Assembly (NCBI GenBank): GCA_016213265.1
Contig: JACRBA010000130.1
Coordinates: forward strand, 1 to 64,000
Source of the DNA: Burkholderiales bacterium
Lineage (GTDB): Bacteria > Pseudomonadota > Gammaproteobacteria > Burkholderiales > Burkholderiaceae_C
Length of the DNA stretch: 64,000 nucleotides
Reading direction: 5' to 3'
Under the pieces are notes generated by a model. That model was given only the letters and a program-made list of their open reading frames with translations, searched no databases and was not told the DNA's origin. Of this stretch, positions 1 to 64,000 are shown one piece after another (the stretch's first letter is position 1; the number at the start of each line of letters is the position of its first letter). A program made the position numbers and the translations under genes.

Positions 1-1
1 A

Positions 2-1654
<1,653 letters not shown>

Positions 1655-3055
1655 AAGCTGGCGTTGAGCTGCGTCTCGCGCACCAGGTGGCTGCGGTAGC
1701 GCTGGAACAGCTCCGCATCCACCGGGCCCGGGTCGCGCCAGAAGCTGTCGAGCGGGCCAGGGTGCACCAGGCCGGGGATGGCCCACATGCACTCGCCCAG
1801 CGCGATGACCGGCGTGCCGTGGTATAGCGCCTGCAGCCCGGTGGTGCTGTTGACGGTGACCACGCCCGCCGCGTGCTTGAGCAGCGTGGGCAGGTGCTGG
1901 TCGTGGATGTACTGCACCCGGTCGGCCACGCCCAGCGCCTCGGCCTCGCGCGCGATGAGGCGGGTGTAGTCGTTGTACGGGCGGTCCAGCGGGTGGTGCT
2001 TGAACACCAGCAGCTGGTCCGGCGCGCCGTGCCGGGCGAACGAGCCGAGCACCTCGCGGATGAAGGCAGGCACCTCCTTGAACCGCGAGTGCTGGCGGAT
2101 CTGGCTGTCGTTGTAGACCTGCAGCGGCACCAGGAAGAAGCGCTTGTGGTTGTGCGGCGCGGCGAGCGCGTCCTGCATGCCGCGCTCGGCGAACCGGTAC
2201 CACCACTTGCGCCATGCCCCATGGGCCCACTTCAGCCCCTCGCGCACAGGCGCGATGGAGCGGTGGTGGCGGTAGTGCGGGTAGCGGCCGTGGCCGAGGC
2301 TGCGCGCCACTGCGTAGGTCATGGCGGCGCGCGCCACGAGGCCGAAGGTCTGCCCCGTGGGCTGCGGCGCCGGCTGCGGCTCGGGGTTCAGCGCGCGGTA
2401 GAAGGCCGGGTCGCGCGGCAGCGGCGACGCGGCGTTGACACCACCGATTTCCAGCGTGACGTAGTCGGGCCGCACATAGCCCTCCTCGAACACGAACACG
2501 GTGATGCCCTGGGCGCGTGCCACCTCGATGGCCGCCTGGTGCATGCGGCGCGCCTGCCCGAACAGCACGATGGCGTCGATGCGCAGCTCGGCCAGCAGCT
2601 CGCGCAGACGGGCCGGCCAGGCCTCCAGCGGCTGCTGGAAGCGGATGACCCCCTCACCGCGGTGGAACCAGTCGTCGCCCGCGTTGAAATTGACCTTCCA
2701 GACCTGTTGGCCGTGCGCCCGCAGGGTCTCCCCGAGCCGTTCGAAGAACGGCCCCATCGGCCCTTGCAGCAGCAGCGTGCGACGCTGGCCGAGCAGGCGT
2801 TCGAGGGAGGTGGGAATCATGCGGGCGGAGGTCGGTCGCGCAGAACGGCAAGGCGAAGCAACCCGCGTTCCCGCGGGCGCCAGGCGGCACCCCGGCTGGG
2901 GCACCACGATGGCGAATCACTGTGACACTCTAGGGAAAGCCCGGGAATGTGACGATCCCACGATTCAGCCGTCTGCGTGGGGGACTTGACGGTTGTTGAC
3001 GGTCGTTCCTGCGGCAAATGCTGCGCCGGCACGTGCGGCGCCCGGACGTGCCGGC

Positions 3056-5101
3056 TCAGGCCGCCTCACCCGCCCACCGGCGGCGCCACGCGACGAGGTG
3101 GCGCAAGGTCCAGCGCCAGGCCCGCCGCACCGGCGTCACGCCCGTGGAGCCTCCGGGCGACTCTTCGCGCCAGGCCTGCAGCTCCTCCAGCGCCCGCTCG
3201 GCCGTGGTGAAGTGCCCCGTGGTGCGGCTGACGTAGGTGGGGTAGAGCAGCAGCACGCCCGCCACCAGGGCGTCCAGGCTGAGCACACGGCCTCGCCGCG
3301 GCGTCGGCGCGCGGTCCTCCGTGAGCCCCCAGCCCGCGTAGAAGGGCGTGCCCCAGCACACCACCGGCTTGCCGCGCAGCAGGGCCTCGAAGCCGGCGAG
3401 CGAGGTCAGCACATGCACCTCGTCCACCGCGCGCAGCACGTGGTCCATGGGGGCGTCGGTGACCACCTCGTCGCACCAGCGGGCGGCCGCCCCCTCGCCC
3501 TGCCCCTGCTCGCGCAGGCGCGCGACCACATCGGGGTGCGGCTTGTAGACCAGGTGGGCATCCGGGCGCGCGGCACGCACCGCCTTGAGCAGCGCCACGT
3601 TGCCACGCAGCGCCGAGGCGCCCCAGCGGATGGACGCGTCGGACTCCACCTGGCCCACCACCAGCACCACCGGCCGCGGTGTGGCGGGCCGGGCCCAGGG
3701 CGCGAGGCCGACGTTGTACTTGGTCAGGCCCAGCGCCAGGATGCGCTCGCGCAGGCGGGCCGCCCGCGCGCACAGCGCCTCGTCGAACGGGGTCTCGGCG
3801 AGCAGCCGCTCCAGCCGCGAGGGCGCGGTGGCGTCGTAGTACAGCCCCAGGTCGTCGACCACCCACGACAGCGGGCGCACCAGTTCCGCCCCCAGGCCCA
3901 CCGAGCGCAGAAAGCCGTCTTCCAGGCGGATGACGCGCGGCACCGGCGCACCGGCCGGCACGGCCGACGACGGCACCGGGCGGCGGCCCCACAGCAGCAG
4001 CGGCATGTCGGCCGGCACGGCACGCGTCGGCCGCTGGAAGCGCAGCTGGCTGCCCGCGAGGAAGGCCCGCGCGATGGGCTTTTTCCAGCGCGAGAAGCCC
4101 ACCGCCGCCAGTTGCGGCGGGAAGCGCTCGCGCATGCGGCGCTGCAGGGCCATCCAGGCCACCAGGCGCTCGGGCTCGCAGCGCTGCTGCGTCTCGGGGT
4201 CCAGGCAGCGGGCGTAATCCACCAGCGCGGCATGGACCAGCGCCTCCAGCGGCACCGGCGTGCGGCGGTCCGGGGGAGGGAGTTCGTCCGTCGTGAGGCC
4301 CCAGCCGGCATAGAACGGCAGGCCGAAGCAGCGCACCGGCCGCCCCCACAACAAGGCCTCGAAGCCCATCTGCGAGGTGACCGTGTAGACGGCCGCGGCC
4401 GGCTCGATCACGCCCGGCGCATGCGCGGCGCTGGCCAGCACCTGCACGCGGCTGGCCGCCCCGGGCGGCAGGCGGTCGAAATGGCCGCGCTTGCGCCCGG
4501 CCAGCACGTCAGGGTGCACCTTGAGCACGATGCGCGCCGTCGGATGCTCGTCGAGCGCGGCCTCGAGCATGCGCTGGAAGCTCGCGGCGCCGGCGCCACC
4601 GAAGGTGATGGAGGCGTCGCCGAAGGTCTGGTCGACCACCAGCACGTCGCCCGGGGCCACGGCGCCCGGCTGCTCACGCGCCGCGTTGTACTTGGAGACC
4701 CGCCCGGCACGCCACGCGGCGGCCAGCGCCGCCGCCCGCTCACGTCGCGCGGGGGTGAGGGCCTGGACAACCAGGTGCTCCAGCCGCGAGGGGCCCGCGG
4801 CGTCGTAGTAGATGCCCCGGTCGTCGAGCACGATGGCCAGCGGCGGCTCGTCCTCCCCCAGGCCCAGCGAGCGCAGGAAGCCGTCCTCCAGCCGCACGAG
4901 CGGCACGCCCAGCGCCGCCGCCCGTGCCTGGGCCTTTTCGGCGCTCGGCTTGCGCCCCCAGGCCAGCACGCCATCGGGCGGGCCCATCCGCTGGTCGTGC
5001 ACCAGGGTGACGCCCGCCAGCAGCGCAGGCAGGCTGGCGGTGCGCCGCAGCAGCGGACGCTGCACCCAGGCGCGCTGCCAGCCGGCCAGCGGATCAGACA
5101 C
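3056..5101 (-). CDS. kpsC: KpsC dual-module capsule beta-Kdo transferase
   Basis: KpsC extends the Kdo linker of Kdo-linked capsules with alternating linkages, using two fused transferase modules. The internal duplication is plain: RLEDGFLRSLGLG (about residue 92) and RLEDGFLRSVGLG (about residue 390); KVHPDVLAGRK and KPHPDVVARLR; SDASIRWGA and GDASITFGGA. Its 681 aa match the family. Translation begins with GTG at 5101, 30 bases after the cysQ stop, so cysQ and kpsC are probably co-transcribed. No KpsM/KpsT/KpsE/KpsD ABC export genes are in the window; the export genes present are of the EpsE/F type. Confidence 0.93.
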   Translation of the reverse strand: MSDPLAGWQRAWVQRPLLRRTASLPALLAGVTLVHDQRMGPPDGVLAWGRKPSAEKAQARAAALGVPLVRLEDGFLRSLGLGEDEPPLAIVLDDRGIYYDAAGPSRLEHLVVQALTPARRERAAALAAAWRAGRVSKYNAAREQPGAVAPGDVLVVDQTFGDASITFGGAGAASFQRMLEAALDEHPTARIVLKVHPDVLAGRKRGHFDRLPPGAASRVQVLASAAHAPGVIEPAAAVYTVTSQMGFEALLWGRPVRCFGLPFYAGWGLTTDELPPPDRRTPVPLEALVHAALVDYARCLDPETQQRCEPERLVAWMALQRRMRERFPPQLAAVGFSRWKKPIARAFLAGSQLRFQRPTRAVPADMPLLLWGRRPVPSSAVPAGAPVPRVIRLEDGFLRSVGLGAELVRPLSWVVDDLGLYYDATAPSRLERLLAETPFDEALCARAARLRERILALGLTKYNVGLAPWARPATPRPVVLVVGQVESDASIRWGASALRGNVALLKAVRAARPDAHLVYKPHPDVVARLREQGQGEGAAARWCDEVVTDAPMDHVLRAVDEVHVLTSLAGFEALLRGKPVVCWGTPFYAGWGLTEDRAPTPRRGRVLSLDALVAGVLLLYPTYVSRTTGHFTTAERALEELQAWREESPGGSTGVTPVRRAWRWTLRHLVAWRRRWAGEAA

Positions 5102-5131
5102 GACGGCGCGCCCCCGACGGGGCGGGCAAGG

Positions 5132-5932
5132 TCACAGCCCCTGGGCCGCGAAGTGGGGGTTGTCGAAACCCGGCTTGCCGTAGCGCAGGTCGGTGCCGTC
5201 GGCCACCACGGTGACCCGGCCGCCCGCGGCGCGCAGCACGGCGTCGCCGGCGGCGATGTCCCACTCCATGGTGCGGCCCAGGCGCGGGTACAGGTCGGCC
5301 TCGCCCGCGGCCACCAGGCACAGCTTGAGCGAGGAGCCGGCGTTGGTGCGCGACGCCACCTTGCGGCCATTGAGGAAGGCGTCGAGCGCCGTTTCGTCGC
5401 CATGCGAGCGGCTGGCCACCACGGTGAGCCCCTCGGCCGGTACGGCGCGGCACTGGATGGCCCGCTTGCCCTCGGCGTCTTCCAGCCAGGCACCCAGGCC
5501 GGCGGCGCCGGTGAACAGGCGCCCCTTGGCGCCCACGGCCGGTGCATACACCAGCCCCAGCACCGGGCGGCCCTGCTCGATGAGGGCGATGTTCACCGTG
5601 AACTCGCCATTGCGGCTGATGAACTCCTTGGTGCCGTCCAGCGGGTCCACCAGGAAGAAGCGGTCGCTCACATCAGGCGTGCGGCCGGCCGCGACCTCCT
5701 CTTCGGCCACGACGGGAATGGAAGGTGCAATCTCTTTCAGGCCCGCCAGGATCACCGCCTCGGCCTTCTGGTCGGCCTGGGTCACGGGCGAGTCGTCGCC
5801 CTTGCGGGTGACGTCGAAATCGGTGGCGTAGATGTCCATGATCACCTGACCGGCGGCCCGGATCAGCGGCGTCAGGCGGTCGAGCAGAGCGGCGGCATCG
5901 GTGGGCGTGAAGGTGGTCATCGAAATACTCAT
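5132..5932 (-). CDS. cysQ: 3'(2'),5'-bisphosphate nucleotidase CysQ
   Basis: Hydrolyses PAP (and PAPS) to AMP (APS) and phosphate, removing the inhibitory by-product of PAPS-dependent reactions. It is an inositol-monophosphatase-fold enzyme: the metal-binding signatures are VVAEEE (about residue 72) and VDPLDGTKEF (about residue 95), and the C-terminal MEWDIAAGDAVLRAAGG motif closes the active site. The start is ATG 5932 (MSISMTTF); ATG 5920 is an alternative, and neither has a clear Shine-Dalgarno. It is divergent from the cysD operon, separated by about 75 bases, and directly upstream of kpsC. PAP is the product of both sulfite-forming PAPS reduction and sulfotransferase action, and the window holds many sulfotransferases. 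Confidence 0.95.
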   Translation of the reverse strand: MSISMTTFTPTDAAALLDRLTPLIRAAGQVIMDIYATDFDVTRKGDDSPVTQADQKAEAVILAGLKEIAPSIPVVAEEEVAAGRTPDVSDRFFLVDPLDGTKEFISRNGEFTVNIALIEQGRPVLGLVYAPAVGAKGRLFTGAAGLGAWLEDAEGKRAIQCRAVPAEGLTVVASRSHGDETALDAFLNGRKVASRTNAGSSLKLCLVAAGEADLYPRLGRTMEWDIAAGDAVLRAAGGRVTVVADGTDLRYGKPGFDNPHFAAQGL

Positions 5933-6006
5933 GAACAAATGAGGGATGTGCCATTGTGCCCGCGACGTGCCACAATCCAATCCTCTAAAACATTTACTGA
6001 CCGTGA

Positions 6007-7029
6007 TTGGCCTCCCCACCCACCCCGGAGATCGCTGCGCTGAACGCGCGCCGTCGGCGTGCGGTGGAGTTGCGCATCGACGGTCTGAGCCTGGCGCAGA
6101 TCCGCGAGGCCACGGGCCTGAGCGTGCCCACGATCATCCAGGCGAGCAAGGCCTTCGAAGCGGGCGGCTGGGCGGCCGTGGCGGTGCGGCCCCGCGGCCG
6201 GCCGCGTGGCGACGGGCGGGTGCTGACGCTCTCGCAAGAATCGTCCCTGCGCCGCGCAGCCCTGCACGACGCACCGGAGCAGCATGGCCTGCCGCCCGGT
6301 CTGTGGACGGGGACGGGCCTGCGCACCCTGGCCGAGCGGCATTTCGGCGCGGCGCTGGAGCCCCGTGCCGTCTCCCGGATGCTGGAGCGCTGGGGACTGG
6401 CGCTGGTGCCGCTGCGTGCAGACGGCCTGGAACGGCCGGCGACCGAGACGCAATGGCTGGACGCCACCTGGGCGCCCGCCGTCGAGGCGGCCCGGGCGCG
6501 CAAGGCCCAGGTGGCCTGGGCCGGCAGCCTGTCACACCCCGAACTGCCCCACCCCGGCGGGCTGCTGGTGGCGAGTCGGCCGGTGGGCAGCCTGCTGTGG
6601 TGGCCGGTGGCCGGCACGCTCGCTGCGGCCGACACCTACATCGAGTTCTTCACCCGGCTGCTGCGCAGCGCCGTGGGGCCCTGGCAGCTGTTCCTGCACG
6701 GCCCCGATTTCCGGCGTGTGCCGGCGGTGCAGCGCTGGCTGGCCGCGCATCCGCGGCTGACCTTGGATGCGGGGCCGCTGGCGCCGCGGGCGCGCCAGGT
6801 GGCCGAGCCGGCCGAAGCCGACGCGCCGCCGCTGCCAAGCCCGCCCCCCCCAGCCACATCCATAACGGTTTCCCCTGCCGCGGCGCCGGAGGCGCCCGAT
6901 ACCGCGGCGATCATCCCCGCGCCACCGACCGCACCGGCCGCGCCGGGTGCCCGCCCCCCCGCACCGGCCTCGGCCGGTGCCCCCTCCCTTTCCCTTCCGC
7001 CTGAACCCAGAAACGGACACCGTACTGCC
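6007..7029 (+). CDS. IS630-transposase-derived helix-turn-helix region, in frame with cysD
   Basis: About 341 codons run without a stop into cysD. The first ~110 residues are an IS630-type [22 protein letters not shown], then a winged-helix half ending in [11 protein letters not shown]. What follows aligns by eye with the IS630 DDE domain ([20 protein letters not shown], then WAGS where active transposases have WGDET; HGPDF where they have VDGH), so the catalytic acidic residues are gone and the third is absent. The last ~70 residues are a Pro/Ala-rich linker. The first codon after an upstream stop is TTG 6007; GTG 6064 is an alternative. No terminal repeats were seen. It could be an exapted DNA-binding protein, a true N-terminal extension of CysD, or untranslated relic sequence; the preserved HTH and open frame favour one of the first two. 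Confidence 0.6.
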
Positions 7030-7929
7030 ATGAACCTGACCCACCTGCAGCGGCTGGAGGCCGAGAGCATCCACATCATGCGAGAGGTCGTCGCCGAGGC
7101 CGACAACCCGGTGATGCTGTACTCGATCGGCAAGGACTCCGCGGTGATGCTGCATCTCGCGAAGAAGGCCTTCTTCCCGTCGCCGCCGCCCTTCCCGCTG
7201 CTGCACGTGGACACCACCTGGAAGTTCCGGGCGATGTACGAGATGCGCGACCGCATGGCCAAGGAGCTCGGCATGGAGCTGTTGGTGCACCACAACCCCG
7301 AGGCCATGGAGATGGGCATCAACCCCTTCACCCACGGCTCGCAGATCCACACCGACATGTGGAAGACGCAGGGGCTGAAGCAGGCGCTGGACAAGTACGG
7401 CTTCGACGCCGCGTTCGGTGGCGCCCGCCGCGACGAGGAGAAGAGCCGCGCCAAGGAGCGCATCTTCAGCTTCCGCTCCGCGCAGCACCGCTGGGACCCG
7501 AAGAACCAGCGCCCCGAACTCTGGCGCCTGTACAACGGCCGCAAGCAGAAGGGCGAGTCGATCCGCGTCTTCCCGATCTCCAACTGGACCGAGCTGGACA
7601 TCTGGCAGTACATCTACCTCGAGAACGTGCCCATCGTGCCGCTGTACTTCTCGGCCGAGCGCCCGGTGGTCGACCGTGACGGCACGCTGATCATGGTGGA
7701 CGACGACCGCTTCCCGCTGCGCGAGGGCGAGGTGCCGATGATGAAAAAGGTGCGCTTCCGCACGCTGGGCTGCTACCCGCTGTCGGGTGCCGTCGAGTCC
7801 GAGGCCGACACGCTGCCGTCGATCATCCAGGAGATGCTGCTGACCAAGACGTCGGAGCGCCAGGGCCGCATGATCGACCACGACGCCGCCGCCTCGATGG
7901 AGAAGAAGAAGCAAGAAGGGTATTTCTGA
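7030..7929 (+). CDS. cysD: Sulfate adenylyltransferase subunit 2 (ATP sulfurylase, CysD)
   Basis: Catalytic subunit of bacterial ATP sulfurylase, forming APS from sulfate and ATP with CysN. The PP-loop motif [14 protein letters not shown] lies at about residue 30, followed by [26 protein letters not shown] and the conserved C-terminus [10 protein letters not shown]...KKQEGYF. With ATG 7030 ([13 protein letters not shown]) the protein is 299 aa, close to the E. coli protein. This ATG has only a weak Shine-Dalgarno and the frame is open far upstream, so a 640-aa fusion with the HTH region is possible. cysNC follows after 112 bases that hold a repeat. CysD, CysNC and CysQ together supply and clear PAPS. 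Confidence 0.96.
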
Positions 7930-8010
7930 CCCCCACGCTCGCTGGCGCTCGCTGCCCCCCGAGGGGGCTCGCGCAGCGGACCGGCAGAGCCGGATCCGCG
8001 CACGCCGCTT
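7930..8010 (+). repeat. GC-rich interspersed-type palindromic element between cysD and cysNC
   Basis: Starts just after the cysD stop: CCCCCACGCTCGCTGGCGCT, then GCCCCCCGAGGGGGC (perfect palindrome CCCCCGAGGGGG core), then a GGATCCGCGC-rich part. Elements of this form (CCCCCACGCTCGCTGCGCTC type) are common between genes in Burkholderiales genomes. It may act as a partial transcription stop or mRNA stabiliser inside the operon. Only one copy was noticed in the window, so calling it a repeat rests on knowledge of other genomes. Confidence 0.5.
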
Positions 8011-8041
8011 GGCAAGACATTCACCGTATTTGAGGATCGCT

Positions 8042-9943
8042 ATGGCCCACCAATCGGACCTGATCTCCGTCGACATTGAGAAGTACCTGAAGCAGCACGA
8101 GAAGAAGAGCCTGCTGCGCTTCATCACCTGCGGCTCGGTGGACGACGGCAAGTCCACCGTCATCGGCCGCCTGCTGTACGAATCGAAGATGCTCTTCGAG
8201 GACCAGCTCGCCGCCATCGAGAACGACTCCAAGAAGTGGGGCACCCAGGGCGGTGACATCGACTTCGCGCTGCTGGTCGACGGCCTGGCCGCCGAGCGCG
8301 AGCAGGGCATCACCATCGACGTCGCCTACCGCTTCTTCTCCACCGACAAGCGCAAGTTCATCGTCGCCGACACCCCGGGCCACGAGCAGTACACGCGCAA
8401 CATGATCACCGGCGCCTCCACCGCCGACGTGGCGGTGATCCTGATCGACGCGCGCAAGGGCGTGCTCACGCAGACGCGCCGCCACAGCTACCTGGTGAGC
8501 CTGATCGGCATCCGCAAGGTGGTGCTGGCCATCAACAAGATGGACCTGGTGGATTACTCCGAGAAGGTCTTCAACCAGATCAACGAGGAATACCGCGAGT
8601 TCGCCAAGCAGATCGGCATGACCGACATCACCAGCATCCCGCTGTCGGGCCTGAAGGGCGACAACATGCTGGTGGCCAGCGAGAAGACGCCGTGGTACCA
8701 CGGCCCCACGCTGATGGGCTTCCTGGAGACCTGCGAGATCGACGAGACCCGCATGCAGCAGCAGCCCTTCCGCATGCCGGTGCAGTGGGTGAACCGCCCC
8801 AACCTCGACTTCCGCGGCTTCTGCGGCGTGGTCACCGGCGGCATGGTCAAGCCGGGCGACCGCATCCGCGCCCAGCCTTCGGGCCGCGAGAGCAAGGTGG
8901 CGCGCATCGTCACCGTCAACGGCGACCTGCCCATGGCCGTGGCCGGCCAGTCGGTCTGCATCACGCTGGAAGACGAGATCGACATCTCGCGCGGCGACGT
9001 CATCTCCGGCGCCGACTCGCCCGCCGAGGTGGCCGACCAGTTCGAGGCCACGCTGGTGTGGATGCACGACGAGCCCATGATGCCGGGCCGCTCCTACCTG
9101 CTGAAGGTGGGCACGCAGACCGTCACCGCCTCGATCACCGAGCCGAAGTACAAGGTGAACGTCAACACGATGGAGCACCTGGCGGCCAAGAAGCTCGACC
9201 TGAACGAGATCGGCGTGGTGAACCTGGCGCTCGACCGCCCCATCGCCTTCGACCCCTACACGGACAACCGTGACACGGGTGGTTTCATTCTCATCAACCG
9301 CCTGACCAACAACACGGTGGGCGCCGGCATGCTGCACTTCGCGCTGCGCCGGTCGCACAACATCCACATGCAGCATGTGGACGTGGACAAGGCGGCGCGG
9401 GCGTCGGCCAAGGGCCAGCGCCCGGGCGTGCTGTGGTTCACGGGCCTGTCGGGTGCGGGCAAGTCGACCATCGCCAACCTGGTGGAAAAGAAGCTGCATG
9501 CGATGGGCCGCCACACCTACCTGCTGGACGGCGACAACATCCGCCATGGGCTGAACAAGGACCTGGGCTTCACCGAGGCCGACCGCGTGGAGAACATCCG
9601 CCGCGTCTCCGAGGTGGCCCGCCTGATGGTGGACGCCGGCCTGATCGTGCTGACCGCCTTCATCTCGCCGTTCCGCTCGGAGCGCGCGATGGCGCGCGGC
9701 CTGCTGGGCCAGGGCGAGTTCATCGAGGTGCACGTGGACACCCCGCTGAACGTGGCCGAGGACCGGGACGTGAAGGGTCTGTACAAGAAGGCCCGTCGCG
9801 GCGAGATCGCCAACTTCACCGGCATCTCCAGCCCGTACGAGGCGCCCGAGTCGCCTGAGCTGCGCATCGATACCACGCTGCTCAACCCCGACCAGGCGGC
9901 CGACGCGGTGATCTCCAAGATCAAGGAACTCGGCCTGATCTGA
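8042..9943 (+). CDS. cysNC: Bifunctional ATP sulfurylase GTPase subunit / APS kinase (CysN-CysC fusion)
   Basis: The N-terminal CysN part is the regulatory GTPase of ATP sulfurylase; the C-terminal CysC part phosphorylates APS to PAPS. Visible CysN motifs: GSVDDGKST (G1, about residue 30), DTPGHEQY (G3), NKMD (G4), then two beta-barrel domains. The APS kinase starts near residue 455, with P-loop [11 protein letters not shown] and [15 protein letters not shown]. Its 633 aa match CysNC fusions. I chose ATG 8042 (MAHQSDL), preceded by GAGG, over the longer track start. The product PAPS can feed assimilatory reduction or sulfotransferases; no PAPS or sulfite reductase gene is adjacent, and nine sulfotransferase-type genes lie 44-53 kb away. 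Confidence 0.96.
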
Positions 9944-10044
9944 CCGCGGCCAGGCACTTGACGCCAGTCAAGATGCCGTGAGCAAGGCTGCACGCCAGCC
10001 GCATTTCGGCGCTTCACCGGCTTAACGGCCGGGCCGCGCCGGTC

Positions 10045-10100
10045 GATATCTCGGATCACCAGGGGGTGCGTGGCGCACCCCCGCCCCGATCCGAGATATC
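10045..10100. promoter_or_regulatory. Nested perfect inverted repeat at the DUF1800 gene start
   Basis: Outer arms GATATCTCGGATC (10045-10057) and GATCCGAGATATC (10088-10100) are perfectly complementary. Inside them, GGGGGTGCG (10062-10070) and CGCACCCCC (10074-10082) form a second perfect stem with a 3-base loop. The structure ends two bases before ATG 10103 and contains the alternative GTG start at 10070. There is no T-run, so it does not look like a standard terminator for cysNC. It could control translation initiation, act as an operator, or be a mobile palindromic repeat. Confidence 0.7.
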
Positions 10101-10102
10101 GC

Positions 10103-11938
10103 ATGCCCTCCTCCCTTGACTTCCTGCGGCCGCGGCACACCGCCGTGGCGGCCCTGCTGGCCAGCCTGCTGCTGGCCGCCTGCGGCGGTGGCGGCGGCGA
10201 CCCCGCCGCCGACGCACCGGTGGCAGGCGTCACCCCTCCCGACGGCGGAGACGGCGGCGATGCCGGCTCCGACGGTGGCGGCCCCCAGGCTGGCTACCTC
10301 GCCGTGCCCACCACGCGGGCGGACGCCTTCCGCCTGCTCTCCCAGGCCAGTTTCGGCCCCACCGAAGCCACGCTCGCGCGCGCCATGTCGCTCGGCGCCG
10401 CCGCCTGGGTGGACGAGCAGCTGGCCATGCCGGCGCGCTCGGTGCATCTGGCCCGCTGGAACACCGAGAACGCCGCCGTCAAGGCCAAGGACCCCAACGG
10501 CAACGCCGGCCCCAACCCGGTGATCTCGTCCTTCTACCGCGAGGCGCTGCTCGCCAACGACCAGCTGCGCCAGCGCACCGCTTACGCGCTGTCACAAATC
10601 TTTGTGGTCTCGCTGGCCGACCTGAGCAGCGAGCGCGCCCAGGCCGCCGCGTCCTGGCACGACATGCTGACGCGCAACGCCTTCGGCAACTACCGCACGC
10701 TGCTGAGTGACGTGGCCATGCACCCCGCGATGGGCCTGTACCTGTCGCACCTGAAGAACCGCAAGGAAGACCCGCGCACCGGCCGCGTGCCCGACCAGAA
10801 CTTCGCGCGCGAGCTGATCCAGCTGTTCTCCATCGGCCTGGTGCAGCTGAACATCGACGGCACGCCCAAGCTCGACGGCAATGGCCGGCCGATCCCGACC
10901 TACGACACGCCCGACATCGAGGGCCTGGCCTCGGTCTTCACCGGCTTCTCCTGGGGCGGCCCCGACACGCTGAACAGCCGCTTCAACGGCGTCAACCGCG
11001 ACCCCAACCGCCTGGCCATGCCGATGCAGGGCTACCCGCAGTACCACTCGATGCTGCCCAAGACCTTCCTGGGCACCACCGTGGCGGCACAGGGCGTGGC
11101 CGACCCCAACGCCAGCCTGACCGCGGCGCTGGACACCATCTTCCACCACCCGAACGTGGGGCCCTTCGTGGGCCGGCAGCTCATTCAGCGCCTGGTGACC
11201 AGCCACCCCAGCCCGGCGTACGTGGCGCGCGTGGCCGCCGTGTTCAACAACAACGGTGCCGGTGTGCGCGGCGACCTGAAGGCCGTGGTGCGCGCCGTGC
11301 TGCTGGACGAGGAAGCGCGCTCGACCATCGCCATGGCCGCGCCGCAGTACGGCAAGGTCAAGGAGCCCGTGCTGCGGCTGACCGCCTTCCTGCGCGCCTT
11401 CAATGCCAAGAGCGACAGCGGCAAGGTGCTGATGACGGCCACCGACGACCCCGGTCGCCAGCTGGGCCAGACCCCGCTGCGCTCGCCGAGCGTCTTCAAC
11501 TTCTACCGCCCGGGCTATGTGCCGCCCGGCGGCGAGGCGGCCGCTGCCGGACTCACGCTGCCCGAAATGCAGATCACCACCGAGACCACCGTGGCGGGCT
11601 ACGCCAACTACATGATGACGGTGGTCCAGAAGGGTGCTGGCCAATGGGGGGTGGACGGCAAGGGCAAGCGGCCCGACCTGCAGCCCAACTACGGCACGCT
11701 CACGCCGCTGGTCAACGACCCGGCGGCCCTGGTGGACCAGGTCAACCGCCAGCTGCTGGGCGAGAACGTGGGTGCGGCCCTGCGCAGCGAGCAGATCAGC
11801 ACCGTGTCCTCCATCGTCATCCCGGCGCTTCGCCCCGACGGCCGCAACCAGGCGGCGGTGGATCGCGCGAAGGCCAACCGCGTCTGGGCCGCCACGGCCC
11901 TGACCCTGGTGACCCCTGAATTCGTCGTCCAGAAGTGA
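10103..11938 (+). CDS. DUF1800 family lipoprotein
   Basis: DUF1800 proteins are of unknown biochemical function and are usually encoded beside a DUF1501 protein, as here. The N-terminus is a lipoprotein signal (LLASLLLAAC, lipidated Cys about residue 28) followed by a Gly/Asp-rich linker. The domain starts with DAFRLLSQASFGPTEATLARA, the typical DUF1800 opening; later motifs are NFARELIQLFSIGL, HPNVGPFVGRQLIQRLVTS and SPSVFNFYRPGYVPPG. I chose ATG 10103 (MPSSLDFL); GTG 10070 would add 11 residues and lies inside the hairpin. The DUF1501 gene follows after 25 bases, so the two form an operon. Its role is not known; an envelope location is inferred. Confidence 0.88.
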   Translation: MPSSLDFLRPRHTAVAALLASLLLAACGGGGGDPAADAPVAGVTPPDGGDGGDAGSDGGGPQAGYLAVPTTRADAFRLLSQASFGPTEATLARAMSLGAAAWVDEQLAMPARSVHLARWNTENAAVKAKDPNGNAGPNPVISSFYREALLANDQLRQRTAYALSQIFVVSLADLSSERAQAAASWHDMLTRNAFGNYRTLLSDVAMHPAMGLYLSHLKNRKEDPRTGRVPDQNFARELIQLFSIGLVQLNIDGTPKLDGNGRPIPTYDTPDIEGLASVFTGFSWGGPDTLNSRFNGVNRDPNRLAMPMQGYPQYHSMLPKTFLGTTVAAQGVADPNASLTAALDTIFHHPNVGPFVGRQLIQRLVTSHPSPAYVARVAAVFNNNGAGVRGDLKAVVRAVLLDEEARSTIAMAAPQYGKVKEPVLRLTAFLRAFNAKSDSGKVLMTATDDPGRQLGQTPLRSPSVFNFYRPGYVPPGGEAAAAGLTLPEMQITTETTVAGYANYMMTVVQKGAGQWGVDGKGKRPDLQPNYGTLTPLVNDPAALVDQVNRQLLGENVGAALRSEQISTVSSIVIPALRPDGRNQAAVDRAKANRVWAATALTLVTPEFVVQK

Positions 11939-11963
11939 CGCGCCCGGCCACGGAACCCTGACC

Positions 11964-13496
11964 ATGACCCGATCGATCTCCCCCCTCACCCGACGCGAGC
12001 TGCTGCGCCGCGGCGCCGTCCTGGGCCTGAGCCAGCCCGTCCTCTCCGGCCTCGGCGGCCTGGGCCTCAGCCTGGCGGCCATGGGCCCGGCCGCGGCCGC
12101 CAACACCGGCGGCTACAAGGCCATGGTGTGCCTGTTCCTGATGGGCGGCAACGACGCCTACAACACCGTGCTGGCCACGGACACCGCCTCCTGGACCGCC
12201 TACAACGCGGCGCGCGAAGGCGGGCTCGAAGGCATCGCCCTGGCTGCCCCGGGCAGCCCGGCCGGCACCGGCTCGCTGCATTCGCGCCTGGGCGGCGTGC
12301 TGCCCATCAGCCCGCTCAATGCCCAGGGCCGCACGCTGGCGCTGCACCCGGTGCTCGGGGGCGTGCGCGACCTGTTCGCCTCGCAGCGCCTGGCCATCGT
12401 GAGCAACGTCGGTCCGCTGGTGGGCCCCACCACCAAGGCCGCCTTCGTGGCCGGCACCGCCGCGCGGCCGCCCAAGCTGTTCTCGCACAACGACCAGCAG
12501 TCGGTCTGGCAATCTTTCTCCGGCGAGGGTGCCACCCGAGGCTGGGGCGGCCAGATGGCCGACCGCATCCTCTCGGCCAACGGCCGCTCCATGTTCACCT
12601 CGGTGAGCCTCAGCGGCAACGCGGTGTGGCTGTCCGGGCAGTCGGCCCGCCCCTACCAGATGACGGCCGACGGGGCCATCCACCTGGGCGGCACCGATGG
12701 GCGCGTGTATGGCTCCGCCACGGTGCGCCAGAAGATGATGGCGCTGATGACGAGCACGCGAGACAACAGCATCCTGCAGCGCGAGCACGCCGCCGTGTCC
12801 GCCCGCTCGATGGAGGCCGAGGCGGTGCTGTCCGCGGCCCTGCCCGGCGCCGGTGCCGGGCCCTGGGGCACCGGCGGCCTGGCCCCTGGCCAGCCCGACC
12901 CGCTGCTGATGTACCGCGACCCCGAGACCGGCGCCATGACCGCCAACCCGGTGGCGCAGCAGCTGCAGGCGGTGGCCCGCATGGTGGCCGCGCGCAGCAC
13001 GATGGGCATGGCGCGGCAGGTCTTCTTCGTCGGCATCGGCGGCTGGGACACCCACGACACGCAGCAGTCGCGGCACGCCCGTCTGCTGGCGCAGCTCAAC
13101 CACGCGCTGCGCTATTTCGACGCCACCACCCAGGCCATGGGCGTGGACGACTTCGTGACGACCTTCACCGCCAGCGACTTCGGCCGCACCTTCGCCGGCA
13201 ACGGCGACGGCTGCGACCATGGCTGGGGCGGCCACCACTTCGTGATGGGTGGCGCCGTGCGCGGCGGTGACGTCTACGGCAAGCTGCCCGTGTACGGCAC
13301 GGCCGACGGCAGCGGCGGCTTCACCAGCGACGACCAGCTGCGCGGCGGCGCCCTGCTGCCCAGCACCAGCGTCGAGGCCTACGCCGCCACGCTGGGCCGT
13401 TGGTTCGGCCTGACCGACAGCGAGCTGCTGGCGGTGCTGCCTGGCCTGTCTCGCTGGAACGTGTCGCAGCGCAACCTGGGCTTCCTCACCGCCTGA
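11964..13496 (+). CDS. DUF1501 family protein with Tat signal
   Basis: DUF1501 proteins belong to the alkaline phosphatase/sulfatase-like superfamily; the reaction is unknown. The N-terminus shows a twin-arginine signal (PLTRRELLRRGAVLGLSQPV) and a hydrophobic stretch ending in AAAA, so the folded protein is probably exported. Domain motifs: VCLFLMGGNDAYNTVL (about residue 55), the FSHNDQQSVWQSF segment, IGGWDTHDTQQ (about residue 355), TFTASDFGRTF and DHGWGGHHFVMGG. These Asp/His clusters are consistent with a metal site. Length 510 aa is normal. It is paired with the DUF1800 gene upstream and followed after 75 bases by the GT61 pair. Confidence 0.9.
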   Translation: MTRSISPLTRRELLRRGAVLGLSQPVLSGLGGLGLSLAAMGPAAAANTGGYKAMVCLFLMGGNDAYNTVLATDTASWTAYNAAREGGLEGIALAAPGSPAGTGSLHSRLGGVLPISPLNAQGRTLALHPVLGGVRDLFASQRLAIVSNVGPLVGPTTKAAFVAGTAARPPKLFSHNDQQSVWQSFSGEGATRGWGGQMADRILSANGRSMFTSVSLSGNAVWLSGQSARPYQMTADGAIHLGGTDGRVYGSATVRQKMMALMTSTRDNSILQREHAAVSARSMEAEAVLSAALPGAGAGPWGTGGLAPGQPDPLLMYRDPETGAMTANPVAQQLQAVARMVAARSTMGMARQVFFVGIGGWDTHDTQQSRHARLLAQLNHALRYFDATTQAMGVDDFVTTFTASDFGRTFAGNGDGCDHGWGGHHFVMGGAVRGGDVYGKLPVYGTADGSGGFTSDDQLRGGALLPSTSVEAYAATLGRWFGLTDSELLAVLPGLSRWNVSQRNLGFLTA

Positions 13497-13571
13497 CGCA
13501 CCCGACTCACGCACCGGCGACAAGGCGCCCGGCGGGCCGGCCAGGCGCTGTGCCTGTGGTGTACTTCGGGG

Positions 13572-16500
13572 GTGTGCCCCGCTGATGCATCGCCCGATCC
13601 GCCGCCGCCAGCGGCGGCCCCGCTGACAGCCGACGTCGCGGCCCCGCTGGCCGAGCGGGCGCGCACCCTGTGCCACCCGGCCGCACCGCCGGGGCCGCCG
13701 GCCGTGTGGACACGGCTGGCGGCGGGCCAGGGCTCGGCGGACGATGGCCTGCGAGCCGCGCAGGCCTGCCACGTCGCGTGGCTCAAGGGCGCTGCAGCGG
13801 TCGACCCCGCCCGGGGCCGCCTCTTTGCCGACCTCGCCCTCGCGGCATGGCACGCGCTGGCGCCCGCGCAGCGCCCAGGCTGCGGGCTGGGCGCGCCGCT
13901 CGTGCGCGCGCTGGCCGAGCTGGACGACGGCGCCGCGCTGGCCCGGCTGGCCACGCAGATCGGGCAGATCGCCACCCTCGGAGCCAGCGTCGCCACCTTG
14001 GCCACGCCGCCCGCCCAGGCCCTGGTCGCGGCGCTGCTGCGCCACCTGCGGCAGCGCCGGGACTGGCCCGCGCTCAGCCGGCTGCTCGCCGACCTGCGCC
14101 CCGCATGGCGACCCGATGCCGCGTGGGGGGCACCCGCCCTGGGCGCCGTGGCCGCGCTGGCGCGCCACGCCGACGAGCTGGACAGCCTGCGGCTGGCGGC
14201 GGCCTGGGTGCCGGCCCTGGTGGCGGTGGCCGACACCGCGCCCCCCGATGACCCGCTGCAACAGCTGGGCCGCTGGAACGAGCTGGGCCGCCTCGCCCTG
14301 CGCACGCTGCAGGTCGAGGCCATGCAACGCGCGGCCGACGCCCTGCTCGCCCACGGCGGCCTGGCCGCGGAGGACAGCACGGCCTTGCTGGTGCAACTGC
14401 TGGCCACGCTCGGTGCGCTGGCGCCCGACGACACCACCCGCGGCCTGCTGGCGCGCGCGGGTGTGCACGGCCACCACGCGGGCCTGCGCCTGTCCATGGC
14501 CAAGCTGGCCCACGCCGACGGTGCCGACATCGCCCAGCTGCGCGAGCTGCTGGGCCCCCTGGACCCCGAGGACCCGGGCGCCACCACCGCCATGGGCTGG
14601 CTGGCGGGCATCTGCTTCCACCAGGGGCACGAGCGCGAGGCCGTCGCGCTGTACCGGGCGCTGGAGTCGCGCCAGGCGCTGTCGGCCATCGACCGCCTGC
14701 GGCTCGGCCACCTGCGCTCGCGGGAGGAATCCGGCTTCCTGCCCACCCACCCGGAGGCCGCCGACACGCTGGCCGACGACGGCGCCACCGATGTGGCCGA
14801 CGGGCAGGCGCGTGCGCGGCGCGCCAGCCGCGAGACCTGGCCCGAGGACATGCTCGCGCCCTTCGGCGCCAGCCTTGCGCCGCTGCAGGCGCTGTTGTCG
14901 GTGGCCCCCACCCACGACAGCCGGTACGACGCCGAGGCCCTGGCCGCGGCCGGCCAGGCCGCGCTCGACGACTTCACCCAGGCGCTGGCCGCAGGCCCGC
15001 CTGCCAGCCTGCAGGCCTGCGTGCGCCTCGCGCGGCACCTGTCGCAGCTGGCCGACGCGGCGTTCGGCCACCACGTCCGCTGGCCGGAGGCCTTCGGCCT
15101 GGCGTTCGGCCCCGCCTACGGCCGGCTCGATCCACTGCGCTGCCGCGCCCTGCACCAGGCGGTGCAGCGCCACATCGTGGCGCTGTGCAGCCATGCGCTG
15201 GAGCGCCCGCACCCGCTGCGCGGCGGTGCCGGCGTGGCCAGCCTGCGCCATGTGGAGCAGCTGGAGCATCAGCGTGCCGAGGCCCGCTGGGCGCTGCGCG
15301 AGCCCGAGGCGGCCCTGGACGAGCTGGCGCGCATGGACGCCGCCCTGGGGCCGCTGGCGGCCGGGCCGCGCGCCCGGCTGCGGCTGCGTGCGTGGCTGAC
15401 GGCCGGCCGCCTGGACCTGGCCCGCGCCGCGCTGCCGCATCCCACCGACGAGCTGCTGCCCTTGCACGAGTGGGACGACTGGCTGCACGCCGAGGCGGCC
15501 TCGGCCAAGGTGCTCGTGCCCGACGCACCCTGCGAGGGCATGTTCGAGACGGTGGCGCCGGACGGGCGGCTGCAGCGCCATGCCCACCGCCTGGCGCCGA
15601 CGGTGCTCTCGCTCAGCCGGCACGCCGGCGTGGGCGTGCGCCACACCCACCTGCTCATCGGCGCGCGCGGCGGCATCCTGCGCCCGGCCGCCTGGCACCT
15701 GAGCATGGGCGAGTACCCTTACGACCACCGCGATGTGCGCGCACGCGGCGGCGCCGGGTCGCCGGCGGCCGTGCTCAGCCGCCCCGAATGGCGCACCGTG
15801 GAGGGCCCGGCCCTGCTGCTGGCCAACCAGGACGCCACCTTCCACCGCAACTACTATCCCTGGGTGGTGCTGCTGCTGTCGCGCATCGATGCGCTGCACC
15901 GCGCCGGCCACCTGTGCGCGCAGCGCCCCCTGTGGCTGCCGGCGGGGCTCTCGGGCTGGATGCGCTCGTCGCTCCACGGCATCGGCGTGCCGGATGACGC
16001 CTGGCGCAGCCACGGCGACGACGAAGACCTGTGGTTCACCGATGCGTGGGTGGCCTCGCCCATCGAGTTCGCCAGCCCCGGCCTGCTCGACGGGTTGCGC
16101 CGGACCCTGCTCTCGGCCGCCGGCTGCGACGCCGACGCGCCCGCGCCGCCCGACGGCGAGCTGCTGTACATCTCGCGCCGCGGCGAGGGCCGACGGCCGC
16201 TCGTCGAGGAAGCCGCCCTCGAAGCGCGGGCCGAGTCCCTGGGCTTCCGGCTGGTGGCTCCCGAGACGCTGAGCCTGCTGGACCAGGTGCGGCTGTTCGC
16301 CTCGGCCCGTGGGATTGCCGGGCCGCCCGGCGCGGCGTACACCAACCTGCTGTGGGCCGGACGCGGCGCACGCGTGCTCTCGATCTTCAAGGAGGAAGCC
16401 AACTTGCCGACCTTTGTCGACCTGTCCCTGCTGCGCGGCCAGGCCCATCGCTGGCTGCTGGGCCGCAACCTGCCCGGCTACGAGCTGATGTCGGTGGTCA

Positions 16501-16580
16501 ACGCGCCGTACAGCGTGGACCTCGCGCTGGCCGAGGCCCAGCTACGGTGGGTGGCGCACGGCGAAGGGGGCGTCGAATGA
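13572..16580 (+). CDS. GT61-type (DUF563) glycosyltransferase with long N-terminal helical region, copy 1
   Basis: The C-terminal ~420 residues look like a glycosyltransferase family 61 (DUF563) domain: ATFHRNYYPWVVLLLSRI, LSGWMRSSLHGIG, LLYISRRGEGRRPLVEE and LDQVRLFASARGIAGPPGAA followed by TNLLW. The N-terminal ~570 residues are Ala/Leu-rich helical sequence without clear motifs, perhaps TPR-like. No transmembrane segment was seen. The start is GTG 13572; no better start is near, so the N-terminus is uncertain. It overlaps the next gene by 4 bases (ATGA). The downstream protein is a paralog, so this is a tandem duplication. The likely role is sugar transfer during polysaccharide assembly; donor and acceptor are unknown. 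Confidence 0.8.
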   Translation: MCPADASPDPPPPAAAPLTADVAAPLAERARTLCHPAAPPGPPAVWTRLAAGQGSADDGLRAAQACHVAWLKGAAAVDPARGRLFADLALAAWHALAPAQRPGCGLGAPLVRALAELDDGAALARLATQIGQIATLGASVATLATPPAQALVAALLRHLRQRRDWPALSRLLADLRPAWRPDAAWGAPALGAVAALARHADELDSLRLAAAWVPALVAVADTAPPDDPLQQLGRWNELGRLALRTLQVEAMQRAADALLAHGGLAAEDSTALLVQLLATLGALAPDDTTRGLLARAGVHGHHAGLRLSMAKLAHADGADIAQLRELLGPLDPEDPGATTAMGWLAGICFHQGHEREAVALYRALESRQALSAIDRLRLGHLRSREESGFLPTHPEAADTLADDGATDVADGQARARRASRETWPEDMLAPFGASLAPLQALLSVAPTHDSRYDAEALAAAGQAALDDFTQALAAGPPASLQACVRLARHLSQLADAAFGHHVRWPEAFGLAFGPAYGRLDPLRCRALHQAVQRHIVALCSHALERPHPLRGGAGVASLRHVEQLEHQRAEARWALREPEAALDELARMDAALGPLAAGPRARLRLRAWLTAGRLDLARAALPHPTDELLPLHEWDDWLHAEAASAKVLVPDAPCEGMFETVAPDGRLQRHAHRLAPTVLSLSRHAGVGVRHTHLLIGARGGILRPAAWHLSMGEYPYDHRDVRARGGAGSPAAVLSRPEWRTVEGPALLLANQDATFHRNYYPWVVLLLSRIDALHRAGHLCAQRPLWLPAGLSGWMRSSLHGIGVPDDAWRSHGDDEDLWFTDAWVASPIEFASPGLLDGLRRTLLSAAGCDADAPAPPDGELLYISRRGEGRRPLVEEAALEARAESLGFRLVAPETLSLLDQVRLFASARGIAGPPGAAYTNLLWAGRGARVLSIFKEEANLPTFVDLSLLRGQAHRWLLGRNLPGYELMSVVNAPYSVDLALAEAQLRWVAHGEGGVE

Positions 16581-19507
16581 GCGGGCCGGCGGTGGCCGCC
16601 GGGGCGGCGGTGCCTGCACTCGGGCGCGTGTGGCTGAACGAGCTGATGGCCCGCTGCGAGCGCGAAGGCCTCGCGCTGCCCGGTGGCCCGCAACTGCACC
16701 AGAAGCTCAGTCGTCCCGAGGTACCCCCGGCGGCGCGCGGGCGTCTGGCCCAGGTCATGCACAACGAGTGGGTCAAGGGCCGGCAGGACGTGCCGCCCTG
16801 GCAGCTGCAGGCCACCGTGGAGGCCATCGAGGCCTGGTGGCACACGCTGCCCGAAGGCACCGAGCCGCTCGGTGCCGGCATGGTGCCCGCATGGATCCGC
16901 GTGCAGGGCACGCTCGGGCATGTGCAGCCGCTGGCCGAGGCCGCGCTGCGCTGGCAGGCGCAGCTGGGCCAGCCGGAACACGAGGCGGTCGCGCTGGCCC
17001 TGCTGCGCCAGCTGCGCCGCCTGAAGGGCGAGGCCGCCATCGAGCCGACGCTGGCCCTCATCGACGCGCTGGGCGAGCGCTGGCAGCCCGAGGCCGACTG
17101 GACCGCCGAGCTCACCGGCTCGCTGGCCATGGTGGCCCGCGCGGCCGAGCAGCTCCCGCCCCTGCAACGCGTGGCGGCCTGGGTGGAGCGGCTCGCGCCG
17201 CACACGGCGCGAGCCGGCGTGGAAGCCTGGCGCACCCCGCTCGTCAGCGCCGCCGTGCGCTGCGCCCACCTGCCCGCCTTGCGGCAGCTCGCCGAGGCCA
17301 TGCTGGCCTTCGACGACCCGGCCGCCAACGACGGCTTCGCCCTGGCCAGCGCCATCGCCACCCTGGCCGATCTCGCGCCCGGCCCCGAGGTGGACCAGCT
17401 CGCCGAACGCGCGGCACAGGCCTGGCCCCGGCAGCCGTCCATCCAGCGCGAGCTCGCGCGCCGCCGCCGCGCTGCCGGCACGCTGGTGCAGGACCTCGCG
17501 CCCCCGCTGCTGGCGCTCGAACCCACGCACCCGGCCACGCCCAGCGCCTGGCACCTGCTGGCCGAGTACGCCTTCCACGACGGCGACACGGCCCTGGCCG
17601 AGCAGGTCTACCAGAAGCTGGCCGACATCGGCGCGATCGACGAGCAGGCACAGATGCGCCAGGCGCACCTGCGCCTGCAGCACGAGCGCGTCGCCGCCCT
17701 GGCCCAACCGGGCGCGGCGCGCCTGCACGAGGCCGCAGGCCCCACCCGTTTCGACACCGAGGCGCTCGGCCCGCTGGCGCCCGCGCTGGCCGCGCTGGCG
17801 CGCCTGGTGGCCCAGCCACCGCGGCACGACAGCCCGCACACCCCGGCTGACATCACACGCGCAGGCGCCGAGGCCCTGGCCGAGTTCGAGGCCGCCTGCC
17901 GTGAGGACCTGGCGGCCGGCGAGGGGCCCACCACGGCCCAGGCCCTGGCCGCGGCCACCCACCTGTGGGTGCAGGCCAACTGCGGTGCGCTCGACCTGGC
18001 GCACTGGGACCAGGTCTTCCCCTTCGAGGTGGGGCCCGCTTTCGGCGTGCTCGACGGCCAGCGCGCGCGCGCCCAGTGCGTGGCGGTGCTGGCGCACCTG
18101 GTGTCGCTCGTCACCCATGTGATGCACCAGGACCGCCCGCTGCGCGGCGCCCCCAACGAAGGCAGCGCGGCCGCGCTGATCGGCCTGCTGCAGCTGCAGC
18201 TCGACGCCCGGCTGGCCATGCGCCAGCCGCACGAGGCCCAGGCCGACCTCGCCGACGCGCGCGCGCGGCTGGGGGCCGTCGGCGCCGGCGCGGTGGAGCC
18301 CATGCAGGAGCGTGCGCTGCTGGCCGCCGGCCAGGCCACCACCGTGCAGGCCGACATCGCGCGGCTGCATCCCACCGAGGCCGCCGCCGCCCGCGCGCTG
18401 GAGGTCTGGCCGCTGCGCGAGTGGGACGACTGGCTGCGTGCGGAAGGCGTGAGCGACCACGCGCTGGTGAGCGACCCGCCCTGCCCCGGCCAGTTCGAGG
18501 TGGTCGACGTGGCCGGCCGCCTGCGGGTGGAGCAGCACGCGGCCGTCGCCACCACGCTCAGCCTGGCCCGCGTCACCGACCTGCGGGTGCGCGCCATCCA
18601 CCTGCTCATCGCGGCCCAGGGCGGCGTGCTCAAGCCCCACCCCTGGCACCTGCAGATGGCCGACTTCCCCTACCCGCACCCCTCGGTGGTGGCGCGCGGG
18701 GCCGGCGGCACGGTGCTGCGCCGCGCCGCGCGCTGGCAGCGGGTGGACGAGCCGCTGGTGGTGCTGGCCAACATGGATGCCCCCTTCCACCGCAACTACT
18801 ACCACTGGATGGTGCTCACGCTGGCGCGCATCCATGGCCTGATGGTGCGCGGCATCCTCAAGACGCGCCGACTGCTGCTGCCGCGTGAGCTCACGGGCTG
18901 GATGCGCAGCTCGCTGGCCGACATCGGGCTGGACGAGTCGCGCATCCGCTGGTACGAGGTGGCCGACGACCTGCGGCTGTCCGACGCGCTGGTGGCCTCG
19001 CCGGCCGAGTTCGCCAGCCCCACGCTGGTGGAGGGCCTGCGCCGCTGCCTGTGGCAGGCGGCCGGCCTCGATCCCGACACCCCGCCGCCGCTGACCCGGT
19101 GCGTGTACCTCGCGCGCCGCGGCGAGACGCGGCGCCCCATGGCGGAGGCCGAGGAGATGATCGCCCTGGCCGAGTCGCTCGGCTTCGAGATCGTCGCGCC
19201 CGAGACGCTGAGCCTGCTCGACCAGGTGCGCCTGTTCGCCACCGCCCGTGCCATCGCCGGCCCCCCCGGCGCCGCGTTCACCAACCTCATGTGGACGCAG
19301 CCGGGCTGCCGCGTGCTCACCGTGTACAAGCAGGACATCTACTCGCCCACCTTCCTCGACCTGTCGTTCCTGCGGGGGCAGACGCACCGCTGGCTGCAGG
19401 GCCGCAGCCTGGCGGGCTTCGAGGGCGTGTCGATCGTGACCTCGCCGTTCTCCGTGGACCTGGCGCTGGCGCGGCAGGCGCTGCAGTGGGCGGCGGGCGA
19501 CGCATGA
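16577..19507 (+). CDS. GT61-type (DUF563) glycosyltransferase with long N-terminal helical region, copy 2
   Basis: Paralog of the preceding gene, sharing the order WPLREWDDWLRAEG, then FHRNYYHWMVLTLARI, LTGWMRSSLADIGLDE, VYLARRGETRRPMAEAE and LDQVRLFATARAIAGPPGAA, all of GT61/DUF563 type. About 550 N-terminal residues are alpha-helical and repeat-like. The ATG at 16577 overlaps the upstream stop by 4 bases, which fixes the start against the longer track ORF beginning at 16031. The stop overlaps the following aminotransferase start the same way, so the run of four genes is translationally coupled. With 976 aa it is much longer than simple GT61 enzymes. Confidence 0.82.
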   Translation: MSGPAVAAGAAVPALGRVWLNELMARCEREGLALPGGPQLHQKLSRPEVPPAARGRLAQVMHNEWVKGRQDVPPWQLQATVEAIEAWWHTLPEGTEPLGAGMVPAWIRVQGTLGHVQPLAEAALRWQAQLGQPEHEAVALALLRQLRRLKGEAAIEPTLALIDALGERWQPEADWTAELTGSLAMVARAAEQLPPLQRVAAWVERLAPHTARAGVEAWRTPLVSAAVRCAHLPALRQLAEAMLAFDDPAANDGFALASAIATLADLAPGPEVDQLAERAAQAWPRQPSIQRELARRRRAAGTLVQDLAPPLLALEPTHPATPSAWHLLAEYAFHDGDTALAEQVYQKLADIGAIDEQAQMRQAHLRLQHERVAALAQPGAARLHEAAGPTRFDTEALGPLAPALAALARLVAQPPRHDSPHTPADITRAGAEALAEFEAACREDLAAGEGPTTAQALAAATHLWVQANCGALDLAHWDQVFPFEVGPAFGVLDGQRARAQCVAVLAHLVSLVTHVMHQDRPLRGAPNEGSAAALIGLLQLQLDARLAMRQPHEAQADLADARARLGAVGAGAVEPMQERALLAAGQATTVQADIARLHPTEAAAARALEVWPLREWDDWLRAEGVSDHALVSDPPCPGQFEVVDVAGRLRVEQHAAVATTLSLARVTDLRVRAIHLLIAAQGGVLKPHPWHLQMADFPYPHPSVVARGAGGTVLRRAARWQRVDEPLVVLANMDAPFHRNYYHWMVLTLARIHGLMVRGILKTRRLLLPRELTGWMRSSLADIGLDESRIRWYEVADDLRLSDALVASPAEFASPTLVEGLRRCLWQAAGLDPDTPPPLTRCVYLARRGETRRPMAEAEEMIALAESLGFEIVAPETLSLLDQVRLFATARAIAGPPGAAFTNLMWTQPGCRVLTVYKQDIYSPTFLDLSFLRGQTHRWLQGRSLAGFEGVSIVTSPFSVDLALARQALQWAAGDA

Positions 19508-20622
19508 CGACGCCCGTGCGCTTCCTGGACCTGCAGGCGATCTACCGCGAGGACCAGGCCGCCTACGACGCCGCCTACCGCCGCGTGATGGACAGCGGCC
19601 GCTGGCTGCTGGGCCCCGAGCTCGAGGCCTTCGAGGCCGAGTTCGCCGCCTTCCTGGGCCGCCGGCATGTGGTGGGCGTGGGCAACGGGCTGGACGCGTT
19701 GGCGCTGGCCCTGCAGGCGGCCGGCATCGGCCCGGGCGACGAGGTCATCGTGCCGGCCCACACCTTCATCGCCACCTGGCAGGCGGTGCGGCTGGCCGGC
19801 GCCACGCCGCGCCCGGTGGAGCCATCGCCCGGCGGCTTCAACATCGACGCGGCCGGCGTGCGGGCCGCGCTGACGCCCGCCACGCGCGCGGTGATGCCGG
19901 TGCACCTGACCGGCCAGCCGGCCGACCCCGCGGCCATCGCCGCGCTGTGCGAGGCGCATGGCCTGGTGCTCATCGAGGACGCCGCCCAGGCCCACGGTGC
20001 GCGCCACCAGGGGCGGCCGGTGGGCGGCTTCGGTCGCGCGGCCGGCTACAGCTTCTACCCAGGCAAGAACCTCGGGGCCTTTGGCGACGCTGGCGCGGCC
20101 GTCACCGACGACGATGCCCTGGCCCGCGCGCTGCGGCAGCGCCGCAACTACGGCAGCCTGCAGCGCTATGCGCACGAGACCGAGGGCGTGAACAGCCGGC
20201 TCGACGAACTGCAGGCCGCGTTCCTGCGCGTGCGGCTGGCGCGGCTGCCCGAGCACAACGCACGGCGCGCCGCCCAGGCCGCGCGTTATGCCGAAGCGCT
20301 GGCCGGGGTGCCTGGCCTGACCCTGCCCGCCCCCGTGCCGGGCGACGAGCCCGTGTGGCACCTCTATGTCGTGCGCCACGCCCGGCGCGATGCGCTGCAG
20401 GCCGCGCTGGCGGCAGCCGGCATCGACAGCCTCGTGCACTACCCCCGGCCGGTGTACCGCTTCCCGCCTTTCGCTGGCGCCGCCCCCGCCGGCCGCAGCG
20501 CGAGCGACAGGCTCTGCGACGAGGTGCTGAGCCTGCCCATCGGCCCGCACCTGGGCCTGGCCGACATCGACCGGGTGTGCGACGCGGTGCGCGCGTTCTG
20601 CACCGGGCCCACCACCCCATGA
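19504..20622 (+). CDS. DegT/DnrJ/EryC1/StrS-family nucleotide-sugar aminotransferase (FdtB/QdtB-like)
   Basis: PLP-dependent aminotransferase that would convert a keto-sugar nucleotide to an amino sugar. Motifs: VGVGNGLDALALALQAAGIGP, VPAHTFIATWQAV, LIEDAAQAHGA, SFYPGKNLGAFGDAGA with the Schiff-base Lys in YPGKNLG (about residue 186), and NSRLDELQAAFL. Together with the sugar 3,4-ketoisomerase at 23.0-23.5 kb and the acyltransferases nearby it resembles the route to dTDP-3-amino-3,6-dideoxyhexoses, but RmlB, needed to make the 4-keto intermediate, is not in the window. The exact sugar is therefore open. ATG 19504 overlaps the GT61 stop by 4 bases. Confidence 0.9.
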   Translation: MTTPVRFLDLQAIYREDQAAYDAAYRRVMDSGRWLLGPELEAFEAEFAAFLGRRHVVGVGNGLDALALALQAAGIGPGDEVIVPAHTFIATWQAVRLAGATPRPVEPSPGGFNIDAAGVRAALTPATRAVMPVHLTGQPADPAAIAALCEAHGLVLIEDAAQAHGARHQGRPVGGFGRAAGYSFYPGKNLGAFGDAGAAVTDDDALARALRQRRNYGSLQRYAHETEGVNSRLDELQAAFLRVRLARLPEHNARRAAQAARYAEALAGVPGLTLPAPVPGDEPVWHLYVVRHARRDALQAALAAAGIDSLVHYPRPVYRFPPFAGAAPAGRSASDRLCDEVLSLPIGPHLGLADIDRVCDAVRAFCTGPTTP

Positions 20623-21437
20623 CGAACCTGCCACCGAGCGGCAAGCCGCTGTCCGCCGACGACTATGCCGAGCGCCACGACGCAGCGCTGGATTTCGAGT
20701 CGGTGTGCCTGCAGGCGCGCCAGGCGCACAACCTGCAGGTGCTGCGCCGCCTGGACCCTGCCGTGGTGCTGGAGGTGGGCTGCGGGCCCGAGCGCCTGGT
20801 CGAGCAGGCCCTGGCGCCGCCCGGGCCAGGGGCGCTGCGCCAGTGGGTCATCGTCGAGCCGGCCACACGCTGGGCAGAGGCGGCGCGCCAGCGCTTCGCC
20901 AGGACCGGTGGGGAGGCGGGGGGGCCGTCTGTGCAGGTGGTCCGCGACTACATCGAGTCAGCCGCCCCGGCCCTGGCCGCGCTGTGGCCCGCAGGCCCGG
21001 CGGCCGACCTGGTGCTGGTGTCGGGCGTGGTGCACGAGACCCATGCGCCCGAGGCCTTGTTGCGCGCCGCGCTGGGCTGGCTCAAGCCCGGCGGCCACCT
21101 GCTGGTCAGCGTGCCCAATGCCGAGTCCTTCCACCGGCTGCTGGCGGTGGACATGGGCCTGGTCGAGCGACCCGACGCCCTGGGCGAGCGCAACCGCCTG
21201 CTGGGCCAGCCGCGCGTCTTCGATGCCCACGCGCTGCGCCGCCTGGTGGCCGAGGTGGCGCCCGAGCTGCGAGAGGTGGCGCTCGACGGCTACCTCTTCA
21301 AGCCCTTCACCCATGCCCAGATGGCGGCCCTGCTGCCGGCGCTGGGCCCGCAAGGCGTGCACGGGCTGATGGCCATGGGCCGGCGATTTCCGGCGCACGC
21401 CGCCGAGATCGCCCTGCTGGCGCGGCGGCCCGGCTGA
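20619..21437 (+). CDS. SAM-dependent methyltransferase (class I)
   Basis: Rossmann-like methyltransferase: motif I VVLEVGCGPERLVEQ (about residue 47), an acidic loop VIVEPATRW, DLVLVSGVVHETHAPEALL, then WLKPGGHLLVSVPNAESFHR, typical of methyltransferase type-11/12 domains. The sequence opens with NLPPSGKPLSADDYAERHDA and has no signal or membrane segment. The start ATG 20619 overlaps the aminotransferase stop by 4 bases, suggesting a linked role in sugar modification, for example O- or N-methylation of a glycan residue. It is the last gene of this plus-strand run and converges on the secreted protein at 21472. Confidence 0.86.
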   Translation: MTNLPPSGKPLSADDYAERHDAALDFESVCLQARQAHNLQVLRRLDPAVVLEVGCGPERLVEQALAPPGPGALRQWVIVEPATRWAEAARQRFARTGGEAGGPSVQVVRDYIESAAPALAALWPAGPAADLVLVSGVVHETHAPEALLRAALGWLKPGGHLLVSVPNAESFHRLLAVDMGLVERPDALGERNRLLGQPRVFDAHALRRLVAEVAPELREVALDGYLFKPFTHAQMAALLPALGPQGVHGLMAMGRRFPAHAAEIALLARRPG

Positions 21438-21471
21438 GGGCCCGGCCGCCGGCCGCGCGCCGGGGCCGCCG

Positions 21472-22917
21472 TCAGCGCGAGAGCTGCTGGCGACGCTGCT
21501 GCTCCTCCCACTCGCGCTGCCGACGCTGGGACTCCTCCTGCTCGCGGCGCTGCTGGTCGGCGAGCGCCTGCTGGCGCTGGGCATCCAGCTGGCGGTTCAT
21601 CTCCAGCGTGCTGTCGAGCGCCTCCGAGTACTGCCGAGCCACCGAGCGCGCCGCAGCGGTGTCCGCCGGCCCGGTGTAGGCCACGGCCTGGAACTGCGCC
21701 CGCAGCGCCACGATGAGGTCCTGGCCCATGAAGCGCTCGCCCGTCGGGGTGAACACCTCGGCATAGCTGCAGGAGGCGTCGCGGCGCTGGCATTGCAGCC
21801 GCATCACGGCCCCGGGCACCTGGAACTCGTGGATCACCACCGGCTCGTTGAATACCGTGCCCATGCGGGTCAGTGGCTCCCCGTACAGCCGCACCATCTG
21901 GGCGAGAAAGTCGTTGCGCGGCGCCAGGGCCTGGCTGACCCCATGCAGCACGCCGTCGATCACCAGCACCCGCTGGCCGGTGTACTGGTCCGACGCCTGG
22001 CGGATCGCCGGCTCGGGCAGCGTCAGGTACAGCAGGCCGGTGCGAGGCAGCTGGCTGACCCGGGTGAGGTAGTGGTCCGCCCGCCGCATCAACATGGACG
22101 ACCTCGGGTCCTTCAGTTTCAAGGCGGGGCTACTCAGGCAGGCGTTGCGGGTGGTCTTCTCCGAGACCTGCACCGCCGGCTCGCACAGGCCTTGCGGCAG
22201 CGGCTCACCCAGGCGCTGGCCCAGCAGCAGGCGCCCCGGCAGCGGCGGCAGCGGCTGCAGCGCCGCCACGCGCCGGGCGTTGGTGGCCTTGGCGCGGTCC
22301 AGCACCTCCTTGGACAGGCGGCCCGCGGCGCCCACGTCCATGCGCGTCACCCGCTGCAGCCGCAGGGACTCCAGCCAACTGTGCGCCAGCAACGCTGCCT
22401 CGTTGCTGCACCCGGGCAGCTGCTGCATGGCCCAGTCCAGCACCATGGGTTCGGCCTGGATGAACTGGCTCCACCCCAGCGGAGGACTCGCCGCCGACAC
22501 ACGCATGCGGTCGCGCGCCGCGTCTTCGCAGTAGCGCTGCAGCGCGGGCGTGGGCCGGGGCATGCCGCTGGGCAGGAAATCGATGGAGGCCTGCAACGCG
22601 AAGAACTCGGCCGACACGTCGGCCCCGGCGGACTCGGTGCCCGGCCCGGCTGCGCCTGTCGGGGTGTTCCCCGCGGCAGGCGACGGCGGGAGCGGCTCGC
22701 CGCGCGCCGCCGCCCGCCAGGCCGACACCTTGCGCGCGATGCACTCGCTGGCCATGGCGTCGGCGCCCTCGGGTGCCCGGCTGCGCGCCTGCAGCTCGGC
22801 GACACATTCACGGATGAGGCGGATGCGCACATCGGTAGGCACCGACTGGGACTGCGCGGGCGGCGTGGCCAGCAGTGCGCACAGAGCCATCGGCAGCAGG
22901 CATCGGGAGGCGTTCAT
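21472..22917 (-). CDS. Secreted protein of unknown function with charged C-terminal helix
   Basis: I do not recognise the family. ATG 22917 (MNASRCLLPMALCALLATPP) gives a typical signal peptide with cleavage likely after AQSQS, so the protein is probably periplasmic. The mature part is about 460 aa with scattered Cys residues (RECVAEL, SECIARK, PGCSNEA, CSYAEVF). The C-terminal ~45 residues are a Gln/Arg/Glu-rich helix (QRRQREWEEQQRRQQL), a likely coiled coil. No catalytic motif was found. It sits between the amino-sugar genes on either side and converges with the methyltransferase gene. A structural or assembly role for the polymer machinery is only a guess. Confidence 0.75.
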   Translation of the reverse strand: MNASRCLLPMALCALLATPPAQSQSVPTDVRIRLIRECVAELQARSRAPEGADAMASECIARKVSAWRAAARGEPLPPSPAAGNTPTGAAGPGTESAGADVSAEFFALQASIDFLPSGMPRPTPALQRYCEDAARDRMRVSAASPPLGWSQFIQAEPMVLDWAMQQLPGCSNEAALLAHSWLESLRLQRVTRMDVGAAGRLSKEVLDRAKATNARRVAALQPLPPLPGRLLLGQRLGEPLPQGLCEPAVQVSEKTTRNACLSSPALKLKDPRSSMLMRRADHYLTRVSQLPRTGLLYLTLPEPAIRQASDQYTGQRVLVIDGVLHGVSQALAPRNDFLAQMVRLYGEPLTRMGTVFNEPVVIHEFQVPGAVMRLQCQRRDASCSYAEVFTPTGERFMGQDLIVALRAQFQAVAYTGPADTAAARSVARQYSEALDSTLEMNRQLDAQRQQALADQQRREQEESQRRQREWEEQQRRQQLSR

Positions 22918-23031
22918 GGGCGGCGACGGGCCGTCCGGCCCGGGGGCTGACGAGATAACACCGAGTCTACGCACCACGCGGCCGCTGTCCAGCGGAACGA
23001 GCGGCCGGTGCCGGCGGGCGCGCCGCCCGCG

Positions 23032-23451
23032 TCAGGGGCGGCCCTGGGCCACCCAGCGCATGAAATCCGCGTGCTCGCGGATGTAGTCCGACTCGTCGAA
23101 CAGCTCCGAGGCGAGCACCAGCAGGCAGGCGTTCGAGGAGAAGCCGTGCAGCTCGCGCCACACGCCAGGCACCATGAGCAGGCCTTCGTTGGGGTGGCTG
23201 AGGGTCACCACGCGCTGGCGCTCGCCATCGTCCAGGTGCACCTGGAACGAGCCCGAGATGGCCACGTAGAGCTGGCGCAGCCGCCGGTGCGAATGCCCGG
23301 CGCGCGAGGCGCGCGAGGGCACGTCGTAGGTCCAGTAGGCCCGCTTGACCGGGAACTCGAAATCCACCCCCGACTCGACGAACGAGATGGAGCCGCGGTG
23401 GTCGTACACCGTGCGCAATTCGACCAGCCGGCAGTCATCGACCTGAGACAT
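23032..23451 (-). CDS. dTDP-sugar 3,4-ketoisomerase family protein (FdtA/QdtA/WxcM-like)
   Basis: Small cupin enzyme expected to isomerise dTDP-4-keto-6-deoxyglucose to the 3-keto form, the substrate for a 3-aminotransferase. Family features: CRLVELRTVYDHRGSISFVE, KRAYWTYDVPSRASRAGHSH, LRQLYVAISGSFQVHLDDG, LMVPGVWRELHGFSSNACLLVLAS, and the C-terminal DESDYIREHADFMRW. 139 aa is the usual length. ATG 23451 is chosen over 23475 because AGGAGGA lies 7 bases upstream of it. QdtA and FdtA differ in the C4 stereochemistry of the product and I cannot tell them apart here. It follows the GNAT-type gene after 17 bases. Confidence 0.88.
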   Translation of the reverse strand: MSQVDDCRLVELRTVYDHRGSISFVESGVDFEFPVKRAYWTYDVPSRASRAGHSHRRLRQLYVAISGSFQVHLDDGERQRVVTLSHPNEGLLMVPGVWRELHGFSSNACLLVLASELFDESDYIREHADFMRWVAQGRP

Positions 23452-23458
23452 CTCGTTG

Positions 23459-23465
23459 TCCTCCT
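23459..23465 (-). promoter_or_regulatory. Strong Shine-Dalgarno of the ketoisomerase gene
   Basis: AGGAGGA on the minus strand, 7 bases before ATG 23451. It decides the start in favour of MSQVDDCRL over the track start eight codons upstream, and is one of the few strong ribosome binding sites in this GC-rich window. Confidence 0.8.
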
Positions 23466-23468
23466 GGT

Positions 23469-24446
23469 TCAGCAAGGCAGCAGGTAGTGGTCGTGCACCA
23501 CGGTGCTGGCCCCGAAACTGGCCTTGTAGAACGCGAGCCCCGCGTTCACCGCACGGCCTTCGTCCTCGTGCGAGTGGCCGAAGTCGAACCAGCGCCCGTC
23601 GGCTTGGGCGCGCACGACGGCCTGCTCGAGCAGCTGGTCCAGCGCCGCCACCCGGCGGCCGGCGTCGCCGGTCGCGGTGTACTGCAGGCGGGACACGGTG
23701 GCGCCCTCGAACAGCACGGCGCCGGCCAGCAGCTGCGCGCCCCGGCGCGCCACGCCCAGGCGGATGTGCGCCGGGAAGCGCCCGGCCAGCAGGCGGATCT
23801 CGTCCAGCGTGTGCACGGGCGACTGGCCATGGCGCGCCTGCAGCTCCGCCTCGAGCAGCGCCCAGAACACGGGCCAGGCGTCGGCCGCCTCATCGCCCGC
23901 CAGCCACTCGATGCGCAGCCCGGCGCGCTCGCGCATGGCGCGCGTGATGGGCCGGCGGCGCGCGGGGGGCCAGTGCGCGGGCGTGGGCCCGATCGCGGCC
24001 AGCGCGTCACGGCGCACCAGCGTGGCACCCAGGCGCCACAGCGCCCAGCGGTCGTCCTCGCAGGGCAGCCGGTGGTAGATCAGCGGCAGGGTCTTGTACA
24101 GCAGTGTGGGCCAGCCCTGGCGGCGTCCATGCGCCTGCACGGCCTGCAGCACGGCCAGCGTCAGCGCGGGGCCCAGCGGCTCGGCCACCACCAGGCCGCC
24201 GTAACTCAGCCCCCGGTGGCTGGCCCAGCCGGCGCCGTCGCGGTGCGCCGGCAGCACCGCCACCAGCCGCCCCGCGCGCTCGACGAGCAGGGAGGCATCG
24301 GGAAAGCGCGCCGCGTGGTAGCCCATGAAACCGCGGTCGAACAGGAAGCTGCCGTTGGCCGCACCGGCCACCCAGCGGTTCCACAGCGCCTCGTCGTCGG
24401 GCGTGTAGGCGCGCAGGGTGAGGGCGTCGGCCGCCGCACCCGTCAT
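23469..24446 (-). CDS. FemAB/GNAT-like acyltransferase
   Basis: Looks like a GNAT-fold protein of the FemAB/Acetyltransf_6 type used in polysaccharide clusters: N-terminal TLRAYTPDDEALWNRWVAGA, GSFLFDRGFMGYHAARFPD, LVAVLPAHRDGAGWASHRGL, and C-terminal ALDQLLEQAVVRAQADGRWF with FDFGHSHEDEGRAVNAGLAFYKASFGAS. The last motif is characteristic of peptidoglycan-bridge/FemAB-like proteins in sugar loci. The start ATG 24446 overlaps the upstream LpxA-like stop by 4 bases, so the long upstream extension in the track is a shadow. It probably N- or O-acylates the amino sugar made by the ketoisomerase and aminotransferase; substrate unknown. Confidence 0.78.
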   Translation of the reverse strand: MTGAAADALTLRAYTPDDEALWNRWVAGAANGSFLFDRGFMGYHAARFPDASLLVERAGRLVAVLPAHRDGAGWASHRGLSYGGLVVAEPLGPALTLAVLQAVQAHGRRQGWPTLLYKTLPLIYHRLPCEDDRWALWRLGATLVRRDALAAIGPTPAHWPPARRRPITRAMRERAGLRIEWLAGDEAADAWPVFWALLEAELQARHGQSPVHTLDEIRLLAGRFPAHIRLGVARRGAQLLAGAVLFEGATVSRLQYTATGDAGRRVAALDQLLEQAVVRAQADGRWFDFGHSHEDEGRAVNAGLAFYKASFGASTVVHDHYLLPC

Positions 24447-25231
24447 CGCAGCACACCGCTGCGCGAGGGGGCGCGGGCGAAATCCAGCACGCGGCGCACC
24501 ACGGGGTGGGCCGGGTCGTAGGCCGTCTCGATGTCGGCGAGGATCTGGGCGAAGGGCATGGCCTGCCCCTCGAAGCGGGCGATCAGCGCGCGGGCGATGT
24601 CGATGTCCTCGCGGCTGAAGCCATGGCGCTTCATGCCGATGACGTTGGCCCCGCGCAGCGCCGTGGGCTGGTCGGTGCCATGGGCGATGGCGAAGGGCAG
24701 CACGTCGTTCGTCACCGCCGACATGCCGGAAATGAACGCATGGGCGCCCACCCGAACCGCCTGCTGCATGCCCACCATGCCGGCGATGACCACATGGTCG
24801 TCGAGCCGGCACAGGCCCGCGATGCCGCAATAGCTGGTGATGCGGCAGCCGTCGCCCAGCACGCAGTCGTGCGCGAGGTGGGTGTAGGCCATGACGAAGT
24901 TGTCGTTGCCCAGCACCGTGCGGCTGTCGCCGCGCGGCGTGCCGCGGTCGATGGTGACGAAGCTGAAGATCTGGTTGCCGCGCCCCATGACCACCTCACC
25001 GGGCTCGCCCCGCCAGGCGGGGTCGTGCGGCCGGCCGCCGAACACGCTGTGCGCGCCGATGAAGTTGTCCTCGCCCAGCGTCACCTTGCCCTGCAGCGAC
25101 ACGCCCACCTCGAGCCGGGTGCGTGCGCCGACGGTGATGTCGCCGTCCAGCACGCACCAGGGGCCCACCTCGGCGGTCGGGTCCACGTGCACCTGGCCGC
25201 GCAGGACGGCGGTCGGGTGGATGCTGCCCAC
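24443..25231 (-). CDS. LpxA-like left-handed beta-helix acyltransferase
   Basis: Hexapeptide-repeat protein with the LpxA layout: SIHPTAVLRGQVHVDPTAEV, GEDNFIGAHSVFGGRPHD, NQIFSFVTIDRGT, NDNFVMAYTHLAHDCVLGDG with the catalytic-type His, GMVGMQQAVRVGAHAFISGM and GMKRHGFSREDI. At 262 aa it is the size of LpxA, UDP-GlcNAc O-acyltransferase of lipid A synthesis. The housekeeping lpxA normally lies with lpxD/fabZ/lpxB, so this copy is more likely dedicated to the polysaccharide. GTG 25231 is my best start; no ATG and no clear Shine-Dalgarno are near. It lies 17 bases after the epsL stop. Confidence 0.82.
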   Translation of the reverse strand: MGSIHPTAVLRGQVHVDPTAEVGPWCVLDGDITVGARTRLEVGVSLQGKVTLGEDNFIGAHSVFGGRPHDPAWRGEPGEVVMGRGNQIFSFVTIDRGTPRGDSRTVLGNDNFVMAYTHLAHDCVLGDGCRITSYCGIAGLCRLDDHVVIAGMVGMQQAVRVGAHAFISGMSAVTNDVLPFAIAHGTDQPTALRGANVIGMKRHGFSREDIDIARALIARFEGQAMPFAQILADIETAYDPAHPVVRRVLDFARAPSRSGVLR

Positions 25232-25248
25232 GGCCCGCGGCGCCCGCG

Positions 25249-26523
25249 TCAGCGGAACCAGAAGGCCACGGAGCAGCCCACGGTGGTGAGTTCGTAGGCC
25301 CGGGTGATCACCGTGAGCGGGCTGTCGGTCTCGCGCTTCTCGCGGGCGAGGTCGCAGCCCAGGTCCAGCGCACGCGAGGGCGCCCAGCGCACGCCGAGCG
25401 ACAGCGCGGTGGTCTGGTCCTCGGCGCTGGCGGGCAGCCCGCCGACGAGCGCCTTCAGGCGCCGCTCGGAGTACTGGGCGGCGGCCAGCACGTTGACCTT
25501 GGCCGTGGCCGCCCACTCCACCGACCAGCGCAGCGAATCACGCAGGGTGTCGCCGGCCGGTACCGCCTGGGCGCTGGGCTCGGGCGAGGTCTGCGCGCCA
25601 CCCGCCCCCTCGGTGTCGCGCGAGAGTTCGGTGCGCAGGCGCAGCTTGGCCCCGGGCGTCCAGTCCCAGGCCAGGCCGCCGGTCCAGAAGGAGCGGTCCT
25701 CGAGCACGGAATGGCGCTCCTTGGCACGCGCCACCCGGCCTTCGAGGCGGCTGGCGCCGCTGGCCTGCCAGCCCATGGCCAGCTCCACCTCGCGGCGGCC
25801 CACGTCGTCGCCGAAGCCGAGCGGCGAGTCGGGCCGGCTGATGCGGGTGTAGCGGGCCTTGAGCGTGCCGCCGAGGTCGGGGCCGGGGCGCCAGCCCACG
25901 CCGCCCTCGGCGCTCCACTGCGACAGGTCGTTGAGCGCGGCGAAAGCGTCCTGCGAGTAGCTGCGCTCCAGCGTGTCGGCGCCGGCCAGCAGCGACCACA
26001 CACCCATGCCGCCGAGCCGGGCCTGCACATAGGCGGCCTGCTCGTCCTCGGTGTTCTTGCCGTCGAAGGGCGTCGCGCTGTCGAGCCCGTAGCGGTACTG
26101 CTGGCGGCTGGCGCGCACGCCCACCGTGCCGGCCAGATTGAGCGCGGTCTCCACGTCGAGCGCCAGGTCGACATCGTGGCCGGTGTTGTCCAGCTCGTCG
26201 TGGTCGCCGTAGCGGTTGGCCTGCAGTGACGCGGTGCCGCGCAGCTTGCCGCGGCCCAGCGGCTGGTCGAGCGCGAGGTTGAGCGCGGTGGTGGAGACCC
26301 AGTCGTCCTCGGCACCCTGGGTCTCGCGGAAGAGGTTGCTCTCGTGCGTGAACTTCTGCGAGATGCCATAGGCCAGCGGCACCGGCGTGGCGGCCTGGCT
26401 GCCCGGGGCGGGCACCGGCGGCGGCCCGGGGGGCAGCGGGGCATCGGCCTGGGCCAGCGCGGGGCCGGCGGCAGCGAGGGTGGCGGCCAGCGCCAGCGGG
26501 CGCAGAAGGAAGGATCCAGTCAT
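25249..26523 (-). CDS. epsL: Outer-membrane beta-barrel protein of the exopolysaccharide operon (EpsL-like)
   Basis: ATG 26523 gives MTGSFLLRPLALAATLAAAGPALAQ, a signal peptide. After a Pro-rich linker the protein is a series of alternating amphipathic strands (LRGTASLQANRYGDHDELDN, AAYVQARLGGMGVWSLLAGAD, GTLKARYTRISRPDS) ending in a terminal aromatic residue context (CSVAFWFR), as in outer-membrane barrels. EpsL-type proteins occur in exopolysaccharide operons with EpsE/F/G, all present here. Likely role: a passage or scaffold for polymer at the outer membrane. It lies directly after the phosphotransferase gene. Confidence 0.8.
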   Translation of the reverse strand: MTGSFLLRPLALAATLAAAGPALAQADAPLPPGPPPVPAPGSQAATPVPLAYGISQKFTHESNLFRETQGAEDDWVSTTALNLALDQPLGRGKLRGTASLQANRYGDHDELDNTGHDVDLALDVETALNLAGTVGVRASRQQYRYGLDSATPFDGKNTEDEQAAYVQARLGGMGVWSLLAGADTLERSYSQDAFAALNDLSQWSAEGGVGWRPGPDLGGTLKARYTRISRPDSPLGFGDDVGRREVELAMGWQASGASRLEGRVARAKERHSVLEDRSFWTGGLAWDWTPGAKLRLRTELSRDTEGAGGAQTSPEPSAQAVPAGDTLRDSLRWSVEWAATAKVNVLAAAQYSERRLKALVGGLPASAEDQTTALSLGVRWAPSRALDLGCDLAREKRETDSPLTVITRAYELTTVGCSVAFWFR

Positions 26524-26591
26524 GCGGGTGCCTCGTGAGGTCGTCCGTGGTCGGGGCAAGGTCGCCATGGGGCCGGGCGGCGGGCCGCCGG

Positions 26592-27986
26592 TCAGTACGC
26601 CTTGCGGTCGAAGAACATCAGCTTGGCCGTGCGCGCGATGATGAGCAGGTCCAGGCCCAGCGACCAGTTGCGCAGGTATTCCAGATCGTACTCGACGCGT
26701 CGCGCCATCTTCTCCACCGTGTCGGTCTCGCCGCGCAGGCCATTCACCTGCGCCCAGCCGGTGATGCCCGGCTTGACCTTGTGGCGGGCCATGTAGGCCT
26801 TGACGATCTTGCGGTACTGCTCGTTGTGGGCCACCGCGTGCGGGCGGGGCCCCACGATGCTCATCTGGCCCTTGAGCACGTTGAAGAACTGCGGCAGTTC
26901 GTCCAGCGAGGTGCGGCGGATGAAGGCGCCGAAACGGGTGACCCGCGGGTCGTTGCGCGTGGCCTGCTGCACGACCGCGCCGTTGTCCTGCGTGGTCATG
27001 GAGCGGAACTTGTAGACCTCGATCACCTCGCCGTCCAGGCCCGTGCGGCGCTGGCGGAAGATGACCGGGCCGGGCGAGCTGAGCTTCACGCCCACGGCCA
27101 CCGCCAGCATCACCGGCGTGATGAGCAGGAGGATGAGCGTGGCAAGCACCACGTCGCTGGCCCGCTTGAGCAGGCCGTTGATGCCGGTGAAGGGCGTGAC
27201 GTGCAGGCCCACGACCGGCACGCCACCCATGTCCTCGAGGCGGCCCTGGATGATGCTGACGCCGAACACATCGGGCACGAAGTGCAGCGAGGCGGTGGAG
27301 TTCTGCAGCGTCTCCATGAGCTGCAGGATGCGCGGCTGCGACGTGAGCGGCAGGGTGATGAACACGTCCTTCACGCCGTGGCGTTCAATGAAATCGGGCA
27401 GCTCGGCCAGGCCGCCCACGAGCGGCACCGCGCCCGGCAGGTCCAGGCGCTCGGCGGAGCGGTCATCGAAGAAGCCGAGCAGGTCGTGGCCGTAGCCCTT
27501 GCGGGCGGCCAGCATCTGCGCCACGCGCTGCCCCATGCGGTGGGCGCCCACCACCACCGCCGGCCGGCGGTGCTGCGGCAGCGCCGCGCGGTGGCGCATC
27601 CAGGCCGTGCCACCCACCACGCAGGCCCAGTGCACCAAGGGCGTGATGAGCGCCCAGGCCAGCAGCATGCGCGGCTGGAAAGCCGCCAGGCCGCCCGTGG
27701 CATAGCCCACCAGCACCAGCACCATCAACACGCCGGACCAGGACAGGAAGATGTCGATGCCCACGCCGATGCCGGTCTTGCCGAAGCGGTTGACGCCCGG
27801 GAACATCAGCACCAGCAGCAGGATGGCCATGGCCATCGCGGGGCCGCCGAAGGGCTGGCCGAACAGCGCATGGAACACCGCCAGGCTGGTGGCGGCGAGC
27901 ACCGGCTCCAGCACCGACGCGATGGCGGCCGGGACGCTGGGCGGGGCGTTCAGGAATTGCTTGCGGGCGCTGCGGTCTTCGAACAT
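26592..27986 (-). CDS. Undecaprenyl-phosphate sugar phosphotransferase (initiating enzyme, WcaJ/GumD type)
   Basis: Starts repeat-unit synthesis by moving a sugar-1-phosphate (usually glucose) from a UDP-sugar to undecaprenyl phosphate in the inner membrane. The N-terminal half has four hydrophobic segments (about residues 20-125) and a CoA-binding-like Rossmann region ([16 protein letters not shown]). The C-terminal catalytic part shows [70 protein letters not shown] and [18 protein letters not shown]. Length 464 aa is typical of polyisoprenyl-phosphate hexose-1-phosphate transferases. It lies between manC and epsL. Confidence 0.94.
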
Positions 27987-28066
27987 CGGGATGAGGCCGG
28001 CCGCGCGCGGCCCCCTGCCGGCACGGGCGGGCCGCCTGGGCAGCCGCCGTGCCTGGGGGGGTATCG

Positions 28067-29521
28067 TCAGGCCGTCCGGCCGTAAGTATCCTCGTAGCGG
28101 ACGATGTCGTCCTCGCCGAGGTAGCTGCCCGACTGGACTTCGATGATCTCCAGGTCCACCTTGCCGGGGTTGGCCAGGCGGTGCACCTCACCCAGCGGGA
28201 TGTAGGTGCTCTGGTTCTCCGACAGCAGGATCTTGCGTTCGCCGCAGGTCACCTCGGCCGTGCCGGTGACGACGATCCAGTGCTCCGCGCGGTGATGGTG
28301 CATCTGCAGGCTGAGCGAGGCGCCAGGACGCACCATGATGCGCTTGACCTGGAAGCGCGGGCCGGCATCGATGCTGTCGTACCAGCCCCACGGGCGGTGC
28401 ACCTTGCGGTGCAGCTGGCCCTCGCCGCGGCCACTGGCGGCCAGCTTGCCGACGATCTTCTTGACGTCCTGGCTGCGCGAGGCATCGGCCACCAGCACGG
28501 CGTCGGCGGTTTCCACCACCACCAGGTTGTCCACGCCCACGGTGCTCACCAGGCGGCCGGAGGCATGCACCAGGGTGTTGCGGGTGTCCTCCAGCAGCAC
28601 GTCGCCGACGATGGCGTTGCCGTCATCGTCCTTGCCGGCCACCTGCCACACGGCGTCCCAGGCACCCAGGTCGTTCCAGCCCGCGGCCAGCGGCACCATG
28701 CGGATGTCGAAGCCGCTGCCGGGGCAGCGCTCCATCACGGCGTAGTCCACCGACTCCGACGGCACCTGCTCGAACTCCTTCTTGCCGGGGCGCACGAACT
28801 TGGCGTCCTCGCGGCGCGCGGCCCACGAGGCCTGGGTGGCCTCGAGGATGTCGGGGCGGAACGCCGCCAGTGCCTTGAGCCACACAGAGGCCTTGAGCAC
28901 GAACATGCCGCTGTTCCAGTAGTAGCCGCCCTCGGCGAGGTAGCGCTCGGCGGTGGCCAGGTTGGGCTTCTCGACGAACTGCGCCACGGCGGCGAGCTCG
29001 CGGCCCACGGCACCCGGGGCCACGCGGATGTAGCCGTAGCCGGTCTCGGGCCGGTCGGGCGTGATGCCCAGGATGACGATGGCCCCCTGGTCGGCACCAC
29101 GCACGGCGTCCTGCAGCGCGACGGTGAAGGCCACGCCGTCGGCCACGGTCTGGTCAGCCGGCGTGACCACCAGCACCGGGTCCTCGCCGCCTTCCTGCGC
29201 CTGCAGCGCTGCCAGGGTGAGCGCCGGCGCGGTGTTGCGGCCGGAGGGCTCGAGGATCACCGCGGTGGAATCCATGCCCAGCTCGCGCAGCTGCTCGAGC
29301 ACCATGAACCGGTGCTCGGCGTTGCCCACCACGACGGGCGACTGCACCCGGATGTCGTCGCCGTCGATGGCGGCGATGCGGTCCACCGCCTGCTGGAACA
29401 GGCTGGTCTCGCCGGTGAGCACCAGGAACTGCTTGGGGTAACCCGCGCGCGACAGCGGCCACAGGCGCGTGCCGCTGCCACCGGCCATGACGACCGGCAA
29501 CACGGAGATGGATCGGGACAT
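28067..29521 (-). CDS. manC: Mannose-1-phosphate guanylyltransferase / mannose-6-phosphate isomerase
   Basis: Bifunctional AlgA/ManC/XanB type enzyme making GDP-mannose precursors: the isomerase domain converts fructose-6-P to mannose-6-P and the pyrophosphorylase makes GDP-mannose. Visible: [20 protein letters not shown] with PKQFL at the N-terminus, VVTPADQTV, FVEKPNLATAERYL, and the cupin domain near residue 375 (HRPWGWYDSIDAGPRFQVKR, LQMHHHRAEHWIVV, LGEVHRLANPG). ATG 29521 follows GAGAGG; the TTG two codons upstream in the track is unlikely. The 190 bases before it toward ugd may hold a promoter, but no convincing -35/-10 pair was seen. Confidence 0.95.
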   Translation of the reverse strand: MSRSISVLPVVMAGGSGTRLWPLSRAGYPKQFLVLTGETSLFQQAVDRIAAIDGDDIRVQSPVVVGNAEHRFMVLEQLRELGMDSTAVILEPSGRNTAPALTLAALQAQEGGEDPVLVVTPADQTVADGVAFTVALQDAVRGADQGAIVILGITPDRPETGYGYIRVAPGAVGRELAAVAQFVEKPNLATAERYLAEGGYYWNSGMFVLKASVWLKALAAFRPDILEATQASWAARREDAKFVRPGKKEFEQVPSESVDYAVMERCPGSGFDIRMVPLAAGWNDLGAWDAVWQVAGKDDDGNAIVGDVLLEDTRNTLVHASGRLVSTVGVDNLVVVETADAVLVADASRSQDVKKIVGKLAASGRGEGQLHRKVHRPWGWYDSIDAGPRFQVKRIMVRPGASLSLQMHHHRAEHWIVVTGTAEVTCGERKILLSENQSTYIPLGEVHRLANPGKVDLEIIEVQSGSYLGEDDIVRYEDTYGRTA

Positions 29522-29711
29522 CGACAACCTCTCGAGACGAATGACTGCTCACCGCGGGCAGGCAGGCTCGCCCATCACCCCGGTCCGGATGCGAACTATT
29601 GTGGCGTAGAAGCCGTGACAGTCCGGCCCCCTAGGAGGCAAGGATCGGGCCGTGTTTCGATGGGATTTCGTCACATCCGTGGGGCGGATGAACCCCAACC
29701 CTCACGAATCG

Positions 29712-31052
29712 TCACGGCCGGCCGATGCCGCGGTAGTCGAGCCCGAAGCCCCGCACGAGATCGGGGTCGTAGAGGTTGCGGCCGTCGAAGACCAGGCGGT
29801 CGGCGAGCGTGGTGGCCATCGCCTCGAAGTCCGGGGTGCGGAACTCCTTCCATTCGGTGACGACGACCAGCGCGTTGGCCCCCTGCAGCGCCGCCGGCGC
29901 CGAGGCCACGAAATGCACCTGCGCCAGCGCAGGCTCGCCCAGGTCCTGCGCGAGCACGCGGCGGGCCTCGGCCGCGGCCACCGGGTCGTAGGCCTGCACC
30001 CGGGCGCCGCGGCGCACCAGCTCGGCCACCACGACGCGGCTGGGTGCCTCGCGCATGTCGTCGGTGTTGGGCTTGAAGGCCAGGCCCCACAAGGCGAAGG
30101 TGCGGCCGTGCAGGTCCTCGCCGTAGCGCGCGACGACCTTGTCGACCAGCACGCGCTTCTGCTCCTCGTTGACCTGCTCCACCGCCGCCATCATGCGACT
30201 GGGCAGGCCGGCGTCGGCGGCCATGCGCGCCAGCGCCTTCACGTCCTTGGGGAAGCAACTGCCGCCGTAGCCCGCACCGGGGTAGAGGAAGTGGGTGCCG
30301 ATGCGGGGGTCGGAGCCGATGCCCACGCGCACCTGCTCGATGTCGGCCCCGAGCTTCTCGGCCAGGCGCGACAGCTCGTTCATGAAGCTGATGCGCGTGG
30401 CCAGCATGGCGTTGGCCGCGTACTTGGTGAACTCGGCGCTGCGCACGTCCATCACCAGCAGGCGGTCGTGGTTGCGCACGAAGGGGGCGTACAGCGCACG
30501 CAGCAGCAGCGTGGCACGCTCGTCGTCGGTGCCGATGATGATGCGGTCGGGCTTCATGAAGTCCTCGACCGCGGCGCCCTCCTTGAGGAACTCGGGGTTG
30601 GAGGCCACCGAGAACTCGAGCGTCACGCCACGCGCTGCCAGCTCGGCGGCCACCGCCTCGCGCACCTTGTCGGCCGTGCCCACGGGCACCGTGCTCTTGT
30701 CGACGATGACCTTGTGGTCGGTCATCAGCCGGCCGATGTTGCGCGCGGCCGCCGTCACGTACTGCAGGTCGGCCGAGCCGTCCTCGTCCGGCGGCGTGCC
30801 CACGGCGATGAACTGCAGCGTGCCGTGCGCCACCGAGCGGGCGATGTCGGTGGTGAACTCCAGCCGGCCGGCCGCCGCGTTGCGCTGCACCACCTCCTGC
30901 AGGCCCGGCTCATGGATGGGGATGCCGCCGCTGCGCAGGATGTCGATCTTGCGGGCGTCGACGTCGACGCACAGCACGTGGTTGCCCATCTCGGCGAGGC
31001 AGGCGCCGGTGACCAGGCCGACATAGCCGGTGCCGATGACAGTGACTTTCAT
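29712..31052 (-). CDS. ugd: UDP-glucose 6-dehydrogenase
   Basis: Oxidises UDP-glucose to UDP-glucuronate with two NAD+. The NAD-binding motif is [20 protein letters not shown] at the N-terminus; [20 protein letters not shown] and the catalytic Cys in [10 protein letters not shown] (about residue 265) are present, followed by [17 protein letters not shown] and a C-terminal UDP-binding domain. Length 446 aa is normal. It lies 13 bases after the rmlC stop, so the two are co-transcribed. UDP-glucuronate (or derived galacturonate/xylose) is thus a probable building block and gives the polymer negative charge. Confidence 0.96.
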
Positions 31053-31065
31053 GGGAGCAGGCGGT

Positions 31066-31611
31066 TCAGAGGTCGAGGTCCCGCAGCCGCGGCGCCACCG
31101 CGTCCTTGGGGGAGAGCACCGGGGCCTGGCCGTCCAGGGGCCAGTCGATGGCGATGTCCGGGTCGTCCCAGCGCACCGCGCCCTCGGCGGCAGGGGCGTA
31201 GTAGTCGGTGGTCTTGTAGAGGAAGTCCGCGTCGTCGCTCAGCACCAGGAAACCATGTGCCAGGCCGGGCGGGATCCACATCTGGCGGTGGTTGTCGGCC
31301 GACAGCTCGGCGCCCACCCAGCGCCCGAAGGTCGGGCTGCCGGGCCGGATGTCCACCGCCACGTCGAACACGGCACCGCGCACCACACGCACGAGCTTGC
31401 CCTGCGCATGGGGCGCGCGCTGGAAATGCAGGCCACGCAGCACGCCGCGGGCGGAGCGCGAATGGTTGTCCTGCACGAAGCGCGTGGGGGCGCCCACGGC
31501 CGCGTCGAAGGCGCGCTCGTTGAAGCTTTCCAGGAAGAAGCCCCGCGCGTCGCCATGCACCCGCGGGGTGAGCAGCAGCACGCCGTCGAGGGCGGTGGTC
31601 TCGATCTTCAT
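31066..31611 (-). CDS. rmlC: dTDP-4-dehydrorhamnose 3,5-epimerase
   Basis: Cupin epimerase of dTDP-L-rhamnose synthesis. Signature parts: [39 protein letters not shown] with the catalytic His, [50 protein letters not shown] 31611 (MKIETT) gives 181 aa, the usual size; the track's six-residue-longer start is unneeded. rmlA is at 33.4-34.3 kb, but rmlB and rmlD were not found in the window, so rhamnose synthesis would need copies elsewhere. It is divergent from the LuxR-type regulator gene, with 158 bases between them. Confidence 0.95.
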
Positions 31612-31662
31612 GCGCGGCGATTGTCCCATGCGCCCCTGCGACGACCGCTGACGCGGGCGCGG

Positions 31663-31678
31663 GTAACCAATTGTTCAC
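31663..31678. promoter_or_regulatory. AT-rich dyad between rmlC and the LuxR-type gene
   Basis: GTAACCAATTGTTCAC is an imperfect dyad around AATT, standing out in very GC-rich DNA and placed in the divergent promoter region. The core CAATTGGT (reverse strand) occurs again near 50310 upstream of a secreted glycoside-hydrolase-like gene (GCAATTGGTAAG). It could be an operator for the neighbouring regulator; two sites are too few to establish that. Confidence 0.3.
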
Positions 31679-31769
31679 ACTTTGGCCGAACACGCGCACA
31701 GCCGGCCGGCGCAAGCCCTGCGGCCTGCCCCAAGATCCGCAGTCTGGCCCTGCCATTGCCCCACCGCCC

Positions 31770-32462
31770 ATGAACGCCACGACGACCGTCGAACTCAACG
31801 CCCTGGAATGCGAACTGTCCTACCGCGGGCCCGAGCGCCGCAGCGGCGAGCAGGCCGGTCTGGTGCGGCTGATGGCCGCGGTGCTCGACGAGGTCGACTA
31901 CGGGCTCATGCTGCTGTCGGGCGACGGCCTGGTGGTGCATGCCAACCACGCCGCCCTGCGCGAGCTGGCCACCGACCACCCGCTGGAGCTGCGCCAGCGT
32001 CGCCTGCGCGCCCGCGACACGGCGGACCAGTCCGCCCTGGCCGATGCCCTGCAGGGCGCGCGCCACCGCGGCAGCCGCACCCTGCTGAACCTGGGCAGCG
32101 ACATGGCCCGTGTGGGCGTGTCCATCGTGCCGCTGCCCCTGCCCCTGTCGTCGCGTGCGGGCGGCAACGCGGTGCTGCTCACGCTGCAGCGGGCGCAGAT
32201 CGTCGAGAAGCTGTCCGTGGGCGCCTTCGCCCGGGCACGCGGCCTGTCGCAGCGCGAGGAGGAGGTGCTGGCCGCGCTGTGTGAAGGCCTGCGCCCCCAG
32301 CAGATCGCCGAGCAGCTGGGTGTGGCGGTGGCCACCGTGCGCAGCCACGTGCACAACCTCAAGGAAAAGACGCACAGCCGCAGCATGGTGGAGCTGGTCA
32401 AGCAGGTGGCCCTGCTGCCGCCCATGGTGACGGCGCTCAAGACCCCCCGCCCGGCGGGCTGA
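31770..32462 (+). CDS. LuxR-type HTH transcriptional regulator with PAS-like N-terminus
   Basis: The C-terminal ~65 residues form a LuxR/GerE HTH: LSQREEEVLAALCEGLRPQQ, IAEQLGVAVATVRSHVHNLK. The N-terminal part (LMAAVLDEVDYGLMLLSGDG, VVHANHAALREL) resembles a PAS sensor fold. No receiver domain with phospho-Asp was seen. ATG 31770 (MNATTTVEL) is chosen; the extra upstream residues of the track ORF come from the promoter region. It is a lone plus-strand gene inside the minus-strand sugar cluster, divergent from rmlC and convergent with the methyltransferase, so it probably regulates this locus. A link to the EpsA-type regulators of EPS loci is possible but unproven. Confidence 0.88.
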   Translation: MNATTTVELNALECELSYRGPERRSGEQAGLVRLMAAVLDEVDYGLMLLSGDGLVVHANHAALRELATDHPLELRQRRLRARDTADQSALADALQGARHRGSRTLLNLGSDMARVGVSIVPLPLPLSSRAGGNAVLLTLQRAQIVEKLSVGAFARARGLSQREEEVLAALCEGLRPQQIAEQLGVAVATVRSHVHNLKEKTHSRSMVELVKQVALLPPMVTALKTPRPAG

Positions 32463-32489
32463 GGCCACGCCGCCGCGTGCGGCGCGCCG

Positions 32490-33419
32490 TCAGACGCGGC
32501 GCGCGAGCACCCGCACCGAGTCGTAGCGCCTGGCGGGCGCGGCCAGCGCGCTGCGCAGCAGCAGGCCCCAGCTCTCGCGCTGCCAGGCGCTGCTGCGGTC
32601 GGCGGCGCTGTCGGTGCGGGCGTGGATGTCGTGCAGCGCCGCGATCCATGAGGTGTCGAACTGCCGGGTGAAGCCGGTGTGGCGCACGGATTCCACCTCG
32701 AAGCCCGCGCGGCCCAGCAGGGCACGCAGGGAATCGAGCGTGAAGAAGTGCAGGTGGCGCGGCACATCGGTCCACGGCCAGCTCGCCCCGAAGGCCCAGA
32801 AGCCCAGCGCGTCGGCGTTCGGCACCTCCACCATCAGGCGGGCCCCCGCGCGCAGGCGGCCATGCGCCTGGCGCAGCGCCTCGTCGGGGTGGCGGGTGTG
32901 CTCCAGCACGTGCGACATCAGCGCGCCGTCGAACCCGGCGCCCAGCTCGGGCGGAAGCACCTCCGCCGTGCCGGCGAACACCACGCCATGGCGCTCGGCG
33001 ACCTGGCGTGCCGCCGGGTCGGGCTCCACGCCGCACGCATCGAAGCCCGCCGCGCGCAAGGCGGCCAGGTTGTGGCCGCTGCCGCAGCCGATGTCCACCA
33101 GCCGGCCCGGGGCCGCACCGAACTCCGCCGGGGAGAAATCCACCCCGCGGTCCAGCCGCCAGGCCAGGTGGGTGCGCACCCGCGCCAGCAGGCTGCCGCG
33201 CGGGGCGGCGGCGCCCGAGGCCGGGTCGGCGTGGGTGTAGTAGGCCACGCGGTAGAAGGCGGCCACCTGCTCGGCCGAGGGCTCGCCGGCCACCCGCCCG
33301 TAGCGGCACGCGTCGCACCAGTCCACGCGCCAGCGCTCGGTGCAGTCGGGGCGGCGCCAGTCGCGGGTGTCGAACAGCGCACGCATGGCCCCGTGGCACC
33401 AGGGGCAGCGGCCGGCCAT
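32490..33419 (-). CDS. SAM-dependent methyltransferase with N-terminal zinc-ribbon-like motif
   Basis: The N-terminus carries CPWCHG and CDACRY, a CxxC...CxxC pair about 30 residues apart, as in methyltransferases of the type-11/23 group in polysaccharide loci. The SAM motif is LVDIGCGSGHNLAALRAAGF (about residue 105), followed by GVEPDP, FDGALMSHVLEHTRHPDEAL and LRAGARLMVEVPNADALGFW. The C-terminus ends in YDSVRVLARRV. ATG 33419 (MAGRCPWCHG) lies 7 bases after the rmlA stop, so the long N-terminal part of the track ORF is a shadow of rmlA. Probable role: methylation of a sugar or a lipid-linked glycan; substrate unknown. Confidence 0.88.
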   Translation of the reverse strand: MAGRCPWCHGAMRALFDTRDWRRPDCTERWRVDWCDACRYGRVAGEPSAEQVAAFYRVAYYTHADPASGAAAPRGSLLARVRTHLAWRLDRGVDFSPAEFGAAPGRLVDIGCGSGHNLAALRAAGFDACGVEPDPAARQVAERHGVVFAGTAEVLPPELGAGFDGALMSHVLEHTRHPDEALRQAHGRLRAGARLMVEVPNADALGFWAFGASWPWTDVPRHLHFFTLDSLRALLGRAGFEVESVRHTGFTRQFDTSWIAALHDIHARTDSAADRSSAWQRESWGLLLRSALAAPARRYDSVRVLARRV

Positions 33420-33426
33420 GCCGGGC

Positions 33427-34329
33427 TCAGAAGACGCGGTCACGGAGCACCTGCTGCAGGTATTGGCCATAGCCGCTCTTGGCCAGCGGCGCGGCCAGCG
33501 ACTCCAGGCGGGCATCGTCGATCCAGCCCTGGCGCCAGCAGATCTCCTCGGGGCAGCAGACCTTGAGCCCCTGGCGCTTCTCGATCGTCTGCACGAAGGC
33601 GCCGGCCTCGAGGAGGCTGTCGTGCGTGCCGGTGTCGAGCCAGGCGTCGCCGCGGCCGAAGATCTGCACGTCGAGCTGGCCTGACTCGAGGTAGCCCCGG
33701 TTGAGGTCGGTGATCTCCAGCTCGCCCCGGGCGCTGGGCCGCAGGGCGCGGGCGCGGTCGACGACCTGCTCATCGTAGAAGTACAGGCCCGTCACCGCGT
33801 AGCGGCTCCTGGGGTGGGCGGGCTTTTCCTCCAGGCTGATGGCGCGGCCGCCCGCGTCGAACTCCACCACGCCGTAACGTTCGGGGTCGGTCACCGGGTA
33901 GGCGAAGACCGTGGCGCCGTCCGGCCGCGCGGCCGCGGCCTGCAGCCGGCGGCCGAGGTCGTGGCCGTAGAAGATGTTGTCGCCCAGCACGAGCGCGCTG
34001 CACTGGCCATCGAGAAAACGCTCGCCGATCAGGAACGCCTGCGCCAGGCCCTCGGGCTGGGGCTGCACGGCGTACTGCAGCGAGATGCCCCAGCGGTCGC
34101 CATCGCCCAGCAGCTGCTCGAAGCGCGGGGTGTCCTGCGGGGTGCTGATGATGAGGATCTCGCGGATGCCCGCCAGCAGCAGCGCCGACAGCGGGTAGTA
34201 CACCATCGGCTTGTCGTACACCGGCAGCAGCTGCTTGCTCATGGCCAGGGTGGCCGGGTGCAGCCGCGTGCCGGAGCCACCGGCGAGGATGATGCCCTTG
34301 CGGCGGGACGGGGAGGCGGAACGGGTCAT
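33427..34329 (-). CDS. rmlA: Glucose-1-phosphate thymidylyltransferase
   Basis: Forms dTDP-glucose from glucose-1-phosphate and dTTP, the entry to rhamnose and amino-deoxy sugars. Signature: [20 protein letters not shown], then [66 protein letters not shown] and [14 protein letters not shown], with [15 protein letters not shown] at the C-terminal side. Length 300 aa fits. The ATG overlaps the stop of the WecG/TagA gene upstream by 4 bases. It can supply dTDP-glucose to both the RmlC branch and the ketoisomerase/aminotransferase branch, given RmlB from elsewhere. Confidence 0.96.
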
Positions 34330-35168
34330 CGCGGGTCTCCGGATCGGTCGGTGACGGGAACGGGGGCGGCGGGCACCGCCGGCGCGGGGCCGATGCCCGG
34401 GAAGGGGTCACGGTACTGGCCCGCCCGCGCCTGCGCCATCCACCACAGGAAGCGGCTGTTGCGCAGGTAGCGCCGCCCATAGCGGCGCGGCTCGCTGAGC
34501 ACGCGGTAGGCCCACTCCAGGCCCAGGCGGCGCATCCACATCGGCGCGCGGGCGACGGCGCCGGCTTCGTAGTCCAGCGTGGCGCCCACGCCCACCAGCA
34601 CGCGCACGCCGGGCAGACGGTGGCGGTGGCGCGCGAGCCAGATCTCCTGGCGCGGTGCCCCCAGGCCCAGGAACAGTGCGGTCGCCCCGCTGGCGCGCAC
34701 CTGCGCGATGGCCGCGTCGGTCTCCGCCGCGTCCTCGGCGAAGCGCATGGAGGGGCCGAGCGCGCCCACCACGATCTCGCGGCCGGCGCGCGCATTGATG
34801 CGCTGGCGTGCCTGCTCGGCCACGCCCGGCGCCGCGCCCAGCAGGAAGATGCGCACCGCCGGGTTGGCGGCGTGGCGCTGGCAATAGGCGGGCACGAAAT
34901 CGGAGCCGGTGACCTTCTCGCGCACGCCCTGGCCCTGCCAGCGCAGCGCGGCCATCACGTAATGGCTGTCCACGGTCACGAAGTCGGCGCTGCGGTAGGC
35001 CGCGACGAAGGCCGCGTCGTGCTGCAGGTGCCAGCGATGGTCGGGGTTGACGGTGAACACCAGGCCGCCCTCGGCATCGAGCCGGTCCATCAGCTCGGCC
35101 TGGGTGAGGTCGTCCGCCCACACGTTGAGCAGCGGCACGCGGCGCCAGGGGCGCGGGGGGAAATTCAT
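34326..35168 (-). CDS. WecG/TagA/CpsF family glycosyltransferase
   Basis: GT26 family (UDP-N-acetyl-mannosaminuronate or similar sugar transferase acting on a lipid-linked acceptor). Motifs: [123 protein letters not shown] and [23 protein letters not shown] 35168 (MNFPPRPW) is chosen; the track's longer frame covers the neighbouring GT2 in another frame. Overlaps of 4 bases with both neighbours show a tight operon. Sugar specificity cannot be read from the sequence. Confidence 0.92.
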
Positions 35169-36403
35169 GGGGTGTCGTCCTTGCGCTGCGCCGTGTCGCC
35201 GCGGCCGGTGCGCACCCAAGTGGTCTGGCGCCGCGTGAGGAACCGCGCATACACGCCCAGCTTGCCCAGCACATACAGCGGGATGCCCAGCAGATCCCAG
35301 GCCGACAGCCAATGGCGGCCCCAGCGCGCCCAGGCGGCCAGCACGGCGGCCGCCAGGGCCAGGGCCGCCGCGCTGGCCAGCGCGAAGGCAGCGGCAGGCG
35401 CACGCGCCGCCGGCATCCATGCCGACAGCCCTGCGGTGGCCAGCCAGAGCGCGGTGACCAACAGCACCAGCAGCGCCAGCGGCGGCACGGCCAGATCGAG
35501 CGCCATGGCGGCCAGGCGCCCGTCGCGGCGCCGCCAGGCCTCGCGCCACAGCGGCCAGGCGCGCTGGCCGATCAGCCCGAGGTGGCCGTGCTCCCAACGC
35601 GTGCGCTGGGTGGCGGTGGCCTGCGCCGACGCCGGGAAGTGGCTCGTCACGATGGCCGCCTCGCAGAAGCGCGGCGGGTGGCCGGCGCGTGCCAGGTCCA
35701 ACCCGAGCTGCATGTCCTCGGCCAGGTGGCCCGTGGCCAGGGGCGCGTCGGCCAGCAATGCCCAGGGGAAGGCCATGCCGCTGCCCGTGAGCGGGCAGGG
35801 CCAGCCCAGGCGCTCGCCGCCGCGCGGCCGCACCTGGTTCTTCACGGCCCAGGCAAAGGCCGCCACACGGCCTGTCAGGCGGGCCGGGCCGGCATGGCCC
35901 ATGAGGTAGCAGGCCTGCACGGGCGCCTGGCGGCGCTGGCAATCCGCGGCCAGCGCGTCGAGCGCGCCGGGCGCCAGCAGGCAGTCCGCATCCACGATCA
36001 CCACCACCGGCGGCGGCGCCGTGCGCAGATGGTCCACGCCGAAGGCCAGGGCGTAGCCCTTGCCGCGCTGGTCGTCACTGTGGCGCTCCACCACCTCGGC
36101 CCCGGCGGCGCGCGCGACGGCAGCGGTGTCGTCGCTGCAGTTGTCGGCCACCACCAGCAGGCGGTCGCCCGGACGCATCTGCGCACGCATGGCGGCCAGC
36201 GGCGCAGCAAGGCCGGGCGCCTCGTCATGGGCCGGCACCAGCAGCACCACCGGCGGGCGGGCCGAGGCACCCGGTGCACGGCGGCCCGGCAGGCACGCGG
36301 CGGCCACCTGGGCGGCGAACACGAGCACGGGCAGCGCCAGCGCCAGCGCCGCGACGGCGAGCAGCGCACCGGCCAGTTCGGCGGCCACCAGGGCGGCGCT
36401 CAT
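35165..36403 (-). CDS. Membrane glycosyltransferase family 2
   Basis: An N-terminal hydrophobic segment (LAVAALALALPVLVFAAQVA) is followed by a GT2 domain: VVLLVPAHDEAPGLAAPLAA, LLVVADNCSDDTAAVARAAG, VVIVDADCLLAPGALDAL (DxD-type), LTGSGMAFPWALL, HLAEDMQLGLDLARAGH and the acceptor-side motif TQRTRWEHGHLG. Two or three C-terminal membrane segments (LALLVLLVTALWLATAG, ALALAAAVLAAWARWG) follow, so it is a processive- or membrane-bound-type enzyme. ATG 36403 overlaps the next gene's stop by 4 bases. It likely adds one residue of the repeat unit at the inner membrane. Confidence 0.9.
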   Translation of the reverse strand: MSAALVAAELAGALLAVAALALALPVLVFAAQVAAACLPGRRAPGASARPPVVLLVPAHDEAPGLAAPLAAMRAQMRPGDRLLVVADNCSDDTAAVARAAGAEVVERHSDDQRGKGYALAFGVDHLRTAPPPVVVIVDADCLLAPGALDALAADCQRRQAPVQACYLMGHAGPARLTGRVAAFAWAVKNQVRPRGGERLGWPCPLTGSGMAFPWALLADAPLATGHLAEDMQLGLDLARAGHPPRFCEAAIVTSHFPASAQATATQRTRWEHGHLGLIGQRAWPLWREAWRRRDGRLAAMALDLAVPPLALLVLLVTALWLATAGLSAWMPAARAPAAAFALASAAALALAAAVLAAWARWGRHWLSAWDLLGIPLYVLGKLGVYARFLTRRQTTWVRTGRGDTAQRKDDTP

Positions 36404-37638
36404 CGCACGGCCTCCGCCTGCGCCCACACGGCCAGGAGGCGCCGGGCCTCCGCGTCCACGCCGTGGCGCGCCCGCACCCGCTCACGGCCCGCGCGGCCCA
36501 TGGCGGCCAGCATGTCGGGCGGCGCCGCCAGGCAGGCGCGCATGGCCTGTGCGGCGGCGCTGGGCGATCCGGCCTCGAACAACCAGCCCTCCACACCGTC
36601 GCGCACCAGCTCGGGAATGCCCGCCACGTAGGTGGCGAGCACCGGGCGGCCAACGGCGAGCGCCTCCATGATGACCACGGGCAGGCCCTCGGCAAAACTG
36701 GGCAGCACCAGCGCACGCGCGGCGACCAGCTCGCGGCGCACCTGCGCGCTGGAGATCCAGCCCGTGATGCGCACCCGCGCCTGCAGGCCGTGGCGGGCGA
36801 TGGCCGCCTCGACCTGCGGCCGCATCTCGCCGTCGCCGGCCAGCACCAGGTCGAAGTCCAGGCCTTCGGCCGCCAGCCGGGCCGCCGCCTCCACCAGCAG
36901 CAGCTGGCCCTTTTGCTCGCACAGGCGGCCCACACAGACCAGGCGCGGCGCGCTCGACGGCGGTTCCGGCGCCTCGCCGAAGAAGGCGGCCTCCAGGCCG
37001 CAGTGCACCACCCGCACCTTGGGCCAGTCCTCCAGCCGCGCCCAGCGCCAGAGCTGGCTGCGGCCATAGGCGCTGATGGCCACCACGGCGTTGGCCCGGG
37101 CGATCTTCTCGCGCAGGTGCAGCGCCTCGGGTTTGTCGAATTCCTCCGGGCCGTGCACGGTGAAGCTGTAGGGCGGCCCGCCCAGCGCGTGCGCCAGCAT
37201 GGCCACCTCGGCCGCGTTGGTGCCGAAGTGCGCGTGCAGCTGCGTCGCCCCCCCGTGGCGGGCCAGGCGCTGCACCAGCGCGCAGGCCTCGGCCAGGTAG
37301 ACCAGGTGCCAAGGCCAGGCGCGGTCGGCCCGCCGGGCCACGCGCAGCGCCAGCGCCAGTGCCAGCGCGAAGCGGCGTGGTGTGGCCAGCGCCTGGCGCA
37401 GCGCCGCCCAGGCCAGGGGCGCGAGCCCGCCGTACAGCAGGTAGTGCGTGCGCCCCAGCTCCCCGCGGTCCTCGCTGTCCACGACCTCGGCGTCCCAGCC
37501 GCGCAGGGCGAAGCGCAGCACCGTGGCGCCCTGGCGCTCCAGCGCCGCGATCTCGCGGCGGATGAAGGTGTGGCTCACCTTCGGGTACTGGTTCACCAGG
37601 TAGGCGACCCGCATGGCCGGCGACGGCTGCTCGTGCAT
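36400..37638 (-). CDS. Glycosyltransferase family 4 (GT-B)
   Basis: RVAYLVNQYPKVSHTFIRRE at the N-terminus is typical of WcaL/AmsK-like GT4 enzymes of exopolysaccharide synthesis. Also seen: LHAHFGTNAAEVAMLAH, FTVHGPEEFDKP, VVAISAYGRSQLWR, VVHCGLE, LVCVGRLCEQKGQLLLVEAA, LVLAGDGEMRPQVEAAI, and the donor-binding region LPSFAEGLPVVIMEALAVGR with PVLATYVAGIPELV. Length is 412 aa from ATG 37638; ATG 37614 (MRVAYLVNQ) is an equally good start. No membrane segment. It lies 11 bases after the oxidoreductase-epimerase gene. Confidence 0.93.
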   Translation of the reverse strand: MHEQPSPAMRVAYLVNQYPKVSHTFIRREIAALERQGATVLRFALRGWDAEVVDSEDRGELGRTHYLLYGGLAPLAWAALRQALATPRRFALALALALRVARRADRAWPWHLVYLAEACALVQRLARHGGATQLHAHFGTNAAEVAMLAHALGGPPYSFTVHGPEEFDKPEALHLREKIARANAVVAISAYGRSQLWRWARLEDWPKVRVVHCGLEAAFFGEAPEPPSSAPRLVCVGRLCEQKGQLLLVEAAARLAAEGLDFDLVLAGDGEMRPQVEAAIARHGLQARVRITGWISSAQVRRELVAARALVLPSFAEGLPVVIMEALAVGRPVLATYVAGIPELVRDGVEGWLFEAGSPSAAAQAMRACLAAPPDMLAAMGRAGRERVRARHGVDAEARRLLAVWAQAEAVR

Positions 37639-37649
37639 CGGGGCGGCGC

Positions 37650-39785
37650 TCAGCGCAGGTAGTGGCGCACCGCCGCGGCGATGCCGCGTTCGACCAGCGC
37701 CTCGCGCGTGCCCGCGGGCTGCCAGCCCAGCACCGCACGTGTCTGGCTGGCGTCAAAGCGCGCGGCCAGCTGACGGCAGGCCCAGTCGTGGTAGCTGGGG
37801 CGCTTGCGGTTGGGGTGGCGGATCGCGTGCTTGACGGCCTCCTTGGCCACGTCCAGCAGGAAGTACTTCCACACCGGCGTGGGCGTGGCGCGCACGCGCG
37901 TGCCGGTCAGGCGCGAGACCTCGTCCACGTACTCGCGGGCGGTGAGCAGCGGCTCGTCGGTGAGCAGGAAGCTGCGGCCCTCGATGCCGGGCGAGTCCAG
38001 CCCGCGCACGAGCGCGTCGGCCACGTCGTCCACCAGCACCAGGGGCAGCTTGTGCTCGCCGCTGCCCCAGTACTGCACCCGCGTGTCGCTGTGGAACATG
38101 CCCACGCCCCAGTGGGCAGGCGGGCAACCTTCGCCGATGACCACCGCCGGGCGGAAGATGACCAGCGGCAGGCCGCGGCCGCGGTGCATGTCCAGCAGCA
38201 GCGCCTCGCACGCCGCCTTGGAACGCGCATAGAGGTTGCGCGCATGCAGCGCGCCGTCCAGCGGCGTGTCGCCCTGGATGACCGCGTTCGGGTCGGCCGC
38301 GTCGTAGGAATCGATGGTGCCGGTGTAGATGAAGCGGCGCACGCCGGCGGCCAGCGCCGCCTCGGCCAGCACACGCGTGGGGCGCTGGTCGCCGTCCACG
38401 TAGTCCTGCCAGCGCTGGCCCACCGCCTTGGCCAGGTGGTAGACCACGGCGATGCCCTGCAGCGCCGCAGCCAGCGCCTGCGGGTCGTCGAGTGCACCCT
38501 CGGCCACCTCCACGGGCAGGCCCTCCAGCTCGGCGCGCGCGCCGGCCGCGCTGCGCGAGTACACGCGCACGCCATGCCCGGCCGCCAGCAGCGCACGCAC
38601 CAGGCGCTTGCCGATGAAGCCCGTGCCGCCGACGACCAGCACGTCGGCCGGCCGCGCGGGCGCCACCGGCGCCGGCGCGGGGCGCGGCGAACCCAGCACA
38701 CCCGCGCTGGCGGCGATGCGCTCGCAGGTGCGCACCACCTCGGCGCCGAAGCGGCCCGACAGCCGCTCGTCCAGCCGGCCCGTGGCCACACCCGCGTAGA
38801 AGGCGGCCACGCTGCGGCCCACGCTGTCGAGGAACACGTTGGCGTCGGAGCGCTTGCGCAGCGTGCCCAGGAACTGGCGGGCGAAGTTGGCCCGCGCCTG
38901 CCCGGCCCACGCCCGCGCGCCCTGCCGCCCGGCGCGCCAGGCGTCGAACAGCGCGCTGTTGCTGCGCGCCTCGTCCCACTGCAGCCAGTCGCGGTCGAAA
39001 TCGAGCGTGGCCGCCGCCGCGTAACCGCGCAGGCGCAGGCTGCGGTCGGCCTGGCCCGGTTGCACGGAGAGCTGCCAGCTCACCGTGGTGGGGCCGCGCC
39101 GCGCCATGACGCTCCATTGGCGGAACACGCGCTGGGCCATGGGCAGGTCGATGGGCAGGCCGGCCTGGGCGTGCAGCTCGTCCGGCGGGCCGACCAGGTC
39201 CACCAGGAAGGCGGCCAGGTGCGGGCCGAGCTCGAACAGCAGGTTGCCTTCGGCACGCAGCATCCAGTTGTTGTAGGGGCCGAACTGGATCAGGCCCAGC
39301 GGGTACAACCAGCGCAGGTCGACGTGGTCGAGCCGGCCCAGCGTGCCGTCGCGCACGGCCGTGCGCAGCCGCTCATAGGCCCGGCCGAACAGGAAGTTGT
39401 GGTTGACGCCCAGCTGCACGCGGTGCGCCTCGGCCAGCGCCACCAGCTCTTCGCACTGGGTGGCCTCCAGCCCCATGGGCTTTTCCACGAAGGCGTGCAC
39501 GCCGGCCTGCAGGATGCGGCGCGTGCAATCGACGTGGGCCTGCGGCGGCACCAGCACGTGCACCACGTCCACGCCAGCGGCGAGCATGTCGTCCAGCGAG
39601 GTGAAGGCGGCCGGGGTGCCGTGCGCCGCCGCGGCCGATTCGGCCCGCGCGCGCGACACGTCGCACACGGCCGCGAGCCGGGCGCCCGGCAGGGCCTCGA
39701 CGGCCTTGGCGTGCGCGGTGAGGATGTAGCCTGCCCCCAGCAGGCCCACCCTCAGCGGGGTGGCGGTGTGTTCTTGTGGATGCAC
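37650..39785 (-). CDS. Fusion of Gfo/Idh/MocA oxidoreductase and NAD-dependent sugar epimerase/dehydratase
   Basis: Two Rossmann enzymes in one chain of 711 aa. The N-terminal part starts LRVGLLGAGYILTAHAKAVE and has VHVLVPPQAHVDCTRRILQA and the Gfo/Idh/MocA signature VEKPMGLEATQCEELV (about residue 95), with GVNHNFLFGRAYERL. From about residue 375 a second domain begins: DVLVVGGTGFIGKRLVRALL, VVYHLAKAVG, FIYTGTIDSYDA, NLYARSKAACEALLL (YxxxK catalytic pair), FRPAVVIGEG, an extended-SDR sugar-nucleotide epimerase. Start GTG 39785 lies 14 bases after the upstream GT2 stop; the longer track ORF is antisense-like shadow. The fusion suggests two successive redox or isomerisation steps on a sugar; the substrate is unknown. 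Confidence 0.86.
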   Translation of the reverse strand: MHPQEHTATPLRVGLLGAGYILTAHAKAVEALPGARLAAVCDVSRARAESAAAAHGTPAAFTSLDDMLAAGVDVVHVLVPPQAHVDCTRRILQAGVHAFVEKPMGLEATQCEELVALAEAHRVQLGVNHNFLFGRAYERLRTAVRDGTLGRLDHVDLRWLYPLGLIQFGPYNNWMLRAEGNLLFELGPHLAAFLVDLVGPPDELHAQAGLPIDLPMAQRVFRQWSVMARRGPTTVSWQLSVQPGQADRSLRLRGYAAAATLDFDRDWLQWDEARSNSALFDAWRAGRQGARAWAGQARANFARQFLGTLRKRSDANVFLDSVGRSVAAFYAGVATGRLDERLSGRFGAEVVRTCERIAASAGVLGSPRPAPAPVAPARPADVLVVGGTGFIGKRLVRALLAAGHGVRVYSRSAAGARAELEGLPVEVAEGALDDPQALAAALQGIAVVYHLAKAVGQRWQDYVDGDQRPTRVLAEAALAAGVRRFIYTGTIDSYDAADPNAVIQGDTPLDGALHARNLYARSKAACEALLLDMHRGRGLPLVIFRPAVVIGEGCPPAHWGVGMFHSDTRVQYWGSGEHKLPLVLVDDVADALVRGLDSPGIEGRSFLLTDEPLLTAREYVDEVSRLTGTRVRATPTPVWKYFLLDVAKEAVKHAIRHPNRKRPSYHDWACRQLAARFDASQTRAVLGWQPAGTREALVERGIAAAVRHYLR

Positions 39786-39799
39786 AGGTGAGCAGTGGG

Positions 39800-40825
39800 T
39801 TACTTGTATTCGATGAGCCGGTAGCGGCCGCGGGCGAGGTTGGCCTGGAACTTCAGCAGGCCCCAGGCGTTCGCGAACTTGGCCAGCAGGTTGAACCGGG
39901 TGTAGAGCCAGGCGTCGGCCGGGCGGTCGCCCTCGCCGCGCCGGTAGCGATAGATGCGCCAGGCGAGCAGCCCGTAGGCCGACAGCAGCAGCAGCGATGC
40001 GCCGCGGCTGGCCGGCACGAGGGCCAGCGCCAGCGCAGGCAGCGCCACGCCCCAGGCCCAGGTGGAGGCGCGCTCGCGGGCGCAGTCCTGCAGCGGCCCG
40101 CGGCCATGTAGGTGCGCGCGCTGCCCGATGGCGTGGCCGGCGCGCACCGCGCGCGTCCACCATTGGTCGAAGCGGTGCATGTCGGCATCGTGGGTGGCCA
40201 TGGCCGCGTCGAGCTTGCGCAGGTGGTGGCCGGCCAGGGCCACCCGCACGCCGAACTCCGAATCCTCGCCGGCGATGACCTCCGTGCGGAACCCGCCCAG
40301 GGCCTCGAAGACCGCCAGCCGCACCATCATCAGGCCGCCGATCTGCCCGGGTCGCTCGATGCGGCCGGCGGCCGATTGCCACTCCAGCGCGCACAGGCGG
40401 TTGTAGTCGGACGCCTCGGGGTGGCGCTCGTGCAGGTGGCCCACCACCAGCGCGCAGCCGGGCTCGGCAGCGAGCGCAGCCTCCGCAGCGTCGAGCCAGC
40501 CGGGGGCCACGATGCAGTCGCCATCGAGAAACTGCACGTGCTGCAGGCCGGGCCAGCGCGCGTGCAGCAGCGCGGCGCCCTCGTTGCGGGCGCGCGCGGC
40601 AGAGAAGGGCCGCGCCGGGTCCAGCGGCAGCACCGCGTCGCACAGACCACGCGCGGCCTCGGCGCTGCCATCACGCGAGCCCGAGTCCACGTACACCACC
40701 GGCCGCGGCTGCGCGCGCAGGGCCTGCAGGCAGGCGACGAGCCGGGCGCCCTCGTTGCGGCCGATGACCACCACGCCCGACAGGGGCGTCGCCAGCGGCG
40801 CGGTCGGGCGCTCAGAGCCGGCCAT
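39800..40825 (-). CDS. Glycosyltransferase family 2
   Basis: GT-A fold enzyme: VVVIGRNEGARLVACLQAL, VVYVDSGSRDGSAEAARG, FSAARARNEGAALLHARWPG, QFLDGDCIVAPGWLDAAEAA (DxD), IGGLMMVRLAVFEALGGF and VIAGEDSEFGVRVALAGH are present, typical of EPS and mycofactocin-type GT2s. One or two C-terminal hydrophobic stretches (TWAWGVALPALALALVPA, LLLLSAYGLLAWRIY) suggest membrane association. The start overlaps the end of the Wzy-like gene by 14 bases. It likely transfers one repeat-unit sugar. Confidence 0.9.
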   Translation of the reverse strand: MAGSERPTAPLATPLSGVVVIGRNEGARLVACLQALRAQPRPVVYVDSGSRDGSAEAARGLCDAVLPLDPARPFSAARARNEGAALLHARWPGLQHVQFLDGDCIVAPGWLDAAEAALAAEPGCALVVGHLHERHPEASDYNRLCALEWQSAAGRIERPGQIGGLMMVRLAVFEALGGFRTEVIAGEDSEFGVRVALAGHHLRKLDAAMATHDADMHRFDQWWTRAVRAGHAIGQRAHLHGRGPLQDCARERASTWAWGVALPALALALVPASRGASLLLLSAYGLLAWRIYRYRRGEGDRPADAWLYTRFNLLAKFANAWGLLKFQANLARGRYRLIEYK

Positions 40826-42344
40826 GGCGCAGCGCGGCCGCAGCGAGCGCGTGGGACGCGTCGCGCTGCGGCAGGTACAGGCGGGCGCAGGACACGCCCA
40901 GGCCCAGCAGCATGTAGGTCATCGCCGGCACGATGACGATGCTGCTGGTGGTGACGAGCACGAACATCAGCGACAGCGTGGTGGCCAGCAGGCAGGCCGC
41001 GAGCTGCCGCCCCTCGGGCGCGGCGTCGCGCTCGCGCTGCAGCCGCCACAGGCTCCACAGCATGGTGGCGAAGCCGCCCACGAAGGCGCCCAGCCCCACC
41101 ACGCCGGTGGCCAGGCCGATGGCCAGGTAGGAGTTGACGATGTCGATGATGCCCTGGCCCTGGCGCAGCTCCTCCATGTGGTCGAGGTAACCCGGCACCC
41201 CCAGCCAGGGGCTGTTGGAGATGAGGGCGATCGAGATCTCGAACAGCCGCTGGCGGTAGGTGACGTTGAAGGCATCCACCTCGCCGATGAAGGGCAGCAG
41301 GTCGACCACGAATCGCATCGCCGGGATCTGCGCGGCCACCAGCAGCGCCCCCGCGCCGGCCACGCCGGCCAGCAGCAGGCGCTTGATCGGCGCCGCGCCC
41401 AGCAGCAGCAGCAGCAGGCCGAGCAGCAGCGCCCCGAGCCACGAGCCGCGCGCCATCGAGGCCGCCAGCCCCGCCACCAGCCCCAGCGTGCCCAGGTGGC
41501 CCAGCCAGCGCCGGGGCACCTCGTGGCGCAACGCCGCCCAGAAACCCAGCGCCACCACCAGCACGCTGCCCAGCACCAGCGAATGGCCGGCCGAGGCCTT
41601 GGCACGCAGCAGCCCGGCGCGCTCGAGGAAGACGTTGAGGTCCCAGCTCATGTGCCAGGCCTCGGGCACGGCGTCGTACAGGGGCCAGCGCCGCACGGAT
41701 TCGAACACCGCCAGCACCGAGAGCACCATGGCCGTCAGCACGAAGGCCCGCAGGGCCGAACGCAAGCCCTCCGGATCCTGGAACACGCGGCTGAACACCC
41801 AGTACGGCAGCAGCGTGTCCAGGCACAGCACGAAGGCCTGGCGGATCAGGTCGGTGCGCGAGGCATAAGGCAGCACCACGGCCAGCTGCACCGCAAAGAA
41901 CGCCAGCACGAACCAGTCGACCGCGACGCCCAGCGGCCCGGGCGCTCGCGGCCCCTGGCGCACCCACACCAGCGCGGGCACCAGCAGCGCCATGGTGAGC
42001 GCACGGGCGTGCGTCATCTCGAAGAAGTTGCCGATGCCACCGAACCCGGGCAGGTAGGCCCCCACGCTGGGCACGGCCAGCAGCAGGCCGGCCCACAGCG
42101 TGGCGGCCCGCGCGCCGCGGTCGCCGGCCGGCACGAGGAAGGCGGCGACGACGACCGGCATGGCCATCACGTACACCCAGATGCTGGGGCTGGCGAAGGC
42201 CAGCAGCGTGAGAAGGAGGAATGCCCAGCGCAGCCTGCGCAGCTCACCGTCGCGGGCCAGGGCAGGCCAGGCGAACCCGGCGATCCAGAACAAGACCAGC
42301 GCCGCCGCCAGGATGACGGGCAGCGCCTTCAGATGGGAGGGCAT
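40812..42344 (-). CDS. Wzy-like O-antigen/EPS polymerase (O-antigen ligase family)
   Basis: Integral membrane protein with at least ten hydrophobic segments from ATG 42344 (MPSHLKALPVILAAALVLFW): for example LLTLLAFASPSIWVYVMAMP, VVVAAFLV, VDWFVLAFFAVQLAVVLPYA, SVLVVALGFWAAL, LGALLLGLLLLLLGAAP, LLAGVAGAGALLVAAQ. A large loop holds FNVTYRQRLFEISIALISNS followed by PWLGVPG, the pattern of Wzy_C/O-antigen-ligase family proteins. It would join lipid-linked repeat units in the periplasm. It is divergent from the Wzx-like gene by 191 bases, forming a Wzx/Wzy core. No sequence motif allows separation of polymerase and ligase function. Confidence 0.86.
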   Translation of the reverse strand: MPSHLKALPVILAAALVLFWIAGFAWPALARDGELRRLRWAFLLLTLLAFASPSIWVYVMAMPVVVAAFLVPAGDRGARAATLWAGLLLAVPSVGAYLPGFGGIGNFFEMTHARALTMALLVPALVWVRQGPRAPGPLGVAVDWFVLAFFAVQLAVVLPYASRTDLIRQAFVLCLDTLLPYWVFSRVFQDPEGLRSALRAFVLTAMVLSVLAVFESVRRWPLYDAVPEAWHMSWDLNVFLERAGLLRAKASAGHSLVLGSVLVVALGFWAALRHEVPRRWLGHLGTLGLVAGLAASMARGSWLGALLLGLLLLLLGAAPIKRLLLAGVAGAGALLVAAQIPAMRFVVDLLPFIGEVDAFNVTYRQRLFEISIALISNSPWLGVPGYLDHMEELRQGQGIIDIVNSYLAIGLATGVVGLGAFVGGFATMLWSLWRLQRERDAAPEGRQLAACLLATTLSLMFVLVTTSSIVIVPAMTYMLLGLGVSCARLYLPQRDASHALAAAALRHGRL

Positions 42345-42535
42345 GGTGGGACACAGTCGTCCGCGAGGACACCGCGGCGCGCGAAGGGTACCGCATGGCA
42401 CGCCCGCCCCGGGCAGGCGCGACACCCCCAAGAGCAAACGGCGCGCCTGCCCGCGCAGGCCCGGCCGCTTGGCGACAATAGCGCCCTTGCTGGCAGGAGC
42501 ACCGCTTGCCGAAGGCCCCGCCGCCCTGCCTGACC

Positions 42536-43921
42536 ATGCCCCCCGTGCCCCCCGCCGACCCGTCCGCCGCCCTGCCCGAGCCGCCCGCCGTGCCGGGCTG
42601 GCGCCGGCGTGCCGGCTCGGCCGCCCTGTGGATCGGCCTGGGCTTCGCCTTCACCCAGGCCATCCGCCTGGCCAGCAGCATCGTGCTCACGCGCCTGCTC
42701 GCGCCGGAGATGTACGGCCTGATGACACTCGGCACGGTGGTCATCGCGGCGGTGGTGATGCTGTCGGACTTCGGCTTTTCGCAGAGCGTCATCCAGAACG
42801 AGCGCGGCGACGACCCCGACTTCCTGAACACGATCTGGTCCTTGCAACTGCTGCGCGGCGGCGTGCTGTGCGCGCTGATGAACGGCACGGCCGCCACCCT
42901 GGCCGTCGTGGCCCACAGCGCGCCGGGCTGGCTCGGCGGCAGCTACGCCGACCCCCGGCTGCCCGGCGTGATCGCCGTGCTCTCGCTGGTGCCGCTGGCC
43001 ATGGGGCTGGAGTCGACCAACCTGGCCCGCGCCCAGCGCGCGCTGGCGCTGGGCCGCGTGGTGCGCAACGAGGTGCTGGTGCAGCTGGGTGTGACGGCCC
43101 TGATGATCTACCTGGCGTTTCACTGGGCGGCCTGGTGGGTGCTGCCCGTGGGCTGGCTGGTGCAGGCCAGCGCCGTCACCGCGCTCAGCCACCTGACCCT
43201 GCCCGGCCCCCGCAACCGCCTGCGCTGGGAGCGCGAGGCAGTGCACACCGCCTGGCACTTCTCCAAGTGGATCCTGCTGTCGTCGGCGTTGACCTACCTG
43301 TTCCGCGAGGGAGACCGCATCTTGCTGGGCGGCCTGCTCGCGCCCGCCGACCTGGGCATCTATGCCATCGGCGCGCTGCTGGTGAACGCACTGCGCGAGG
43401 TGATCTACAAGCTGGCCGCCTACGTGGGCATGCCGGCCCTGGCCGAGGTGTCGCGCGAGCAGCCCGATCGCCTGGCTGCTGCCTATCGCCAGTGCCGCCT
43501 GCCGATCGACGCGGTCTGCCTGCTGGCCTCGGGCTTCCTGGTGGCGGCGGCCGACCGGGTCATCGGCCTGATCTACGACGGCCGCTACGCCGCGGCCGGC
43601 CACGTGCTGGCCGTGCTGTCGCTGGGGCTGGTGGCCCTGCGCTACTCGGTGACCGAGCAGTACCTCATCGCCACCGGCGAAACGCGGCAGCTCTACAAGC
43701 GCGGCCTGATCCAGAACCTCACGCTCTACACCGCGGTGCCCGTGGGCTTTGCCCTGTGGGGCCTGCCCGGCGCGCTGGGCGGTGTCGTCCTCGCCCAGGC
43801 CTCGTTCGTTCCGATCATGCTGCACATGCAGCACCAGCGCGGCCTGCTCGACTGGCGCTTCGAGCTCGGCGTGCTGGGCCTGTTTCCGCTGGGCTGGCTG
43901 GCCGGCTGGCTGGTGCGGTGA
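42536..43921 (+). CDS. Wzx-like oligosaccharide flippase
   Basis: Polysaccharide transporter (PST/MOP superfamily) protein with about twelve membrane segments. N-terminal: SAALWIGLGFAFTQAIRLAS, SIVLTRLLAPEMYGLMTLGT, VVIAAVVMLSDFGFSQSVIQ, the opening shared by WzxC/AmsL-type flippases. Later: FREGDRILLGGLLAPADLGI, ALLVNALREVIYKLAAYVGM and VPVGFALWGLPGALGGVVLA. ATG 42536 (MPPVPPAD) is chosen; the track's TTG 42506 is unlikely. It would move undecaprenyl-linked repeat units to the periplasmic face for Wzy. The following GT2 starts 29 bases later. Confidence 0.93.
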   Translation: MPPVPPADPSAALPEPPAVPGWRRRAGSAALWIGLGFAFTQAIRLASSIVLTRLLAPEMYGLMTLGTVVIAAVVMLSDFGFSQSVIQNERGDDPDFLNTIWSLQLLRGGVLCALMNGTAATLAVVAHSAPGWLGGSYADPRLPGVIAVLSLVPLAMGLESTNLARAQRALALGRVVRNEVLVQLGVTALMIYLAFHWAAWWVLPVGWLVQASAVTALSHLTLPGPRNRLRWEREAVHTAWHFSKWILLSSALTYLFREGDRILLGGLLAPADLGIYAIGALLVNALREVIYKLAAYVGMPALAEVSREQPDRLAAAYRQCRLPIDAVCLLASGFLVAAADRVIGLIYDGRYAAAGHVLAVLSLGLVALRYSVTEQYLIATGETRQLYKRGLIQNLTLYTAVPVGFALWGLPGALGGVVLAQASFVPIMLHMQHQRGLLDWRFELGVLGLFPLGWLAGWLVR

Positions 43922-43950
43922 ACCACGCCGCCCGACGACCCTCTTGCGAC

Positions 43951-44898
43951 ATGGAACTCACCACCATCCTCGTCAGCTACAACACCCGGCACCTGCTGGA
44001 CGAATGCCTGGCCGCGCTGCATGCGGCGGAAGGCGCCATCGGCGGCGGCGCCGTGGTGGTGGTGGACAACGCCTCCCGCGACGGCTCGGCCGAGCACCTG
44101 GCCACCCACCACCCGGATGTCACCCTGGTGCGCCTGCCGGAGAACGTGGGGTTCGGCCGTGCCAACAACGCCGCCCTGCCCCATGTGCACACGCCCTTCG
44201 TGCTGCTGCTGAACACCGACGCCTTCATGACGCCGGATTCGCTGCAGCGCTCGCTCGACTACCTGCGCGACCACCCGCGCTGCGGCGTGCTCGGCGCGCG
44301 CCTGCTCAACCGGGACGGCACGCCGCAACCCAGCGCCCGGCGCTTTCCCACGCCGTGGAACGTCTTCCTGATGCAGGCAGGGCTGCAGCGATGGTTCCGC
44401 GGCACGCCACGCATCGACCCCAGCGACTGGGACTTCGACCGACCGCAGGAATGCGACTGGGTGCCCGGCTGCTATTACCTGATGCGCAAGTCGGTGATCG
44501 ACGAGGTGGGCCTGTTCGACCCGCGCTTCTTCCTGTACGCCGAGGAGGTGGACCTGTGCCGGCGGGTGAAGAACGCCGGCTGGCAGGTGCACTACTTCCC
44601 GGATGCCCACGTGGTGCACCTGGGCGGCGAAAGCGCCAAGGCCGACGGCGAGGTGAGCGCGACGCGGCAGATCGACCGCCTGTCCATCGAAAGCAGCCTG
44701 CTGTACTTCCGCAAGCACCACGGGCGCCTGGGCCTGGCCGCACACGTGGTGCTGGAAGGCCTCGCGGCGCTGCTGGTGGGCATGCGCGACTGGTGGCGCC
44801 AGCGCGACCGCACGCGCCTGGCCAGCGGGCTGCGGCGCTGGGCGGCGCTGCTGGGCCTGCTGCGCGACACGGGCTTCGGCAGCCGGCCGACCCGCTGA
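43951..44898 (+). CDS. Glycosyltransferase family 2 (rhamnosyltransferase/WbbL-like)
   Basis: GT2 of the WbbL/rhamnosyltransferase kind: TTILVSYNTRHLLDECLAAL, VVVDNASRDGSAEHLA, ENVGFGRANNAALPHVHTPF, VLLLNTDAFMTPDSL (DxD-type), GVLGARLLNRDGTPQPSARR, WVPGCYYLMRKSVIDEVGLF, DPRFFLYAEEVDLCRRVKNA and VVHLGGES. A short hydrophobic segment follows near the C-terminus. ATG 43951 follows the flippase stop by 29 bases. With rmlA and rmlC nearby, dTDP-rhamnose is a reasonable donor, but this is inference. Convergent with the GT4 gene, 19 bases apart. Confidence 0.92.
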   Translation: MELTTILVSYNTRHLLDECLAALHAAEGAIGGGAVVVVDNASRDGSAEHLATHHPDVTLVRLPENVGFGRANNAALPHVHTPFVLLLNTDAFMTPDSLQRSLDYLRDHPRCGVLGARLLNRDGTPQPSARRFPTPWNVFLMQAGLQRWFRGTPRIDPSDWDFDRPQECDWVPGCYYLMRKSVIDEVGLFDPRFFLYAEEVDLCRRVKNAGWQVHYFPDAHVVHLGGESAKADGEVSATRQIDRLSIESSLLYFRKHHGRLGLAAHVVLEGLAALLVGMRDWWRQRDRTRLASGLRRWAALLGLLRDTGFGSRPTR

Positions 44899-44917
44899 CG
44901 CCGCGGCCCCACCGGCC

Positions 44918-46219
44918 TCACGCGGGGGCCGGCCGGCGCCCCTGGGCCACGGCGGCATACACCGCAATCCATTGGGCGATCACCTGCGACCAGCGCCAGC
45001 TGTCGGCGCGTCGCCGTCCCGCGTCCGCCAGCTGGTCCGCCAGCGACCCATCCGCGGCCAGCCGGTCCATGCTGGCGGCCAGGCCCCGCACGATGGCCGT
45101 CTCGTCGCCCGCCGCCACCAGCAGGCCATGCACGCCCGCGTCGACGAGCAGTTGCGGGCCGCCCCAATCCAGGCACACCGGCGGCAGCCCCAGCGCCAGC
45201 GCCTCCTGCACCACGATGCCGTTGGCATCTTCCAGGCTGGGCAGCACCATGCCGCGGTAGCCGTCGAAGCTGGCCACCAGGTCCTCGTGGCGCTCGTACC
45301 AGTCGAGAAAGCGCACGCGCGACTGCAGCCCGAGCGCCAGCACCAGACGCTCGCAGGCGGGCTTCTCCGGTCCGCGGCCCACGATGTCCAGCGTCACCGG
45401 CAGGCGGGTGTGGCACAAGGCCCGGATCGCCAGCGCGGTGCCCTTGTGGAACACCAGACGACCGAAGTGGATGAAGCGCAGGTTCGCACCGGCGTGGCGC
45501 AGGCGCGGGCGGTCGAGCAGCTCGGTCGCCACCCCGCAGTCCACGGTGTCCACCAGCGTGTCGGCGGGCACACCCGCGGCCTGCAGCGAACGGCGCGTTC
45601 GTTCGCCACCGGCCACGAGGACACCCTGCGCATGCCGGCGTGCCGGCCAGCAGCGGCGCGCCCACTGCGCGGGCATGTGCAGGCGGCGGCGCCAGCGCGC
45701 CGAGGCACTTTCATGGCGCCGGAAAGCGGGCGGGTAGTAGATGTTGCCGTTCACGGGGCCCAGCACGTTCACATACCGGCGCGACATCCAGCGCGGCATG
45801 ACCGGCGAGTTGGGTTCGACCTGGTGGATGATTACCGGCCGGCCGCCCGCGCGCGCCCGGGCGAGCTCCTCGGCCAGCCGCACCGACCGCCAGGAGAACA
45901 GCGGCCCCAGGGCCCAGCGCAGGGGCGGCAGCCGCCACAGCCACCGCATCCACCAGCGGTCTTCGACGAAGTGCACGTTGTGCAGGCCCAGGCGGGCCAC
46001 CTCGGCCCGGTTGCGCGCATGGGTGACCTGCACCGTGTCGGGCAGCGCCCGGCGCACCTCGCGCAGGATCTGCAAGGCCTTCATCGCCTCGCCGCCCATC
46101 TGCTCGGACACGTTGGGTGCCACCAGCACGACGAAGGGAAGCGCCCGCCCGGGCGGGTCATCGGCCGGGGCTCGCCGGCCACTCGGGGAAAAGCTCGCCT
46201 CCATGAGCGATGGCTCCAT
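44918..46219 (-). CDS. Glycosyltransferase family 4
   Basis: GT-B enzyme: FVVLVAPNVSEQMGGEAMKA at the N-terminus (an unusual opening that recurs in EPS GT4s), IIHQVEPNSPVMPRWMSRRY, VNVLGPVNGNIYYPPAFR, VLVAGGERTRRSLQ, LRFIHFGRLVFHKGTALAIR, LDIVGRGPEKPACERLVLAL, LPSLEDANGIVVQEALALGL with PPVCLDWGGPQLLV. ATG 46219 sits just past a strong terminator for the upstream gene, so this gene may need its own promoter or depend on read-through. ATG 46204 is an alternative. Length 433 aa. Confidence 0.9.
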   Translation of the reverse strand: MEPSLMEASFSPSGRRAPADDPPGRALPFVVLVAPNVSEQMGGEAMKALQILREVRRALPDTVQVTHARNRAEVARLGLHNVHFVEDRWWMRWLWRLPPLRWALGPLFSWRSVRLAEELARARAGGRPVIIHQVEPNSPVMPRWMSRRYVNVLGPVNGNIYYPPAFRRHESASARWRRRLHMPAQWARRCWPARRHAQGVLVAGGERTRRSLQAAGVPADTLVDTVDCGVATELLDRPRLRHAGANLRFIHFGRLVFHKGTALAIRALCHTRLPVTLDIVGRGPEKPACERLVLALGLQSRVRFLDWYERHEDLVASFDGYRGMVLPSLEDANGIVVQEALALGLPPVCLDWGGPQLLVDAGVHGLLVAAGDETAIVRGLAASMDRLAADGSLADQLADAGRRRADSWRWSQVIAQWIAVYAAVAQGRRPAPA

Positions 46220-46259
46220 GGAAAAAGAAAAACCACCGGCCCTTGGGGGGCCGGTGGTT
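46220..46259 (-). terminator. Rho-independent terminator after the first glycoside-hydrolase-like gene
   Basis: On the minus strand CCACCGGCCC / GGGCCGGTGG form a 10-12 bp stem with a 5-base loop (46231-46259), followed by TTTCTTTTT. It lies about 25 bases past the stop of the gene ending at 46285 and just before the GT4 start. Confidence 0.92.
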
Positions 46260-46284
46260 GTTCAGGCAAGCTGCGTTCCGGTGC

Positions 46285-48135
46285 TCAGCGGGTGCAGCCG
46301 GTCCACCAGCAGGTCTTGCTGTCGCGGTACGGCAGCACGGCCTGCCACTTGTGGTTGGTGCCCTGGAACTGCGTTTCCTTCAGGCCCCACACGCCGTACT
46401 TGCCGGGCTTGTACACATGGTTGTACATCGCGTAGACCTGGCCGCCGACGGCCTGCCAGTCGGTCAGCGTCTGCGAGTAGGCCTTGCCCATGCGCGGGTC
46501 GCGGTTGGCGGCGATCATCAGGTTCAGCCACTGCTGGTCGTTGTCACCGGCGTACATGACCAGGTGCTGGCCACCTTCGTAGGCCATCAGCGGCAGGCCG
46601 CGGTTGGTGGCTTCGGTCTTGTTGGCCGTCATCCACTTCTTCACCTGGGCCACCGAGCCGTCGATGTCCGACTCGCGGGTCTTGCCATACAGCGGCGGGG
46701 TGACCTTGTTGCCGTTGGCGTCGACGCCGAGGATCTCCTCGAACATCTTGTTCAGGCCGCCGTCGGGCTGGGTGTACCAGGTCTTGACCGTGCTGCGCAC
46801 CGCCGGGTCACCGATGTGGCTGGCGAAGTACGGGGCGATGGCCATGCCGTCCATGAACTTCGAGCAGGCCTGGCCCAGCTTCGACACGGCGAACGGGCAG
46901 TCCATCTGCTGGGCGCTGATCCACGAGTTGGAGGCCTGGCCGTTGAACACGCACTTCACGCGCGCCGCGTCGGCACCGAACTCCTTCTTGACGATCTGGC
47001 ACAGCTGCACCGAGCGCATGGCGTACCAGCTGGGCTGCAGCTCGTAGTCGCTCTTGCCCTTGGAGATCTGGTCGGGCCAGGTGGCGCGGGCCTGCTCACG
47101 CATCCAGTGCGACTGGCTGAAGCCGTAGTTCCAGGGCTCGTTGCTGTACTCGACGATGAGGTTCAGCTTGGGCGCCAGCAGCGACTTGGCCTGGCGGGCG
47201 AAGCGCATGGCGTAGTCGTCGCTGGCGTGGGTCGGCAGGTTGATCCAGGGGTCGGCGCCCACCTCGTTGGCCAGCGAGATCATCGCCGGCGTGGGCACGC
47301 CGCCGGTGCCGGTCCACAGCGCGTCGTTGACCTTGGGGCGATCCACCCAGTTGGCCAGCGGCGAGGTGTTGGTCTTGTTCCAGTCCAGGAAGCGCAGCGT
47401 GCGGAAGCCCTTCAGGTCGGCGACGAACGACGGGTGCCAGGTGCGCCCCTTCAGATTCTCGAAGGGCACCAGCTCACCCTTGCCCTTGCCGCTGCACTCG
47501 GCGCTGGTCAGCGCGAACTGCGCCGTGTCCAGGCTGCACACGCCGCCCGGAGGCAGCACGCGGATGTTGCGGATGTGGTTGCCCGGCGTCGTCGCGCGGA
47601 TGGTCAGCAGCAGACCGGCGTTGTCACTGTTGGTGACGCTCACCACGTCACGGCCGGGCTTGGACTCGGCCGCCACCTTGGTGCCGGCCAGGCCGTATTC
47701 CAGCGTGCCGGCGCCGTCGTACAGCACCACGTACTTGCCGGCGGGGTGCACACGCGCATCGTCCTGGAACATCAGCGCCGCCACGGTGCGGTACTTGACG
47801 TTCGTGTCACCAGCAGCCGGCAGCGTCTTGGGGTAGCCCTGCTCGTCCAGGTCGAGCTTGGCTTGCTCCAGCGTGTCCCAGCTGCTCTGGCCGTTGGTGA
47901 AACCGGTGCAGCCGGCGTCGCGCGGGTAGCTGCACTGGGTGAACCAGCCGCCCGCCCGCTTGAGCTGGTTGATGGTGGGCAGGTCGGGGGTGAAGTAGTC
48001 GAAGGCGCCGAGGTTGACACCCACGCCACGGTTGGACGGGGTGCCGTTGGCGGCTTGGGCACCGAAGGAGGCCATCGCGGCCAGGGCCGCGGCGGTCGCC
48101 AGGGCGGCAGGTCGGGAGAGCAGTCGGACAGTCAT
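46285..48135 (-). CDS. Secreted glycoside-hydrolase-like protein, copy 1
   Basis: ATG 48135 gives a signal peptide (LATAAALAAMASFGAQA). The 616-aa protein has features of a TIM-barrel glycoside hydrolase of clan A type: GVGVNLGAFDYFTPDLPTI at the mature N-terminus, VGADPWINLPTHASDDY, LIVEYSNEPWNYGFSQSHWM where the Glu in NEPWN would be the acid/base, and LMAYEGGQHLVMYAGDNDQQ where a second Glu could be the nucleophile. Cys residues are frequent and the C-terminus ends in CWWTGCTR. I do not know a family name. Likely periplasmic or extracellular, acting on or binding the polymer (trimming, length control or release). The next gene upstream is a paralog. Confidence 0.75.
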   Translation of the reverse strand: MTVRLLSRPAALATAAALAAMASFGAQAANGTPSNRGVGVNLGAFDYFTPDLPTINQLKRAGGWFTQCSYPRDAGCTGFTNGQSSWDTLEQAKLDLDEQGYPKTLPAAGDTNVKYRTVAALMFQDDARVHPAGKYVVLYDGAGTLEYGLAGTKVAAESKPGRDVVSVTNSDNAGLLLTIRATTPGNHIRNIRVLPPGGVCSLDTAQFALTSAECSGKGKGELVPFENLKGRTWHPSFVADLKGFRTLRFLDWNKTNTSPLANWVDRPKVNDALWTGTGGVPTPAMISLANEVGADPWINLPTHASDDYAMRFARQAKSLLAPKLNLIVEYSNEPWNYGFSQSHWMREQARATWPDQISKGKSDYELQPSWYAMRSVQLCQIVKKEFGADAARVKCVFNGQASNSWISAQQMDCPFAVSKLGQACSKFMDGMAIAPYFASHIGDPAVRSTVKTWYTQPDGGLNKMFEEILGVDANGNKVTPPLYGKTRESDIDGSVAQVKKWMTANKTEATNRGLPLMAYEGGQHLVMYAGDNDQQWLNLMIAANRDPRMGKAYSQTLTDWQAVGGQVYAMYNHVYKPGKYGVWGLKETQFQGTNHKWQAVLPYRDSKTCWWTGCTR

Positions 48136-48327
48136 GGGTTCAACCTTTGAGAGGGAATTCACGGCAGAGGGCGGTCGCGCACTGCAAAGAACTTCCACTG
48201 CATGGGCGACGCAGAGTTGATCGGTCGGCTGGCGCAGGCGGTGAGCACCGGCCTGCAACGAGAGGCAACCGCAGGGTTTTCACGGGCCAATTCCGCGGAT
48301 TGGGCGGGCAGGCAGGGGACAGCGGGC

Positions 48328-50205
48328 TCAAGTTCCGCACCCCTTCCACCAGCACGGCTGGCTGTCACGCCAGCGGCGCACGACCTGCCACTTGGGGGCC
48401 TGCGCGTCGCCGGGGTGCTCCTTCAGCCCCCAGGCGCCCCACTTCGAGGCAGCGGCCATGTGGTGGTACAGCACGATCAGCTCGCCGCCGCTGGCACGCC
48501 AGTCGGACAGGTACCGCTCATAGGCCACGCCCATGCGCGGGTCGCGGTTGGCGGCCTGGATGAGCCGCACCCAACGCGCTTCGTCCTCCCCGGCCGGCGG
48601 GGTGAGGTGCTGGCCGCCCTCGTAGGCCCAGAGCGGCAGGCCGGGGGGGGCCGCCAGCGCATGCGCCTGCTGCATCCAGCCGCGCGCCTGGGCGAGTGCG
48701 CCGCCCTCGCGCGGCGCGTCCGCCCGCCCCTGCAGGGGCGGGCGCACCGCCGCGCCCCGGCGGTCGGCGCCCAGGATCTCTTGGAACACATGGTCCACGC
48801 CGCCATCGGCATCGGCCAGCCAGGTGCGCGTGGTCTCCCGCAGCGCCGGGCTGGCGAGGTAGCCGCCGAAGTACGGCGCCACGGCCAGGGCGTCGACGTG
48901 GCGCGCACAGGGGCCACCCAGTTCGGCCGCCGCCAGCGGGCAGCCCAAGGTCTGCTTCAGCAGATCGGGATTCGCCGCCTGGCCGTTGAGCACGCACTTC
49001 ACCGGTGCCACCCCGGGGGCCCACGCCGACTTGACCAGCTGGCACAGGCGGGCCGCCCGCCAGGCCTGCCAGTTGACGCCCAGCGCCACGGGCTGCGCGC
49101 TGGCGCCAGGCCACTTCGCTCGGGCGGCCTGCTGCACCCAAGCGGCGATCGGGAACGCCTCGTTCCACGGCTCGTTGGCATGTTCGATGAGCGCCGTGCG
49201 TCCGGCCGGCAGCCGCTCGCGCAGCAACTGGCCGAGGCCACGTGCGTAGCCGTCATCGGCCCGCAGCGGCAGGTTCAGCCAGGGGTCGGCGCCCACGGCG
49301 GCGGCCAGGTCGAGCATGGCCTCCACCGGCACGCCGCCGGGGTGGTCCCACACGGCGGTGTCCAGGGGCGGGCGCGAGGCCCAGCTGGTCACGGGGCTGG
49401 CGTTGGTGTGGCCCCAACCCATGAAGCGCAGCACGCGCATGCCGCGCAGGTCCTGCAGGTACTGCGGGTGCCAGCGCCAATGCGCGGGGAACTTCTCGAA
49501 GGGCACGAAGGCGCCCGCGCGGCGCGCTACGCAGTCCGCGGGCGTGGCCGCGAAGCTGCCCAGGTCGCTGGCGCACGCGCCGCCCGGGGGGAAGACACGG
49601 ATGCGGCGCAGGGGCTGGGCCGGGTCGGTGGCCTGCAGCGAGATGCGCCAGCCGCCGTCCTCGGGCCGATTGCCCACCTCCACCACATCGCGGCCGGGCC
49701 GCGACTCGGCGGCCACCTTGCGGCCAGCCAGGTCGTGCACCAGCGTGCCACGGCCCTCGTAGGTGACGACATAGCGCCCCGCCGGATGCGCACCGCCGTT
49801 GCCGTTGAACAGCAGGACGGCCGCCGAGCGGAACTTCACGCCGCTGTCGTCGGCGGCGGGCAGGCGCAGGGGCCAGCCTTCCGCGTCCAGCGCGAGCTGG
49901 GCGCGCTCCCCGGTGTCCCAGGCGCTGGCGCCTGAGGCGAAGCCACTGCAGCCGCGGTCCCGGCTCGGTTCACATTGCGTGAGCCAGCCGGTGCTGCGCT
50001 TGAACTGGTCGACGAGGGGAAAGTCGGTGCTGTGGTATTCCCACGGCGCGAGGTTCAGGCCGATGCCGGCGCGCGGGGCGGGTGCGGTGGCGGCCTGCCC
50101 GGCCGCCTTCAGGCTGCCCGGAGCCAGGCACACGCAGGCCAGGGCCACAGCGGCCACCCGCTGCCACCCGGCCCGTGCACCGGCTCCCGCCCCCGATCGC
50201 GCCAC
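48328..50205 (-). CDS. Secreted glycoside-hydrolase-like protein, copy 2
   Basis: Paralog of the gene at 46285-48135 over its whole length: GIGLNLAPWEYHSTDFPLVD, VGADPWLNLPLRADDGYARG, LIEHANEPWNEAFPIAAWVQ (NEPWN retained), PLWAYEGGQHLTPPAGEDEA (YEGGQH retained), and the C-terminal CWWKGCGT matching CWWTGCTR. Start GTG 50205 gives a hydrophobic signal segment (VAAVALACVCLAPGSLKA), possibly with a Cys at the end. No catalytic residue seems lost relative to copy 1, so both may be active with different substrates. It is separated from copy 1 by 192 bases and from epsG by about 170 bases, where GCAATTGGTAAG occurs. Confidence 0.73.
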   Translation of the reverse strand: MARSGAGAGARAGWQRVAAVALACVCLAPGSLKAAGQAATAPAPRAGIGLNLAPWEYHSTDFPLVDQFKRSTGWLTQCEPSRDRGCSGFASGASAWDTGERAQLALDAEGWPLRLPAADDSGVKFRSAAVLLFNGNGGAHPAGRYVVTYEGRGTLVHDLAGRKVAAESRPGRDVVEVGNRPEDGGWRISLQATDPAQPLRRIRVFPPGGACASDLGSFAATPADCVARRAGAFVPFEKFPAHWRWHPQYLQDLRGMRVLRFMGWGHTNASPVTSWASRPPLDTAVWDHPGGVPVEAMLDLAAAVGADPWLNLPLRADDGYARGLGQLLRERLPAGRTALIEHANEPWNEAFPIAAWVQQAARAKWPGASAQPVALGVNWQAWRAARLCQLVKSAWAPGVAPVKCVLNGQAANPDLLKQTLGCPLAAAELGGPCARHVDALAVAPYFGGYLASPALRETTRTWLADADGGVDHVFQEILGADRRGAAVRPPLQGRADAPREGGALAQARGWMQQAHALAAPPGLPLWAYEGGQHLTPPAGEDEARWVRLIQAANRDPRMGVAYERYLSDWRASGGELIVLYHHMAAASKWGAWGLKEHPGDAQAPKWQVVRRWRDSQPCWWKGCGT

Positions 50206-50374
50206 CGCGCCCCCTGCGTGTCTCGCCGCCCAGCAGACTGTCCGCGGGCGTGCAGCGGCGCATGATGCCGGCCGCCTCGGCCTCGGGGGGTGTCAGGTGG
50301 GACGCAATTGGTAAGCAGTTGCTGCGATCAGCGGTGACGAGCGTGACAAGATGTTTCCGCCGTGGGGCTGGGCA

Positions 50375-51286
50375 TCAATACTCGTTCATCACCACGCCGG
50401 CCAAGCGCGTGTGACCCGCCTGCAGGGACACCACCAGGTCCTGCAGGCCGCTGACGCGGCTGGCATCGCGCCGCGCCACCACGAGTGCAGCGCCGCAGCG
50501 GGCGGCGATCACCACGCCATCCGTGCCGAAGACCGCGGCGGGGGTGTCGATGATCACGTGGTCGAACTTGGACGACAACTCGCGCAGCAGCAGGCCGAAG
50601 GCCGGCCCCTCGACCAGCTCCAGCGGGTTGGGCGGCTGCGGCCCCACCGGCATGACCCACAGGTTGGGCACGTCGGGCACCGCCTTGACGACGTTCTTGC
50701 CGCCGCGGCCGGCCAGCAGGTTGGACAGGCCGCGGGAGTTGTCCACGTCGAAAATCTGGTGCAGGCGGGCGCCGCGCATGTCAGCATCCACCACCAGCAC
50801 CCTCCCGCCGAGCTGCGCCAGGGCCACGGCCAGGTTGGCGCAGAAGTAGGTCTTGCCGTCCCCGCTGTCCAGGCTCACCACCGCCAGCGGGCGGCGCTGG
50901 CCACCCTCTTCCTCCTGGCTGCGCAGCAGGATCTGGCTGCGGATCGCCCGGAAGGCCTCGGCCTGGTGGCCGAAGGGCTGCACCAGCGCCACCAGCTCGG
51001 GGTTGGCCTGGCGGCGCTGCTCGTCGCCGTAGGCGTACTGGAACTGCTGCGACAGTGCGTAGAGCACGTCCTCGGCCGAGGCCAGGCCGAGCGCGATGGC
51101 GGCCTCGCCGAAACGCACGTTGTGCTCACGCTGGTAGCGGGCGATGTGCTCCACGTCCTCCGCGCTCAGGTTGCGCGCATCGCGGATCAACTCGCCGATC
51201 GCCCGCGACTTGACCTCGGCCGCCCCCAGCGGCGCATGGATGGAATCTGAGAAGTCGTGCTGGGTCGGGTCTGCGGAGTCGTTCAT
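50375..51286 (-). CDS. epsG: EpsG-type chain-length-associated ATPase (tyrosine-kinase-like)
   Basis: Cytoplasmic partner of the EpsF co-polymerase, related to Wzc/CapB kinases. A short N-terminal region (IGELIRDARNLSAEDVEHIA) is followed by the ATPase: Walker A VVSLDSGDGKTYFCANLAVA, Walker A' VLVVDADMRGARLHQIFD, Walker B HVIIDTPAAVFGTDG. The sequence ends RLAGVVMNEY with no Tyr-rich cluster, so classic tail autophosphorylation may be absent or limited to the last Tyr. Length 303 aa fits EpsG. It overlaps the epsF stop by 4 bases. Confidence 0.9.
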   Translation of the reverse strand: MNDSADPTQHDFSDSIHAPLGAAEVKSRAIGELIRDARNLSAEDVEHIARYQREHNVRFGEAAIALGLASAEDVLYALSQQFQYAYGDEQRRQANPELVALVQPFGHQAEAFRAIRSQILLRSQEEEGGQRRPLAVVSLDSGDGKTYFCANLAVALAQLGGRVLVVDADMRGARLHQIFDVDNSRGLSNLLAGRGGKNVVKAVPDVPNLWVMPVGPQPPNPLELVEGPAFGLLLRELSSKFDHVIIDTPAAVFGTDGVVIAARCGAALVVARRDASRVSGLQDLVVSLQAGHTRLAGVVMNEY

Positions 51287-52719
51287 TGGCTTCCCTTGCC
51301 CGGCGCGGGCAGGCGGCGGCCGGAGATCATGCGGTCCTGGGCCTGGGCCAGCTGCAGCCGCATGCGGCGGCCGATGGCCGGCGTGGGCATGATGCCGATG
51401 ACGGGCAGGCCGAGCGCGGCGACGGCGTCGGCCGGCACACGCACGCGCTTGTCGAACTGCTCGAGCGCCAGCGCGACGCCGCAGCCGAGCGCCAGGCCGA
51501 AGAACAGGCCGATCAGCAGGTTGGCGGCCACCTTGGGCGAAGAGGGCGCCGCCGGCGGCGTGGCCCGCGCCAGCATGGCGGCGTTGCTCTGCCGGTTCTG
51601 GCTTTCCAGGTTGCTCTGGTTGAAGCGGTTGAGCAGCAGGTCGTAGGAGCGCTGGGCGTTCTCCACGTCGCGCACCAGCACCGCACCCTGGTCACGCACC
51701 TCCTTCATGCGCAGCACCTTCTGGCGCTGCTCTTCGAGGCTGGCCCGTACCTGGCCTTCGCGGGCGCGGTCGATGCGGGCGCTGACGGAGACGCTGCCCG
51801 TCACCGTGCGCGTCTCGGCGGCGAGGCGGTTGCGCAGGTCACCCACCGTGGTGCGCGCCTCCACCACCTGCGGGTGGTTGGCGCCATAGCGCGAGTCGAG
51901 CTCCTTGAGCTTGGCCTCGGCGCGGGCCAGGTCGCCCTTGAGCGACGCGACGAGCGGGTTGTTGATGACCTCCGAGAGGTTGTCGCCATAGGCCGCCGCC
52001 TGCGCCTGCCGGCTCGACGATTCGCTGGACTGCGCCTGCATGGTCACCAACTGCTGACTCAGCATGTTCAGCCGGCTCATCTCGACGTCGAAGCGCTCGT
52101 CGGTCGCGATGATGCCCTGCTGCTGCTGGAACTTGGACAGGCGCTGCTGGGCCGATTCGAGCGCGACGCGCGCCTCGTCCACCTGGGTGGCGAAGAAGCC
52201 GCTGTACTCGCGCGCCGGGTCCACCCGCAGCTCCACCGCGGTCTCCAGATAGGCCTGCACGAAGGCATTGGCCAGCGTGGCCGCGAACTGCGGCTCGGTG
52301 CCCTTGTACGCGACGTTCACCACGTTGCTGCCGGCACGAGCCACCTGCACGTCGAGGTTCTTCAGCAGGAACTCGACGAGCCAATCCTCGATGGTGCCCT
52401 CGCCCCGATTGACCTTGTCCCACAGCTTGCGGATCTCGGCCACCTCGGTGAGCTTGAGGTTGCGCACCACACGCAGCGCGACCCGGTCGCTGCGCAGCAC
52501 CTCCACCTGGGTGTTCATGAGGGCCGGCGACGCCGCACCGCCATAGAGCATGGACGCCACGGGGTCGGGCTTGATGTCGATGACCAGCGTGGCCGAGGCC
52601 GTGTACATCTTGGGCGCGAGCAAGGTGTAGCCCACCGCCGCGCCCAGCACGAGCGCGAAGGTGAGCACGGCCGGCACCCATCGGGCGCGCAGCACGGCCA
52701 GGAAGTTGGACAGGTTCAT
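51283..52719 (-). CDS. epsF: EpsF-type chain length determinant (polysaccharide co-polymerase, Wzz family)
   Basis: Inner-membrane protein with two end membrane segments: WVPAVLTFALVLGAAVGYTL (N-terminus) and VAANLLIGLFFGLALGCGVA (near residue 410). Between them is a long periplasmic helical region (FFATQVDEARVALESAQQRL, LKGDLARAEAKLKELDSRYG, RSYDLLLNRFNQSNLESQNR). The PxxP region before the second segment (TPPAAPSSPKVA) is the Wzz/PCP signature. It controls chain length and works with EpsG. The ATG overlaps the epsE stop by one base (TGATG), so epsE-F-G are translationally linked. Confidence 0.93.
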   Translation of the reverse strand: MNLSNFLAVLRARWVPAVLTFALVLGAAVGYTLLAPKMYTASATLVIDIKPDPVASMLYGGAASPALMNTQVEVLRSDRVALRVVRNLKLTEVAEIRKLWDKVNRGEGTIEDWLVEFLLKNLDVQVARAGSNVVNVAYKGTEPQFAATLANAFVQAYLETAVELRVDPAREYSGFFATQVDEARVALESAQQRLSKFQQQQGIIATDERFDVEMSRLNMLSQQLVTMQAQSSESSSRQAQAAAYGDNLSEVINNPLVASLKGDLARAEAKLKELDSRYGANHPQVVEARTTVGDLRNRLAAETRTVTGSVSVSARIDRAREGQVRASLEEQRQKVLRMKEVRDQGAVLVRDVENAQRSYDLLLNRFNQSNLESQNRQSNAAMLARATPPAAPSSPKVAANLLIGLFFGLALGCGVALALEQFDKRVRVPADAVAALGLPVIGIMPTPAIGRRMRLQLAQAQDRMISGRRLPAPGKGSQ

Positions 52720-53555
52720 CAGAACAGGCTCTCGCGCACGAACACCACATCGCCCGGCAGCAGCGTGTCGTCCAGCGACAGCTCCAGCTGCTGCACCTGC
52801 CCATTGGCGGCACGGCGGCTCACGCGCAGCCCGCGCTGCGTGCCGCGCTGGGTCAGCCCGCCTGCGGTGGCCAGCGCCTGCATCACCGTCATGCCGCGCT
52901 CCAGCCGCAGCTGCCCGGGGCGCTGCACCTCGCCGTACAGGTACACCACGGGATACCGGTCGACCCAGATCGCGTCGCCGGGCTGGATCTCGATGTCGTC
53001 ACCGCGGCCACCGGGCGCGAACATGCGCGGCAGGTCCACCTCCTTGCGGAAGGGCTGGCCATTGCGCTGCCCGGTGACCACCACCGTGTCGGCTCCGGCC
53101 GTGGTGGTGACGCCGCCAGCGAGCGCCAGCACGTCGGTCAGGCGCATGCCCGCCACGTCCAGCGGCACACGGCCGGGCTTGCCCACCTGCCCCAGCACGT
53201 TCACCTGGTTGGCGCGCACCTGGGTCACCATCACCGTGACCTGCGGGTTCTTGATGAAGTCGCCCTTTCTCAGGGCGTCGGCCAGCGCCGCCTCGGCCTG
53301 GCTCACGGTGAGGCCGCCCAGCCGGATGGAGCCAATCAGCGGGTAGCTGATCAGGCCCGATTCAGAGACCCGCGTCTCGAGGGACAGGTCGGGGCTCTGG
53401 TAGACGGCGATGCGCACCGTGTCGCCGGGGCCGATGCGGTACAGCGCCGCTTCGCCGGCCGCCGGAGCGGCCGCGGGCTGCGCATGGGCGCAAGGCAGGG
53501 CCAGGGTGGCGATGGCCACGAGGCTGGCGCAAAGGGGTCGAAGCAGTCGGTTCAT
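52719..53555 (-). CDS. epsE: EpsE-type polysaccharide export protein (Wza family)
   Basis: Signal peptide from ATG 53555 (PLCASLVAIATLALPCAHAQ). Then the Poly_export domain: YRIGPGDTVRIAVYQSPDLS, GLISYPLIGSIRLGGLTVSQ, NPQVTVMVTQVRANQVNVLG, followed by two SLBB-type domains (LTDVLALAGGVTTTAGADTV, GEVQRPGQLRLERGMTVMQA with LATAGGLTQRG). It ends ELSLDDTLLPGDVVFVRESL. 278 aa matches EpsE rather than full-length Wza, whose C-terminal helix is absent, so the outer-membrane pore may be made with EpsL. Located 168 bases downstream of the first sulfotransferase gene. Confidence 0.93.
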   Translation of the reverse strand: MNRLLRPLCASLVAIATLALPCAHAQPAAAPAAGEAALYRIGPGDTVRIAVYQSPDLSLETRVSESGLISYPLIGSIRLGGLTVSQAEAALADALRKGDFIKNPQVTVMVTQVRANQVNVLGQVGKPGRVPLDVAGMRLTDVLALAGGVTTTAGADTVVVTGQRNGQPFRKEVDLPRMFAPGGRGDDIEIQPGDAIWVDRYPVVYLYGEVQRPGQLRLERGMTVMQALATAGGLTQRGTQRGLRVSRRAANGQVQQLELSLDDTLLPGDVVFVRESLF

Positions 53556-53723
53556 GTCGTTCCCGTCCGTTGGTGTGTCGCTCCGGCGCACACGGCATCC
53601 GCCGCGCGAAGCGACGCGGACGGCAAGCCATGTGCCGGCCAGGCCCGTCCGGCCGCCGGCAGACGACCGCCGCAGCGTACGCCGAAGGGGACACCCCGCC
53701 AAGCGCGGGGGTCCCTGCCCCGC

Positions 53724-54569
53724 TCAGACGGCCGGGCGCTTGTAGCCGAAGCGGTCGATGATGAACTTCTCGCGCCGGGCGACGAGGTCCACGCTGGCCG
53801 CGTCGTAGTAGTGGTTGAAGGGATGCGGCCGGTTCGACTTGTTCGTCGGCTTGGCATCGTAGATCTTCTTGCGCTGCTCGTCGGTGAGCTCCACGCCGCA
53901 GCTGTCCAGCGCCTTGACGAGGTCATCGGCCAGGCAGTCCTGGCGGATGATGTGCTGCACGATGAGGTTGTCCTTTTCGAACGCCTTCAGGCCCTCCTGG
54001 GTGCTCACCGTCGCAGGGATCTTGTCCGCGCCCCGCACGAAGAGGTTGAAGTAGCGGAAGGTCATCAGGCCGCCGATCTTGCCGATGGGCGACTGGGCGA
54101 AGCCCGCTTCCACCACCCGGCGCGTCTGCGGCGAGCAGACGACGCGCAGCCACTCCCGGAAGGCCTCGGCATTGGCCGGGTCGGTGTAGTAGAAATCCTT
54201 CGCGCGCTCGGCGCCCACGTTGGCGGGCAGCATGGACTTCTGCTTCTTCTCCTCGACGCCGTCCTTCTCGGTGGCGGCGTTGCGGGCGGCGTTGATCTTC
54301 GCGAGCACGCGCTCCCAGCGCTTCGGGTTGGTCAGGCGCTGGAAGAGCTCGCCCTGCTGCTGGCAGCCGTAGGTCCACAGCGACAGGTACCAGCCCCACG
54401 GGTCGCGGATCGATCCCATGAACTGCTTTCCACTGGACAGCAGCTCCTCGGTGGGCACGTTGTGCTTGCCATCGTTCTTGCCGCCGAGCAGATCCCTCAG
54501 CGTCTTCTTGATGTGGGTGGAGCCGGTCTTCTGCAGTTCAACGAAGACGACCTTGTCGGTGATGAGCAT
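53724..54569 (-). CDS. Sulfotransferase-family protein, type A copy 1
   Basis: Predicted cytoplasmic PAPS-dependent sulfotransferase. 5'-phosphosulfate-binding-loop-like motif KVVFVELQKTGSTHIKKTLR at the N-terminus and a 3'-phosphate-binding-type motif FMGSIRDPWGWYLSLWTYGC (about residue 50) fit the carbohydrate sulfotransferase pattern (KTGST; RDPxxxxxS). The C-terminus has HYYDAASVDLVARREKFIID followed by RFGY, the YDD..V...Y...FGY ending seen in several sulfotransferase-like genes here. 281 aa. It is in line with and upstream of epsE. The nearest relative in the window is the degenerate gene at 56764. Confidence 0.82.
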   Translation of the reverse strand: MLITDKVVFVELQKTGSTHIKKTLRDLLGGKNDGKHNVPTEELLSSGKQFMGSIRDPWGWYLSLWTYGCQQQGELFQRLTNPKRWERVLAKINAARNAATEKDGVEEKKQKSMLPANVGAERAKDFYYTDPANAEAFREWLRVVCSPQTRRVVEAGFAQSPIGKIGGLMTFRYFNLFVRGADKIPATVSTQEGLKAFEKDNLIVQHIIRQDCLADDLVKALDSCGVELTDEQRKKIYDAKPTNKSNRPHPFNHYYDAASVDLVARREKFIIDRFGYKRPAV

Positions 54570-54906
54570 GTGCGAAACCTCGCGGGTGGTTGGGGGGGCG
54601 CATGGGCACCGCCGTCACATCGATTGATGATTGATGAGAATGCGGTCGAGAGGCCCCGAGGGCCCGCGCCATGGCGCCGCGGATCATAGACGAGGGACTT
54701 CCCGAATGGGCCCCGTCCCCCACATCAGCGACACCGTCTGCCCCAGACGATTGCACGTGTGCATCCCCAATGGCACAGGCCTTGCAAACAGGGTGCTGTG
54801 CTAGTATCAATTTGCATTCGGCATGCACTCGCGCAGTGCACGCGGACATGCCTTCTGGGCCCTGTGACAGGGATGCCGTCCCCCCCAACCTGCCAGCTTT
54901 CGAACC
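54570..54906. promoter_or_regulatory. Divergent intergenic region with extended -10 promoter candidate
   Basis: 337 bases between divergent starts. Notably AT-richer than its surroundings near 54780-54830. TGCTAGTAT at 54799-54807 is an extended -10 (TGnTAGTAT) for the plus-strand hydrolase-like gene, with about 100 bases of leader; a TTGCAA lies only 14 bases upstream of it, too close for a standard -35. For the minus-strand gene no clear promoter was seen. No gene or other element was recognised here. Confidence 0.4.
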
Positions 54907-55911
54907 ATGTTTGAACTCGTACCCGACCAGGGCTCCGACATCCCGTTCTTCCCCGACAGCAACGCCGAGATCACCCGCGAGGCGGCCGAGACGGTGGAGC
55001 TCAACGGCGACTGGAGCATCCCCGAGAAGGCACTCACCGTGATGCGGGTGAAGACGGGCCACTTCACCGTCAACATCTCGATCAACACGGTGCGCAAGGC
55101 CGACAAGCTCGTGGTCACCTTCCAGGGTGCACGCGGCGGCGGCAAGGACAGCGCCAATGCCAGCCGGCCGATGTTCTCGCGCCGCAACTGGGAGGCCCTG
55201 TTCGAGGCCCCCATCCTGGCCATCTCCGATCCGATGTCGGAGATCGACTGGAACTCCAACGTGCCGCGCTGCGGGTTCTACATGGGCACGCTCGACAACG
55301 ATCTCGTGCCTGAGTTGAACGCGCTCATCGACGTCGTCTGCGCCAAGCTGGGCGTGCCCGTCGAGAACGTGCTGATGTACGGCTCGTCCGCCGGCGGCAC
55401 CTCGGCCATCCTGGTGGGCAGCCGCCGCAAGTCCCGCACGGGCATCGTGGCCGTGTGCCCGTTCCTGCGTCCCGACAAGTACCGCGAAGGTGTCATCGCT
55501 GCCGGCATGCGCGCCATGGGCAAGACCATGGACGACTACGAGCAGATGATGCAGGACACGCCCTGGCGCTTCAACCCGCTCATCGCACTGAAGGACGCCC
55601 ACCAGGCCGGCCAGGACATCCGCGTGTTCGTGGGCCAGAACCTGAAGGACAAGTCCACCATCAGCCGCCACTTCCCCGGCATCTGGCGCCGCTGGGACAT
55701 CGACCCCGAAGGCGGCGTGTCGCCCGACGGCCGTGTGATGACCGCCATGTACGACTCGGCCGAAGCCGGCCATGGCCATGAGCCGCCCGAGTACTCGCGC
55801 CCGCTGTGGCAGGAAGCCCTGAAGTTCTTCGCCACGCCGGCCGTGGTGCGCACCAAGAAGGCGGGCGGCAAGAAGAAGGAAAAGGCCGAGATGGCCGACG
55901 ACGCCGAGTGA
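54907..55911 (+). CDS. Alpha/beta-hydrolase-like protein of unknown specificity
   Basis: Not recognised as a named family. The nucleophile-elbow pattern VENVLMYGSSAGGTSAILVG (about residue 155) suggests an alpha/beta-hydrolase fold with a Ser nucleophile in GSSAGG. An Asp/His partner pair may be in QDIRVFVGQN and AEAGHGHEPPEY, the latter with a plausible catalytic His. No signal peptide, so cytoplasmic. The last ~20 residues are Lys-rich (KKAGGKKKEKAEMADDAE). Its place among the sulfotransferases, followed by a terminator, suggests a role in modifying the polymer, for example O-acyl transfer or removal. Acetyltransferases of the Asp2 type share this fold, a possible but unproven parallel. Confidence 0.7.
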   Translation: MFELVPDQGSDIPFFPDSNAEITREAAETVELNGDWSIPEKALTVMRVKTGHFTVNISINTVRKADKLVVTFQGARGGGKDSANASRPMFSRRNWEALFEAPILAISDPMSEIDWNSNVPRCGFYMGTLDNDLVPELNALIDVVCAKLGVPVENVLMYGSSAGGTSAILVGSRRKSRTGIVAVCPFLRPDKYREGVIAAGMRAMGKTMDDYEQMMQDTPWRFNPLIALKDAHQAGQDIRVFVGQNLKDKSTISRHFPGIWRRWDIDPEGGVSPDGRVMTAMYDSAEAGHGHEPPEYSRPLWQEALKFFATPAVVRTKKAGGKKKEKAEMADDAE

Positions 55912-55942
55912 TCGGCACAGCCGGCCTGCCGGCTGGCGCTGG

Positions 55943-55977
55943 AAAGGGGCACGCCTGCGAAGGACGTGCCCCTTTTT
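55943..55977 (+). terminator. Rho-independent terminator after the hydrolase-like gene
   Basis: Stem GGGGCACG (55946-55953) with CGTGCCCC (55965-55972), extended by AAA/TTT, followed by TTTTTC. It lies about 30 bases after the stop of the plus-strand gene and just before the convergent sulfotransferase stop, so it may serve both directions. Confidence 0.9.
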
Positions 55978-55980
55978 CAT

Positions 55981-56670
55981 TCACCCTTCGAATCGGTAGC
56001 CGAAGCGTTCGATGATGGGGGCGTACGCCTTCGCCACCCAAGCGCGGCTGTCGTCGTCGTAGTAGGTGCTGTAGTGGCGCCGCTCGCCCTGCTCTGCCCG
56101 CTCGCTCGTCACGTTCTCCGCCACGATGGGCACGGGTTGCGCCACGCCCAACCGCTGCAGCACCTCGTCGAAGCCATGCTGCAGCGCCTCGAAACGGATG
56201 ATGTGGTCGGCATGGTCCAGGTACTCCAGCGGCCCCTTGACCGTGCTGCCCTTGTCGCGATGCCGCTGCAGCTCGCGTCCCACCCACTCAGGAAATCCCA
56301 TCGATTGCGCCGCGCCCATGCTCGCGTGGATGCGGGCGTTGTCCTGGGCCCAGCGGTAGCGCGCCGGGTCGGCGGTGAATCGCCCCTTGCGCTTGAGGTA
56401 GCGGCTGACGAGCAGGTCGTACGGATTGCGCACGCAGGTGAACTTGAACAGGCCGTCGAGCTCGGCGCGCGTCATCAGCCCGTGCTCCTGCAGGTCGCGC
56501 CAGGTGGCGTGATGCTTCTTGACGAGGATCTCGCCGTCGTCGGCACGGATCTCGCGTTGAGGCATGGGCTGCCCGTCCAGGGCTTCCAGCAAGGTGCGCG
56601 CGATCGCCTTGCTCGCCGTCTGCGGGTTGGCGAAGAAGATGTAGCGATAGCGCGTCGAAAACACGGCCAT
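55981..56670 (-). CDS. Sulfotransferase family 2-type protein, type B copy 1
   Basis: PAPS-binding loop YIFFANPQTASKAIARTLLE at the N-terminus and 3'-phosphate-type motif FTCVRNPYDLLVSRYLKRKG near residue 75 identify a carbohydrate-type (Sulfotransfer_2-like) sulfotransferase. The C-terminus has YYDDDSRAWVAKAYAPIIER followed by FGYRFEG, a typical ending of this group. 229 aa. Paralog of the gene at 57889. Start ATG 56670 is divergent from the degenerate type A gene, 93 bases away. The substrate is presumably a hydroxyl of a polysaccharide residue; position cannot be told. Confidence 0.88.
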   Translation of the reverse strand: MAVFSTRYRYIFFANPQTASKAIARTLLEALDGQPMPQREIRADDGEILVKKHHATWRDLQEHGLMTRAELDGLFKFTCVRNPYDLLVSRYLKRKGRFTADPARYRWAQDNARIHASMGAAQSMGFPEWVGRELQRHRDKGSTVKGPLEYLDHADHIIRFEALQHGFDEVLQRLGVAQPVPIVAENVTSERAEQGERRHYSTYYDDDSRAWVAKAYAPIIERFGYRFEG

Positions 56671-56763
56671 GTGCCCCCCAGCTTGTGTCGTGGCTTAGCA
56701 CCGTCCGTCATGGGCGGCCTCCTATACTAGTTTTGCCCGCCCCACTTCCCAAGGCCCTGCCCC

Positions 56764-57873
56764 ATGTTCACGTCCGACTCCCTGCTGCTTGTCGAACTCC
56801 ACCGCGGCGGCAGCGCCCGCGTGAAGAAGCTCCTGCAGGAGCTCGTGGGCGGGCAGACGGACAAGGGCAGCCTGTACGCGGATGCACTGGCCGAGGCGGG
56901 CAAGCCGGTGCTGGGCCTGGTGAGCCATCCGCTCGCCTGGTACCTGGCCCTGTGGCGCAACGGCTGTGCGGGCAAGGGTGATCTGCACAAGCGATTGACG
57001 AGCGACGTGCGTTGGGGCCAGCTGCGTGCGCGCCTGAAGAACCGCGAGCCCAAGCCCGGGCAGACCGACCTCAAGCAGCTTCCCGAGGGATGGGGCCCCG
57101 AGCGGGCGCGCGACAGCTGGTACGCGGATTCGAACGATGCGCAGGCGTTCCGCGAGTGGCTGCAGGCCGTGCTGGCCGAACGCGGGATGCGCAAGCTGGT
57201 CGACCACGGCTGGGGCAGCTCGCCCATCGCCAAGTTCGCTGGCCTGATGACCTACCAGTACTTCAACCACTTCGTGCGTGGCGCCGAGAACATGGACAAG
57301 TCCGTCGACTCCATGGAGGCGCTGCAGGCCATGCACGAGGCGCATGCGCTTCCGACCCATTTCGTGCGCATGGAGTCGCTCGCCGACGACCTGCAAGCCG
57401 CGCTCGACGCGATTGGCGTACCGCTGTCTCCCGACCAGCGCGCCCGCGTGGCAGCGGTGAAATCGGGGGCGCCTGGGGAGCAAGAAGCGATCGACCGCTT
57501 CTATGACGCCGAAACCCGGCGCTTGGTGGCGCGCCGCGAAGCCTTCCTGTACGAGCGCTTTGGCTACGAGCCGCCCTCTGGCGGCGGACAGGGCAAGAAA
57601 GCCAAGCGGCAGGAGCCGACGGAAGGGGCCGCCGAGGCGCAGAGCCGAACCGGCACCGATGACACCACCGCCGTCGAACCGGCTGCCGCGGAGCCGGCGC
57701 CCACGCCAGCGCCGGCCAAATCGGCCGCGAAGCCTCGCAAGGGCAACAAGGCGTCGGCGCAAGCCGGGGCCGAGCCGACACCCGCGGCCGACAAGGCCGC
57801 CACGGCGCGCAAGACCACGCGCCGCCGCGCGGCCACGGACACCGCCAAGTCCGCGGTGGACAGCGACGCCTGA
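56764..57873 (+). CDS. Degenerate sulfotransferase-like protein (type A copy 2) with histone-H1-like C-terminal tail
   Basis: Clear paralog of the gene at 53724: LLLVELHRGGSARVKKLLQE aligns with FVELQKTGSTHIKKTLR, and LGLVSHPLAWYLALWRNGCA with GSIRDPWGWYLSLWTYGC; GPERARDSWYADSNDAQAFR and AKFAGLMTYQYFNHFVRGAE also match. The PAPS-contacting residues KTGST are replaced by RGGSA and RDP by SHP, so catalysis by the known mechanism is doubtful. After the YDAETRRLVARREAFLYERF ending, ~95 extra residues form a Lys/Ala/Pro-rich, AlgP- or H1-like basic tail (AKSAAKPRKGNKAS, TARKTTRRRAATDTAKSAV). The frame is intact. TATACT at 56723 is a -10 candidate. It might bind the sulfated polyanion or a partner enzyme. 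Confidence 0.75.
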   Translation: MFTSDSLLLVELHRGGSARVKKLLQELVGGQTDKGSLYADALAEAGKPVLGLVSHPLAWYLALWRNGCAGKGDLHKRLTSDVRWGQLRARLKNREPKPGQTDLKQLPEGWGPERARDSWYADSNDAQAFREWLQAVLAERGMRKLVDHGWGSSPIAKFAGLMTYQYFNHFVRGAENMDKSVDSMEALQAMHEAHALPTHFVRMESLADDLQAALDAIGVPLSPDQRARVAAVKSGAPGEQEAIDRFYDAETRRLVARREAFLYERFGYEPPSGGGQGKKAKRQEPTEGAAEAQSRTGTDDTTAVEPAAAEPAPTPAPAKSAAKPRKGNKASAQAGAEPTPAADKAATARKTTRRRAATDTAKSAVDSDA

Positions 57874-57888
57874 GGCGACCGCGGGCGC

Positions 57889-58581
57889 TCAGCCCGCGAA
57901 CCGGTAGCCGAAGCGCTCCAGGATGGGCGCGTACAGGCGTTCGACGACCGCCACGCTGGCGTCGTCGTAGTACTCGGTGTAGTTCTTCTTTTTCTTCTTC
58001 ACGACCGGCGCAGCCGCCTCCGCCGGGTCGGCGCGGCCACGGGTGATGTTGTGCACGATGATGGGCACGGGCTGCTCGATGCCGATGCGCCGCATGAACT
58101 CGTCGAAGCCGTCCTGCAAGGCCTCGAAGCGGATCACGTGGTCGGCGTGCGCCAGGAACTCCAGCGGCCCGTTGCGCAGCTTGTCGATCTCTTCGTAGCG
58201 CCGCCCCAGCCAGCGCAGCCACTGCGGGAAGCTGTGCTCGCCGGCGGGCGGCTCGCCCACCAGCCACGGAAACTTCGCCGGGTCACCGCCGAAGCGTTCA
58301 CAGTACTTGATGTACTTGCTCACGAGCTGGTCGAAAGGGTTGCGCACGCAGGTCACCTTGAACAGCGACTCGAGCTGCGCCTCGGTGAGCAGCCCCGCGG
58401 CCACGATCTGGCTGTAGGTGGTGTGGTGCAGGCGCGCCACCGTCTGGCCATTGCGCGTGATCTCGCGGTCCGGCAAGGCCACGCCGCCCAGGCGCTCGCG
58501 CAGGGTGAGCGCAATGGCCTTGCTGGCCGTCTGGGGGTTGGCGAAGAAGATGAACTGATGCTGTTCGGAATAGACGGCCAT
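57889..58581 (-). CDS. Sulfotransferase family 2-type protein, type B copy 2
   Basis: PAPS-binding loop FIFFANPQTASKAIALTLRE and 3'-phosphate-type motif VTCVRNPFDQLVSKYIKYCE match the type B gene at 55981; HVIRFEALQDGFDEFMRRIG and YYDDASVAVVERLYAPILER followed by FGYRFAG match it too. 230 aa. Unlike copy 1 it has a run of five Lys (PVVKKKKKNYTEYYDD) before the C-terminal motif. Convergent with the degenerate type A gene, 15 bases apart. Predicted cytoplasmic carbohydrate sulfotransferase. Confidence 0.88.
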   Translation of the reverse strand: MAVYSEQHQFIFFANPQTASKAIALTLRERLGGVALPDREITRNGQTVARLHHTTYSQIVAAGLLTEAQLESLFKVTCVRNPFDQLVSKYIKYCERFGGDPAKFPWLVGEPPAGEHSFPQWLRWLGRRYEEIDKLRNGPLEFLAHADHVIRFEALQDGFDEFMRRIGIEQPVPIIVHNITRGRADPAEAAAPVVKKKKKNYTEYYDDASVAVVERLYAPILERFGYRFAG

Positions 58582-58605
58582 GCGGTGTCCTTGGCGGCGC
58601 GCCGG

Positions 58606-59535
58606 TCAACCCAGAACGCCCGGCTTGCTCCACTGGGGCAGCCAGGCGGCACAGGCGCTCTGCACGCGGTCGATCTCCTCCGGCGTCATCACCTTGTGCG
58701 CGTCGGATGCGCGCCGCTGGATGGCATGGGCCTTCTGCGACGTGCCGTCTTCCTTGGTGCCACTGGCCTCGGCCGCCACCATCTGCGGCACGAACTCCAT
58801 GCCGGCGTAGTCGCAGATCGCACGGATGGACGCCTGCGGATCGTCGATGAGCCAGTCGTAGGGGGCCATGTACATCGAGCTGCCGTGGCGCGGAATGGCG
58901 GCGTTGACCATGCGCGTGAAGCGGTCGAACACGCCAATCATGTCGTCCACGCTCTTGTCCAGCCAGGCCGTCTTCTCAGGCGGCTCACCGTCCTGCCGCG
59001 CCTTGGCCAGGCGTTTGCGGTACGAGGCGACCACGTCCACGGGGTCGCGGCTGCACACCAGGATGCGCGCCTGCGGGAAGATCTCGAAGATGAGGTCGAT
59101 CTTGCGCAGGTGGCCGGGCGTCTTCTCGAGCGGGTGCCGCCCGGGGTACACGCGCGTGCCGGCGAAATGGAAGAACGCGCGGATCGCATCGGCCTCCGAC
59201 AGCGGCCCGTGCTGCTGCTCGTGCGAAGCCACCGTCTCGCGCAACGCCATGAGCTGCGGCCGGCCCTTCAGATAGGCGCGCGTGGGAAAGTGCACCGGGT
59301 CTTCGTAGGGCTGGCGCGGCCGCAGGAAGATGAAGGTTTCGCGGCAGTTGGCGATGTCGAACATCGTCGGGTGCTGCGCGAAGGCCACCTGCAGCATGGA
59401 CGTGCCCGAGCGGGCCAGGCCCACGATGAACAGCGGACGGCTGCGCAGGCACCAGGCCCGCACTTCGTCCAGGTCCAGAGGGGCCGGCGGAGGCTCGGCA
59501 TGGGGACGCCGGAGACGGTCGAGGACGCTGCGCAT
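58606..59535 (-). CDS. Sulfotransferase (Sulfotransfer_3-like)
   Basis: 5'-phosphosulfate loop RPLFIVGLARSGTSMLQVAF near residue 33 and 3'-phosphate motif ARILVCSRDPVDVVASYRKR near residue 150; both are standard for PAPS sulfotransferases of the aryl/carbohydrate type. The HPLEKTPGHLRKIDLIFEIF segment (EKTP) is also family-typical. 309 aa from ATG 59535 (MRSVLDRLRRP); the track's longer ORF adds a non-coding-like upstream part. It lies 24 bases upstream of the type B gene in the same orientation, so these two are likely co-transcribed. Substrate unknown. Confidence 0.9.
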   Translation of the reverse strand: MRSVLDRLRRPHAEPPPAPLDLDEVRAWCLRSRPLFIVGLARSGTSMLQVAFAQHPTMFDIANCRETFIFLRPRQPYEDPVHFPTRAYLKGRPQLMALRETVASHEQQHGPLSEADAIRAFFHFAGTRVYPGRHPLEKTPGHLRKIDLIFEIFPQARILVCSRDPVDVVASYRKRLAKARQDGEPPEKTAWLDKSVDDMIGVFDRFTRMVNAAIPRHGSSMYMAPYDWLIDDPQASIRAICDYAGMEFVPQMVAAEASGTKEDGTSQKAHAIQRRASDAHKVMTPEEIDRVQSACAAWLPQWSKPGVLG

Positions 59536-59641
59536 GGTGTGCCCGATTCTAGGAAGCGGCCTGCCCGCCGTGGCGCCCCGCCCGCGCCGGATCGCGCCGT
59601 GAGAGGCTTCGAACTGGGGGCATGGCCAAGCCTTCAGGCGG

Positions 59642-60334
59642 TCATGCCTGGAAGCGCGGATAGCCGAAGGCCTCGAAGTCGTCGCGGTAGGCCTCGTACA
59701 GCGCCTGCTCCACTTCGGGCTCGTCACGCAGCAACTGCAGCAGCGCCTCGTCGTCGGCAGCGCTCTTGTTCCGCTTCGGTGCAGCTTGCGCCTCTTCGGT
59801 GCGCTTCACCAGCCCGGGGATGGCCGCCTGGATCTGCGCGAGATCGTCGTCCAGCGACTCGAGGTGCGCGACGCGGTTGACCAGCGGCTTGCCCTGCTCG
59901 TCGCACAGCCATTGCGTCTGCGACCACAGCAGGCGGTGGTACTGCTTGCGCTTGAGCTTGGGCGACAACGCGAAGGTCTTGAAGTCGGGCATCTTCTCGA
60001 TGAACTTCAGGCGGTCCATCTCCTTGTTGCCGCGCCAACGCTTCATGAAATGGAAGGTGCTCTGGGCGCGGGCATAGGGATTGCGCACGACGCCGAACGA
60101 GTAATAGCTGCTCCACAGGTCGGCGCCGACGATGGCGCGAATCTCGCTCGCCGTGGCGTGCTTGGTGAGCCCGAAGCGACGCTTGAACTCGTTCTGCAGC
60201 GCCTCGCCCAGCGCGGTGCCGCCGACCTCGAGATCACGGTAGGTGCTGTACTGGCTGAAGAGCTCGGTGACCGACGTGCCCGCGGACTTGGGCACATGAA
60301 CGAAGATGAATTTATGGGTATGGTTGACGATCAC
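59642..60334 (-). CDS. Sulfotransferase family 2-type protein
   Basis: N-terminus IVNHTHKFIFVHVPKSAGTS with the PAPS loop PKSAGTS, and 3'-phosphate motif SFGVVRNPYARAQSTFHFMK near residue 85; this HVPKSAGTS...VRNPY pairing is the hallmark of Sulfotransfer_2 carbohydrate enzymes. GTG 60334 (MIVNHTHKF) is preferred to the track ATG at 60406, as family proteins begin just there and GGAG lies about 10 bases upstream. 230 aa. The C-terminus ends YEAYRDDFEAFGYPRFQA. Divergent from the gene at 60409, 74 bases apart. Confidence 0.9.
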   Translation of the reverse strand: MIVNHTHKFIFVHVPKSAGTSVTELFSQYSTYRDLEVGGTALGEALQNEFKRRFGLTKHATASEIRAIVGADLWSSYYSFGVVRNPYARAQSTFHFMKRWRGNKEMDRLKFIEKMPDFKTFALSPKLKRKQYHRLLWSQTQWLCDEQGKPLVNRVAHLESLDDDLAQIQAAIPGLVKRTEEAQAAPKRNKSAADDEALLQLLRDEPEVEQALYEAYRDDFEAFGYPRFQA

Positions 60335-60408
60335 GACACTGGGCTCCAATGTGCAGTCACTGATAATAACGACAGCTCGGCGACGGCTGGCGCACGAAAG
60401 AAACATCG

Positions 60409-61119
60409 ATGATCATTTCACTGAACAGACGCTACGTTTTCGTTCACATCCACAAGTGCGCGGGCACGAGCATCGAGGTCGCGCTCGCGAAAGCGCTGCG
60501 GCATAACGACATCGTTCTGGGGTCCACGAAGAGCGGCGAGAAGTACCAGGACTTCTTCAAGCGCACGATCGGCCTGAACAAGCACAGCACGGCCCTCGAG
60601 GCGCGCCAGTTCCTTGGCGATGCGCTGTACGACAAGTTCTTCAAGTTCGCCTTCGTGCGCCATCCGATCGATCGGCTCCATTCGCTGTACTCCTACGCGC
60701 TCAAGCTGGCGCACGATGCGCCGCTGACCGACGAAGAGCAACGCACGTTCGATGCCCACGGCCAGTGGCCCGACCGCCCGCCCTTCCGCTACAAGGCGGT
60801 GGCGGCCGCGCTGGAATGCAACTCCTTCAGCGACTTCGCGCTGCATCCGCTCACGTGGGCGGATGCCGGCGCACAGCCGCAGTGGAAGAGCCTGTGCGAC
60901 GCGAACGGCCAGCTCATCGTCGACTTCATCGGCAAGGTCGAATCGATCGAGCAGGACTTCGCCCGCATCTGCGAGAAGCTCGAGGTGAGCGTGCCGCTGG
61001 AAGTGCGCAACTCGAGCCATGACAAGAAGTCGGCGCTGGCGCTGTCTCCGCTGGCGCGCAACACGGTGTGCGAGCGATTCGCGCGGGACTTCGAGCTGCT
61101 CGGCTACACGCCCGATTGA
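60409..61119 (+). CDS. Sulfotransferase family 2-type protein
   Basis: PAPS loop YVFVHIHKCAGTSIEVALAK at the N-terminus (HKCAGTS, a variant of PKTAGTS) and 3'-phosphate motif FAFVRHPIDRLHSLYSYALK near residue 80. VIGLNKHSTALEARQFLGD-like and FIGKVESIEQDFARICEKL segments (the latter read here as DFIGKVESIEQDFARICEKL) are also usual in this family. 236 aa, C-terminus CERFARDFELLGYTPD. It is divergent from the gene at 59642 and convergent with that at 61163, where a 22-base palindrome lies between the stops. Confidence 0.9.
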   Translation: MIISLNRRYVFVHIHKCAGTSIEVALAKALRHNDIVLGSTKSGEKYQDFFKRTIGLNKHSTALEARQFLGDALYDKFFKFAFVRHPIDRLHSLYSYALKLAHDAPLTDEEQRTFDAHGQWPDRPPFRYKAVAAALECNSFSDFALHPLTWADAGAQPQWKSLCDANGQLIVDFIGKVESIEQDFARICEKLEVSVPLEVRNSSHDKKSALALSPLARNTVCERFARDFELLGYTPD

Positions 61120-61130
61120 TCCCCTGGGGC

Positions 61131-61152
61131 CTGGCCGCCCGCGGGCGGCCAG
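61131..61152. repeat. 22-base perfect palindrome between convergent sulfotransferase genes
   Basis: CTGGCCGCCCGCGGGCGGCC followed by AG is a perfect palindrome, extended by CCCCTGG/CCAGGGG-like flanks. It has no T-run. It may end transcription from either side imperfectly or stabilise mRNA 3' ends. Confidence 0.55.
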
Positions 61153-61162
61153 GGGCGGCGCA

Positions 61163-61900
61163 TCACCAGTCGGCGCCGGCTTCGTAGCCGAGCTTCTGCA
61201 GCGCGTCAGGGAAGCGTTCCTTGAACGCGGCCTTCAGTTCGGGCGTGAAGGTGCGCACCCACTGGCGGCCTTCGCCCGAGCGGATGTGGTCGGCCGGGTC
61301 CGAACCGGCCGCGCCGCCGAACAGCGACAGCTCGCGCACGAACTTCAACGCCATCTCCAGCCGCGGCCCTTCAAAGCCGAGGAACTGCATCATGGGCGTG
61401 AAGATCTTCAGGTCGCGGTCGATGATGAGGTCCTCGTACTTCGCCTCGAAGCAGATGTCCTTCATGGCGTAGTCCCACGCCGCCATCTCACGGATGGTCT
61501 TGCCGCCCGTGTGGTCCATCTCGAAGACGAGCTTCTCGTGGTCGGTGGGCAGGGCGCTGATGGCCTGGCGGTAGCTCTTGCCGCCGTATTCCTTCTTGGG
61601 ATTGTTGGCCCACTTCTCGACCGTCTTCACATGGTAGAAGGCGCCGGAAATGATGACGTCCCGCGGATCGCGGATGACGTGCACGGCGCGCACGCCACGC
61701 TTGGGAAAGCGCGCCTTGAGTGCCTTGAGGTCGACCTTGCTGTGGTCCTGCAGGAAGATGTCAGCCTCCTGCGGCAGCTCCGCCTGCGACTTGGTGTGCA
61801 GGTTCAGCTTCTCGTGGCGCTTGATGGCGCGGAAGATGTTGGCCATCCAGACCGAGCCGGTCTTGTGGTGCGTGCAGACAACGATGAGCGGTGGTTTCAT
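61163..61900 (-). CDS. Sulfotransferase (Sulfotransfer_1-like)
   Basis: PAPS loop LIVVCTHHKTGSVWMANIFR (HKTGSxW) at the N-terminus and 3'-phosphate motif RAVHVIRDPRDVIISGAFYH near residue 75; RDPRDVIISG is the classic cytosolic-type sulfotransferase sequence. TGGKTIREMAAWDYAM and CFEAKYEDLIIDRDLKIFTP (the KYEDL motif) follow in family order, and SGEGRQWVRTFTPELKAAFK resembles the typical C-terminal region (G.W...F...). 245 aa. A different subfamily from the type A and B proteins. It follows the gene at 61994 by 93 bases in the same orientation. Confidence 0.92.
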   Translation of the reverse strand: MKPPLIVVCTHHKTGSVWMANIFRAIKRHEKLNLHTKSQAELPQEADIFLQDHSKVDLKALKARFPKRGVRAVHVIRDPRDVIISGAFYHVKTVEKWANNPKKEYGGKSYRQAISALPTDHEKLVFEMDHTGGKTIREMAAWDYAMKDICFEAKYEDLIIDRDLKIFTPMMQFLGFEGPRLEMALKFVRELSLFGGAAGSDPADHIRSGEGRQWVRTFTPELKAAFKERFPDALQKLGYEAGADW

Positions 61901-61993
61901 GGTGGACTCGGCGCAGCCGATGCGCCTTCAGCAGGCAGTAAAGCAAGAAGCGGGCGACAGCGACCGAACGCCGTCGCCGCGCGGACGACCCGG

Positions 61994-62803
61994 TCAGATC
62001 ACGGCCGTCTCGAGGTCGCGGATTTCGTCGTAGTTGGTGATCACCGCCGACAGGGGCTCGTCGATCACCTTCTTCAGCGCCGGCTGGCGCTCGAACTGGT
62101 TGTCGACACCGAGGAACTCGGCGACGCGTGCGCAGATCTCCGGGCGGAAGTCGCCCTCGTCGTCGAACACCGATTCGTAGTCGATCGCCAGGCGCTGTGC
62201 ATCGTCGAATGCCTGGTCGACGGTGTCCGCCGCGCGCTTGCGCTTCTTCATCGACGACAGCACCGCGTTGCGGTCCACGGCCACGGGACGCTTCTCCGGC
62301 AGGGCCGCCTCTCCGCTGGCCGGCTGGTGGTAGCGGCCCGTCTGCACGGCGACGAGGTTGGACACGACCGAGTAGAAGTGCTGGCGGCGCAGGTGGATCA
62401 CCTTCAGCCGGCTGCGCTTGATCAGGCGAAGCATCGGCGGGTTGGTGAAGGGCAGCTGCCAGGCGTCGGAGATGAGGTTCAGGTGCTCGTACTTGATGTC
62501 GATGAGCGCGATGCCGTCGGCATCCTTGGGCACGAGGCTGGCCACGTACTGCAGGAACAGCTTGCCGTGGTGCTCGGGGAACACCAGGTCGGGGTTGGCC
62601 GCGATGCGCTCGCGGAAATACTTGAAGAAGCCCTGCGGGTTGTTCGAATTGAACACCTCACCGCGGTCGCGCACCCGCGGGTGCGAGGCGAGCATGCGGC
62701 GGAACACGGTGGTGCCCGAGCGCACGCCGCCCATGAAGAACACGATGCGGCCCAGCATGTCCTCGCCGATGGGGTCGTTGGCCGGGCGGTTGTTCTGCTT
62801 CAT
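61994..62803 (-). CDS. Sulfotransferase (NodH/Stf0-like)
   Basis: IVFFMGGVRSGTTVFRRMLA is a PAPS loop (RSGTT) and KVIHLRRQHFYSVVSNLVAV (near residue 135) corresponds to the 3'-phosphate segment in the form HLRRxxxxxxxxS found in NodH/LpsS/Stf0-type enzymes. HPRVRDRGEVFNSNNPQGFF matches their second conserved block (GE.F.). The C-terminal IDYESVFDDEGDFRPEICAR resembles the YE.L region. 269 aa from ATG 62803. NodH-type enzymes sulfate sugar 6-hydroxyls of glycolipids or LPS, which makes a glycan substrate likely here. Confidence 0.87.
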   Translation of the reverse strand: MKQNNRPANDPIGEDMLGRIVFFMGGVRSGTTVFRRMLASHPRVRDRGEVFNSNNPQGFFKYFRERIAANPDLVFPEHHGKLFLQYVASLVPKDADGIALIDIKYEHLNLISDAWQLPFTNPPMLRLIKRSRLKVIHLRRQHFYSVVSNLVAVQTGRYHQPASGEAALPEKRPVAVDRNAVLSSMKKRKRAADTVDQAFDDAQRLAIDYESVFDDEGDFRPEICARVAEFLGVDNQFERQPALKKVIDEPLSAVITNYDEIRDLETAVI

Positions 62804-62878
62804 GCGCGAAGGCTCCAGTGCGTGTCGGGGTGGAACGGGCGGCGCGTCGGGCGGTGCCCGGCGGCGAGTGTAAGGGGG

Positions 62879-64000
62879 CTACCGGAGGACATTGTTCATC
62901 GAGATGGCCTTCCAGACGTGGTTCCAGCCCGCATCGCTGCCGTAGCGTGATGCGTCGTCCCGGGGTGCCTGGCTGGCCCAGCCGGGCAGGTGCCGGCCCA
63001 GGGTGGTGACGAGCTCGGTCAGCGCCCACAACCCCGGAGCGGGCGGCGGCACGACCGGCACGTGCGCCCGGCGGAACGTCTCGCGCACCACCTCGAGCGC
63101 AGGCGCGTCGCCGGACAGGTCGAGCAGCGCCAGCGGCAGCGGACGCAGGTGCCGGAAGCGGGTGAGCAGCTGGCCGGCGACATGCACCCGCGGCGGCCCG
63201 GGCCGTGACGTCGCCGCGGGCGGGGCGCCGCTTGCGCCGCCGTCCGGCACCACGACCCACGACGCCGGCCATTCGGGATGGGCGCCATCGAGCGCCTCGG
63301 CCATCAGCTCGGCGAGCTCGCGTTGGTCGCTGCGGGCGAGCAGCCAGACACGGCGCGGGCCCGGTTCGGCATTCAGCAGCCAGGGCCGCCAGCGCCAGAA
63401 CGGCACCGTCAGGCGCACGGCCTGCGGTGCGGCAGGCACCGGGGCGGCCAGGGGGTGGCTGTCCAGCAGCGTCACCTGGTGGAACTGGCGCGTGAGCCGC
63501 TCGACATCGGCGGCCAGCACCTCCGGCTGCAGCATGCGCAGGGTGTCCACGCGCACGAACAAGGGCAGCCGCGAGGGCTGCGAGCCCAGCTCGAGCATCT
63601 CGGGGCTCAGCCGGGTGACCCACAGCGTCAACCGGCCATACGCGGCCAGCACGTCCTTGAGCGGCGCGCGCACGGCCGACAGGCCGAGCGACCGTGTGGC
63701 GGCGCGCTCGGCGGGGTGCGAGACCACCAGCTTGCAGTCGCTGGCCATGCCATGGAAGGCCTCGAACAAGGCATTCTGGTTGGCCGGAAGCGCCTGATCG
63801 AAATGCAGCACCACCTGGGCCAGGTGGCGCATCAGGTTGACGGTCTGGAAGATGTGCTCGCGGTAGGGCGAATCCAGCTCGAAGAACTGGCGGTCCACCG
63901 TGACGACGACCGTCGGCTGGTCGACCAGCCGACGCAGGGTGTCGTCGAACGCAGCCTTGGCCTGCGCCCGCACGCGCGCGTAGGTGTGCTCGGTGCTTTC
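62879..64000 (-). CDS. Unrecognised protein, 5' end beyond the window
   Basis: The frame is open to base 64000 (nine codons upstream of the track's GTG), so the start lies outside. The visible ~373 residues show no sulfotransferase motif. Rossmann-like strands and GT-B-like spacing appear (TVVVTVDRQFFELDSPYREH, LARSDQRELAELMAEALDGA, WVVVPDGGASG, HVPVVPPPAPGLWALTELVT), so a glycosyltransferase-type C-terminal domain is possible, but I do not recognise it. It ends GWNHVWKAISMNNVLR. It is 75 bases upstream of the NodH-like sulfotransferase in the same orientation and may head that operon. Confidence 0.65.
   Translation of the reverse strand, partial: ESTEHTYARVRAQAKAAFDDTLRRLVDQPTVVVTVDRQFFELDSPYREHIFQTVNLMRHLAQVVLHFDQALPANQNALFEAFHGMASDCKLVVSHPAERAATRSLGLSAVRAPLKDVLAAYGRLTLWVTRLSPEMLELGSQPSRLPLFVRVDTLRMLQPEVLAADVERLTRQFHQVTLLDSHPLAAPVPAAPQAVRLTVPFWRWRPWLLNAEPGPRRVWLLARSDQRELAELMAEALDGAHPEWPASWVVVPDGGASGAPPAATSRPGPPRVHVAGQLLTRFRHLRPLPLALLDLSGDAPALEVVRETFRRAHVPVVPPPAPGLWALTELVTTLGRHLPGWASQAPRDDASRYGSDAGWNHVWKAISMNNVLR

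Follow-up and report, generated by a model that had tools for sequence, protein, structure and literature searches.

At least a dozen sulfotransferase genes lie inside one probable capsule gene cluster of an Ideonella-group bacterium

Introduction

Sulfated capsules have been described mainly in marine bacteria and cyanobacteria. In the marine gammaproteobacterium Cobetia marina KMM 1449, the capsule has been proven by NMR to be sulfated, and a single genomic region holds kpsETMD, kpsSC, a fused cysN/cysC, cysD, cysQ, glycosyltransferase genes and sulfotransferase (ST) genes (PMC11766843), a content like that of the contig described below. Similarly, Vibrio sp. KMM 8419 has an NMR-proven sulfated capsule encoded in a 95 kb locus, which resembles ours in its kpsDMET/kpsS exporter, extra cysNDC genes, STs and a predicted AB-hydrolase, as well as in the O-antigen genes with a Wzx that adjoin the capsule locus (PMC11641403). 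The synechan xss cluster of Synechocystis is likewise a polysaccharide cluster whose STs belong to separate subfamilies (PMC8205485). Our literature searches for sulfated polysaccharides of Ideonella or Burkholderiales returned nothing relevant.

Here, we analysed a 64,000-base window comprising bases 1–64000 of a 95,570-base contig (C74) from a draft assembly of 4.6 Mb (completeness 89.9%). The source bacterium belongs to the Ideonella group, with I. paludis, I. oryzae, I. benzenivorans, Ideonella sp. MAG2 and a metagenome-assembled genome recorded as Vitreoscilla sp. as genus-mates. Its closest relative, G410, was used for ortholog and dN/dS comparison, and four other ST-bearing Ideonella genomes were compared (I. 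paludis, MAG2, I. benzenivorans and G403). Genome-wide statements are based on family searches.

Results

Positions 53724–62803 of the window contain nine genes of ST families, with one alpha/beta-hydrolase gene in between. The nine reading frames have third-position GC of 0.87–0.94, a typical coding composition, and their orthologs in the close relative are intact, with dN/dS of 0.15–0.46. Profile searches placed seven of the nine above Pfam cut-offs for Sulfotransfer_2 (genes at 55981, 57889, 59642 and 60409), Sulfotransfer_3 (58606 and 61994) or Sulfotransfer_1 (61163), while NCBIfam offered no name for any of the nine. A first-pass annotation of this DNA had listed nine sulfotransferase-fold genes, which holds by profile for these seven and, less firmly, by its motifs and a weak fold match, for ST1, but not securely for ST3, which has no Pfam match and has lost the motifs. 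The same annotation credited eight genes with both PAPS-binding motifs; we find both canonical motifs in six (ST1 and ST5–ST9), the P-loop lysine being replaced in ST2 and ST4 and both motifs being lost in ST3. Its estimate of at least five subfamilies agrees with the six groups seen here (ST1 with ST3, ST2 with ST4, ST6 with ST7, and ST5, ST8 and ST9 each alone). In line with the annotation's own view, a paralog search rules out nine copies of one amplified gene.

The gene nearest the exopolysaccharide (EPS) genes, ST1 (53724–54569, minus strand), encodes a divergent sulfotransferase with the motifs QKTGSTH and RDPWGWYLS, whose weak PF03567 match (13.9 of 22 bits) lies below the cut-off. These motifs, as [QH]KTGSTH and R[DN]PW, are kept in six Ideonella homologs across the genus, and close variants occur in homologs from Pelagibacteraceae, Saprospiraceae and Actinomycetota. 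The AlphaFold model of ST1 is confident (pLDDT 88.7), and its best matches in the PDB are nearly all sulfotransferases, at E about 0.1 and TM about 0.4, so that the predicted fold is suggestive of a sulfotransferase rather than strong evidence for one; a sequence search of solved structures with the ST1 family profile returned nothing. Genes of the ST1 family are also found near ABC exporter genes in Pelagibacteraceae and Actinomycetota contigs (L037 and L039), the L039 region carrying two ST1-like genes.

The ST1 paralog ST3 (56764–57873, plus strand; 39% to ST1, no Pfam match) ends in an Ala/Lys-rich tail that is disordered in the predicted model, and its fold search gave mixed matches, weaker than those of ST1. 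It is without a P-loop and without the 3'-PB arginine (SHPLAWY), both motifs being lost in the two species examined, and its frame is open in both, with a dN/dS of 0.46. ST3 is thus a probable pseudo-sulfotransferase paralog of ST1. A different departure from the canonical motifs is seen in the Sulfotransfer_2 proteins ST2 (55981–56670, minus strand; 34 bits) and ST4 (57889–58581, minus strand; 27.6 bits), which are paralogs at 48%: motif alignment shows glutamine in place of the P-loop lysine in both, and every ortholog in the genus has Gln or, in two relatives, Leu at this position.

The remaining STs are ST5 (58606–59535, minus strand; Sulfotransfer_3, 95 bits, weakly matching an ST domain of known structure), ST6 (59642–60334, minus strand; Sulfotransfer_2, 68.6 bits, PKSAGTS and VRNPY), ST7 (60409–61119, plus strand; Sulfotransfer_2, 68.8 bits, HKCAGTS and VRHPI), ST8 (61163–61900, minus strand; Sulfotransfer_1, 40 bits, HHKTGS and IRDPRD) and ST9 (61994–62803, minus strand; Sulfotransfer_3, 37.6 bits, RSGTT and LRRQH). 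Searching solved structures by sequence with ST6 yielded no ST relative. The interspersed gene HYD (54907–55911, plus strand) encodes an alpha/beta-hydrolase-like protein, not an ST, with a GSSAGG motif and a weak match to XcbB/CpsF capsule proteins; its orthologs adjoin STs in three other genomes.

The island had been described as running from epsE to the window end. Those coordinates hold, but the tenth gene in the span is the hydrolase, and the island does not stop at the window's edge, as at least three further STs lie beyond it. A glycosyltransferase gene (PF13692; 3' part at 62879–64000, minus strand, complete at 62879–65206 on the contig) is followed by further glycosyltransferases and by three Pfam-positive STs at contig positions 71446, 72633 and 77937, the one at 72633 joining a Sulfotransfer_2 domain to an N-terminus that appears hydrolase-like by eye. 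More glycosyltransferase genes come next, and then OPX, a KpsE-type PCP, KpsT and KpsM at contig 86757–91111, an ABC exporter gene set with KpsE family and KpsM scores (298 and 176 bits) below the NCBIfam cut-offs. From kpsM (91111) down to ST8 (61163), every gene call is on the minus strand. At least a dozen ST genes are located inside this one probable capsule gene cluster.

This contig makes up 2% of the assembly yet carries ten of the genome's 13 Pfam-positive STs, a clustering that is not due to chance; the other three, of Sulfotransfer_3/1 type, are elsewhere in the genome. That such a set is unusual among relatives, as first proposed, is confirmed by the presence of a Sulfotransfer_2 gene in just 15 of 401 family genomes, none of which, outside the source genus, has more than two. 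In a class-wide sample, 92 of 369 genomes have at least one Sulfotransfer_2 gene, and the maximum of six is reached by the source genome and one other.

Not all of these genes need be active. Several could be decaying or non-catalytic, leaving few active sulfation positions on either candidate substrate, a reading suggested by the loss of both motifs in ST3, the absent P-loop lysine in ST2 and ST4, and ST10 (contig 71446–72351; L001:11446–12351), in which the RSGTT of the G410 ortholog reads RSGVG, and which evolves at a dN/dS of 0.55 and has possibly lost function. ST3, ST10 and ST11 are indeed faster-evolving (dN/dS 0.46–0.55); however, no frame is broken in either species, most other genes have a dN/dS of 0.15–0.33, and the ST2/ST4 substitution is genus-wide, unlike decay, leading us to regard widespread inactivation as possible but doubtful. 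We consider speculative, and assign a still smaller chance to, a densely and multiply sulfated, glycosaminoglycan-like capsule made by at least ten regiospecific STs, with a catalytic ST1 paired to a pseudo-ST3 and with ST2 and ST4 active without the P-loop lysine. The likeness to glycosaminoglycan modification drawn by the first-pass annotation is treated here as an analogy.

At the left end of the window, a kpsS-like gene for a Kdo transferase (1525–2907, minus strand; Capsule_synth, PF05159, 271 bits; NCBIfam KpsS, 350 bits, below the equivalog cut-off) and a kpsC-like gene (3056–5101, minus strand; PF05159, 272 bits over four Capsule_synth stretches) lie beside cysQ (5132–5920, minus strand; TIGR01331 above cut-off, PF00459), encoding a 3'(2'),5'-bisphosphate nucleotidase for PAP removal. 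Next are cysD (6064–7929, plus strand; PRK12563/TIGR02039 above cut-off at residues 320–621) and a PAPS-producing cysN-cysC fusion (8042–9943, plus strand; NF004035, 1075 bits), which is the sole APS kinase match in the genome (a single PF01583). With these genes on the left and kpsMT on the right, each end of the contig holds one half of an ABC-exporter capsule system, which brings its own supply of PAPS. The other PAPS_reduct-family gene of the genome, a CysH gene on contig C169, adjoins a sulfite/nitrite-reductase-like gene and encodes CC...CxxC cysteines, which we take to be typical of APS reductase; judged from these residues, cysteine synthesis in this genome probably does not depend on PAPS.

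The cysD gene carries ~320 in-frame residues ahead of CysD, the start of which is IS630-transposase-like, with HTH domains (IS630 model, 44 bits at residues 3–128), and an internal ATG precedes CysD; each of the six aligned Ideonella genomes keeps this arrangement. The PAPS genes are followed by a DUF1800 and DUF1501 pair (10103–13496), whose orthologs in I. paludis, G401 and G260 are close to PAPS or capsule genes, and then two long GT61-domain proteins are encoded in tandem (13902–16580 and 16628–19507; ~40% identical).

Across the genus, kpsC lies at most about 7 kb from cysNC in 13 of 13 genomes where both were found. This linkage extends to G182 and G405, genus members without a Sulfotransfer_2 match, and the PAPS genes are for this reason no proof of sulfation by these STs. 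The presence of cysC alone was dismissed as island-specific evidence of sulfation, as the gene occurs in 15 of the 16 genomes of the genus.

Between the capsule halves, the contig contains a Wzx/Wzy EPS locus with a WcaJ-type priming glycosyltransferase (26592–27986, minus strand; PF02397/PF13727), a Wzy polymerase (40812–42344, minus strand; PF04932), a Wzx flippase (42536–43921, plus strand; PF13440) and epsG, epsF and epsE (50375–53519, minus strand; TIGR03017 EpsF above cut-off; TIGR03029 EpsG, 249 bits, below cut-off; Poly_export/SLBB). Two paralogs with 46% identity and no Pfam match are also encoded here (46285–48075 and 48328–50148). In this lineage, the locus is probably a separate polymer system.

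The gap from epsE to ST1 is about 200 bases, and the first-pass annotation had favoured this EPS locus as the partner of the STs. They would then act in the manner of synechan, a precedent for a sulfated Wzx/Wzy polymer (PMC8205485), placing sulfate on repeat units before flipping. In G410, ST1 and HYD likewise adjoin eps genes, on a different contig from the one on which the order ST2–ST11, glycosyltransferases, ST13, OPX and KpsM is kept, so part of the ST set could serve the EPS. Adjacency to the Wzx/Wzy cluster is confined, however, to the source genome and G410. The I. paludis and MAG2 orthologs of ST10, HYD, ST1, ST6, ST2/ST4, ST7 and ST5 are part of a kpsMT-PCP-OPX-glycosyltransferase locus or directly follow it, and neither the Wzx nor the Wzy of the window has a homolog in the 80 kb examined. 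A stretch of about 50 kb in both I. benzenivorans and G403 takes in kpsMT, STs (ST1 among them) and, after these, cysNC-cysD-cysQ-kpsC-kpsS; the STs thus fill part of the roughly 40 kb that separates the capsule halves. No homolog of the window's Wzy was found anywhere in these four genomes, a search that an unrelated Wzy could escape. The location of STs in the capsule locus of four other Ideonella, together with the lack of this Wzy there, leads us to assign them to the ABC-exported capsule. In the source contig, the STs themselves run into the KpsM/T/E/OPX genes, and the PAPS genes adjoin kpsSC rather than EPS genes; modification of the EPS therefore appears improbable.

A shared modification pool, in which the STs serve several acceptors (capsule, EPS, LPS, glycolipid), would fit the six subfamilies, the presence of two polysaccharide loci on the same contig and the three Sulfotransfer_3/1 genes elsewhere in the genome, but most subfamilies are consistently co-located with one exporter locus in relatives, making such a pool very unlikely.

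Additional genes accompany the STs in some relatives. Between the HYD and ST1 orthologs, I. paludis (L017:18019–19471; G077:C11:120019–121471) and MAG2 (L013:18352–19804; G408:C1:355352–356804) both encode an ACP-like protein (82 aa) and a ketosynthase-like protein (404 aa), names given from N-terminal sequence by eye, as no profile match was obtained. Another genus member, G402 (C765, L050), has orthologs of ST5, ST7 and ST2 interspersed with additional ST-like genes that bear KTGT motifs, adjoining a ManC gene.

Discussion

We consider it likely that the island supplies the sulfation genes of an ABC-exporter (KpsMT) capsule locus, probably Kdo-linked, spanning ~90 kb of the contig. The distance of about 80 kb between kpsSC/cysNC and kpsMT, with the EPS locus in between, speaks against this assignment, as do the absence of canonical PAPS residues in ST2, ST4 and ST3 and the scores of KpsS and KpsM below equivalog cut-offs. 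A dedicated multi-enzyme module for a sulfated polysaccharide, as originally proposed, is nevertheless well supported by the STs, cysD/cysNC, cysQ and the polymer genes taken together.

In the proposed pathway, with functions assigned by family, CysD and CysNC would supply PAPS and CysQ would remove the by-product PAP. Glycosyltransferases encoded between kpsM and the island would build the chain, and STs of at least six subfamilies would sulfate it at various positions or on various residues while it is still in the cytoplasm, ahead of export, ST3 being a probable non-catalytic partner of ST1. HYD and the hydrolase-ST fusion might act in acyl-group editing or in some other modification of the capsule, a tentative assignment. 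The chain would leave through KpsMT/KpsE/OPX, attached by a Kdo linker from KpsS and KpsC to a lipid anchor. The source bacterium thus probably has a sulfated sugar coat; we infer the sulfation, its positions and its acceptor, and the activities and acceptors of the individual STs are likewise predictions.

A culturable betaproteobacterial genus with many diverse polysaccharide STs and linked PAPS genes would offer enzymes with which to make sulfated glycans, and the Ideonella set could serve as a test bed for how many STs a polymer requires. The shift of the probable substrate from EPS to capsule also alters the first choice of mutant.

Compared with described systems, the source contig has the exporter set, kpsS/kpsC and the PAPS genes cysD, cysN/C and cysQ of a Cobetia- or Vibrio-type locus, here in an Ideonella-type betaproteobacterium rather than a marine gammaproteobacterium. 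Few STs are described in Cobetia marina KMM 1449, whereas the source contig carries ten or more Pfam-positive STs, with a Wzx/Wzy locus set between its capsule halves (PMC11766843); Vibrio sp. KMM 8419 has three ST genes and is without kpsC (PMC11641403); and synechan is made by a Wzx/Wzy system with two STs, in contrast to an island that goes with an ABC exporter in relatives (PMC8205485). The type of locus is thus already known from marine bacteria, and what is unusual here is the number and diversity of its STs, the probable pseudo-sulfotransferase and the P-loop variant.
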